A DNA stretch of 24,511 nt, taken from the IMG/VR virus record IMGVR_UViG_3300035698_004027, positions 1 through 24,511 of that record; one strand, 5' to 3'. The notes beneath the pieces are model-generated. The model made no database searches. It was not told the DNA's origin and saw only the letters and a program-made list of their open reading frames with translations. How positions within the stretch are numbered: position 1 is the stretch's first letter; every line of letters begins with the position of its first letter. The position numbers and the translations under genes were made by a program. Below are positions 1 through 24,511 of this stretch, piece by piece. This DNA is from a virus.

Positions 1-1289
1 CTGCTATCGCTTGAGAATAATTCTGAAGAACTAGAAGAACTACTTTCACTTGAAACAATACCAGAAACTGAGCTAGAACTAGAAGAACTAGAAGAACTAG
101 AAGAACTAGAAGAACTAGAAGAACTAGAAGAACTAGAAGAACTAGAAGAACTAGAAGAACTAGAAGAACTAGAAGAACTAGATTCACTACTATTAGAACT
201 AAATCCTACTGAACTACTTGAACTACTTGAACTACTTGAACTACTTGAACTACTTGAACTACTTGAGGAACTTGAACTAATATCTTCACCAAATTCTGTA
301 AAATAATAACAATTCAATAAATCATATGAGCTTTCAGAACTACTTGAAGATGATGTGCTAAACGCTATTGAGCTTGAGCTTGAACTTGAATTTGAATCTA
401 TTGAACTTGAACTTGAAGAGCTAACTGCAATTCCACCCCAACTCTCAGGTATCTCTTCATAATTAGTTGCACTTGAACAAAGCTTAAAACAATCGGTACC
501 ACCACCAGCGGGAGCAGGATCTATTTTCCATAACTCAGGAACTGCCGTTGCAACACTATTATTATTATAAAAACAAGCACCATAATAAATAGTAGATGTA
601 CAATTATCAAAAAGAGTAAGTGGAATATTCTCTATATTAGTATCTGTATGAAAACAAGATCTAAAATCTGTTACACCTGTAAGGTCATCAAACAATCCTT
701 CTGGAATAGCTGTTAATCCAGAACAAGATCTGAAGCAAGAACTTAAATTAGTAATAGCAGTTAACCCTTCAAATAGATTAGCGGGTATAGATGTTAAACC
801 AGAAGAATAAAAACCAGATGTTATTTTTGTGCAAGATGTAGCACCCCTAAATGTTCCTTCTGGTATAGTTGTTATATTAGAACAACCTCTAACAAAAAAC
901 TCTAAATCTTCTGCTAATGCAAGCTTACCAGTTTCATTAGGTAAAGATGTCATATTGGAACAGCCATAAAAATCAATCTTTAAGAAACCCGTATCTCCCC
1001 AAGCATCTACCGAATCAACATTTAATTTTGAACCAATATTATTAAAATGTATGGATGGACAATTACCAGCAATTTGTATTTGATAAGTTCCTGCTGTTGC
1101 ATATTCGTGAGAAGCGTCATCATCCCAAGCAGTAATATTAGAATTTGTTCCATCTCCCCAATAAACAACGCAATTAAAAGTTCCCTTATTATAAAAAGGC
1201 ATTGTGAAAGTTTCAGGCGTAGCGGTAGTAGTAATCGTCATTTTAAAACGATCTAATTCTGAACTACTAGAACTACTAGAATCAACCAT
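1..1289 (-). CDS. PKD/leucine-rich-repeat tail-tip or adhesion protein with polyserine tracts (partial, 3' end off window)
   Basis: The frame is open from ATG at 1289 to the left edge (429 codons), so the C-terminus is missing. The start follows AGGGG with 7-base spacing. Residues 4-10 are a Ser run. Residues 36-75 resemble a PKD-like beta-sandwich (YWGDGT, then HEYATAGTYQIQI). Residues 105-250 are BspA-type leucine-rich repeats of the form L-T-x-I-P-x-x-L-F with Cys-containing turns (SIPANLFEGLT, AIPEGLFDDLT). From residue 290 the chain is almost pure serine, broken by short islands including SVGFSS and, at the edge, ELFSSDS. PKD and BspA repeats are common in surface adhesins and phage tail tips. 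Its place at the distal end of the tail operon suggests a receptor-binding or decoration role, with the Ser tracts as a flexible stalk. The role is inferred; the domain calls are from visible motifs. Confidence 0.75.
   Translation of the reverse strand, partial: MVDSSSSSSSELDRFKMTITTTATPETFTMPFYNKGTFNCVVYWGDGTNSNITAWDDDASHEYATAGTYQIQIAGNCPSIHFNNIGSKLNVDSVDAWGDTGFLKIDFYGCSNMTSLPNETGKLALAEDLEFFVRGCSNITTIPEGTFRGATSCTKITSGFYSSGLTSIPANLFEGLTAITNLSSCFRSCSGLTAIPEGLFDDLTGVTDFRSCFHTDTNIENIPLTLFDNCTSTIYYGACFYNNNSVATAVPELWKIDPAPAGGGTDCFKLCSSATNYEEIPESWGGIAVSSSSSSSIDSNSSSSSSSIAFSTSSSSSSESSYDLLNCYYFTEFGEDISSSSSSSSSSSSSSSSSSSSSSSVGFSSNSSESSSSSSSSSSSSSSSSSSSSSSSSSSSSSSSSSSSSSSVSGIVSSESSSSSSSELFSSDS
76..182 (-). 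repeat. 9-bp tandem repeat encoding polyserine, about 12 copies
   Basis: On the plus strand the unit is GAACTAGAA, repeated about twelve times without error. On the coding strand it reads TCT AGT TCT, so each copy adds three serines. The perfect copies suggest recent slippage expansion, so length probably varies between relatives. Confidence 0.93.
211..264 (-). repeat. 9-bp tandem repeat encoding polyserine, six copies, different codon set
   Basis: Six perfect copies of GAACTACTT on the plus strand encode serines with AGT AGT TCA codons. Both the unit and the codons differ from the neighbouring array at 76-182, so this array expanded independently although both encode only serine. Confidence 0.92.
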
Positions 1290-1306
1290 TACTTATCCCC
1301 TTTAAA

Positions 1307-2098
1307 TTAAGCGTCTGTATTCCAGGCCCCATCACCCCAGACAGTAATAAATTTTGTTGCGGTAAGCTGGCGAATCATAAGGCTACTAGGTAATGCATAA
1401 TTTCTTACACTTACCTTTGTCCCAGCAACAGCACTATCATCTATTGTATCTCCAGCAGCACATTGCAAAGTAATCGTATACGCCAACTTAGTACTTATAA
1501 ATCCATAACCTTTACCAATATTCTCAGTAGTAGCTTTTGGTAAGTTAAATATGAAATCACAATCATTATCATGCACAAATGTATTACTTGCCTCACTTAC
1601 CAACACATCTCTAGGAGAATCAACACACTCAACAGCTATTATGTCATTACCAATCATCCACGGAAATGGAGGAAGATTTGTGTATAAAGCCCAGGAAATA
1701 ACAGTTGTCGTGTCAAGTATTGTTGCACCATCTAATGCAGGATTTCTTTTTAAGATAATCATACCATCAGATTGGACTATAGCTTCACTTGCGCCAGTAT
1801 CATATACGATTAATGATAATAGGAATTTACCATTGATAGCAGTTTTTGTAGCATCAAAATCGAAGAAAATAGTATTATCGCCTACAGTTACAACACCTTC
1901 AATCTCTACTATTTCAGATGCCTCTCTGTTTACACAATAAGTAAGTTTTGCTGTATTTTCTGCTGTAAATTCAACTGCAGTACCATCAGAATAAACATAG
2001 ATTTTTACATAAGGAGTACTACCCTCTGTCGTTTCCAAAAGCATACTCTCAGCTTGATGGTTAGTATCTATTGTTAAAGTATTTGTTATTATAGACAT
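1307..2098 (-). CDS. Baseplate/distal tail protein, BppU-N-like beta domain
   Basis: 263 residues starting after GGGAG at good spacing. The N-terminal half (about 30-120) alternates beta strands: VKIYVYSDGTAVEF, then LTYCVNR, IFFDFDA and GKFLLSLIVYD, ending in MIILKRNP. This pattern is typical of the N-terminal domain of upper baseplate proteins such as BppU, where it attaches receptor-binding parts to the tail tip. The C-terminal half (170-263) is also beta-rich, ends in VWGDGAWNTDA, and is not recognised. It lies between the tail fibre and the LRR protein, only 17 bases upstream of the latter, which supports a structural tail-tip role. The family call rests on pattern only. Confidence 0.5.
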   Translation of the reverse strand: MSIITNTLTIDTNHQAESMLLETTEGSTPYVKIYVYSDGTAVEFTAENTAKLTYCVNREASEIVEIEGVVTVGDNTIFFDFDATKTAINGKFLLSLIVYDTGASEAIVQSDGMIILKRNPALDGATILDTTTVISWALYTNLPPFPWMIGNDIIAVECVDSPRDVLVSEASNTFVHDNDCDFIFNLPKATTENIGKGYGFISTKLAYTITLQCAAGDTIDDSAVAGTKVSVRNYALPSSLMIRQLTATKFITVWGDGAWNTDA

Positions 2099-2155
2099 AT
2101 TTTCTCCCTGTTCCTTTAGTTAAGTTTACGAGAAACAAGCAATTTTGCCCAATAA

Positions 2156-2368
2156 TTAACAAGTAATAGTTGCTTCAGTTGCTTTTTCGTGTAAAACTTT
2201 AATCTTATCTCTTAATTTACTGAATATCTGAGCTTCTTTACTATTTAATTTTATGTTTATTTCTCCAACACCATTAAACATAATAGCCCACTCATCAGCT
2301 GTAAAATAATTTGCTACCTTAGTCAACACTTCATTTGCTTCTACTACTTCTACTACTTCTTCACTCAT
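2156..2368 (-). CDS. Small acidic protein of unknown function
   Basis: 70 residues, ATG preceded by GGAGAG at 5-base spacing. The N-terminus is strongly acidic (SEEVVEVVEANEV). The rest looks helical, with FTADEWAIMFNGV followed by an amphipathic stretch ending in LHEKATEATITC. There is no signal peptide or membrane segment. It sits between the fibre gene and the BppU-like gene, so it may be a fibre chaperone or a small structural part, but nothing in the sequence proves this. Confidence 0.6.
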   Translation of the reverse strand: MSEEVVEVVEANEVLTKVANYFTADEWAIMFNGVGEINIKLNSKEAQIFSKLRDKIKVLHEKATEATITC

Positions 2369-2384
2369 TTTATCTCTCCATTTT

Positions 2385-2413
2385 GTTTATCATACGTTTA
2401 TCATACGTTTATC
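2385..2413. repeat. 11-bp direct repeat (2.6 copies) across the fibre gene stop codon
   Basis: GTTTATCATAC occurs at 2385 and 2396, with a third partial copy at 2407. On the coding strand the fibre stop codon (TGA, 2403-2401) lies within the repeat. The extra copies fall downstream of the stop and so do not change the protein. Confidence 0.85.
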
Positions 2414-4545
2414 AATCCATGTGTTCTTAGTTTTGCCAACAAATCGTTTAACTGAGTTGTAACATCGGTAACATCAGTAACAAGCTTATCTATCTCAGTT
2501 CTTGCAACACCATCTGAATCAGCACCACCTGCACCAACAGCCGATGCCGTTACTGCAGCATCTGCAATAGCTACAGCTTGAGCACCCACTACCTGAGTTC
2601 CATTACTCTTAAAAGATGAACCAACTGAGTTAACATATGTAGTTGCTTCAACATAACTGCCTGCCGATACATATGTAGTAGCATCAACATAAGTTCCAGC
2701 ATTAACACTTGTTCCTGCTGTTATACTTGTTCCTGCATCAATTAAAGCAGATGCCCAAATACTTCCAGTTACATCTAGTGAAGCACCAACCCAAGCCCCA
2801 CCAGTAACCTTTAATGCGCCAGTAGAACCAGCTTTTGTTGCAGCAATTGTATTTTCAACAAGGAATTTTTGAAGGGCAGCAACAGTCCAATCACCAGTAT
2901 TACCTTTTAATATTTGTCCAGATAAACTTATTACTTCATTATCAGTAGCACTACCAATTGAACTACCCCAATTATGAAGGTATGTATCATCTGTTCCACC
3001 TGCTTCTCCGCTATCTGCATCTCCGTTCATCCAATATGCGCCATGGTCATTTTTATAATTAATACCAGATGGATTCCCTTCCTTAATATCTGACAAAAGC
3101 CTATGAGTGTTCTTAGGGTCATCTGTTATACAATCCCATACATCATCGCAATCAACAATGTCTAAACAACTTCTTACCCAATCGCAATCTAAGCCTCCAC
3201 TAGTTTCAAGCCAATCACCAATATCATTAGCATCACAATATTTTAATACTCTATCACCAGCACCATCTACATTTCTAAATAATATCATATCAGTTGCAAG
3301 CAAAGGAGTACTTACATCAGTATGAAACTCAATTAACTGTAGATAATTATTACCAGCCTGTACTTCTATTGACCATTGAGCTGTACCATTTGTATTAGAA
3401 TCTATTGTTGACCAGAGTAATTCACCCTGCATCTGACCACCAGCATCTGCAATATCTGAAGAAAAGTAAGGTACAGAATAACTACTTGCTACTGTACTTG
3501 TTGCACCCTTTAAACCAATAACATTAAACGGATTACCAGGGCTTGAATAATTATCAACATTAGCATCTTCCCATATCTCTAATGTTGAGTGGGTGGAAGG
3601 ATTTTGAGGCTTGTAATGCGAATCAATCCCAGCCCAATCTATAAAACCTTCTGGGCCAACCGTAGTCCAATTATCAGTAAAGCTGTCAAAATACGGAATA
3701 CTCTTTGCCTTATAACCCGAACACCTGTCAACATTATATATCTGAAGTTCACCATAATGTTGATTTGTTCCCGTTTCCATAGGGTCTAAAACTGTATTAT
3801 ATTCCAAAGTATATCTTTTATTGGGTTTTGTTAAAATATTTTGATTATCAGCATCTGTAATAAACCCAGAGTCCTTTATATCAATATTTACTCTCTGCTT
3901 TATTTTGCTAATCATCCACCCACTAGCAGTTTCTACATTTTCTTGTAATTGAATGATTCCAATAATTTCTCTCGTTTTAACAAAAATAGTTGAATCGGCT
4001 GCTGGATGAGTACCTACATAATCAGGATTTTTAGCACCAGCTTCTTCAGCATCTGTATTTATATAAAGATTTAATTTCCCTGGAATTATAGCTGCATTAA
4101 ATGACCAACCACCAGTTGCACCAAGATCCTCATCTAATTCTACATAAACATAAATATCAGTATTTTTTTCTATAATTATTGTAGGATCTCCACCCTCTAT
4201 TATTTCATCTAAGGTTATTAATAATTTATCTTCATTGTCTGGGTCAAGATGCCCTAAACCACCATCATATAGTTTAACAGCAATTGTATTTCTTACCCAA
4301 CTACCTATAAAAACAGACAAAGTATTACCATCATATTCTTGCATTCTAAAAGGGAAATCTACAATTATAGTATTCCTAGGTAATGTTGAATTTAATACAC
4401 CATCGTTTGTATGATAATCTACTGAAGAAGGGTCTATATTGGTTTTATCATACTTGTTAGCAACCTCAACTAATTTGTTGTAGTCATCAACTGGTATACT
4501 CCTCTGACCCACCTCAGCTTCATTTACATTTCCTTGGTCTGACAT
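2401..4545 (-). CDS. Tail fibre-like protein with repetitive beta stem and C-terminal coiled coil
   Basis: 714 residues, start after AAGGAG. Residues 1-230 form a mixed beta domain that probably attaches to the tail. A middle region contains a Cys/Trp/Asp-rich segment (YCDANDIGDW, then CDWVRSCLDIVDCDDVWDC) that could bind metal or form disulfides. Near residues 580-660 are degenerate six- to seven-residue repeats rich in Gly, Ala, Thr and Val (AGTSITAGTSVNAGTYVDA and similar), as in beta-helical fibre stems. The last 35 residues form a heptad-like coil (EIDKLVTDVTDVTTQLNDLLAKL), a plausible trimerisation end. The call as a fibre combines these features with position after the tape measure. 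No enzymatic motif is evident. Confidence 0.65.
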   Translation of the reverse strand: MSDQGNVNEAEVGQRSIPVDDYNKLVEVANKYDKTNIDPSSVDYHTNDGVLNSTLPRNTIIVDFPFRMQEYDGNTLSVFIGSWVRNTIAVKLYDGGLGHLDPDNEDKLLITLDEIIEGGDPTIIIEKNTDIYVYVELDEDLGATGGWSFNAAIIPGKLNLYINTDAEEAGAKNPDYVGTHPAADSTIFVKTREIIGIIQLQENVETASGWMISKIKQRVNIDIKDSGFITDADNQNILTKPNKRYTLEYNTVLDPMETGTNQHYGELQIYNVDRCSGYKAKSIPYFDSFTDNWTTVGPEGFIDWAGIDSHYKPQNPSTHSTLEIWEDANVDNYSSPGNPFNVIGLKGATSTVASSYSVPYFSSDIADAGGQMQGELLWSTIDSNTNGTAQWSIEVQAGNNYLQLIEFHTDVSTPLLATDMILFRNVDGAGDRVLKYCDANDIGDWLETSGGLDCDWVRSCLDIVDCDDVWDCITDDPKNTHRLLSDIKEGNPSGINYKNDHGAYWMNGDADSGEAGGTDDTYLHNWGSSIGSATDNEVISLSGQILKGNTGDWTVAALQKFLVENTIAATKAGSTGALKVTGGAWVGASLDVTGSIWASALIDAGTSITAGTSVNAGTYVDATTYVSAGSYVEATTYVNSVGSSFKSNGTQVVGAQAVAIADAAVTASAVGAGGADSDGVARTEIDKLVTDVTDVTTQLNDLLAKLRTHGLINV

Positions 4546-4555
4546 TAAAAACTCC

Positions 4556-5377
4556 TTAAGGTATTATAATAGTTCCAAAATCTGTAGTTAAATAAACAAG
4601 GTCTGTGTCTACATCAGCAACTTGTTTATTGCCAACTAACTGCCAGTCTGGTGACCCAGGTGACTCTGGTTTAGGGTTCCAATAATAGTTCCAAGAATTA
4701 TCAACTTGAACAGCAGGAAGAACATTATTAGGGGAAACATAAAGAATTCTATAAGCAAAATTCATAGTTACTTCCCATTTTCGTTCGCCCTCTGCATCTA
4801 ATACAAGTTTATCATTAGTAGAAACAAATAAAACATTACCCTTTGCAAACGGATAATACCAAAGTTGTACTGGTAGAATGCCATTATTTATTTTGCCCAA
4901 TCTAGGCATTATTTCTGCAATTCTAAAATCAGTATACGCTTGGTCGTCATCTAAAAGTAATGTTTTACTCATAGAACCTCTAACCGTATTCTTGTAAAGC
5001 CTACCGTTATATTTAGTTTTATCTTTCTGCCAATACCAAGATTTAGGTGATTCAATACTAACCATCTCAGAACCACCACTAGATATAAAATTATCAGGGT
5101 CAGTTTTAGGAACATTAGTAGTATCATGTTCAGAACTACTGCTAGATGTCGTATAAGCACAAGTATATTTATATTTACAGTCAATATCTTCAAAATGATA
5201 TTCTACTTCAGTTATACTATCACATATACTATTAGGATACGTTATAGAAAAAGAGTCACCTAGCGCTGGCAAATCATCAGTACCACCAGTATGTTCTATG
5301 AAAACTCTTGTTCCAGTAGTTCCAGCGGTAGTGTTGACCGCCTCATAACCTTCTCTTAACTCTTTATATCCTGCCAT
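4556..5377 (-). CDS. Putative distal tail/baseplate structural protein
   Basis: 273 residues, start after AAGGAG with 5-base spacing, 10 bases downstream of the tape measure and 10 bases upstream of the fibre gene. It is beta-rich and aromatic (SWYWQKDK, PVQLWYYPFAKGN, WNYYWNPKPESP), with no membrane segment. Around residue 77 is a run of five serines (TTSSSSSEHDTT), echoing the Ser-rich tracts of the LRR protein and capsid paralogue. The slot directly after the tape measure usually holds the distal tail or hub protein, and that is my positional guess. I do not recognise a specific family. Confidence 0.45.
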   Translation of the reverse strand: MAGYKELREGYEAVNTTAGTTGTRVFIEHTGGTDDLPALGDSFSITYPNSICDSITEVEYHFEDIDCKYKYTCAYTTSSSSSEHDTTNVPKTDPDNFISSGGSEMVSIESPKSWYWQKDKTKYNGRLYKNTVRGSMSKTLLLDDDQAYTDFRIAEIMPRLGKINNGILPVQLWYYPFAKGNVLFVSTNDKLVLDAEGERKWEVTMNFAYRILYVSPNNVLPAVQVDNSWNYYWNPKPESPGSPDWQLVGNKQVADVDTDLVYLTTDFGTIIIP

Positions 5378-5386
5378 TACTTCTCC

Positions 5387-6865
5387 TTATACAAATATAG
5401 GGTTGCCATCACCAGCTGTGTTCTTTTCTATATTACTTAAACTCTTATTACCAATCTTAATTGTAGATAGAATCTCACTCAACACCTCTTGAGTTTTACT
5501 AATCCCACTTCTTGTAGTTGCTTGTTCCTGAGGTTTAACGGCAGCTGCATTAACTCCACCCTTCAACCCTAACTTTGTGCCACCAGCATCCTTCTGTGCC
5601 AATCTTAAGATATCTTCAGCATTTGAAAACGTTGCACCTTTTTCTTTCTGGACAGCACGTTCATTCGCAATTATTTCTTTAGTAGTATTTTTAGAAGCCC
5701 TTCTATCTTTTGCTGCCGCTGCTGCTATCGCTATTGATTGTTTTATTGCATTGCTTTGTATTAAATCAGTTGTTTCTTTATACTTTTTAGCCATTTTGTC
5801 AAACGCTGCTTCCACCTCTTCTGCTGACATGGTTATATCTCTTGTAATGTCATTAATATCAAAATCTGTGTCATTAATTAAATTAGCTAAGGTTCTGCCA
5901 ATTTTTTGACCGAAAAACTTTGTATCAGCCATGAAATCATTCCAAAATGCTTTAGCAACTAAATCCATCGCCTTAAAAGCAAATGTAGTCATTGCAACTA
6001 TATGTTTATATGTAGCAGCAACTAATATTCCCCATTCCTCAAATTTACCTGAAGATGCAAGGTCTATAATTTTATCATTTAAACTTACAAACAAAGTTTT
6101 AAGTTTAAACATAATGCGACTAGCTGCAATAAATTTAATAATTGCCTGACCAGTACTATCTTTTAGCTGAATAAATTGTTCATTCATTGCTCTCTGCTGG
6201 TTGGCAAAACTACTAGCTGTTCTTTCATAATCACCAACAGCATTTTTGCTTAATTTTATTAACTGATTAAAAACATCTTGAGCTTTAGCTACCTTGAGTG
6301 TTTCCCCAGTTAGCGCCATCATTGTTTTAACTCTAGCATTATGTTCCTTATCTAGAGAAACAGCATATTTTAACTGGTTACGAACAGATTTGGTTTGACC
6401 AATCATAGCTTTAGTCATCATAAATGCTGCCCTTGCTGCCCCACCTTCAACATCTTTAAATGAAGCAACATCACCAGCTAACGTTCCAATAGCAGCAGAC
6501 ATCTCTAATGATTTCTCTTTGGTAAATCCTAAACTAGTTAACAAATCACCAGTATCTGCTAACATTGTTTTAGTTGACCCATCTGCTAAATCAAAACTCT
6601 TAGATATTTTCTTAGCTGCTGCATCTGCTTGGTCGCCTATACCTTTAAATATAATATCAAATCTCTGTCTAGTTTCATTAAATTCAGACGCAACCTTAAC
6701 AGAAGCTTTACCAAAATCAAATAGTTTCTTTGCAGCAAAAGCAACACCTGCAGCAACAGCTAACCCTTTTAAACTGCCTTTGATTCTGGAAACACCTTGT
6801 TCATAATTCTTAGTGTTTGCCTTTATATCAACTACGGCCTCAGCTAGTTTTTCTTTATATGGCAT
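5387..6865 (-). CDS. Tail tape measure protein (short)
   Basis: 492 residues, start two bases after the upstream stop, with GAGAGG as binding site. Tape measure proteins line the tail tube and set its length. Visible signs are long Ala/Lys-rich helical stretches, a hydrophobic glycine-containing segment at about 30-50 (LKGLAVAAGVAFAAKKLF), the ASEFNETRQRFDIIFKG motif region common in phage tape measures, and a second Ala-rich helix (IKQSIAIAAAAAKDRR) near 370. At roughly 0.15 nm per residue it would give a tail of about 74 nm at most. The chaperone pair directly upstream and the distal tail genes downstream are the normal neighbours. Confidence 0.85.
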   Translation of the reverse strand: MPYKEKLAEAVVDIKANTKNYEQGVSRIKGSLKGLAVAAGVAFAAKKLFDFGKASVKVASEFNETRQRFDIIFKGIGDQADAAAKKISKSFDLADGSTKTMLADTGDLLTSLGFTKEKSLEMSAAIGTLAGDVASFKDVEGGAARAAFMMTKAMIGQTKSVRNQLKYAVSLDKEHNARVKTMMALTGETLKVAKAQDVFNQLIKLSKNAVGDYERTASSFANQQRAMNEQFIQLKDSTGQAIIKFIAASRIMFKLKTLFVSLNDKIIDLASSGKFEEWGILVAATYKHIVAMTTFAFKAMDLVAKAFWNDFMADTKFFGQKIGRTLANLINDTDFDINDITRDITMSAEEVEAAFDKMAKKYKETTDLIQSNAIKQSIAIAAAAAKDRRASKNTTKEIIANERAVQKEKGATFSNAEDILRLAQKDAGGTKLGLKGGVNAAAVKPQEQATTRSGISKTQEVLSEILSTIKIGNKSLSNIEKNTAGDGNPIFV

Positions 6866-6867
6866 AC

Positions 6868-7242
6868 TTACCTCTCTTTAGGTTCAATTATCTTATATTG
6901 GTCATTTGGTTTCATTTTACCAATCTCTCTTATAATCTCATTCATAGAAAATGACTTCTTACCTGTTTTCCTTCTTAAAGAATTCCTTGCATCTCTAATA
7001 TTAAATACATTATTAATCTTGTCATCATGGTCTATCTTACAATCAACAGTACTTGCCAACTTGCCAGAACTTGGGTCTTTAGGCTGCTTAGTTCCAAATA
7101 TCTGAGATATATAGTCATTTACTGTCCTTACATCTAACTTATATGCCTTCTGCTCATTTGCATGCCTAGCATAAAACAAAAACTGCGGCAAAGAGAACGA
7201 TAAACACAGGGATGGAGTAAACCCAGGGAATATCTCACACAT
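6868..7242 (-). CDS. Downstream reading frame of the tail assembly chaperone (gpT-like)
   Basis: This frame encodes 124 residues from its own ATG at 7242. It is also reached in the -1 frame from the upstream chaperone gene with no stop in between, so its usual product is probably the C-terminal part of a frameshift fusion. The start of this part (CEIFPGFTPSLCLSFSLPQFLFYARH) is hydrophobic and the end is basic and charged. In lambda the corresponding gpT part contacts the tail tube protein and tape measure. Its ATG has AAGGAG nine bases upstream, so separate initiation cannot be excluded. The stop is two bases before the tape measure start. Confidence 0.7.
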   Translation of the reverse strand: MCEIFPGFTPSLCLSFSLPQFLFYARHANEQKAYKLDVRTVNDYISQIFGTKQPKDPSSGKLASTVDCKIDHDDKINNVFNIRDARNSLRRKTGKKSFSMNEIIREIGKMKPNDQYKIIEPKER

Positions 7243-7766
7243 AGTACAAATCTCCTTGCCCCAGTCAATATTTTCATCACTATTATTTATTAAACCGTTT
7301 TTTTTTCCGCTCCCTCTTCAGACTCTTCAGACTCTTCAACTGACAATTCTATATTCTCCATACCAGCTATCCAATTAATAACAGGAGTCAGTTCACCAAG
7401 GTTTTCAAACTTGATATTGTCCTTAATGATTTCTTCACTAACATCATTTAAATCTTTTGAAGCTAGATAAATAATATCATATATACCGTCAACTGATGCC
7501 ATTGTATCAGTCACTTTATCGGTAAGGTCAGAACCAGTAGGTAAATTCTTCCATACATCAAGAAGGAAATCCTTTCTAGTGTCAGAATCCATTATAGAAG
7601 CCATTTCTTGAGCTTCAACAATTTTTTGGTTCTTTATTTTCTGCTCAAAATGACCAAACATTTCTTTGATCGATAATTGACGCAACTTTAACTTAATATC
7701 CCCAATAGATACTTCTCTTGGGGAATTAGCTAACTCACTAACACTTAGTTTTTTATTGTCTGTCAT
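6868..7766 (-). CDS. Tail assembly chaperone frameshift fusion (gpGT-like), -1 slip at 7298-7306
   Basis: A -1 slip on the A9 tract joins the upstream chaperone (start 7766) to the frame ending at 6868, for a product of about 299 residues. After the slip the frame reads NGLINNSDENIDWGKEICT and enters the 6868-7242 frame at its Met. Tail chaperone genes just before the tape measure in long-tailed phages nearly always use such a slip to make a minority fusion that recruits tube subunits onto the tape measure. Open frames on both sides of the slip and the classic position make this convincing. The efficiency is unknown. Confidence 0.8.
7290..7766 (-). CDS. Tail assembly chaperone (gpG-like), zero-frame product
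   Basis: About 158 residues from ATG at 7766 (MTDNKKLSVSELANSP). I prefer this start to the ATG five codons upstream because GGAGG lies eight bases before it and the upstream ATG has no binding site. The protein is acidic and helical with the pattern of siphophage tail chaperones (DIKLKLRQLSIKEMFGHFEQ, DVWKNLPTG, DIIYLASKDLNDVSEE) and ends in an acidic tail (SVEESEESEEG) before the slippery AAA codons. It lies between the tail tube and tape measure genes, as expected. Most ribosomes should end at the TAA at 7290. Confidence 0.8.
   Translation of the reverse strand: MTDNKKLSVSELANSPREVSIGDIKLKLRQLSIKEMFGHFEQKIKNQKIVEAQEMASIMDSDTRKDFLLDVWKNLPTGSDLTDKVTDTMASVDGIYDIIYLASKDLNDVSEEIIKDNIKFENLGELTPVINWIAGMENIELSVEESEESEEGAEKKTV
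7298..7306 (-). promoter_or_regulatory. Programmed -1 ribosomal frameshift site (A9 slippery run)
   Basis: On the coding strand GCGG is followed by nine A residues and then CGGTTTAA, the zero-frame stop. Reading AAA AAA A lets both tRNAs re-pair after slipping back one base. A purine-rich GAGGGAG lies just upstream and may act as an internal Shine-Dalgarno stimulator, as in dnaX. I see no strong downstream hairpin. Confidence 0.8.
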
Positions 7767-7799
7767 TTTAATATCCTCCATTTTATGACATTGACTTTA

Positions 7800-8135
7800 T
7801 TAAGTTACTACTACCGCTCCGTTGAACGTAAAACCCTGGGAATAATCCATGATCCCTTCAATATCGTTAGTGATTGTTTCTTCGTGCCATAATACTGAGC
7901 CAGCTATACTCACACCCCCAGCAGTATTAGCCAACACAATTGAACTTGAACCAGTATACCTTTCAGTACTGGTAATCGTTCCTGTAGCCGATTTGAGGCC
8001 CTCTACAAACTCTCTCCATCCGTTAGAACAGAAATCAGTCGCATCAAGCATATCAGTACTAATTGTTACTTCCCAACTTTTTATTTCATTACAAGCACCA
8101 TCTACGGTCCCAGTTTTCCCTGATATTGCAGCCAT
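7800..8135 (-). CDS. Major tail tube protein (short)
   Basis: 111 residues with AAGGAGG before the ATG. The chain is predicted nearly all beta. It opens with AAISGKTGTVDGACNEIKSW, passes through ATDFCSNGWREFVEGLKSATGTI and ends GFTFNGAVVVT. The pattern 'insert, substitution of residues, WREFVEGLKSATGTITSTERY' is typical of small siphophage tube proteins that stack as hexameric rings. It sits between the tail completion gene and the chaperones, the normal place for a tube gene. Confidence 0.75.
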   Translation of the reverse strand: MAAISGKTGTVDGACNEIKSWEVTISTDMLDATDFCSNGWREFVEGLKSATGTITSTERYTGSSSIVLANTAGGVSIAGSVLWHEETITNDIEGIMDYSQGFTFNGAVVVT

Positions 8136-8202
8136 TATAGCCTCCTTATTTTGTTTTGTTTTCCTATTCTTAACTTACTCACTCAAGTAAGTTTATTATT
8201 TA

Positions 8203-8649
8203 TTACCTATCTTTTTCAACAATATATTGAATTTCTATGATAACATTCCACATTTTATTTTCATCTTTAAACTTTCTCTGTCCAACTGTATCAGAACGTA
8301 TCATTGTATATCCATTAGCCATAGTCAAAATCTCATCACCAAATACAACTAAAAATTCATCAGCAACAGTTAAAAGATCTATGGAACTCTTATTGTTAGC
8401 ATCTCCAAATATAGTGAACTGAACTAAAGGCTCAAACATATTTGAACAAGCATCCTGCTCCAACCCAGTAAATATAATAGAAAATACTATAAACGGCTTA
8501 ATAGCATTACTAGGTTCACCACTCTGAGTCTGAAGCTTAACTGTACTTGGAGCCTCATCCTCAAAAAGCCCAGCTGTTAATGCCCTCAATGCAGCACCAC
8601 CAGCAGAGTTATATTGTGTCATAACAACTGTCTGTAAATCTTTTAGCAT
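8203..8649 (-). CDS. Tail completion / tail terminator protein (DUF3168-like)
   Basis: 148 residues. The start ATG shares one base with the stop of the upstream gene (TAATG), and only a weak GAAG precedes it, so translation is probably coupled. The sequence shows the DUF3168 pattern: ALRALTAGLFEDEAP near the start, PFIVFSIIF, then QFTIFGDANNKSSIDLLTVADEFL, and a final strand EIQYIVEKDR. Proteins of this kind close the head-side end of the tail tube. Position between connector genes and tube gene agrees. Confidence 0.75.
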   Translation of the reverse strand: MLKDLQTVVMTQYNSAGGAALRALTAGLFEDEAPSTVKLQTQSGEPSNAIKPFIVFSIIFTGLEQDACSNMFEPLVQFTIFGDANNKSSIDLLTVADEFLVVFGDEILTMANGYTMIRSDTVGQRKFKDENKMWNVIIEIQYIVEKDR

Positions 8650-8882
8650 TATTTTTCTTCTATTTTAGGTTTAATAACAGCATCCTCTGGAATACTAATT
8701 ACTTTATCGCAACTCTTGCAAGAAAATCCATCAGGAACACCATGCGCACATACACTCATAAAATGCAATGTATCTTTATCAACCATCTTATTCTCAATCT
8801 TAGCCTTCTTCATTTCTAATCTCCTTTTCTTACGAGCTGCTCTAAACTTTTTCTTACTGTTCTTACACCCACTACAAGCCAT
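8649..8882 (-). CDS. Small zinc-ribbon-like basic protein
   Basis: 77 residues. The ATG shares a base with the upstream stop (TAATG) and follows AGGGG. Cys at 3 and 6 is followed by a very basic helix (KNSKKKFRAARKKRRLEMKKAK), and a second cluster reads CAHGVPDGFSCKSC, so four to six possible zinc ligands are present. It may bind DNA or RNA, but no family is certain. The spot, inside the connector block, usually holds only structural genes. A similar C-x-H ... C-x-x-C arrangement occurs in the partial gene at the right edge. Confidence 0.65.
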   Translation of the reverse strand: MACSGCKNSKKKFRAARKKRRLEMKKAKIENKMVDKDTLHFMSVCAHGVPDGFSCKSCDKVISIPEDAVIKPKIEEK

Positions 8883-9166
8883 TATATACCCCTACTGCTT
8901 TTTAGACCAGGTCTAAAAAACGGATGAGCAGCAGTTCTAGATGTTCCAAATTCAACATACTTAGCATATTCCAAATCAGACCCTATTTCATAATACATAG
9001 GCTGAACCTTACTAACATGTATAGACTCTCTTAATCTCCCTGTATCAACTGGACACATTGACTGTATTTTCTTTTTAGTTTTTTCAGCAGATTTCTTCAT
9101 TCTACGGTCTATATACCTAAAAAGCCCAGATGTGTAACTCCTACCAAACCATTTTACTTTATTCAT
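8882..9166 (-). CDS. HK97 gp10-like head-tail connector / neck protein
   Basis: 94 residues, starting two bases after the upstream stop with AGGGG. The sequence has the diagnostic HK97_gp10 features: a basic N-terminal helix (RRMKKSAEKTKKKIQS), the CPVDTGRLRESIHV motif, then YEIGSDLEYAKYVEFGTSRTAAHPFFRPGL. Proteins of this family take part in joining head and tail. Gene order (connector, head closure, gp10-like, completion) is standard. Confidence 0.9.
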   Translation of the reverse strand: MNKVKWFGRSYTSGLFRYIDRRMKKSAEKTKKKIQSMCPVDTGRLRESIHVSKVQPMYYEIGSDLEYAKYVEFGTSRTAAHPFFRPGLKSSRGI

Positions 9167-9167
9167 A

Positions 9168-9488
9168 CTAACCCCTATATGTTACATCAACCTCAATAGT
9201 ACCTTTTTTAGCAGAAGTAGTATTTACAGTATTAACATCAAACACCCTGTTGTCCGTCACAAGCTCGTCAGAACTTTTGATATCCACTTCATCACAATAT
9301 ACACGATGGGTGCTAATCGTCCCATCCTTGCCCCCTAAAGGCTGTTCTGTTGCCTGTAATTGTCTAACTCTCCCAGCTATAGTCATAACAGTAGTTTTAA
9401 CCTGAGTTACACCACCTACAGCATCAATTGTGTTAAGGTTTAACCTCTTAACAACTATTTTAGAATTATAAAGTGATTTCCTACTCAT
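9168..9488 (-). CDS. Head closure / head-tail joining protein
   Basis: 106 residues. Its ATG shares one base with the stop of the connector gene (TAATG at 9488), suggesting coupled translation. The beta-rich pattern includes KIVVKRLNLNTIDAVGGVTQV, MTIAGRVRQLQATEQPLGGKDGTISTHRVYCDEVDI and a final VTYRG, which matches the small 'stopper' proteins of siphophages that plug the connector after packaging. Assignment relies on size, fold pattern and position between the connector and gp10-like genes. Confidence 0.7.
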   Translation of the reverse strand: MSRKSLYNSKIVVKRLNLNTIDAVGGVTQVKTTVMTIAGRVRQLQATEQPLGGKDGTISTHRVYCDEVDIKSSDELVTDNRVFDVNTVNTTSAKKGTIEVDVTYRG

Positions 9489-10378
9489 TAAATACTTATC
9501 CTCGCATACAGGCTAAGGTCCTTCCAATGCCTATCTATAACAGAAGTAATTTTATGACGACTATAACTATAATCACCTATCTTTTCTGACTGTTGATTAC
9601 CATCTTCATTCTTGTAATCCATAATTTCTTTGACAATAGTGTTCACAACAAGAGTCAGCCCTTCAGGTACATTTCCAGCAGTTGTTAATGTTCCACCAGA
9701 ATCATCTGATACGGGAAATTCGTATCCCCCAGTATACCAACAGAATATATCACCATAAAAATAACCATCACATAAACGTTCTATAGTACAATCAGAATCA
9801 TGTGCAATTCTTACATCACCACCCAAATAAGGAGTAGTTAAATGAACTTGCTCATCTACAGCCCAACCAGAATCTAATGGGCGAATCAATTGAGTTAGTG
9901 AATTACCTCTATCAGATAACACTTCAACAGTCCAACCAGCTGTTAAATCCATAGCAGTTACCAAATCAGTTACATTTGTATAAGTAGCATATAAAAATTC
10001 AGTTTCAAGTTCTACCGCATCTGTGCCAATTTCAGTTAAAGTAACTCCTGTAGCATTACTCGTAACAGTAGCTAATGGATTACCAGTATTCTTAATTGTC
10101 AATACATCTACACAATTCCCTGATACCAATTTAATAGCAGTAATAGGATAATTATCAAGTACAATATATTCAGTTCCAGAACCTTCAACCCATTCTTTAT
10201 ATGTAGCAGACTGAAAATTCCTACCACACTTCTTGCCTATTAAATCACAAGTTTCATCTATGATATATCTTAGAACTTCTGTATCACTAATGTTACTGGA
10301 AACATCATCATTAACATCATTTATGAATCTATTATAAAGATATAGATTTGTTAGATTCGATACACCTTTTGCAGCCAT
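9488..10378 (-). CDS. Head-tail connector protein (gp6/gp15-like) with central insertion
   Basis: 296 residues; ATG preceded by AAGGGGG and sharing one base with the stop of the homing endonuclease. The N-terminal helices (TEVLRYIIDETCDLIGKKCGRNF), the strand TEYIVLDNYPITAI and the C-terminal helix (GLTLVVNTIVKEIMDYKN) followed by EKIGDYSYSRHKITS are the pattern of HK97 gp6 / SPP1 gp15 adaptors, which form a ring under the portal. Family members are often 100-200 residues. Here roughly residues 90-170, a beta-rich and Thr-rich stretch, look inserted between strand and helix, possibly an extra domain facing outward. Confidence 0.75.
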   Translation of the reverse strand: MAAKGVSNLTNLYLYNRFINDVNDDVSSNISDTEVLRYIIDETCDLIGKKCGRNFQSATYKEWVEGSGTEYIVLDNYPITAIKLVSGNCVDVLTIKNTGNPLATVTSNATGVTLTEIGTDAVELETEFLYATYTNVTDLVTAMDLTAGWTVEVLSDRGNSLTQLIRPLDSGWAVDEQVHLTTPYLGGDVRIAHDSDCTIERLCDGYFYGDIFCWYTGGYEFPVSDDSGGTLTTAGNVPEGLTLVVNTIVKEIMDYKNEDGNQQSEKIGDYSYSRHKITSVIDRHWKDLSLYARISI

Positions 10379-11109
10379 TACGATACCCCCTTAAGCTTTC
10401 TTTTAGCCCAGTTCTTTTTCATTTGTTCAGACCTCCTTTTGCTTTGCTCTTGAGTATACTTATAGCCTTTAGCATTCTTTTTACCGCACATTGCTATGGA
10501 ATGCTTTTCTTTTTCTTCTTCAGACTGATTACGACCTTTTGTCCATGTGTTCTTACCTTTAGCAGATATACTCATTTTCTTTTTTGTTTCTTCAGTGTGC
10601 TTTCTACCAAGGGGCGATATTTTCTTTTTTGTTTCTTCAGTATGCTTTTTACCCATACGCCCTTTACTAATTTTATCTCTAGTTTCTTGCGATTGCGACT
10701 TCCCCATATTTGATTTACTAATTCTTTTTCTAGTTTCTTTAGAACAAACTCTTCCCATACCTGCTTTGCTAATTTTAATTTTAGTTTCTTCAGAAAGAGT
10801 TTTTCTTGTACCAGACTCCATATTATAGCCGTTATTTATGCTATCATAATATTCCATCCACGTATCTTCTCTATTAAGTAGAACGTCATCTATACACTTT
10901 TCAACAGCTTTAAACTCAAAACTATCAGCACCGTATCTATTCCAAGCCCTTTGCAGGTGTTTATTATGATGCTTGTTCAGCCTAAGTTCAGAGCGATGAC
11001 AGGTGAACCTATTTCTAAAACCAACTGTAGACCCAGTACATCCAATATAAACCTTATTGTTCACAAGGTTAAATATTCCATATATACCAGATTCTGTGCC
11101 TTTAGCCAT
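10378..11109 (-). CDS. GIY-YIG homing endonuclease with NUMOD3-like repeats
   Basis: 243 residues, RBS GGAGGT just before ATG. The catalytic module is at 1-100: GIY at 8-10, YIG at 21-23, Arg32/Arg34 (FRNRF), the metal-binding Glu81 in NREDTWMEYY, and Asn96 in GYN. Residues 105-185 contain about five copies of a 17-residue DNA-binding motif of the NUMOD3 type (S/T-x-E-T-K-x-K-I-S ... G-K), visible in the DNA as repeats of about 51 bases. Such enzymes cut an allele lacking the gene and are copied in by repair. It is free-standing, lying between the capsid paralogue and the connector gene, and overlaps the connector start. Active residues all look intact. Confidence 0.93.
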   Translation of the reverse strand: MAKGTESGIYGIFNLVNNKVYIGCTGSTVGFRNRFTCHRSELRLNKHHNKHLQRAWNRYGADSFEFKAVEKCIDDVLLNREDTWMEYYDSINNGYNMESGTRKTLSEETKIKISKAGMGRVCSKETRKRISKSNMGKSQSQETRDKISKGRMGKKHTEETKKKISPLGRKHTEETKKKMSISAKGKNTWTKGRNQSEEEKEKHSIAMCGKKNAKGYKYTQEQSKRRSEQMKKNWAKRKLKGVS

Positions 11110-11118
11110 GTTACCTCC

Positions 11119-11148
11119 AAAAATAAGGGGGCTAAATTAATAACCCCC
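11119..11148 (-). terminator. Probable intrinsic terminator after the capsid paralogue
   Basis: On the minus strand GGGGG (11148-11144) pairs with CCCCC (11131-11127), extended by three inner pairs including one G-T, with a loop of TTAATT. A TTATTTTT tract follows. It lies 8 bases after the capsid paralogue stop. The tract runs straight into the RBS of the endonuclease gene. Confidence 0.6.
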
Positions 11149-11155
11149 ATTGTAA

Positions 11156-12298
11156 TTACGTACTTGAGCTGTCAGAACTGTCAGAACTAAATTTCTCAGA
11201 ACTACTTGAACTAGACGAAGAAGAACTAGAAGAAGAAGAACTAGATGAACTAGAAGAACTAGAAGAACTAGACGAAGAACTAAATCCTACAGATGAACTA
11301 CTTGAACTCGATGTAGACTCACTAGATTGTTCCATATCTGCCTTCATAACAAATGCTGATACAACAGAACCATCTTGAGTAGTCATTGTAGAATTCCATC
11401 CACTCTTACCATTAATCCTATGTACCCAACGATAACATAATTCATCCTGGAGAAATTTTAACGACTCATTTACATCAGAAGTAATTTCTTTCTCAGCAAT
11501 ACAATACTGGCTCATATCAGCAAGAAGTATATCATCCACATTCATTACATCAGTTATAACAATAGGTAATCCAAGAATTCTACCTAGTGGAGCACCTTCT
11601 GAAGGATTAGGATTAAATACATTCGGAGCAGTAGTTAAGTCAAGATCAATAATCTCTTCATAACCACCTTTACTCATATACCATTTACCATTAGGATTGC
11701 CATAGTAAGAATGATACATATCTTCTAACTCAGCCAATGTAATAGGGTCAGTGTTTGCAACAAATATAGTTGAAGCATCTGCGGCTATACCATTAATAGT
11801 ATTAGAAGGATAATTGCTACCATATATAATAGCTCTATCAATCTGCCACATCATACTCTCAGTTACAGCACCAGAAATATATGTCTGAAGTGCAACAGCA
11901 TCCATAAACAACTCTTCAGTTATATATACGATTCCTACAAGTTTGTTTAAACTAAGGTCAATCTGTGCAAACTGTCCTTTTGAAGGTGTTTTAGTAACTC
12001 CCTCACCAACCCAATACGTTAATACTCCACCCTTGATACCAGATGTGTTACGTGTAGGTTCAGCAGCAATAGATATCTTTAAACCATTAGCATTTTCGCC
12101 AACCTTAAAAATTTTACATTTAGAATATAGTGAACCTTCTGCGAAATTTGGACTGAAGATTTCTGCTGTTACTGGATGGTCAACTAGGTAACCGCCCTCA
12201 ATGTCAGTTTTTTCATTCTGCCCCGTTGACTTAACAATAGCGCCTGTTCTCAATGACTGCAACTTTTTACCCATTTCTTCTAGTTTCTCGATTTTCAT
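11156..12298 (-). CDS. Second HK97-fold capsid protein (paralogue) with C-terminal polyserine tail
   Basis: 380 residues from ATG at 12298, chosen because AAGGAG is six bases upstream; the ATG two codons earlier abuts that site. The core aligns by eye with the major capsid protein encoded just upstream: KSTGQNE, GG-Y/F-LV-x-H, NGLKI, G-E-G-x-TKT, Q-I-D-x-SL-x-K, Y-x-T-x-EL, and the final QDGS/PSGD-x-VS-x-FV. It lacks the roughly 100-residue charged N-terminal region of the other protein, having only 22 residues before KSTGQNE. The last 56 residues are mostly serine, with SVGFSS near the start and EKFSSDSSDSS at the end. It could be a vertex, minor or decorating capsid subunit. The role is inferred. 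Confidence 0.85.
   Translation of the reverse strand: MKIEKLEEMGKKLQSLRTGAIVKSTGQNEKTDIEGGYLVDHPVTAEIFSPNFAEGSLYSKCKIFKVGENANGLKISIAAEPTRNTSGIKGGVLTYWVGEGVTKTPSKGQFAQIDLSLNKLVGIVYITEELFMDAVALQTYISGAVTESMMWQIDRAIIYGSNYPSNTINGIAADASTIFVANTDPITLAELEDMYHSYYGNPNGKWYMSKGGYEEIIDLDLTTAPNVFNPNPSEGAPLGRILGLPIVITDVMNVDDILLADMSQYCIAEKEITSDVNESLKFLQDELCYRWVHRINGKSGWNSTMTTQDGSVVSAFVMKADMEQSSESTSSSSSSSVGFSSSSSSSSSSSSSSSSSSSSSSSSSSSSEKFSSDSSDSSST
11159..11326 (-). repeat. Polyserine-coding low-complexity tract
   Basis: The final 56 codons of the capsid paralogue are almost all TCT, TCA, AGT or TCG serine codons arranged in imperfect 9-base repeats of GAACTAGAA type. The string GAACTAAATCCTAC also occurs in the polyserine region of the LRR gene near 197, suggesting shared origin. 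Confidence 0.85.
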
Positions 12299-12357
12299 TA
12301 CCATCTCCTTAGTTTTTGCCCTTGTTTAAGGCGTGATTAATAATACACTCCAACTAA

Positions 12358-12390
12358 ATTATAACATTTTCACTATAAATACACACAAAA
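12358..12390 (-). promoter_or_regulatory. Promoter-like element upstream of the capsid paralogue (GTGAAAAT box)
   Basis: On the minus strand TATAAT (12363-12358) is a perfect -10 match, preceded by TTATAGTGAAAATGT; TTGTGT 19 bases upstream is a poor -35. The GTGAAAAT box (12373-12366) recurs upstream of the major capsid gene and twice in the terminase gap. It lies about 60 bases before the start codon and downstream of the terminator at 12427. Confidence 0.55.
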
Positions 12391-12426
12391 AGATATTATA
12401 GTTGTTCTAGGGATACTATAAATACT

Positions 12427-12466
12427 AAAAAAAAAGAGCCTGAGTAATTAAACTCAGGCTCTTTTT
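12427..12466 (-). terminator. Strong rho-independent terminator after the major capsid gene
   Basis: A perfect 15-base-pair stem (12431-12445 with 12452-12466, core AGAGCCTGAGT) with a 6-base loop. On the minus strand it is followed by a run of nine T. It lies 25 bases beyond the major capsid stop. A-tracts on both sides mean it could stop transcription from either direction. Confidence 0.93.
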
Positions 12467-12490
12467 ACATCATTGATTTATTAATTATTC

Positions 12491-13750
12491 TCAGTCTCTG
12501 GTAACAAATGGTGACACCAGGTCCCCACTTGGAAGAGTAATTGCACTTGCAATTTTTGGTGACCCGCCTAAGCGTCCAACAAAGCGAAATGCGGTCTCAT
12601 CTTCGAGAAAGGCAATGTGTATACTGGTATCTTTTTTGATTCCACCCTTCTTGATAACAAGATACTGGCTAAGGTCAAGGAACATGATGGATGTATCATC
12701 AGCTGCGGCCCCTGCTTGCTCTATAACGTTAATTGGACGACCAAAAAGTGTTCCATAGGCGGAAACTTCATAACTAGGCTGTACCAATTTAACACCACTT
12801 GTAGACTCAAGCTGACCAATTGCTACGAATTGAGCCAAACTCATGTACCACTCAGCACGATTAATAGACTGAGGAGCCATTGAAGCATACATACCCATCA
12901 ACTCAGCAGCAGTTGGATTGTCACCAGCAACTGTGTACTGAATAGTAGCTGCATGATTTTCAATCTCTATCATATCTGTGTTAGTTGTGCCATGAAGAAT
13001 GTCATCATCCGCTACCCATGCAAAAGCCGCCGAAACGTCCTTAGTGAGCATACTTTCAAGTGCAACCTTATCCTGAAGCAATTCATCCGTACAATAGACA
13101 ACCGCCGCCATCTTACCAAGAGAAATGTCAATCTGTGAGAAAGCCTGTGAGAAAGCAGTCTTAGTTGAACCTTCACCTGGACTATAAACACGAACACCAC
13201 CAAACAATGTAGTAGCAGAACGAGTAGACTCATTAACCTGATTGATTTTCAAACCATTAGAGTTAGGTCCTATTTCAACTTGGTCGCACTTAGGAAGTAA
13301 GATTGACTGCTGAGCAGCTAAACGATAGATTTCATTACTAAGGTTATGCTGGACCAAAAAACCGCCATCGGCCCCAGTAGTTTCATTCTGGCCCGTCGAT
13401 TTATACAATCTTTCATCAACATTTCCACGAGAAGCCTTTACAACAGCACCAAGGAACTCGCCAGAATCTTTCCAAAGAGGAGCATCTTCAACAACTACAA
13501 CAGCAGTTTTTGTTTCAACTTCTTTTTCAGTTTCTTTCATAGCTTCAGTAACTGCAGACTTAATTTCTTTAGCCATATCAGCTTTAATATCTTCAGCCTT
13601 AACTTCCTTTACAACACCATCACTAGCTTCTGCTCTTTCAGCCTTGATAAGCTCTTCAGCAACATCATCAGACACTTCAAGAATAGAACCAGAATCATAG
13701 ACGTTATCATCAACATCCATATATTTCTTAATCAACTTTATAAACTTCAT
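12491..13750 (-). CDS. Major capsid protein, HK97 fold, with N-terminal scaffolding-like region
   Basis: 419 residues with AAAGGAG before ATG. Residues 1-90 are charged and helical (SDDVAEELIKAERAEA, KADMAKEIKSAVTEAMKETEKEVETK), matching the HK97 delta domain that acts as scaffold and is removed by the prohead protease encoded just upstream. From about 118 the HK97 family pattern begins: KSTGQNETTGADGGFLVQ, NSNGLKINQ, GGVRVYSPGEGSTKT, QIDISLGKMAAVVYCTDELL, a middle domain, and the closing FLEDETAFRFVGRLGG with PSGDLVSPFVTRD. The gene has its own 150-base leader and a strong terminator, as expected for the most abundant virion protein. Confidence 0.93.
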   Translation of the reverse strand: MKFIKLIKKYMDVDDNVYDSGSILEVSDDVAEELIKAERAEASDGVVKEVKAEDIKADMAKEIKSAVTEAMKETEKEVETKTAVVVVEDAPLWKDSGEFLGAVVKASRGNVDERLYKSTGQNETTGADGGFLVQHNLSNEIYRLAAQQSILLPKCDQVEIGPNSNGLKINQVNESTRSATTLFGGVRVYSPGEGSTKTAFSQAFSQIDISLGKMAAVVYCTDELLQDKVALESMLTKDVSAAFAWVADDDILHGTTNTDMIEIENHAATIQYTVAGDNPTAAELMGMYASMAPQSINRAEWYMSLAQFVAIGQLESTSGVKLVQPSYEVSAYGTLFGRPINVIEQAGAAADDTSIMFLDLSQYLVIKKGGIKKDTSIHIAFLEDETAFRFVGRLGGSPKIASAITLPSGDLVSPFVTRD

Positions 13751-13869
13751 AATATTCTCCTTTAATAGAATTTAATTTCAATACTTACTTACCCAGACTA
13801 CTATTTCTTTTGGATACACCTGCCGATAAAAGGCTACAGCTTCCAGTTAGATAGTTACATCTACACTTA

Positions 13870-13899
13870 ATATTATCATTTTCACAATAAAACAAACAA
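13870..13899 (-). promoter_or_regulatory. Promoter-like element upstream of the major capsid gene (GTGAAAAT box)
   Basis: On the minus strand TTGTTT (13899-13894), a 16-base spacer and GATAAT (13877-13872) resemble a weak sigma70 promoter. The spacer contains GTGAAAAT (13885-13878), flanked as in the capsid paralogue promoter. About 120 bases of leader follow before the capsid ATG. The leader contains two short paired segments (GGA/TCC and GCC/GGC) at about 13810-13845, too weak to call a riboregulator. Confidence 0.5.
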
Positions 13900-13903
13900 A
13901 TAA

Positions 13904-14917
13904 TTAAACTATTCGACCTAATTTCTTTCTAATTTCATCTTTTATCTCCTGTTTCATTGCCTTTTTATCAATTACAACTTGAGGTTTAGCAATCAATTTA
14001 ACACAATAAGGCTCTTTAACTAACGTAACTTTAGTAACTTTCTTTACTGCTGGAACAACTTCCTCTTCAGTTTCAGACTCAATTACCTCTTCTTCATCAA
14101 ACTTATGTAATTCAATATTTTCATCAATATCAGCTTCAACAGTTTTTCTCTCTTCAAGTTGCTCAACACCCTCTTTCCAATCTTTTCCCCATATATCCTT
14201 TTCTTCTTTCTCCTCAACATGGAAACCTAACTGTTTAAGTAATGTTTCGTCAGCACCAGCCTCAGTATACATTTTACTAACTGCAAGAACCTCTGTATCA
14301 GTATTGCAAGCCAAAGATACATCAGAAAACTCAAAGAGTATACATTTAGATATGATTCTACGTAAGCTTTTCTTTGTTTTCTTCAATTCAGGATATTCTT
14401 TAACCAATACCTTTACAGCAGCATCAAAATTAGGCTCACCAATTCGAATTACTTCAGTAGGGATAATACCAACTGATGACTGATTGTTCATTCCCTGTGC
14501 CGTCAACTTCCATAATACATCAGCTAACGTACCTTCTCCAGTATCAGCATAACGAACAGTAGCCTTTACACCCCATTCATCACAACTAATTTTCTCAGCC
14601 TTAGCAACTTGAGGTTTACTATAGTCATGATTGTGGAATACAGGACTTCCAGTTTTCTTGAATAACTGAAGATTCACTCCTTTTGGAAGTAGAAGATCTC
14701 CACTTTGGTCAACTGAACGTGTGGAGATATATTTTACTGCTGTTCTACTACCCTCTTCCAATTTAGCCTTCTGCTCTATATCAGACTCAACAGGTTTACG
14801 ATATACCTCACAAGCATCAAAATCTATACCAGATGCAACTAGTTCTTCCTTTAGCACATCTACCAAACCATTATCTAACTTATTTGCTATCTTATTTAAC
14901 TGTACTGTTTTCTTCAT
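13904..14917 (-). CDS. Prohead maturation protease (S78-like) with charged C-terminal extension
   Basis: 337 residues, start after GAGGAG, three bases beyond the portal stop. The protease domain is at about 60-210: ISTRSVDQSGDLLLPKG, then His95/His97 in FHNHDYS, Ser147/Ser148 in NNQSSVGIIP, and FEFSDVSLACN as the closing strand with Glu196. This His/Ser arrangement fits HK97 gp4-type serine proteases, which cut the capsid N-terminal region inside the prohead. Beyond 230 the chain is acidic then basic (EEKEEKDIWGKDWKEG, EEEVIESETEEEVV, final KKAMKQEIKDEIRKKLG), a possible extra scaffolding section. Position between portal and capsid is standard. Confidence 0.82.
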   Translation of the reverse strand: MKKTVQLNKIANKLDNGLVDVLKEELVASGIDFDACEVYRKPVESDIEQKAKLEEGSRTAVKYISTRSVDQSGDLLLPKGVNLQLFKKTGSPVFHNHDYSKPQVAKAEKISCDEWGVKATVRYADTGEGTLADVLWKLTAQGMNNQSSVGIIPTEVIRIGEPNFDAAVKVLVKEYPELKKTKKSLRRIISKCILFEFSDVSLACNTDTEVLAVSKMYTEAGADETLLKQLGFHVEEKEEKDIWGKDWKEGVEQLEERKTVEADIDENIELHKFDEEEVIESETEEEVVPAVKKVTKVTLVKEPYCVKLIAKPQVVIDKKAMKQEIKDEIRKKLGRIV

Positions 14918-14919
14918 TA

Positions 14920-16350
14920 TTATTGCTCCTCATTCTGTTCAGGTTCTTCCTGCCCAGCTATATATCCAACTTCTTTACCACCATTAACTCTAGGAATGTC
15001 ATATTCAGAACCTAAAGCAGTCATACCCAATTTCAATCTAGCCTCATTAACTGTTACAATCCCAGCGTTTACATATCCAACATTCTCTTCCAATAATATC
15101 TTCCTATCCTGAGGTATTGGAGAATCATATGCCAAGAATAACCTTCCACTAGGATCATACATCTTAACTAATGTTTCATTCAACTTCTCAGCTATACGAG
15201 TAATTCTTGGTAATATTGTTGTTTTGGCATATACACGCTCAGCTATCTCACTAGTTGCTTTCTTAGTATCAGAACTATCCAAAAGCGAATAAGGTACACC
15301 AAATGCAGCAGCTATCTCTTTTAGACTCCATACACGACCATTTAAGTATTCCATGTCCTTAGGCTTGAATCCCAATGTTTCCAATGAGAAATCTTCATCC
15401 ATTACTTTAATACGACCATCTTTATTAGGTCCACTAAATGCATTCCTCCACATTCTCTCAGTTTTCTTTATCTCACTAGAATCAAGCTTTCCACCCTTAT
15501 AATTAACTACAAAATCAGGACGACCCATATTAGCTAACCTAGAATTCTCAGAAGCATCCATTGCCCTCATTCTATTAATAGCACCAATTACAGACTGAGC
15601 CGCTCCCATGCCATAGTACATTGATTCTGGATTAGGTGTTTTAAAATGAATAATCTCATCTTTATTAAACTTAATTAACTCATTAGATGCATTCTTCTGA
15701 CCATATACATAACCTTTAATAAAATTACGCTTTGCAGGAATGATTTTCATATATTGCCCCTGAAGTACCCATATCTCTTCAGGAACGCCTAATGAATCCT
15801 TACGTACCCACCAGTATCCATCCCCAATCATATCCAAATACATCGAGGTAAGCTCAAATGACTCATAGTTGTTATTATAAGCATTCATGTTCTGCAATAA
15901 ATCAATTAATGGATGGTCAACAACCTCTACTACATTATCAGCTCTCTTTAAACGAGCTAATGACTTATTCTCTTTCAATTCCTCAAACTTTAACTTACTT
16001 ACTTCCTTAGTTTGACGTAAAAACTTATTATTAGCACCATTCTCAACAGTAGCATATAAATGTAAATCTTGTGATGCAACAGAACTAGCATTCAACGTAG
16101 CACAACTAAATATCCAAGATTGTAAATGCTTTATAACATTTAATGGACTAATCGCCGTATTCGTAGTCGGACAAGATAAATTAAAAAATGAATCCCTTCC
16201 AATAGACTGAGAAGTACTTGTAGCCCCAACTATATCTTTCATCTTCGTTTCCTTAACAGTATCATACCTTTCCTTCTGATATGCTTTAAGTTTCTCTTTG
16301 TTATCTTGATAATACTTCTTTCTATACGCTTTTTCTTTTTTACTGCTCAT
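14920..16350 (-). CDS. Portal protein (HK97 type) with basic N-terminal extension
   Basis: 476 residues. AAGGAG seven bases before the ATG supports the full-length start. The body from about residue 60 is a typical HK97-family portal: VIKHLQSWIFSCATLNASSVA, the YLDMIGDGYWWVRKD region, DEIIHFKTPNPESMYYGMGAAQ, ENSRLANMGRPDFVVNY, LEIAAAFGVPYSLL-like 'SLKEIAAAFGVPYSLLD', and VNEARLKLGMTAL near the end. It forms the dodecameric DNA gate. Residues 1-40 (KKEKAYRKKYYQDNKEKLKA and onward) are very basic and resemble the repeats next to HNH nuclease domains rather than anything usual in portals. Confidence 0.92.
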   Translation of the reverse strand: MSSKKEKAYRKKYYQDNKEKLKAYQKERYDTVKETKMKDIVGATSTSQSIGRDSFFNLSCPTTNTAISPLNVIKHLQSWIFSCATLNASSVASQDLHLYATVENGANNKFLRQTKEVSKLKFEELKENKSLARLKRADNVVEVVDHPLIDLLQNMNAYNNNYESFELTSMYLDMIGDGYWWVRKDSLGVPEEIWVLQGQYMKIIPAKRNFIKGYVYGQKNASNELIKFNKDEIIHFKTPNPESMYYGMGAAQSVIGAINRMRAMDASENSRLANMGRPDFVVNYKGGKLDSSEIKKTERMWRNAFSGPNKDGRIKVMDEDFSLETLGFKPKDMEYLNGRVWSLKEIAAAFGVPYSLLDSSDTKKATSEIAERVYAKTTILPRITRIAEKLNETLVKMYDPSGRLFLAYDSPIPQDRKILLEENVGYVNAGIVTVNEARLKLGMTALGSEYDIPRVNGGKEVGYIAGQEEPEQNEEQ

Positions 16351-16362
16351 AATATCTCCTTA

Positions 16363-18081
16363 TTAAAAATCATCCCCATTCATCCAGTCATCCTCTAAAG
16401 ATTGATATGCTTCTAATCTCTTCTGCTCTTTCTGCTCTTCAGTTTCTTTAACTTCGCTAGGATAATTGTCACCAGTAGAAGGATGTATGAATATAGATGT
16501 TAATTCATTAAATGCACCAGACCAACCATCAACCTGGTCATCATGTTTTGTAGACGCATCACCAAACATATGCAATTCGCTTAAAAAAGGGTCATTCCAT
16601 TCAGCTAATTGTAACTTAACATTACCAATCTCAGCCTGTACAGCACTAGGTCTAGCTCGTATCTCTTTATTCTTACCACCTGTAGGAACTCCCTTGCAAT
16701 TGAAGCCAGCTAGTAATGTTTGTAGGCGATATGAGTCACTTTTACCTGACGCCCCACCTTCTTGTTCCCATCGTACCATAAACTCAATCCCTAAATCATC
16801 TGCACTTATCTTATCCATTTGACACGTCTGTAAGAATAACTTCTCTAACTCAGCTGGATTCTCTCTTACCCTCACTACATCAATGATAAAATATTTACCA
16901 TTATATTTACGCACTTTTATTCCAACAGTCCAATCTGGGTCTTTATTCTTTGCACTAGGTTTCGTACAAGCAAAATCCCAAAACCTACATTCCTTACCCT
17001 TTTGTGGTATTTCTTTAGGGTCTACTATCTCAAACCATGAACGACGGTAGAAAAGGCCCGCCGTTGCCATAATGTTCCAGTTGCCATCCAAAAGTCTAGC
17101 TCTTTCCAGTGGTACCATTGCTTCTAAGTTAGATAAATAACTTGTGTCAATTTCCAATAATTTTTGATTATCTGTTAGTTGAGCACTTATAAATGTAACA
17201 GATTTAATTCCTGCTATAGCTAATTTCTTATGCTTATATATTTTTGCTGTAAATTCTACCTTTAATGCCTCTAGTTTCTTTAATCTGCCCTTACTTGTTA
17301 ATTTTTTCTTTTTATTGAGGTATTCTTGGCGTAAGTTGTTATAAGTAAGTGCAAAAGCTTCATTCTTCTTTAATACCTCATTTTTAGTACTACCCCATAT
17401 AAATTTTCCCTCTACCCTCAACATATATCTTATTACACCAGATCTCTCTTTAATAGCTAATCCAGTATCAGGATTTATCCACCAATCAAGGAAATCACGT
17501 AACCAACTGTCAGCTTTAGGGTTACAGGTGCCCCTTATATAGGGTTTTATGCCACATACCGATCTATTTCTGGAAAGCATATAAAAAACCTGTGTTTCTG
17601 TAAATTTCTGTATTTCATCAAAGAAAATAGCGCATGCCTGCAACCCATCAAATCCAGACTTATCTTTTTCACCCTCCATATAACCAAACTTAATTTCTGC
17701 TCCACTCTCAAATTTCCATTTAAGCCTAGATTCAACAGGCCTACAATTTAAATTACCATACATTTTAACAGATTCATCCCATAGAGCACCAGGCATTCTT
17801 ATCTGTTGACTAGTATTACGAAACATAATACAGTTATAACCGCCATTTTCTGTATGCATTAGTGGTTCTGCGAGTATTGACCACGATTTCCCACTTCCAG
17901 CTGCTCCCCCATATATACATATATCTGCATTAGTTTTAAGGAATTCTGTTTGTGGCCCTTCTTGTGGCGCTATTATAAGAGTTTCTTCTTTAGGTTCTTC
18001 TGGTTCTTTAGATTCTTTAGGTTCTTTAGGTTCTTCTGGCTCAGTAATTGGCTTAGTTTCTTCATCCATCATCATCTCCAT
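16363..18081 (-). CDS. terL: Terminase large subunit
   Basis: 572 residues, ATG preceded by GGAG at 5-base spacing. This is the packaging motor: an ATPase that pumps DNA and a nuclease that cuts it. Walker A is GGAAGSGKS (58-66). Walker B is AIFFDE (151-156), ending in the catalytic Glu. The RNase H-like nuclease has Asp369 (FWDFA), Asp401 (FIIDVV) and HDDQVD (513-518). KSVTFISAQLTDN and LLDGNW are typical TerL motifs. The first 33 residues are repetitive Glu/Pro/Lys. Residues about 240-290 are a Lys-rich helical stretch that looks longer than usual. The TAGCCA array lies between it and the small subunit gene. Confidence 0.96.
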   Translation of the reverse strand: MEMMMDEETKPITEPEEPKEPKESKEPEEPKEETLIIAPQEGPQTEFLKTNADICIYGGAAGSGKSWSILAEPLMHTENGGYNCIMFRNTSQQIRMPGALWDESVKMYGNLNCRPVESRLKWKFESGAEIKFGYMEGEKDKSGFDGLQACAIFFDEIQKFTETQVFYMLSRNRSVCGIKPYIRGTCNPKADSWLRDFLDWWINPDTGLAIKERSGVIRYMLRVEGKFIWGSTKNEVLKKNEAFALTYNNLRQEYLNKKKKLTSKGRLKKLEALKVEFTAKIYKHKKLAIAGIKSVTFISAQLTDNQKLLEIDTSYLSNLEAMVPLERARLLDGNWNIMATAGLFYRRSWFEIVDPKEIPQKGKECRFWDFACTKPSAKNKDPDWTVGIKVRKYNGKYFIIDVVRVRENPAELEKLFLQTCQMDKISADDLGIEFMVRWEQEGGASGKSDSYRLQTLLAGFNCKGVPTGGKNKEIRARPSAVQAEIGNVKLQLAEWNDPFLSELHMFGDASTKHDDQVDGWSGAFNELTSIFIHPSTGDNYPSEVKETEEQKEQKRLEAYQSLEDDWMNGDDF

Positions 18082-18308
18082 TTGATCTCCATTTATAAAT
18101 ATTTACTTAATTTTTTAATAATTTTCTCAGTACTGTTACAAATTACTATAGCCTTCCTAATCAGCGCTTTTTCTGACACGTCTACCCTCACTTTGGCTAA
18201 TTTGAGAAACTATGGCTAACACTTGGCTAATTAATATATAAAAACTTATTAAACATATAATTATAAATACTTCGCTCCAATCTCCGCCAATAAAATAAAT
18301 CATATTAC

Positions 18309-18338
18309 TTAGCCATAAAACTTAGCTATGTAAGCCAT
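18309..18338 (-). other. Possible nine-codon leader ORF with strong ribosome binding site
   Basis: AGGAGGT lies four bases before ATG at 18338, followed by MAYIAKFYG and TAA. It is the only strong ribosome binding site in the non-coding gap. It may be a leader peptide for terL, a remnant, or chance, since ATGGCT occurs throughout the array. Confidence 0.25.
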
Positions 18339-18420
18339 GTGTACCTCCTATTCAAGTACTTAGCCATGTGTAGCCATAGAGATATAAATTAATTACTTAG
18401 CCACACATTAGCCACACATT

Positions 18421-18492
18421 AGCCATAGTACTATACATACTTAGCCACAGTAACTTAGCCATAGTACTATACATACTTAGCCACAGTAACTT
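18421..18492. repeat. Perfect 36-bp tandem duplication inside the array
   Basis: Two identical 36-base units start at 18421 and 18457, each holding two TAGCCA motifs, followed by a diverged partial third copy. The identity suggests recent duplication. Confidence 0.92.
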
Positions 18493-18548
18493 AGCCACAG
18501 TACTAAGCCATATGTTAGCCCTATATTATTAACATATGTACATAGCTT

Positions 18549-18584
18549 CCATACATTGATCCATACATTCATCCATACATTCAT
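18549..18584. repeat. 12-bp tandem repeat, three copies
   Basis: CCATACATTSAT occurs three times in a row, the first copy with G and the others with C at the variable base. It lacks TAGCCA but shares CCATA with it. Confidence 0.85.
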
Positions 18585-18673
18585 ATCTTCTCCCTATTAT
18601 ATCTCTATGGCTATGTTGGGCTATGTTGGGCTAATGTCTGTACCATTGTAAGCCATACATTAGCCACATATAT

Positions 18674-18727
18674 CGCCATATTATTTTCACTCTATTCTCA
18701 TTAACGCCATATTATTTTCACTCTATT
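18674..18727. repeat. 23-bp direct repeat carrying the GTGAAAAT box
   Basis: Two perfect copies start at 18674 and 18705 (period 31). On the minus strand each contains AGAGTGAAAATAATAT, matching the box found upstream of both capsid genes. Confidence 0.85.
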
Positions 18728-18767
18728 TACTATGGTTACTATGGTTACTATGGCTACACATGGCTAG

Positions 18768-18835
18768 GTACTTAATTAACATATATGATACTTACTCTAA
18801 TTATCCATAGTGTACTTAATTAACATATATGATAC
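18768..18835. repeat. 24-bp direct repeat containing TTAATTAA
   Basis: Two perfect 24-base copies (18768-18791 and 18812-18835) begin GTACTTAATTAACATATATG. They are very AT-rich, and a melting or origin function is conceivable. Confidence 0.85.
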
Positions 18836-18859
18836 ACTTAGCCACAGTAACTTAATTGA

Positions 18860-18892
18860 CATACTACTTACATACTACTTACATACTACTTA
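18860..18892. repeat. 11-bp tandem repeat, three copies
   Basis: CATACTACTTA is repeated three times without error, and the last copy runs into a TTAGCCA motif at 18890. Confidence 0.9.
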
Positions 18893-18955
18893 GCCATATT
18901 CATTAGCCACAGAGATAGCCATAGTTACTTAGCCATGTGTAGCCATGTGTAGCCA

Positions 18956-19483
18956 TTACTTAGCCATAGGGACATCGAGGTTAGCCATAAAAGCCTCTAA
19001 TGATTCTAACTCACTACCTGTTGCCATATCTTCATTAACGTCATATGGCTCATCCTCGTCCTTTTTAGGCATATTTATCTCAACATACTTAACTGTAGAA
19101 GTGTTATTCATATCAATCTTAGTTATATCGTCCCCAGATTGATGATGTAGTTCCTTTAATGCATGTAGTCTAATTGATTTGGTTTCTAATGGATCTCTTA
19201 CTATGGCTGATAATATGGCTAATCTCTCACCTAATTGACATATACCACTACTTTGCTCTTCTATTAAATCTGATATACGATCTGCTATCTCTGGTCTGGC
19301 TTTAAGTTGGCAATAGTAACTGGCTGAGTACTTATATCCTGCTCCCTCTAAACATTTATGAGGATTACCATTCGTTTCTACTACTAATCGGGCAAATTTT
19401 TCATGCCTTACTGATTTTAATGGCTCAGTGGGTGGCTTAATTGGCTCAGTTGGCTCAGTTGGATTAATTGGCTCATCTGTCAT
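18956..19483 (-). CDS. terS: Probable terminase small subunit
   Basis: 175 residues; AAAGGGAG before ATG. It should recognise phage DNA and regulate the large subunit. After a Pro/Glu/Thr-rich leader (residues 4-22, EPINPTEPTEPIKPPTEP), residues 26-76 match the helix-turn-helix of Terminase_2-type small subunits: RHEKFARLVVETNGN, CLEGAGYKYSASYYCQLKARPEIADRISDLIEE. The middle is helical (oligomerisation), and the C-terminus is acidic with a final helix, as in TerL-binding tails. The last codons (ATGGCTAAG TAA) are themselves a copy of the array motif. Identification rests on HTH pattern and position before terL. Confidence 0.75.
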   Translation of the reverse strand: MTDEPINPTEPTEPIKPPTEPLKSVRHEKFARLVVETNGNPHKCLEGAGYKYSASYYCQLKARPEIADRISDLIEEQSSGICQLGERLAILSAIVRDPLETKSIRLHALKELHHQSGDDITKIDMNNTSTVKYVEINMPKKDEDEPYDVNEDMATGSELESLEAFMANLDVPMAK

Positions 19484-19505
19484 AATATCATCTCCCTTTA
19501 AGTAT

Positions 19506-19535
19506 ATTATAAAAGAAATGAGGTTGTTTAGCCAA
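19506..19535 (-). promoter_or_regulatory. Probable sigma70-type promoter for terS
   Basis: On the minus strand TTGGCT (19535-19530), an 18-base spacer and a perfect TATAAT (19511-19506) lie just before the terS RBS. The -35 sits inside a TTGGCTAA motif like those in the array, so a protein binding that motif could control this promoter. Confidence 0.6.
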
Positions 19536-19692
19536 GTTCAGTAAGGTTTTGCTGCAAATACTATACTTAAAAAACATCTAAATAAATATAAGTAGTTCTA
19601 CCGCAACTATATACATTAAATAAGGCATATAGAGGGATATATGGCTAAGTGGTAGTTTTGGCATATAAACTAAACTATTGGGCTATTATATC

Positions 19693-20391
19693 TTACTTAT
19701 GACCTGTTGCTTTTAATATTCTAGCTTCCATCTCTGCACTCTGTTTGGTATGACGCTCTTTTTCTTTTCTTCTTCGCTCAATAGTTGCTAGTCTGCTTTT
19801 TTCTCTCTGATCTTGTTCTCTGGCAAATGTGTAAAATGAGCGATGTTCTTCCTTACGTTGTTGATTTTTAGTATATTTATAATCTTTACTAATACATTCT
19901 TTATTTGCATAGAATTTAGCATTTTCCATATTAGTTTGTTTAATAACGTATGCTACAGCCGCTTTTATTTGTTTCTTTGTTTTCTTTTCCTTTTGGCCTC
20001 TGTATATAATATTGCGTACTTTGCAGTCAACCCAATTTTTACTTTGTATAACTACCCATTTATCATAGTATTTATTAATATATTCAGCATCTCTGGCTTT
20101 TCTTGAGGCTATATGTTTTGCTTTTTGTGTGTTTATTTGTTTTTCTGTTCTATAGTGTTTATCGAGATATTCATCAGCTGTATTTGTTTTTGCCCTATTT
20201 AGAAATTCGTATGTATATTGGTTTTTCCAGAATGGTATTTTTTCTTTTATTTGTTCATTAGATAGTCCATTTATATTAGCTATTCGTATTTCTCTATCTA
20301 TAGCACTATTTACATATGTTTCTTTATTAATGGGCTGAGCATTGGCTATTGTTGTTATTGCGATTAATGTTAGTATTGCGATCAGTTTCAT
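19693..20391 (-). CDS. Secreted basic helical protein of unknown function
   Basis: 232 residues, ATG preceded by AAGGA. A clear Sec signal peptide covers residues 1-18 (MKLIAILTLIAITTIANA, cleavage probably before Gln19). The mature protein is very rich in Lys, Arg, Glu and Tyr with long helices; examples are NQQRKEEHRSFYTFAREQDQ and IERRRKEKERHTKQ. Two Cys (WVDCKVRN and NKECISKD) could form a disulfide. It has its own promoter and long flanking gaps, unlike its operon neighbours, so it looks like an independently expressed insert. Lysogenic conversion, superinfection exclusion or an effect on the cell envelope are possible. I do not recognise a family. Confidence 0.7.
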   Translation of the reverse strand: MKLIAILTLIAITTIANAQPINKETYVNSAIDREIRIANINGLSNEQIKEKIPFWKNQYTYEFLNRAKTNTADEYLDKHYRTEKQINTQKAKHIASRKARDAEYINKYYDKWVVIQSKNWVDCKVRNIIYRGQKEKKTKKQIKAAVAYVIKQTNMENAKFYANKECISKDYKYTKNQQRKEEHRSFYTFAREQDQREKSRLATIERRRKEKERHTKQSAEMEARILKATGHK

Positions 20392-20429
20392 AATGTTCCT
20401 TTTTTAGTTAGTGTTTCATTTATATAACC

Positions 20430-20457
20430 ACTATATAGAAATTCTGTTAAAAGTCAA
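20430..20457 (-). promoter_or_regulatory. Sigma70-type promoter for the secreted-protein gene
   Basis: On the minus strand TTGACT (20457-20452), a 16-base spacer and TATAGT (20435-20430) each match consensus at five of six positions. It lies about 40 bases before the ATG. A second TTGACT at 20497-20492 has a poorer -10. Confidence 0.7.
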
Positions 20458-20559
20458 GTTATTTCAGTCTAAATATAACTTTTATGCATTTAGTCAACAA
20501 TCTGAGGCATAAGGTTATTAATTTCATACTTAGAATTATTACTGGCATATAAGATATAG

Positions 20560-21264
20560 TCATTTGAGTATAACTAATCCTATACCTGGTGAACTAGCAT
20601 CTACTGACAAATCTATTGTTTTGTGTGTATTTGATAATTCATTAAACAATTTACTAGAGCCGTATCTTCCATCTTTTATATCGTGAAAAGCTATATATCT
20701 TGAATCTTTGAATTGATTAAACGTATTAAGCATAGAATCATATCTTTGGTTAGTATCTATAAAAACTAAATCAAAGGGTTCTGTTTGATAATCATCTGAG
20801 TGCATATGTAGGAATTCACATGTAGGATTAAGTTTATGATATATATTGAATGTTTTGCATGCTTGGATATCTAGTTCTAGTTCTCTCAGTATTCTTCTTT
20901 TGGTATTAGTAATAGTATTTATGTTTGTTTCATTGAGGTCTAAGCGTGTATCTAGTCCTATTGATTTGATATAATTGGGATTTATTGACCTAAAGTAAGC
21001 GTCTAGTATAATAAAGCTACCGCCAAGATATGTACCTACTTCGCAATATTTGGTTACATTTAGTTTATTCATGTACTTCATTAAGTTTAATAATTCATGT
21101 GGGTGTTGGCTTACAGACACATCGGAATATCTTTTATCTCTATATCCTTTAGCTCCAAAACGTACTGCACTAGGTAATGTATTTTCTAATTCATCAATAT
21201 CATTTAATTCAAAGAATTCATTTAGTTTATTAGCTGGTGTTCTTGGTATTCTTGGTGTTTTCAT
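20560..21264 (-). CDS. Class I SAM-dependent methyltransferase (Methyltransf_24-like)
   Basis: 234 residues, AAAGGAG before ATG, overlapping the upstream gene by four bases (ATGA). SAM-binding motif I is EVGTYLGGS (75-83), followed by the acidic residue after strand 2 in IGLDTR (102-107), the FDLVFIDTNQRYD strand (164-176) and IAFHDI (191-196). FIDxxxxYD and FHD-I are characteristic of Methyltransf_24 and related O-methyltransferases acting on sugars or small molecules. It ends the accessory cassette. The substrate cannot be read from the sequence. Modification of a glycan on host or virion is a guess. Confidence 0.8.
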   Translation of the reverse strand: MKTPRIPRTPANKLNEFFELNDIDELENTLPSAVRFGAKGYRDKRYSDVSVSQHPHELLNLMKYMNKLNVTKYCEVGTYLGGSFIILDAYFRSINPNYIKSIGLDTRLDLNETNINTITNTKRRILRELELDIQACKTFNIYHKLNPTCEFLHMHSDDYQTEPFDLVFIDTNQRYDSMLNTFNQFKDSRYIAFHDIKDGRYGSSKLFNELSNTHKTIDLSVDASSPGIGLVILK

Positions 21265-21749
21265 TTAGTAATCTCCTTTATATCGTATCCTTTAACTTCG
21301 CAATATTTCTTTATTTTTTTAAAGAGGTATTTGATCTTCTTTATATCGCTATTTGTCTGGTAAAATGTACTATTGTTCTTATTTGCGTTGATGTTTATTT
21401 TTTTAATAGCTTTAGTCATTTGTTTTTCTATGGGTAATACTGGCATTCTTCTACTGGAGTTATGTCGTTCTTTATTTTTACTTAGCCATTTTTTTTGGTT
21501 TGCTCTATTTTTTTCACCGTTATCTCTGGCATAGTATCGTCTGGAGGAATCTCTATTTTTTTCTTTACGTTGTGTTAGTTCTTCTGGGGTTAATGACAAT
21601 AGTTTTTTCTTTTTTGCAATTGTGGCGATGTGGTAGTTACAGGGTTTACAATATGAGTATGGTTTTCCTTTATATTTACCTGATTGTTTTATATAGAATT
21701 CAGTAATCAGTTTTTCTTCATGGCAATGTGGGCATATTTTATATCTCAT
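21261..21749 (-). CDS. Zinc-finger protein resembling the N-terminal part of HNH-type phage nucleases
   Basis: 162 residues with AAGGAG before ATG; it overlaps the preceding gene by 11 bases. Two CxxC pairs (CPHC at 6-9 and CKPC at about 34-37) around KLITEFYIKQSGKYKGKPYSY form the zinc ribbon often found at the start of phage HNH endonucleases. The next region is basic with RRYYARDNGEKNRANQKKWL-type repeats. The rest lacks an HNH catalytic core, so it is either a DNA-binding remnant or an independent zinc protein. The basic repeat is like the portal N-terminal extension. Confidence 0.6.
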   Translation of the reverse strand: MRYKICPHCHEEKLITEFYIKQSGKYKGKPYSYCKPCNYHIATIAKKKKLLSLTPEELTQRKEKNRDSSRRYYARDNGEKNRANQKKWLSKNKERHNSSRRMPVLPIEKQMTKAIKKININANKNNSTFYQTNSDIKKIKYLFKKIKKYCEVKGYDIKEITK

Positions 21750-22149
21750 TTAGCTCCTTATTATGTGGTTCTATTTTAACTATTTTTGGGGAGTTATAGA
21801 GATAGCATTCATTGATGTATATATCGGTATATTTTTCTAAGAACTTTTGTTTTTCCATATTCTCCATATCTTTTTTTTGTTCTTCTTTATTATAAGGTGT
21901 TTTCTTTTTATATATACCAACGTTAGACCACGTTATATCTTCGCAAACAAATTGATAATCTGTTTCTGTACTCCCGAGTGTTAATGTTCTACCATCTACA
22001 ATTGAACATCCTAGAGATAATATAGTTACAGTTGTTTTTAACATTGCATTTGTTTCATTTGATATTTCTATTTTCCAACTAACTATATTATCGTGTATTA
22101 TTTCTGTTGTTTTTAATGTTCCTCCGAATCCTGTTATTAAGTTATTCAT
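21739..22149 (-). CDS. Hypothetical protein of the methyltransferase cassette
   Basis: 136 residues from ATG at 22149, chosen because AGGGG lies five bases upstream. An ATG five codons earlier has no site. It overlaps the membrane-protein gene by eight bases. The first 90 residues look like alternating beta strands (VSWKIEISNETNAMLKTTVTI, LGSTETDYQFVCEDITW), perhaps a beta-sandwich. A charged helix (KKTPYNKEEQKKDMENMEKQ) follows. I recognise no family. The tight overlaps tie it to the cassette. Confidence 0.55.
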   Translation of the reverse strand: MNNLITGFGGTLKTTEIIHDNIVSWKIEISNETNAMLKTTVTILSLGCSIVDGRTLTLGSTETDYQFVCEDITWSNVGIYKKKTPYNKEEQKKDMENMEKQKFLEKYTDIYINECYLYNSPKIVKIEPHNKELNEI

Positions 22150-22468
22150 TTTTCCCCTTTTCATATAATTTTACGAAATCTTCTAGTGATAGTTCTGCTA
22201 TTGCTGAGTAATCCATACAGTATATTTCATGGATATATTTAAACTTGGTTTTCAAATCACTATCACTGTTACATCTAGCCATATGAATTTTATCATTTAT
22301 TGCATTTATTCCACTTATAATAGCATTTATTGCACATATAATAGTTGCTGAGAAAAAGCATGCTATACAATAAAATTTACATACTTCTAAATATGGTGAT
22401 AAAAATAAGCCAATTCCAACAACAAATAGAATTATTGCTATTGTTTTTAATATACGTTTAATTTTCAC
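22142..22468 (-). CDS. Small inner-membrane protein, GTG start
   Basis: 108 residues beginning with GTG, supported by AAAGGAG four bases upstream. Two hydrophobic segments (about 6-27, LKTIAIILFVVGIGLFLSPYL, and 32-57, FYCIACFFSATIICAINAII) predict a two-pass membrane protein with a charged cytoplasmic tail of about 45 residues. It overlaps the upstream methyltransferase gene by 11 bases. It may anchor other cassette proteins or act alone on the membrane. No family is recognised. Confidence 0.65.
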   Translation of the reverse strand: MKIKRILKTIAIILFVVGIGLFLSPYLEVCKFYCIACFFSATIICAINAIISGINAINDKIHMARCNSDSDLKTKFKYIHEIYCMDYSAIAELSLEDFVKLYEKGKNE

Positions 22469-23018
22469 TATTCTCCTTTATATATATACCGAAACATCTT
22501 CTATTTAATATTTCGTGTGTTAATTTCCATCCGTATTTATCTACAGTGTCATTCCAGCCTTTATATCGTTTAGCATCTCTAGTTGTGTAATTGTTTCTAT
22601 ATCTTTTGATTTTATGGTAGTCGTGAACAATTAATGTGGTGTTTTCATTGAACAGGTTGTTTTCCATACAGTATATTAAAGGCATTTCTCTTTGATGACC
22701 TTCTGCTTCTGGTTCACATCCTACATGAGAGTCTACTAGGATATATTGATAATGCATTACAGGTACATCTTTCATTTTGTTTACAATATTCACATTTGGT
22801 ACATGTTCTTTAATCATATCTATAGCTGGTTGGTATTCTTCTACTGTTGTGTAATCTTTAAAGCCTAGTTGATTTAGATACCAAGTAGATATTCCGCCAC
22901 CTATCTCTAGTATTGATTCTTGGTTAGTTGGTTGTTCAGTTATATAGTCAGCAAGGAGATTCATTGTTTTCTCTCTTGGACTCCATCTAGAACTTCTCTG
23001 TGGGCAAGTTATTAACAT
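22458..23018 (-). CDS. SAM-dependent methyltransferase-like protein
   Basis: 186 residues, AAGGA before ATG, overlapping the upstream gene by seven bases. Motif I is LEIGGGIST (37-45), the acidic end of strand 2 is TVEEY (58-62), strand 4 is YILVDSHVG (92-100), and strand 5 is LIVHDYHK (129-136). This is a compact class I fold without extra domains. The N-terminus (CPQRSSRWSPREKTMNLLADYI) may form the cap. The substrate is unknown. It is one of four such genes in a row. Confidence 0.7.
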   Translation of the reverse strand: MLITCPQRSSRWSPREKTMNLLADYITEQPTNQESILEIGGGISTWYLNQLGFKDYTTVEEYQPAIDMIKEHVPNVNIVNKMKDVPVMHYQYILVDSHVGCEPEAEGHQREMPLIYCMENNLFNENTTLIVHDYHKIKRYRNNYTTRDAKRYKGWNDTVDKYGWKLTHEILNRRCFGIYIKENSEN

Positions 23019-23569
23019 TGTTTATTCCTTAAGAAGAATAGAATTGTATTTCTTTTATCGTGCATCTTTATATATTCCATATCATAATCTTTAAACATTA
23101 CTATATACTCTTTACTTGTGGCACTGAAGCAGTCTATTTCGTTAAATACTTCGTGATACTTACTATGTTCAATACAACATACACCTGTTTTACTAAGGCA
23201 TTTCATCCAATTGTCGAGGCATACTTTAGGGTTATTTGAATGATCCCAACTATTTGAATATATGAAGTCAACACTATTTAACCATTCACCTTTTATTTCG
23301 TTAAAATCCCACTGTATAACGTTCTTATTTAATATCTGAGATAATTCAGTTCCTATTATTTTAGCATCTAAGTGTAAGGCAAACTGAGTAACCTCGTATC
23401 CACTTCTAACTCCATGACATATACCAAATTCAATTTTACTTTTATCGACATAATCACATATTGTTTCTATTACGTCATCTGATATCCATATTTTATCTTT
23501 ATGTCTATCTGTTTTACTGAGTTGGTGCTCTATATAATCTTTTTTATCTTTATACTCATATATCTTCAT
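23012..23569 (-). CDS. SAM-dependent methyltransferase-like protein
   Basis: 185 residues, AAGGAG before ATG, overlapping the FkbM-like gene by four bases (ATGA). Motif I is degenerate, FGICHGVRSGYEV (48-60), with IGTELS (72-77), QWDFNEI (86-92) and DFIYSNSWDHSNNP (101-114) in the places of motifs II to IV, then CLSKTGVCCIEHSKYH. The fold pattern is that of class I methyltransferases. The unusual motif I, with His where Gly is common, leaves SAM binding less certain than for its neighbours. Confidence 0.6.
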   Translation of the reverse strand: MKIYEYKDKKDYIEHQLSKTDRHKDKIWISDDVIETICDYVDKSKIEFGICHGVRSGYEVTQFALHLDAKIIGTELSQILNKNVIQWDFNEIKGEWLNSVDFIYSNSWDHSNNPKVCLDNWMKCLSKTGVCCIEHSKYHEVFNEIDCFSATSKEYIVMFKDYDMEYIKMHDKRNTILFFLRNKQC

Positions 23570-24180
23570 ATTAATCTCCTTAGCATTTGTTCTAAATCAA
23601 CATTACCACCTTTTTTAGTTCCGTACTTGGTATTGCTGAAATAATGAAGTTCAATACCAGCATCAGATATCTTCTTAAAAAATGCATCTTTCTTATCAGC
23701 TAGTTCAGGTATCTTATTTACGTCATTAGCTTGATTCCCACAAAAAATGTCAATGTACTTGTATGTGTTTGTGTCTATCAGGTCGTGAAACATATAGTAA
23801 GAGGCCCCCTCTATATTGGATTTACATATATTGATATCGTCAGAATTTATATTTTTGGTAAGCCATTTAGAAAACTTAATTCCATATACTAATTCTGGTT
23901 TTATAACAGCTACGTTTTTTTTGCTACTGAATAATGAATGGCCCAAACTTTTTTTAGCGTGAAACAGTTTCATTTCTCCTTCTTTATCTGCTATGGCTTT
24001 ATTGATAATGAATACATCTGGATTATTTTTAAATCTATCAGCGCATTTCTTATATACATCTAGTGAAGCTTCAAATCCATAAAGTTTGTAATCTAAACCT
24101 AATCTTTCTGCTATATCAATCATCATTTTAGCAGTACCGCCATTGTTGGTCCCAATATCTATAAAATTAAATCTCTTCAT
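23566..24180 (-). CDS. FkbM-like methyltransferase
   Basis: 204 residues with AGGGGAG before ATG. Motif I is IDIGTNNGG (7-15), followed by YGFEAS (34-39), INKAIADKEGEMKLF (59-73) and SNIEGASYYMFHDLI (121-135), the order expected for FkbM family O-methyltransferases. The usual D-x-EGAE motif appears as N-I-EGAS, so the conserved Asp and final Glu are replaced; activity may be altered. FkbM enzymes methylate hydroxyls on sugars, polyketides and other small molecules. It leads the overlapping run of methyltransferase genes. Confidence 0.75.
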   Translation of the reverse strand: MKRFNFIDIGTNNGGTAKMMIDIAERLGLDYKLYGFEASLDVYKKCADRFKNNPDVFIINKAIADKEGEMKLFHAKKSLGHSLFSSKKNVAVIKPELVYGIKFSKWLTKNINSDDINICKSNIEGASYYMFHDLIDTNTYKYIDIFCGNQANDVNKIPELADKKDAFFKKISDAGIELHYFSNTKYGTKKGGNVDLEQMLRRLI

Positions 24181-24212
24181 TATCTCCCCTTTTTGTCGGC
24201 TTAGATTGCCTA

Positions 24213-24365
24213 TTATACATACGGCTCATCTAGCAACTGGTGAATGTTCTCAATCTTTTCACCAACCTTATCGAGACTTGGAGTCATACCAGATTTCTCG
24301 TCGTTAGGCACTTCTTCCCAAGCATCTAATAATTCGCTTACCATTAATTTTAACTTCTCATCCAT
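24213..24365 (-). CDS. Small helical acidic protein
   Basis: 50 residues from ATG at 24365, with AAGGA ten bases upstream. The whole chain looks helical (KLKLMVSELLDAWEEV, LDKVGEKIENIHQLLDE), and the gene overlaps the upstream partial gene by eight bases. It may be a small regulator or partner of a cassette protein. It is shorter than ordinary annotation limits, but context and RBS support it. Confidence 0.5.
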   Translation of the reverse strand: MDEKLKLMVSELLDAWEEVPNDEKSGMTPSLDKVGEKIENIHQLLDEPYV

Positions 24366-24511
24366 TGTCTGAATATCCTTGTAGTGTCGGCTTTAGTGGT
24401 AAATATTCTGGACATTCTTCACACACTATACATCCAAATCCTATTGATGTATTATAGTGTTTACAAATGAACATGCCTTTGACCCTTCGATTACTTGCCC
24501 TCTCGCACGTC
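24358..24511 (-). CDS. Cys-rich zinc-binding-like protein (partial, 5' end off window)
   Basis: The frame is open from the right edge to TGA at 24358, about 51 codons. The visible end reads GMFICKHYNTSIGFGCIVCE and continues ECPEYLP: C-x-H, then C-x-x-C-x-x-C, a probable zinc knuckle. An internal ATG with AAAGG before it could start a 38-residue version. The arrangement is like the small zinc protein at 8649-8882. Confidence 0.45.
   Translation of the reverse strand, partial: TCERASNRRVKGMFICKHYNTSIGFGCIVCEECPEYLPLKPTLQGYSDNG

Follow-up and report, generated by a model that had tools for sequence, protein, structure and literature searches.

Serine-rich tracts were identified on several virion proteins of an uncultured tailed phage lineage that encodes two paralogous HK97-fold capsid proteins. 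The reading that we favour, with more confidence than doubt, is that these tracts are exposed, disordered tethers, and that the second capsid protein (MCP2) is a display subunit that co-assembles with the main capsid protein (MCP1). Entry of MCP2 into the virion is suggested by homology and synteny, and the tether reading depends on relatives of the phage, because its own MCP2 tail carries no cargo.

Serine-rich tails of a capsid paralogue and the tail-end protein

The window, meaning the whole stretch of DNA analysed, is a 24.5-kb IMG/VR virus record (IMGVR_UViG_3300035698_004027; 24,511 nt) that represents a genome fragment. Its minus strand codes for a terminase, a portal, a putative head protease, the two HK97-fold capsid proteins, connectors, a putative tape measure and tail-end genes. 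The features of interest are as follows.

3..1289, minus strand: tail-end ORF with leucine-rich repeats (LRR), cut by the contig end, bearing Ser tracts at each end and lying downstream of the putative tape measure, in synteny with relatives
3..23, minus strand: ELFSSDS island of the LRR protein
3..296, minus strand: second C-terminal Ser tract (residues 332-429) of the LRR protein, containing a perfect 9-bp array at 75-182 and another 9-bp array at 206-279
195..212, minus strand: SVGFSS island of the LRR protein
312..443, minus strand: first C-terminal Ser tract of the LRR protein, residues 283-326, with islands ID and IAF
430..1250, minus strand: PKD-like start and BspA-type leucine-rich repeats of the LRR protein
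1242..1289, minus strand: N-terminal Ser tract of the LRR protein (MVDSSSSSSSELD)
10378..11109, minus strand: homing endonuclease gene (GIY-YIG/NUMOD3) immediately behind MCP2, missing from relatives at the same site
11127..11148, minus strand: intrinsic-terminator-like hairpin after MCP2 (consensus match; 1.6 expected by chance in the region)
11156..12304, minus strand: MCP2, HK97-fold capsid paralogue (PF05065, E 5.5e-31), with the same paralogue in six relatives
11159..11338, minus strand: Ser-rich C-terminal tail of MCP2, residues 323-382 (60 residues), a bare end without the domain of relatives
11177..11197, minus strand: EKFSSDS island of MCP2
11276..11293, minus strand: SVGFSS island of MCP2
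12431..12466, minus strand: intrinsic-terminator-like hairpin of 15 pairs after MCP1
12491..13750, minus strand: MCP1, main HK97-fold capsid protein (PF05065, E 1.4e-35)

Both capsid proteins scored above the Pfam gathering cut-off for PF05065 (24.2 bits), with 123.5 bits for MCP1 and 108.4 bits for MCP2. MCP1 was found to possess an N-terminal delta-like region and no Ser tail, while MCP2 has no such region and ends in a Ser-rich tail. This tail reads in frame as QSSESTSSSSSSSVGFSS, then 28 serines, then EKFSSDSSDSSST and the stop codon, and it ends free, with no second folded domain beyond the tract. Phage T4 likewise encodes a pair of capsid paralogues, gp23 and gp24, as two HK97-fold proteins within one phage; however, gp24 sits at the vertices and, unlike MCP2, has no Ser tail. 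Each of the two capsid genes of the window has one of the terminator-like hairpins listed above behind it.

As a single sequence, the tail-end protein matched LRR_5 below the cut-off (E 8e-4), while a profile of three LRR homologues matched solved LRR structures with an E-value of 8.4e-16, identifying it as a protein of the BspA type. The C-terminal part of its ORF runs in frame through SVGFSSNSSE, a long Ser run and VSGIVSSESSSSSSSELFSSDS to the contig end, and its true C-terminus lies outside the window because the contig stops there. Its position in the window does not stem from chimeric assembly, which was ruled out because a relative (L163) keeps the same order of putative tape measure, g4556, g2401, g1307 and tail-end protein.

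The preliminary description had reported SVGFSS, long Ser runs and E-x-FSSDS on both MCP2 and the LRR ORF, and all were verified in frame on the minus strand, with the N-terminal tract of the LRR protein adding a third serine site. The Ser runs of 38 and 28 residues found in the window are long, nearly pure serine stretches of the polyserine-linker type. The SSSSSEHD stretch it had also listed in the gene at 4556 is real, but comprises five serines only and is missing from the homologue in L119. Near the right end of the contig, four weakly methyltransferase-like genes were identified (20560-21264 and 22458-24180), three of which overlap in a row; a clear Methyltransf_24 gene lies between the portal and the protease in the related contig L167.

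Relatives of the phage and history of the capsid duplication

When IMG/VR was scanned with one codon pattern of the SVGFSS cassette, the seven matches were all due to chance, and searches with the window MCP2 alone or the LRR domain alone gave no useful relative. A looser, degenerate GFSS pattern recovered IMGVR_UViG_3300031227_000482 (L119/L163), which has the same gene order as the window. Profiles made from L163 and the window then recovered L164, L169, L170, L171 and L172, in addition to L165 and L167, which stop in or just after MCP1 and are not among the six relatives compared for MCP2. No prophage was found among the genome contigs searched for MCP1.

All six relatives that reach past MCP1 encode an MCP1 without a Ser tail followed directly by an MCP2 with a Ser-rich tail, and in all seven genomes this tail begins at the same point, after a conserved FVM (FVV in L169). 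The window MCP1 is 63-67% identical to those of five relatives and 49% identical to that of L171, with MCP2 (44-47%) being more divergent between phages than MCP1 in most. In the tree, MCP1 and MCP2 each formed a single clade with support of 100/100, showing that the duplication is older than the lineage. The window branches outside the other six phages in the MCP2 tree (94/93) and groups with L170 in the MCP1 tree (100/99), a conflict that suggests recombination at MCP2.

The MCP2 tail of every one of the six relatives, and thus of six of the seven phages, holds a domain of about 90 residues with the pattern NGxYxYxGxYNG...GTYYLWY...GYWAMS...GDPxxQW...CPDG, which the window MCP2 lacks. Given the possible recombination at the window MCP2, this bare tail is compatible with loss of the domain as well as with its original absence. 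In L164, L169 and L172, the MCP2 domain has a Ser tract on either side. Versions of it were also identified between the Ser tracts of a tail protein of L169 and at the end of a Ser-rich connector protein of L171, with a similar stretch in a Ser-rich protein of L087, which lies outside the lineage. Searches of Pfam, PHROGs, the PDB and isolated phages gave no match to the domain, and among the Pfam families no Ig family was hit.

Serine tracts in tail-end proteins were found in four genomes, the window included, and the tail-end proteins of L163, L169 and L171 consist of folded domains alternating with Ser tracts; in L171 the tracts follow an S-x-S pattern and are not pure serine. A Ser tract between two folded domains was seen in L164, L169, L171 and L172. 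The preliminary description had offered flexible spacers as one role for the dense serines, and this fits best, because the tracts of relatives lie between folded domains. As the tails hold an extra domain in most relatives, they look like tethers for surface display.

Further observations were made on these contigs. A head-tail connector homologue and a small gene of L171 (L186:412-2451 and L186:2911-3858) bear very long Ser-rich extensions that include words such as YIENWSS and STPSS. The +1 frame is open across the MCP2 Ser tracts in L163 (10334-10657), L170 (7127-7591) and L169 (10896-11171), giving VLL-rich ORFs of 92-155 aa, probably as a by-product of the mix of AGY and TCN codons. In L172, two inteins seem to interrupt the 1261-aa ORF of the terminase large subunit (1825-5607): the Walker A motif would carry one of them, with LAGLIDADG, and the Walker B motif the other.

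Shared islands at the DNA and protein levels

The DNA string GTAGGATTTAGTTC, which had been noted as shared by the two tails, was located on the minus strand at 196-209 and again at 11277-11290, and this 14-mer occurs exactly twice in the window, against 0.01 matches expected by chance. The two carriers are of unrelated fold (HK97 capsid, PF05065, and leucine-rich repeat), as had been proposed, and their tracts have more than serine in common. From this the preliminary description had derived a single low-complexity module copied between virion genes, such that the shared islands would be remains of one DNA cassette in the window genome. Around the VGF core of SVGFSS, the two genes agree in ten codons if a one-codon gap is allowed (P = 0.0003-0.003 given the protein sequences, uncorrected for the island having been noticed before testing), and this island may have been copied as DNA inside the window genome. 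The ExFSSDS islands, by contrast, share no codon (GAG AAA TTT AGT TCT GAC AGT for EKF and GAA TTA TTC TCA AGC GAT AGC for ELF), with even the two serine codon classes swapped between the genes, so that a copied module containing both islands is not supported.

The suggested alignment of the two tails at the DNA level gave a score of 57, which was reached in none of 3000 synonymous-codon shuffles but in 134 of 3000 simulations (4.5%) with a codon model retaining 9-bp periodicity, making the whole-tract score weak evidence. Repeated 9-bp units make up both window tracts, and the 12 copies at 75-182 are perfect; these array lengths are assembly-derived, and copy numbers may be wrong because short-read contigs tend to break in such tracts. 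A comparison of the LRR proteins of the window and of a different phage gave a score of 57 as well, and the bulk of this score therefore probably comes from (AGT TCT TCT) arrays.

When the cassette was sought in related phages, Ser tails and island words were found to recur, but the DNA likeness of capsid and tail tracts was mostly within the range of codon shuffles, and the equivalent EGFSS pair of L163 shares one of three word codons. Agreement between the Ser codons flanking shared islands was 0.32 within a genome and 0.27 between genomes (about 0.22-0.31 expected), while within one protein it was 0.50, as slippage predicts. Ser codons around the islands are thus random between genes, indicating that the islands recur at the protein level. 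With the tracts also being older than the window phage, we consider a single copied DNA cassette to be distinctly unlikely.

The non-serine islands of the lineage tracts come from a small vocabulary, to which SVGFSS and ExFSSDS belong (VGF, EGF, EKF, ELF, EKY, EEY, ENY and so on), with I/V-D-S and EGN as other recurring words. The motif E-x-[FYW]-S was observed 19 times against a null mean of 1.5 and a maximum of 8 in 2000 shuffles, and the tracts of 106 unrelated polyserine ORFs, 8,813 residues in all, do not contain it; having been defined after the sequences were inspected, it has statistics that are descriptive. These words recur across proteins and genomes with differing codons, and they thus appear to be kept at the protein level. 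A tentative extension, to which we give a low probability, is that E-x-aromatic-S, I/V-D-S and EGN form a recognition code unique to the lineage, by which a single partner (an enzyme that modifies them, an assembly factor or a ligand on a surface) would recognise the Ser tethers of several virion proteins.

The perfect 9-bp arrays would also be produced if the tracts were selfish or neutral slippage products merely tolerated at protein ends, and a single mutation of a Ser codon can give Phe, Gly, Asn, Thr or Leu, the last being the most frequent single-residue interruption of polyserine in unrelated proteins. However, all seven genomes keep the tail on MCP2 and none on MCP1, folded domains follow beyond the tracts, and the island words are non-random and in several cases cannot be reached from Ser by a single mutation per codon, making this explanation very improbable.

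Proposed display, possible modification and parallels in other systems

For the favoured reading of the tracts as tethers, the following course can be proposed. MCP1 would build the shell, and MCP2 would join the assembly as a display subunit with its Ser-rich C-terminal tail projecting from the shell. In six of the seven phages the tail would hold out the small folded domain, probably a surface-binding module, and in the window phage it would be bare. The same type of tether would connect leucine-rich-repeat and other domains in tail-end proteins. Slippage of the 9-bp units would allow the tracts to expand and contract, with the short lineage-specific words being maintained at the protein level and only SVGFSS of the window genome possibly being a DNA copy.

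Polyserine linkers have been described in secreted carbohydrate-active enzymes of Teredinibacter, Saccharophagus and Cellvibrio, where they contain about 83% Ser with a mean of 44 residues (PMC2699552). Those linkers are likewise long and near-pure in serine and join independent, often surface-binding, domains (PMC2699552), whereas the present tracts are on phage virion proteins and contain aromatic-acidic words, and that of the window MCP2 ends free. T4 Hoc and other capsid proteins with Ig-like domains display variable binding domains on the shell via flexible linkers, and have been proposed to aid virion adhesion (PMC10385173). The arrangement proposed here is similar, but Hoc, with its Ig-like domains, decorates the capsid as a separate protein, while the carrier in this lineage is a capsid paralogue and its domain is one without a Pfam, PHROGs or PDB match.

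Dense serines could instead serve as scaffolds for densely attached O-glycans, or for another modification, so as to shield or decorate the virion, with E-x-aromatic-S guiding the modifying enzyme, and attachment of sugars had been raised in the preliminary description. Glycosylated major capsid proteins have been reported in the mycobacteriophages Che8 and Rita (PMC11256854), which would resemble the present case in carrying covalent modifications on the virion surface, and the four methyltransferase-like genes at the end of the window would suit a modification of this kind. Glycosyltransferase genes are described for the Che8 and Rita group (PMC11256854), whereas the seven lineage records, mostly fragments, gave no match to PF00535 (family-2 glycosyltransferase) or PF05050 (FkbM family), the two families scanned. 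PF00535 was present in 6 of 42 polyserine records and in 3 of 40 controls (a convenience sample of records matched by chance), which is no clear excess, and the methyltransferase-like genes had no match among the loci of relatives. Sugar attachment is thus not supported by these results; as most lineage contigs are fragments, dense modification keeps some probability, though we judge it rather unlikely.

Polyserine runs are common in viral contigs, as a polyserine DNA pattern fetched 103 viral loci, 24 of which have at least two ORFs with runs of at least 10. Four contigs that are unrelated to the lineage (L037, L046, L082 and L101) each encode both a capsid-cement protein (PF09956) and a tail-tube-like protein with polyserine tails at the C-terminus. 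Bare tails on two proteins of one virion are what a modified surface coat would need, and they also suggest that exposed virion proteins acquire such tails repeatedly. A search of the literature for polyserine in phage virions found nothing relevant.

Should the tracts be tethers, a duplicated capsid gene would have become a built-in display platform in this lineage, with polyserine tethers joining an unclassified domain to the shell. The cement and tail-tube tails of unrelated phages suggest a general route for coating virions, of which we found no description, and the lineage provides a concrete, testable case for the role of extreme low-complexity tails on viruses.

Follow-up and report, generated by a model that had tools for sequence, protein, structure and literature searches.

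Tandem HK97-fold capsid paralogues in a viral head gene cluster, the second a candidate minor shell subunit with a Ser-rich tail

The window analysed here, that is, the whole stretch of DNA, is a single 24.5-kb viral record (24,511 nucleotides, IMGVR_UViG_3300035698_004027). Its minus strand carries an HK97-type head gene cluster comprising the following genes.

16363..18081, minus strand: large terminase (phrog_979, E 1e-137)
14920..16350, minus strand: portal protein (PF04860, E 8.2e-51)
13904..14917, minus strand: head maturation protease (phrog_80, E 5.5e-5)
12491..13750, minus strand: MCP-A (hereafter A), major capsid protein of 419 aa (PF05065, E 1.4e-35; TIGR01554 model positions 15-381)
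11156..12304, minus strand: MCP-B (hereafter B), second HK97-fold protein, 382 aa (PF05065, E 5.5e-31; TIGR01554 model positions 90-374; AF2, Foldseek)
10378-11109, minus strand: GIY-YIG endonuclease with NUMOD3 motifs
9488..10378, minus strand: head-tail adaptor (phrog_442, E 1.3e-4)
9168-9488, minus strand: head-completion-like protein
8882-9166, minus strand: HK97-gp10-like protein

Transcription on this strand reads A before B, and the GIY-YIG endonuclease gene lies between B and the adaptor gene. In those close relatives whose contigs reach the adaptor gene, the latter follows B directly with no GIY-YIG endonuclease in between, and the endonuclease gene of the window therefore looks like a recent insertion. 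One relative, L003, has an additional 138-aa frame (4298-4714) in the gap between the portal and protease genes, which has no counterpart in the window.

The original prediction had described A and B as two tandem HK97-fold capsid paralogues that share four core motifs and differ at their ends, only A having a delta-like region and only B a 56-residue Ser-rich tail, and each of these points was borne out. Both ORFs were present, and BLASTP aligned their products with 37% identity over 309 aa (113/309 identical, E 1e-51). Besides matching PF05065 (Phage_capsid), both proteins matched phrog_10 (major head protein, PHROGs) and TIGR01554 (major_cap_HK97, NCBIfam; E 2.4e-47 for A and 1.4e-33 for B), and as they lie far above the family cut-offs of PF05065 and TIGR01554 both belong to the HK97-fold major capsid family. 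The motifs KSTGQNE, NGLKI, G-E-G-x-TKT and Q-I-D-x-SL-x-K were all found in A as well as in B, and three core deletions were seen in B relative to A. The difference at the N-terminus was evident from TIGR01554, which aligned from model position 15 in A versus position 90 in B. The parts of the two proteins were delimited as follows.

13409..13750, minus strand: delta-like region of A, residues 1-114, from alignments to B and to HK97 gp5; absent from B
11327..12229, minus strand: HK97-fold core of B, about residues 26-326 (AF2 and Foldseek)
11159..11326, minus strand: Ser-rich C-terminal tail of B, residues 327-382, mostly Ser, predicted disordered

Judged from the genes, A has an N-terminal scaffold region with the protease gene adjoining, and this region is absent from B; the head maturation protease (13904..14917) is the likely cutter of the delta region of A. 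When aligned to HK97 gp5, whose mature chain begins at residue 104, the shared KSTGQNE motif lies approximately at the mature start, so that B would begin at about the point where cleaved A is expected to begin, plus some 25 residues. The putative N-terminal pro-region measures about 25 residues in B versus about 115 in A. As the ribosome-binding site of B abuts the listed ATG, the true start of B is probably the ATG at 12298, giving a protein of 380 aa.

The fold of B was assigned from an AF2 model together with Foldseek, and that of A from sequence only. In the AF2 model, which was built from a 30-sequence alignment, most 10-residue blocks between about residues 50 and 320 showed a pLDDT of 65-92, the weakest part of the core being 271-290, and the tail remained below 50, corresponding to predicted disorder. 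Foldseek retrieved the capsids of Mycofy1, R4C, a GTA, Muddy and HK97 with a probability of 1.00 and E values of 5.7e-15 to 1.1e-11. Structure prediction had been proposed as a check for a broken core; run on B, it predicted an intact HK97 fold, and the original reading withstood this check.

IMG/VR scans revealed the A and B pair at the same place in 12 further viral contigs (L003, L004, L005, L007, L008, L010, L012, L013, L018, L030, L031 and L054), all relatives being metagenomic fragments. B directly followed A and was devoid of a delta region in all 13 contigs carrying both genes. Searches of isolate phages for B returned distant single capsids only and no pair, nor was any pair found in the scanned species-genome contigs with pattern-based scans, which can miss distant members; a relative from a Planctomycetota MAG, L058, has only a single capsid gene. 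In a tree of 38 rows, one clade (100/99) united 12 B proteins and a second (100/98) united 14 A proteins; the single-capsid phages fell outside both, and the rooting branch was weak (86/68). Judged by these separate clades, the duplication that gave rise to A and B is old. The A protein of L054 grouped with the B protein of the same contig (99/95; AU tests marginal, p 0.047 and 0.058), and this pair may represent a second duplication.

Nonsynonymous change in B was well below synonymous change, the latter being near saturation. In every pair that includes the window, B diverged more rapidly than A (dN ratio 1.3-2.2), as would be expected if B were a decaying or non-virion duplicate, but this explanation is the least credible of those considered here, as no broken copy was present among the 13 B genes, the predicted fold is intact, the constraint is strong and the tail is conserved. 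The window A grouped with that of L005 and the window B with that of L003, and constraining the trees to the opposite groupings was strongly rejected in the case of B (p 3e-5), the rejection for A being marginal (p 0.049). Judged by these discordant groupings and rejected topologies, recombination has probably passed B genes from phage to phage, which hints at a tolerant interface between A and B.

Within the window, Ser accounts for 43 of the last 53 residues of B. A Ser-rich tail was present in 12 of the 13 B proteins, the window included, the exception being that of L031; the existence of this tail-less B indicates that a role in the shell can do without display. Imperfect tandem DNA repeats exist in the tail, and the Ser codons are a mixture of TCN and AGY in the window and in every relative, which rules out a pure trinucleotide-slippage artefact and argues that the tail is kept at the protein level. 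In eight of the 13 B proteins (L005, L007, L008, L010, L012, L018, L030 and L054), an unnamed module of ∼90 aa with conserved Cys, Trp, Tyr and Gly residues is located in or after the tail. Comparison of the module with Pfam and the PDB and by Foldseek gave no usable match, its structure model being of low confidence.

The same Ser tail and module were also found in L056, where they follow a different N-terminal domain in a 282-aa protein (3413-4261) encoded between the portal and coat genes of a phage whose coat is P22-type (PF11651). By its occurrence on this head-cluster protein, the tail with its module is a portable appendage that moves between proteins of the virion cluster. In the contig of L008, L057 positions 1-3990 form an open frame, at least 1,329 residues long and rich in Ser, in which small globular insertions recur; one of these matches the module of B weakly.

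A decorating part of the shell was among the options listed in the original prediction; B would then be an outer decoration which binds the finished A shell, and no shell subunit itself. We know of no HK97-fold protein that acts as an add-on decoration, and B has kept the whole HK97 core together with the capsid-family signature. Although the L056 protein carries the tail and module without any capsid homology, and Hoc demonstrates that such appendages do occur as decorations (PMC10385173), we regard this explanation as very improbable.

The intergenic regions around A and B contained several candidate expression signals.

12431..12466, minus strand: 15-bp terminator hairpin between A and B, followed by a T-run (folding z-score -6.5)
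12358..12377, minus strand: promoter-like element upstream of B, TATAGTGAAAATGTTATAAT (consensus match only)
13870..13889, minus strand: matching promoter-like element upstream of A, TATTGTGAAAATGATAATAT (pattern written from both sites)
11127..11148, minus strand: terminator-like hairpin after B
13796..13887, minus strand: conserved structured leader upstream of A (RNAalifold, with compensatory pairs)
12318..12332, minus strand: short hairpin just 5' of the ribosome-binding site of B (weak individually)

The gap between A and B in the window is thus arranged as the 15-bp hairpin, the T-run and then the promoter-like element. A hairpin was detected in all 13 A-B gaps, each scoring above 60 of 60 shuffles, and was followed by a terminator-like T-run in only about eight of the 13; in HK97 itself, a putative terminator is annotated just after the capsid gene. 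As a hairpin or terminator separates B from A, B is probably made in smaller amounts, and the arrangement fits an output of B below that of A, with the promoter-like site of the window as an element that could restore the level of B. Covariance model R1 found the A leader upstream of A in the held-out L016, L035, L019 and L020; the modelled stretch includes the promoter-like sequence, and an Rfam scan of the window and three relatives gave no match. The hairpin preceding the ribosome-binding site of B has an A-rich loop and a stem whose sequence varies among the relatives, with modest support from its position and from shuffles, and RNAalifold run on an automatic alignment of the B leader returned no structure.

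Taken as a whole, these data lead us to favour, with a probability of roughly 0.6, B as a low-copy or minor shell subunit, located likeliest at the vertices and with a flexible arm displayed on the outside of the head. We infer the low copy number, the vertex position, the outward tail and the binding role of B from the comparisons described, which themselves show the paralogy, the intact predicted fold, the absence of a delta region from B, the conservation of gene order, tail and module, and the hairpin. From the options of the original prediction, namely a pentamer subunit, a surface-displayed minor subunit or a decorating part, a displaying shell subunit is thereby preferred on account of the intact predicted fold, the old and conserved paralogy and the recurrence of tail and module with an unrelated capsid type, and an external decoration layer becomes the less likely. 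In the proposed scheme, B would have arisen as a dedicated minor shell subunit when the major capsid gene was duplicated long ago, while head assembly would be driven by A through its delta scaffold, together with the phage protease. The protease would remove the delta region of A, and B, scaffold-less and probably scarcer, would join the A-built shell, most likely at the pentameric vertices. The disordered Ser-rich C-terminus of B would then project from the head, as suggested by the analogy with C-terminally extended minor capsid proteins such as that of K1F, and in many relatives would tether a small globular module, a possible binder of cells, glycans or particles. As neither Pfam nor the PDB yielded a match to the module, this binding role is a guess.

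The vertices are favoured because B, like T4 gp24 and SaPIbov5 Ccm, is the protomer with the shorter pro-region; in these two systems, the natural two-protomer phage-type shells that were checked, it is the second protomer which fills the pentamers, and a pentamer location of B is compatible with both. B-specific fixed changes were only modestly concentrated in the A domain, so that pentamers are not singled out by sequence, and this enrichment was rejected as too weak to prove pentamer use. The main rival to the vertex reading is random mixing, in which B would enter hexamers and pentamers alike in small numbers purely as a tail carrier, a gene-duplication counterpart of T7/K1F 10B. There are precedents on both counts, as Family 2B two-component encapsulins tile two HK97-fold shell proteins from one operon randomly (PMC12407261) and K1F gene 10b specifies a C-terminally extended minor capsid protein that has been used for display (PMC13370021), and the recombination of A and B between phages would also agree with it. 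However, the encapsulin pair is far more similar than A and B, whose cores, only 37% identical and set apart by the three deletions in B, have diverged further than random co-assembly needs, and the tail-less B of L031 is left unexplained by pure display. We therefore consider random mixing unlikely, albeit the strongest of the competing explanations.

A control of head size or shape by B through favouring pentamers, with the tail being secondary, would follow the example of SaPIbov5 Ccm; this homologue of the capsid protein, whose delta domain is shorter (87 vs 128), occupies only the pentamers of a shell mixed with the phi12 CP and alters head geometry (PMC8569155). Such a role appears improbable here, as the B gene belongs to the phage itself and lies in the head operon in all relatives identified, there is no helper that could be hijacked, and the conserved Ser tail and module are not predicted by it.

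With B placed as a vertex-biased minor shell subunit, a wider picture can be drawn, though tentatively and with more doubt than belief: in a group of uncultured tailed phages, heads of two protomers, with paralogue vertices bearing tens of Ser-rich arms, many of them carrying an exchangeable binding module, would have arisen at least twice (L054) and would have this module in common with a phage of the P22-type coat. HK97 shells built of two protomers are rare: T4 is named as the other known example in a 2025 paper (PMC12407261), and Ccm is a satellite case (PMC8569155). A clade of phages in which a second protomer is conserved would offer many natural tests of how a single fold is divided among capsid positions, would illustrate head-borne adhesive parts obtained with neither a frameshift nor a separate decoration protein, and suggests a genetically encoded way of equipping a capsid with a fixed number of displayed domains.

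Among the known systems, T4 Hoc and other head fibres are variable capsid-borne surface modules on an extended arm (PMC10385173); Hoc binds the finished shell through a domain of its own, whereas the arm of B sits on a full HK97 shell core and not on a non-shell capsid-binding domain. Family 2B encapsulins likewise combine two HK97-fold shell proteins from one operon but are randomly tiled bacterial compartments with neither phage head genes nor a Ser tail. T7/K1F gp10A/10B resembles the present pair in having a minor capsid version with a C-terminal extension, yet 10B is a frameshift product of one gene, while B is a separate, diverged ORF with its own start and ribosome-binding site and an upstream terminator. 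In SaPIbov5, Ccm joins an HK97-fold partner as the second such protein and has the shorter N-terminal pro-region of the two, but it is a satellite protein that retains a delta domain, has no reported display tail and changes the head shape. The T4 gp23/gp24 pair, which probably arose from a gene duplication and in which gp24 occupies 11 vertices and has a propeptide of 10 residues versus 65 in gp23 (PMC9958956), likewise combines paralogues of the HK97 fold within a single phage, gp24 having by far the shorter N-terminal propeptide, and B is just such a major capsid paralogue with a shorter pro-region. It differs in that gp24 lacks a Ser-rich display tail and the T4 scaffold is separate, and the identity between A and B suggests, in a tree that holds no T4 sequence, a duplication separate from the gp24 lineage.

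Follow-up and report, generated by a model that had tools for sequence, protein, structure and literature searches.

The pac site of phage P1 holds seven TGATCA/G hexamers in 161 bp within pacA (PMC10028697). The box repeats of SPP1 and SF6 differ from one another, and the DNA-binding domain of SF6 TerS has been described as having little specificity for pac repeats (PMC4737164). Among lambda-like phages, cosQ, cosN and I2 are strongly conserved while cosB varies in structure and specificity (PMC4669245). HK97 TerS requires one 15-bp site, which spans positions +15 to +29 relative to the cut (PMC11331095), and terminal HNH genes accompany cos packaging in Streptococcus thermophilus phages (PMC5601072). 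How small terminases select their own DNA is partly understood. According to a 2022 review, neither current model explains cos-site recognition and the contacts of pac-type TerS are weak and sequence-independent (PMC9611059); one cos case has since been explained by the HK97 complex (PMC11331095).

The window analysed here is a linear viral record of 24,511 bp from an uncultured tailed virus, in which the recognised structural and packaging genes all lie on the minus strand. No end repeats were found on the contig. An array of the exact hexamer TAGCCA occupies the 874-bp gap between terS and terL and enters the last codons of terS. A conserved element, termed A, stands just outside the bounds that the initial annotation had given to this array (Table 1). 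No such array was recognised for this family in the available text of open-access papers on packaging sites with repeats near terminase genes.

In comparison with P1 pac as described in the cited text, where PacA and PacB act, the locus likewise combines hexamer repeats at the gene for the small terminase with an adjacent cut site, here a candidate one, but its 26 copies are spread over 794 bp and lie mostly outside terS, the words change between relatives, and TAGCCA is not a GATC methylation word. Direct repeats at terS and a G1P-type helix-turn-helix TerS, homologous to that of SF6 by profile match, are shared with SPP1 and SF6. Whereas the SPP1 pac site takes in promoters and the start of terS, the window array lies at the 3' end of terS; it is also far larger than the SPP1 and SF6 sites and uses one exact word. 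The arrangement of a constant cut region, again a candidate in the present case, beside a variable recognition region resembles cos of the lambda-like phages as the cited account presents it, but 26 hexamers in 794 bp contrast with the three R sites and IHF site of the 120-bp lambda cosB. Likeness to HK97 extends to a capsid of the HK97-like family (PF05065) in the window and to an HNH-like gene in one relative (L057), recognised by eye and without a Pfam match; HK97 cos, unlike the window, has no array. The terL of Methanoculleus virus Blf4 is related (39%), and the available text on that virus contains no mapped genome ends (PMC8540584).

Table 1. Positions of the array, the conserved element and the terminase genes in the window.
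Feature	Position	Strand	Basis
terL, large terminase	16363-18081	-	Pfam and PHROGs
Block B position, 32 bp after GCGC of A	18110-18135	-	Rank 17 of 1200 in window; weak there, clear in relatives
Conserved element A (GTGTCAGAAAAAGCGCTGATTAGGAAG) at terL-proximal array edge; candidate for cutting or loading	18153-18179	-	Leave-one-out rank 1 of 48976 in window
Word array, 20 TAGCCA on plus and 6 on minus strand (TGGCTA 20 times on late-gene strand)	18194-18987		Exact search
Two perfect 36-bp units, two TAGCCA apiece	18419-18490	+	Repeat analysis
terS, small terminase, N-terminal helix-turn-helix type	18956-19483	-	Profile match to solved small terminases
Outlying TAGCCA copies: 19216-19221 in terS; 19529-19534 and 19642-19647 upstream of terS	19216-19647		Exact search

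Window terS alone gave no match to Pfam or PHROGs at a threshold of 0.001 and a weak PHROG match to small terminases (E 0.032), and a search with this protein alone recovered no relative. A TerS profile built from the window and five relatives matched the small terminases of Pam5 (E 5.7e-9) and, over the N-terminal part, SF6 (E 0.0012) among solved structures. The AlphaFold2 model of TerS was poor (pLDDT 64.8). When this model was searched with Foldseek, the small terminases of NV1, E217 and Sf6 ranked at the top, all of them weak matches (best E 0.04, none below 0.001). Identity to the window was 33-40% for TerS (L004, L005, L057) and 53-56% for TerL (L004, L005, L006).

Elsewhere in the window, two neighbouring HK97-type capsid genes (11156-12304 and 12491-13750, both minus strand) are 37% identical over 309 residues; the first has a long poly-serine tail, a feature that its counterparts in relatives share. 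A homing-endonuclease-like gene with GIY-YIG and NUMOD3 (10378-11109, minus strand) is inserted among the structural genes, and positions 1-1289, at the contig end, are coding sequence rich in poly-serine and 9-bp repeats.

The initial annotation had counted about 20 copies of TAGCCA and six inverted ones within about 800 bases, a tally borne out by exact search (Table 1). It had also placed the last codons of terS inside the array, and two words, ATGGCTAAC and ATGGCTAAG, are indeed found within the 3' coding sequence, where they encode 'MAN' and the terminal 'MAK'. The window as a whole contains 38 TAGCCA where 12.7 would be expected and none of 100 shuffles gave more than 21, and the 906-bp array region, including the terS overlap, contains 26 against a shuffle mean of 1.16 and maximum of 6. 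Repeated 8-mers in the gap numbered 283, whereas 200 dinucleotide shuffles averaged 48 and reached at most 78; no repeat excess was observed in the 209-bp gap upstream of terS. Motifs are often 10-14 bases apart, as had been stated (13 of 25 neighbour intervals), but the suggestion of one motif per helical turn was rejected, since R at 10.5 bp for the 20 plus-strand copies was 0.07, below the random mean of 0.19 (95% point 0.39). The reported repeat periods of 11, 12, 31, 36 and 44 were all recovered, together with one of 10, but TAGCCA is absent from the 12-, 31- and 44-bp repeats, and those of 12 and 31 bp, which had been called perfect, are approximately 96% identical. Long inverted copies are also present in the array. 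No ORF of at least 60 amino acids lies inside the gap, where two plus-strand ORFs merely overlap the ends, and a long coding repeat was rejected on this ground. An RNA gene in the gap was also discounted: Rfam returned one sub-threshold match in 16000-20600 (18.3 bits against a gathering value of 45), and a tRNA search of the window found none.

Relatives were gathered by searching the viral collection with capsid, terL and portal sequences and share this capsid (58-75% identical). Ten contigs of the family have terS-side DNA, namely the window, G001 (L059), G002 (L004), G003 (L005), G005 (L057), G006 (L058), L181, L189, L193 and L194, the label in brackets denoting the same contig; terS is not on the G006 contig, and both G006 and L194 include just part of the upstream DNA. 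Contigs devoid of terS-side DNA (G004/L006, L178, L179, L182, L183 and L188) were omitted, as was L190, which begins inside terS and has no terS-terL gap. Two of the distant-portal contigs L195-L206 were inspected (L195 and L196). The genome contig collection yielded 28 loci with a best terL segment of 45%, none of which was taken as family.

Repeated 8-mers in the noncoding terS-side DNA exceeded all 200 shuffles in eight of the ten contigs, the window included; G003 and L189 had no significant array by the same test. Control gaps from the same contigs exceeded all shuffles in two of eight cases (12022-12207 of the reverse-complemented window and 191-876 of G002). A survey of 89 hand-listed terL loci, each required to have at least 900 bp upstream and scored over up to 1.5 kb before terL, gave z above 8 in six (window, L058, G001, L057, L125 and L081), four of them from this family, and downstream controls gave such values in 0 of 83. 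The survey omitted the duplicates L060 and L061, as well as six loci whose terL match was partial or weak (L162-L164, L166-L168). Repeats as a general habit of the terL clade were rejected, the distant loci L125 and L081 resembling coding repeats by eye. At locus L067 (z 7.2), words of the form CGATCGC abound. Between the exported-looking genes that precede terS in the window and in L004, no homology was found.

The initial annotation had proposed a search for the same motif in this gap of related phages. TAGCCA arrays were absent from all relatives examined; nor do the relatives lack repeats, the outcome named there as evidence against the proposal, since they carry arrays of other words. AGGGCA occurs as 12 exact copies in G001 (shuffle mean 0.96) and 11 in its sister L193 (0.50), GGGGCA as seven in G002 (0.56), TAGGGC as seven in G006 (0.28) and TCGGGC as 14, in 14 contexts, in L181 (0.76). 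The four exact copies of GTGGCA in G005 (shuffle mean 0.22) are too few to stand after choice of the best word, L194 has four copies of AATGAGACA at 118-182, and L189 was given no word. All 14 TCGGGC of L181 fall at 428-3486 of 18,244 bp, around terS (2721-3131). The word AATGAGACA is common to L194 and L058 (three copies, 77-117); L058 additionally has arrays of TAGGGC and GAATGAGTG, so that one site can carry more than one word family. A single GGC core for all words was considered and rejected, as GGGC is the most enriched 4-mer on average across the ten regions but has a z of 0.3 in the window. Beyond the family, a three-word TAGCCA pattern occurred in 50 viral contigs, with at most 12 words per 800 bp in the fetched loci against 26 in the window, and the TACTTAGCCA pair was matched in four viral contigs, with at most five words there. 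Tandem TAGCCA arrays, mostly of period 11, were seen in other viral contigs at L040:2250-2382, L034:5671-6051 and L056:13-124.

Element A, first spotted by eye, is present in the window and seven relatives and absent beside terS in G003 and L181. Scored with a leave-one-out matrix, it ranked first in the contig in six of these eight (window, G005, L189, G001, L193 and L194), second in G006 and 38th in G002. An earlier run with fewer sequences had placed it first in the window, G005 and G006, 9th/5th in G002 and 22nd/452nd in G001. It is followed after 32-33 bp by block B, which is CCTCACACAATTTTCCCGGATTTT-like. At 32 bp, the local rank of B was 1 in L189, G001 and L193, 2 in G005 and G002 and 5 in G006; in L194 it was 336 at 32 bp and 1 at 33 bp. 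Allowing the 33-bp spacing of L194, B ranked first or second in six of eight contigs and was weak in the window and G006. The sequence TTTGCCCGATTTTC, tried as A of G001, proved to be B, with A lying 51 bp upstream. RNAalifold predicted no pair, and thus no shared RNA fold, on A/B.

Words within 1300 bp before and after A numbered 27 and 0 in the window, 7 and 1 in G005, 10 and 2 in G001, 11 and 0 in L193, 7 and 1 in G002, 7 and 0 in G006 and 4 and 0 in L194; this split towards the 5' side of A is favoured because the DNA after A is largely coding. Element A is situated between terS and terL in the window, G002 and G005, and before terS in G001, L189, L193 and L194, the arrays of G001 and L193 being upstream of terS. 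These differing positions indicate that A moves relative to terS, mostly together with the words before it. The HNH-like gene of L057 lies between A/B and terL; in G001 and G003, weak matches to HNH_2 that fell short of the curated cut-off were found some kb from terS. The terL of L194 (1164-4964, plus strand; 1266 amino acids) carries an intein-like insert immediately behind its Walker A region, with matches to LAGLIDADG_3 (1.8e-9) and to Intein_splicing (7.9e-7, below the curated cut-off).

The array might have arisen as neutral, low-complexity intergenic DNA through slippage and unequal exchange, with no protein reading the words. Tandem growth at periods 10, 11 and 36 within the array, the variation of words among relatives, the repeat-rich control gaps and the 9-bp coding repeats elsewhere in the window, in viruses that carry many coding tandem repeats, would all accord with such an origin. 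Against it, exact TAGCCA is elevated 20-fold in the 906-bp region while one-mismatch forms stand at background (13 against 13.2 in shuffles), and other frequent words of the region have far more one-mismatch than exact copies. The 26 copies, in both orientations, have 20 distinct flanking contexts, and most are therefore not simple tandem copies. Exact words were far above shuffles in six of seven contigs tested and one-mismatch counts inside the shuffle range in all seven, although L193 was at its maximum (17) and G006 high (9; mean 4.7). The words and element A were chosen after looking, the words as the most enriched, so that single P values are optimistic. In L181, eight of the 14 TCGGGC fall by position within three genes (sigma-like, terS and terL), and AGGGCA is retained in both G001 and L193 even though their array segments, unlike the blocks around them, give no blastn alignment. 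An excess of exact but not of one-mismatch words, in varied contexts, favours sequence-specific recognition over plain slippage, and neutral repeat DNA is considered unlikely.

Two further readings, both given a low probability, are control of the late genes and a replication origin. In the first, A/B would serve as a late promoter of terL or terS and the words as operators of a late regulator, which would suit the location of A 86-554 bp ahead of terL or terS, where the late genes start. L181 encodes, just upstream of terS, a protein with sigma-70 region 2 (PF04542, 4.1e-7; 1196-1975, plus strand), possibly a late sigma factor. However, a scan for promoters of the sigma-70-like type found none on the minus strand of the window gap, an operator region of 26 sites over 800 bp would be large, and in the G001-type contigs the unit of words and A/B precedes terS rather than terL; this explanation appears less probable still than neutral repeats. 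Slightly below it we place an iteron-type replication origin, in which the words would bind a phage initiator and A/B with its AT-rich flank would be the opening region. Many short sites, a conserved element and AT-rich DNA after it are equally the layout of an origin, yet a scan of neighbouring genes on these incomplete contigs gave no match to an initiator family, and the array stays at terS/terL, shifting its position relative to terS together with A.

The words and the shared short element suggest an unusually large, fast-changing packaging signal. The location at or beside terS and terL and an element conserved in eight of ten contigs are both general features of packaging sites, and the packaging site proposed in the initial annotation gains comparative support from the recurrence of exact-word arrays beside terS/terL, the conserved A at the terL-proximal edge of the window array and the resemblance of the neighbouring gene to SF6-type small terminases. 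That array and A together form a packaging-initiation site, in which fast-changing candidate TerS-recognition words stand beside a conserved cleavage-type element, is given an even chance of being correct on these comparisons of sequence. In such a site, the TGGCTA copies on the late-gene strand would be recognised by the TerS encoded next door, and would load it along a stretch of several hundred bp that flanks A on one side. TerL would make its first cut at A, with B 32-33 bp further on. Words and TerS would evolve rapidly in step from one lineage to the next, whereas the cut-type element, served by the slower-evolving TerL, would be preserved. We infer that TerS binds the words, that cutting takes place at A/B and that the two act jointly.

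Several observations count against a packaging site. The low specificity reported for the SF6 DNA-binding domain is one; G003 and L181 have no A, G003 and L189 have no significant array, A ranks 38th in G002, the window and G006 have weak versions of B, two of eight control gaps are repeat-rich, and the nearest chosen words in G002 and G006 are 689 and 370 bp from A. A more specific and rather doubtful proposal is that packaging identity resides in the local density of an exact word, in tens of copies spilling into genes and re-coded in each lineage beside a conserved cut element.

If the packaging reading is true, the multi-copy packaging sites of the cited papers would be extended from seven hexamers in 161 bp in P1 to 26 in 794 bp. 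With terS, candidate words and conserved element varying side by side in one family, these viruses offer natural swaps for testing recognition. If, more specifically, packaging identity resides in word density, the words would constitute a fast-evolving address code, which could keep the packaging of related viruses apart.

Follow-up and report, generated by a model that had tools for sequence, protein, structure and literature searches.

Phages are known to carry gene clusters for capsular and O-antigen polysaccharides, and it has been suggested that those of cyanophages and jumbo phages change the cell surface and pre-empt the adsorption of rivals (PMC7824862). FkbM and other SAM-dependent methyltransferases act as glycan-tailoring enzymes in the flagellin glycosylation islands of Enterobacteriaceae, in which some glycosyltransferases also carry methyltransferase domains (PMC4875605). 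The locus described here is like the phage clusters in that their phage-borne glycan enzymes include O-methyltransferases, but the core of the latter is made up of glycosyltransferases, epimerases and sugar kinases, whereas the cassette in the window (the whole 24.5-kb stretch of DNA analysed, which is also the whole viral record) shows only methyltransferases and small proteins, on a truncated contig. It is unlike the flagellin islands, which are chromosomal, lie beside flagellin genes and contain glycosyltransferases. The system is most likely a further example of the known surface-polysaccharide islands of phages and not a new system.

The window (GC ∼0.35) contains a head, packaging and tail module of a tailed phage on the minus strand, in which genes for the large terminase, the portal, a protease and two copies of the major head protein were identified. 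The cassette (20560–24511; Table 1) forms the transcriptional upstream end of this module, ahead of the small terminase gene, and consists of nine frames, all on the minus strand. These had been described from the sequence as overlapping or nearly touching, and the coordinates bear this out, with overlaps of 4–11 nt at seven of the eight junctions and a 32-nt gap at the other. The seven genes from 24180 down to 20560 are joined by six overlaps of 4, 7, 11, 8, 11 and 4 nt, while the gap and one 8-nt overlap lie upstream of the FkbM gene. Each of the seven complete genes from FkbM onward is preceded by a Shine–Dalgarno-like sequence (e.g. AAGGAG, AGGGGAG or AAGGGG), and the longest plus-strand ORF in the region is shorter than 90 aa. 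A scan for terminator-like sequences found nothing and promoter-like sites were no commoner than in shuffled sequences. The operon itself is real. For the gene listed at 21739–22164, the most probable start is the ATG at 22149, which AAAAGGGG precedes.

Table 1. Predicted genes of the cassette, from its upstream end
Position	Strand	Product	Basis
24358..24510	-	5'-open ORF, 50 aa seen, CxxC cysteine pairs, cut at contig end	No confident family match
24213..24365	-	Acidic 50-aa small protein, 8-nt overlap with preceding ORF	No confident family match
23566..24180	-	FkbM-family methyltransferase, 204 aa	NCBIfam TIGR01444 E 1.4e-10, phrog_8156 E 1.1e-6
23012..23569	-	'KIY' family, class I SAM-methyltransferase fold, 185 aa	AlphaFold, Foldseek, VIA-align, 47-member alignment
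22458..23018	-	186-aa protein with ILEIGGGIST motif, candidate fourth class I methyltransferase	Motif, weak pairwise match
22142..22468	-	108-aa small membrane protein, two hydrophobic stretches, GTG start	Sequence
21739..22149	-	136-aa protein	No confident family match
21261..21749	-	162-aa basic protein, N-terminal zinc ribbon (CxxC...CxxC)	phrog_2340 E 1.6e-5
20560..21264	-	CmcI/Methyltransf_24-like methyltransferase, 234 aa	PF13578 weak, viral-neighbour HMM

The scanned parts of the window yielded no recognisable gene for a glycosyltransferase or for sugar synthesis, in agreement with the sequence-only reading, which had seen no glycosyltransferase. Only 331 nt of the contig lie upstream of the FkbM gene, and a glycosyltransferase block further upstream is therefore possible. 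Searches of 50,697 GenBank phages at the DNA and protein levels with the cassette and the four candidate methyltransferases gave no match, and PDB sequence searches returned chance matches only.

The first complete methyltransferase gene encodes an FkbM methyltransferase by family (TIGR01444/PF05050), with a TIGR01444 score of 41.7 bits against a curated cut-off of 37.7 and the motif order of the family retained. It had earlier been called FkbM-like with an altered EGA motif; the family assignment stands, but the EGA is intact (S-N-IEGA-S) and the change lies ahead of it, with N in place of the D of D-x-E-G-A/G (NIEGA versus DIEGA). The nearest relatives, in viral locus L009 and in L106 (Pirellulales), carry the same D-to-N change (NIEGAEW), which is therefore a subfamily trait. 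Transfer of a methyl group to a sugar is predicted for this enzyme.

The adjacent gene encodes a member of a family otherwise without a name, which we call KIY after the start of the protein (MKIYEYKD). The window protein falls below every curated Pfam and NCBIfam cut-off and hmmscan gave sub-threshold matches only (Methyltransf_31, E 0.023; Methyltransf_11, E 0.062). Its AlphaFold model, based on 47 members, has a pLDDT of 93.6 and a pTM of 0.90, displays a Rossmann-like seven-strand fold and is placed by Foldseek and VIA-align squarely within the class I SAM methyltransferases. All 1000 chains compared by VIA-align gave Z ≥ 8; the best rows are SAM methyltransferases (Z of 16–17.6), with SAM-bound 3e23 among the top ones (best Z 17.6), and these scores do not discriminate between substrates, as methyltransferases of proteins, of small molecules and of other kinds score equally. 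KIY is thus confidently predicted to adopt a class I methyltransferase fold. The loop after strand 1 (motif I) reads CHGxRxxxE, CHGVRSGYE in the window, instead of the canonical GxGxG. Its residues C51, H52, G53, R55 and E59 are invariant in the 47 members, as are YSNSxDH, G73 and D88. E75 ends strand 2 of the model and D88 follows strand 3, which we take to be the positions expected for SAM-binding residues. Lack of a SAM pocket had been named in advance as evidence against a methyltransferase cassette; for KIY, the confident fold and the acidic residues at the usual positions are consistent with a putative pocket of this kind. Counting against a glycan-directed function are the departure of motif I from the canonical form and the presence in the operon of several genes without a known role.

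The last enzyme of the operon resembles the rhamnosyl O-methyltransferase/CmcI and Methyltransf_24 (MT24) families (PF04989 and PF13578). Its match to PF13578 is weak (E 4.5e-4), with 21.5 bits against a gathering score of 26.3. An HMM of viral methyltransferases that neighbour KIY, which themselves match PF04989 or PF13578, aligned with residues 41–225 in a nine-sequence search (E 7e-12); this HMM had broadened and also matches FkbM (E 4e-6), and for this reason the 234-aa protein is named CmcI/Methyltransf_24-like and not a formal member. Its EVGTYLGG, FIDT and FHD motifs align with those of the viral relatives, and the residue after (F)IDT is Q here and H in the relatives. From the profile match the protein would be expected to act like the CmcI/Methyltransf_24 family, without being filed as a Pfam member. 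Single-sequence scans of viral contigs with this protein and with the window FkbM found no relative of either.

Three of the four class I methyltransferases proposed by the sequence-only reading are thereby supported (the FkbM, KIY and CmcI/Methyltransf_24-like proteins), whereas the fourth, the 186-aa protein, lacks a confident family match in family searches and a confident model, its single-sequence AlphaFold prediction having a pLDDT of 42.5. It has a weak pairwise match (E 7e-4) to viral locus L011 (8543–9130); no homologue was found in 24 viral records, and scans of viral contigs with the single sequence and then with a two-sequence alignment gave no relative. Its ILEIGGGIST motif and the pairwise match are consistent with a class I methyltransferase, an identity that is unproven. 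The small membrane and zinc proteins described previously are present, the former (108 aa) with two hydrophobic stretches and the latter (162 aa) with two CxxC pairs. Over profile positions 6–95 of 171 in phrog_2340, the zinc protein is similar to the N-terminal portion of families of phage endonucleases. Because the match stops at position 95 no full endonuclease is claimed, and an identification as HNH or endonuclease VII was dropped.

Relatives of KIY are numerous: a single-sequence scan of viral contigs gave six, an alignment-based scan located the family in at least 142 viral stretches, 80 of which were kept, and a genome scan found it in at least 79 bacterial loci; a search of the 50,697 GenBank phages with a viral relative gave no match. 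Genes in the loci of the relatives were called by a simple greedy ORF method. From dereplicated viral loci, 150 genes that stand no more than two genes from KIY were compared by Pfam with 150 control genes taken from these loci at distances above 5 kb. Both sets are samples containing some related loci, and the relatives are not fully independent. In these samples GT25 glycosyltransferases are enriched beside KIY (18 of 150 versus two of 150; Fisher p 1.3e-4), as are epimerases (nine versus two; p 0.03). Methyltransf_24 genes number eight among the neighbours and at most two among the controls, and the difference for GT2 (six versus two) is not significant by the Fisher test. In 18 of 49 viral loci a CmcI/MT24-type gene is found no more than 2.5 kb from KIY (p 1e-5). 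Nearness of FkbM to KIY is not significant in the viral loci alone (p 0.24) but is significant in bacteria (p 0.0097) and in the pooled loci (p 0.005).

A clear glycan case is L003, in which KIY stands within a run of GT1, GT2, TOD1-type and MT24 genes. Bacterial KIY domains are fused to a GT2 glycosyltransferase in L099 (PF13704, E 2e-17), to a TOD1-type glycosyltransferase in L164 (PF04765, E 1.3e-14) and more weakly in L157, and to a PIG-L deacetylase in L106. Other relatives stand in ordinary bacterial contexts, and three (L002, L005 and L007) lie in T4-like baseplate modules that have no glycan genes; some KIY members may therefore have other jobs.

A cassette acting on nucleic acids, nucleotides or proteins (tRNA, rRNA, hypermodified bases or host proteins) in place of sugars would be compatible with the class I fold, which by itself is silent on substrate, and the N-terminal protein methyltransferases NTMT1/2 and a Trm112-bound enzyme are among the equal VIA-align matches to KIY. 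The endonuclease-like zinc ribbon would fit such a role, as would the KIY genes that stand beside non-glycan genes. A common fold, however, does not show function, and the neighbourhoods and fusions of the relatives indicate glycans in many independent loci. The [DNS]PP[YFWH] signature (motif IV) is also absent from all cassette proteins tested, confirming the earlier remark that D/NPPY motifs are missing; because of this absence, DNA methylase identity was rejected. We consider modification of these other substrates to be improbable.

The relatives of the FkbM protein (L009, L106, L167, L168, L176 and L177) likewise point to glycans. The nearest two each belong to a larger protein encoded in a sugar island. 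Viral L009 contains epimerases, a PIG-L deacetylase and a PfkB kinase together with both FkbM and KIY relatives, and in L106 the FkbM protein is encoded directly ahead of the KIY fusion in a cluster with ABC-2 exporter genes. The viral relative in L167 adjoins NeuB, a cytidylyltransferase, a GT29 sialyltransferase and a carbamoyltransferase. In L168 and its near-copies, FkbM lies beside GT2/GT4, a CmcI-type methyltransferase, a TOD1 glycosyltransferase and a polysaccharide pyruvyl transferase, and in L177 it overlaps an MT24 methyltransferase gene and adjoins a Stealth-like gene. FkbM with the CmcI/MT24 type (L168 and L177) and FkbM with KIY (L009, L016 and bacterial L106) are thus pairings, both present in the window, that recur across independent lineages. 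This joint recurrence in independent viruses, together with the overlaps of the translational-coupling type throughout the operon, argues against a set of unrelated cargo genes that arrived separately in an accessory locus and have separate functions, if any. The region is AT-richer than the structural genes (GC 0.28–0.30 versus ∼0.35) and includes several orphan proteins, among them the 186-aa protein, which is without a detectable homologue in the searches made, as such cargo might be; of the explanations weighed here, this is the one to which we give least credence.

Three of the four methyltransferases therefore have relatives in viral clusters of glycosyltransferase or NDP-sugar genes and in bacterial export-type polysaccharide clusters, some of them fused to glycosyltransferase domains. 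From this placement in sugar-coat clusters, the set in the window most likely methylates surface sugars, and a glycan is the best-supported substrate as judged from the gene context of the homologues, a context that suggests a substrate but is no proof of it. We consider it probable that the operon serves as a glycan-tailoring module carried by the phage, which is the best explanation available. At least three SAM methyltransferases (of the FkbM, KIY and CmcI/Methyltransf_24 types, perhaps with a fourth) would be co-produced from the overlapping genes and would most likely O-methylate sugar residues in a surface polysaccharide or its precursors. The glycosyltransferases could be those of the host or be encoded beyond the upstream contig end. 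The coat of the infected cell would be changed so that, for example, rival phages could not bind or released progeny would not re-adsorb; we infer the enzyme activity, the sugar acceptor and the host-surface target from these comparisons. The surface-sugar part of the sequence-only reading is thus strengthened by the contexts and fusions of the relatives, whereas nothing was found for the nucleotide changes that it had offered as an option.

Methylation could instead be directed at glycans of the virion, masking or capping, for example, O-linked sugars on the tail proteins or on the serine-rich tail of the second capsid protein (11156–12304). The sequence-only reading had suggested such a virion surface system, and the analysis neither confirms nor refutes it. 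This tail is real, with 45 serines in 56 residues encoded by several serine codons, is present on only one of the two major-head-protein copies and is a conceivable glycan acceptor, but a run of serines may also serve as a spacer or be a repeat that is prone to mutation. The packaging and head genes lie downstream of the cassette, viral KIY genes flank terminase genes in L011, L022 and L077, and some relatives lie in the baseplate modules mentioned above; on the other side, no glycosyltransferase that could place a sugar on serine is in view, and the bacterial relatives are found in clusters resembling those for cell-surface glycan synthesis. We regard a virion target as unlikely, and the fuller proposal, that the phage sugar-coats its own capsid on the poly-serine tail with methyltransferase capping and that KIY, with its altered SAM loop, is a new class of glycan methyltransferase, as highly improbable. 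By analogy with the bacterial clusters, a host surface glycan is probably the likelier target.

The gene neighbours and fusions described here allow a likely substrate class to be assigned to methyltransferase folds. If virion glycans were the target, which is speculation, the cassette would be relevant to the ways in which phages alter the surface of their own particles. The most useful by-product of the analysis is the recognition of the KIY family: it is widespread in uncultured viruses and recurs with glycosyltransferases, so that establishing the biochemistry of one member would give an annotation to many uncharacterised phage genes.

The gene separating the methyltransferase cassette from the small-terminase gene encodes a charged protein that appears to carry a signal peptide, and the gene has its own promoter-like site; searches of this protein against Pfam, PHROG and NCBIfam gave no match. 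The window also contains two copies of the major-head-protein gene, the second of which ends in a C-terminal tail of 56 residues, 45 of them serine and encoded by five different codons. Immediately downstream of this copy lies a GIY-YIG homing endonuclease gene.

Positions of features in the window and in loci with relatives of KIY or FkbM
Feature	Position (strand)	Family
Charged protein (232 residues)	window 19693-20391 (-)	
Its promoter-like site	window 20457	
Major head protein	window 12491-13750 (-)	phrog_10
Major head protein, second copy	window 11156-12304 (-)	phrog_10
Homing endonuclease	window 10378-11109 (-)	phrog_314 (E 2e-31)
Viral FkbM cassette	L167:5497-13604	
Bacterial KIY fusion proteins	L099:4324-5811, L164:254-1780, L157:6945-8618, L106:6699-8582	
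KIY genes, marine T4-like modules	L002:5795-6376, L005:4929-5489, L007:139-699	

One viral relative of the FkbM methyltransferase is encoded together with NeuB, a cytidylyltransferase, a GT29 sialyltransferase and a carbamoyltransferase. In bacterial genomes, the methyltransferase domain of KIY, an unnamed class I SAM-methyltransferase-fold family, is joined to a GT2, TOD1-type glycosyltransferase or PIG-L deacetylase domain, and in two alphaproteobacterial loci (L109 and L159) the KIY gene is adjoined by ribosomal-protein genes and a TOD1/DUF616-type glycosyltransferase gene. Among viruses, KIY genes occur in three marine T4-like baseplate/head-completion modules, with no adjacent glycan genes, and adjoin terminase large-subunit genes in three further loci (L011, L022 and L077), an arrangement resembling that of the window, where the cassette lies beside the packaging module.
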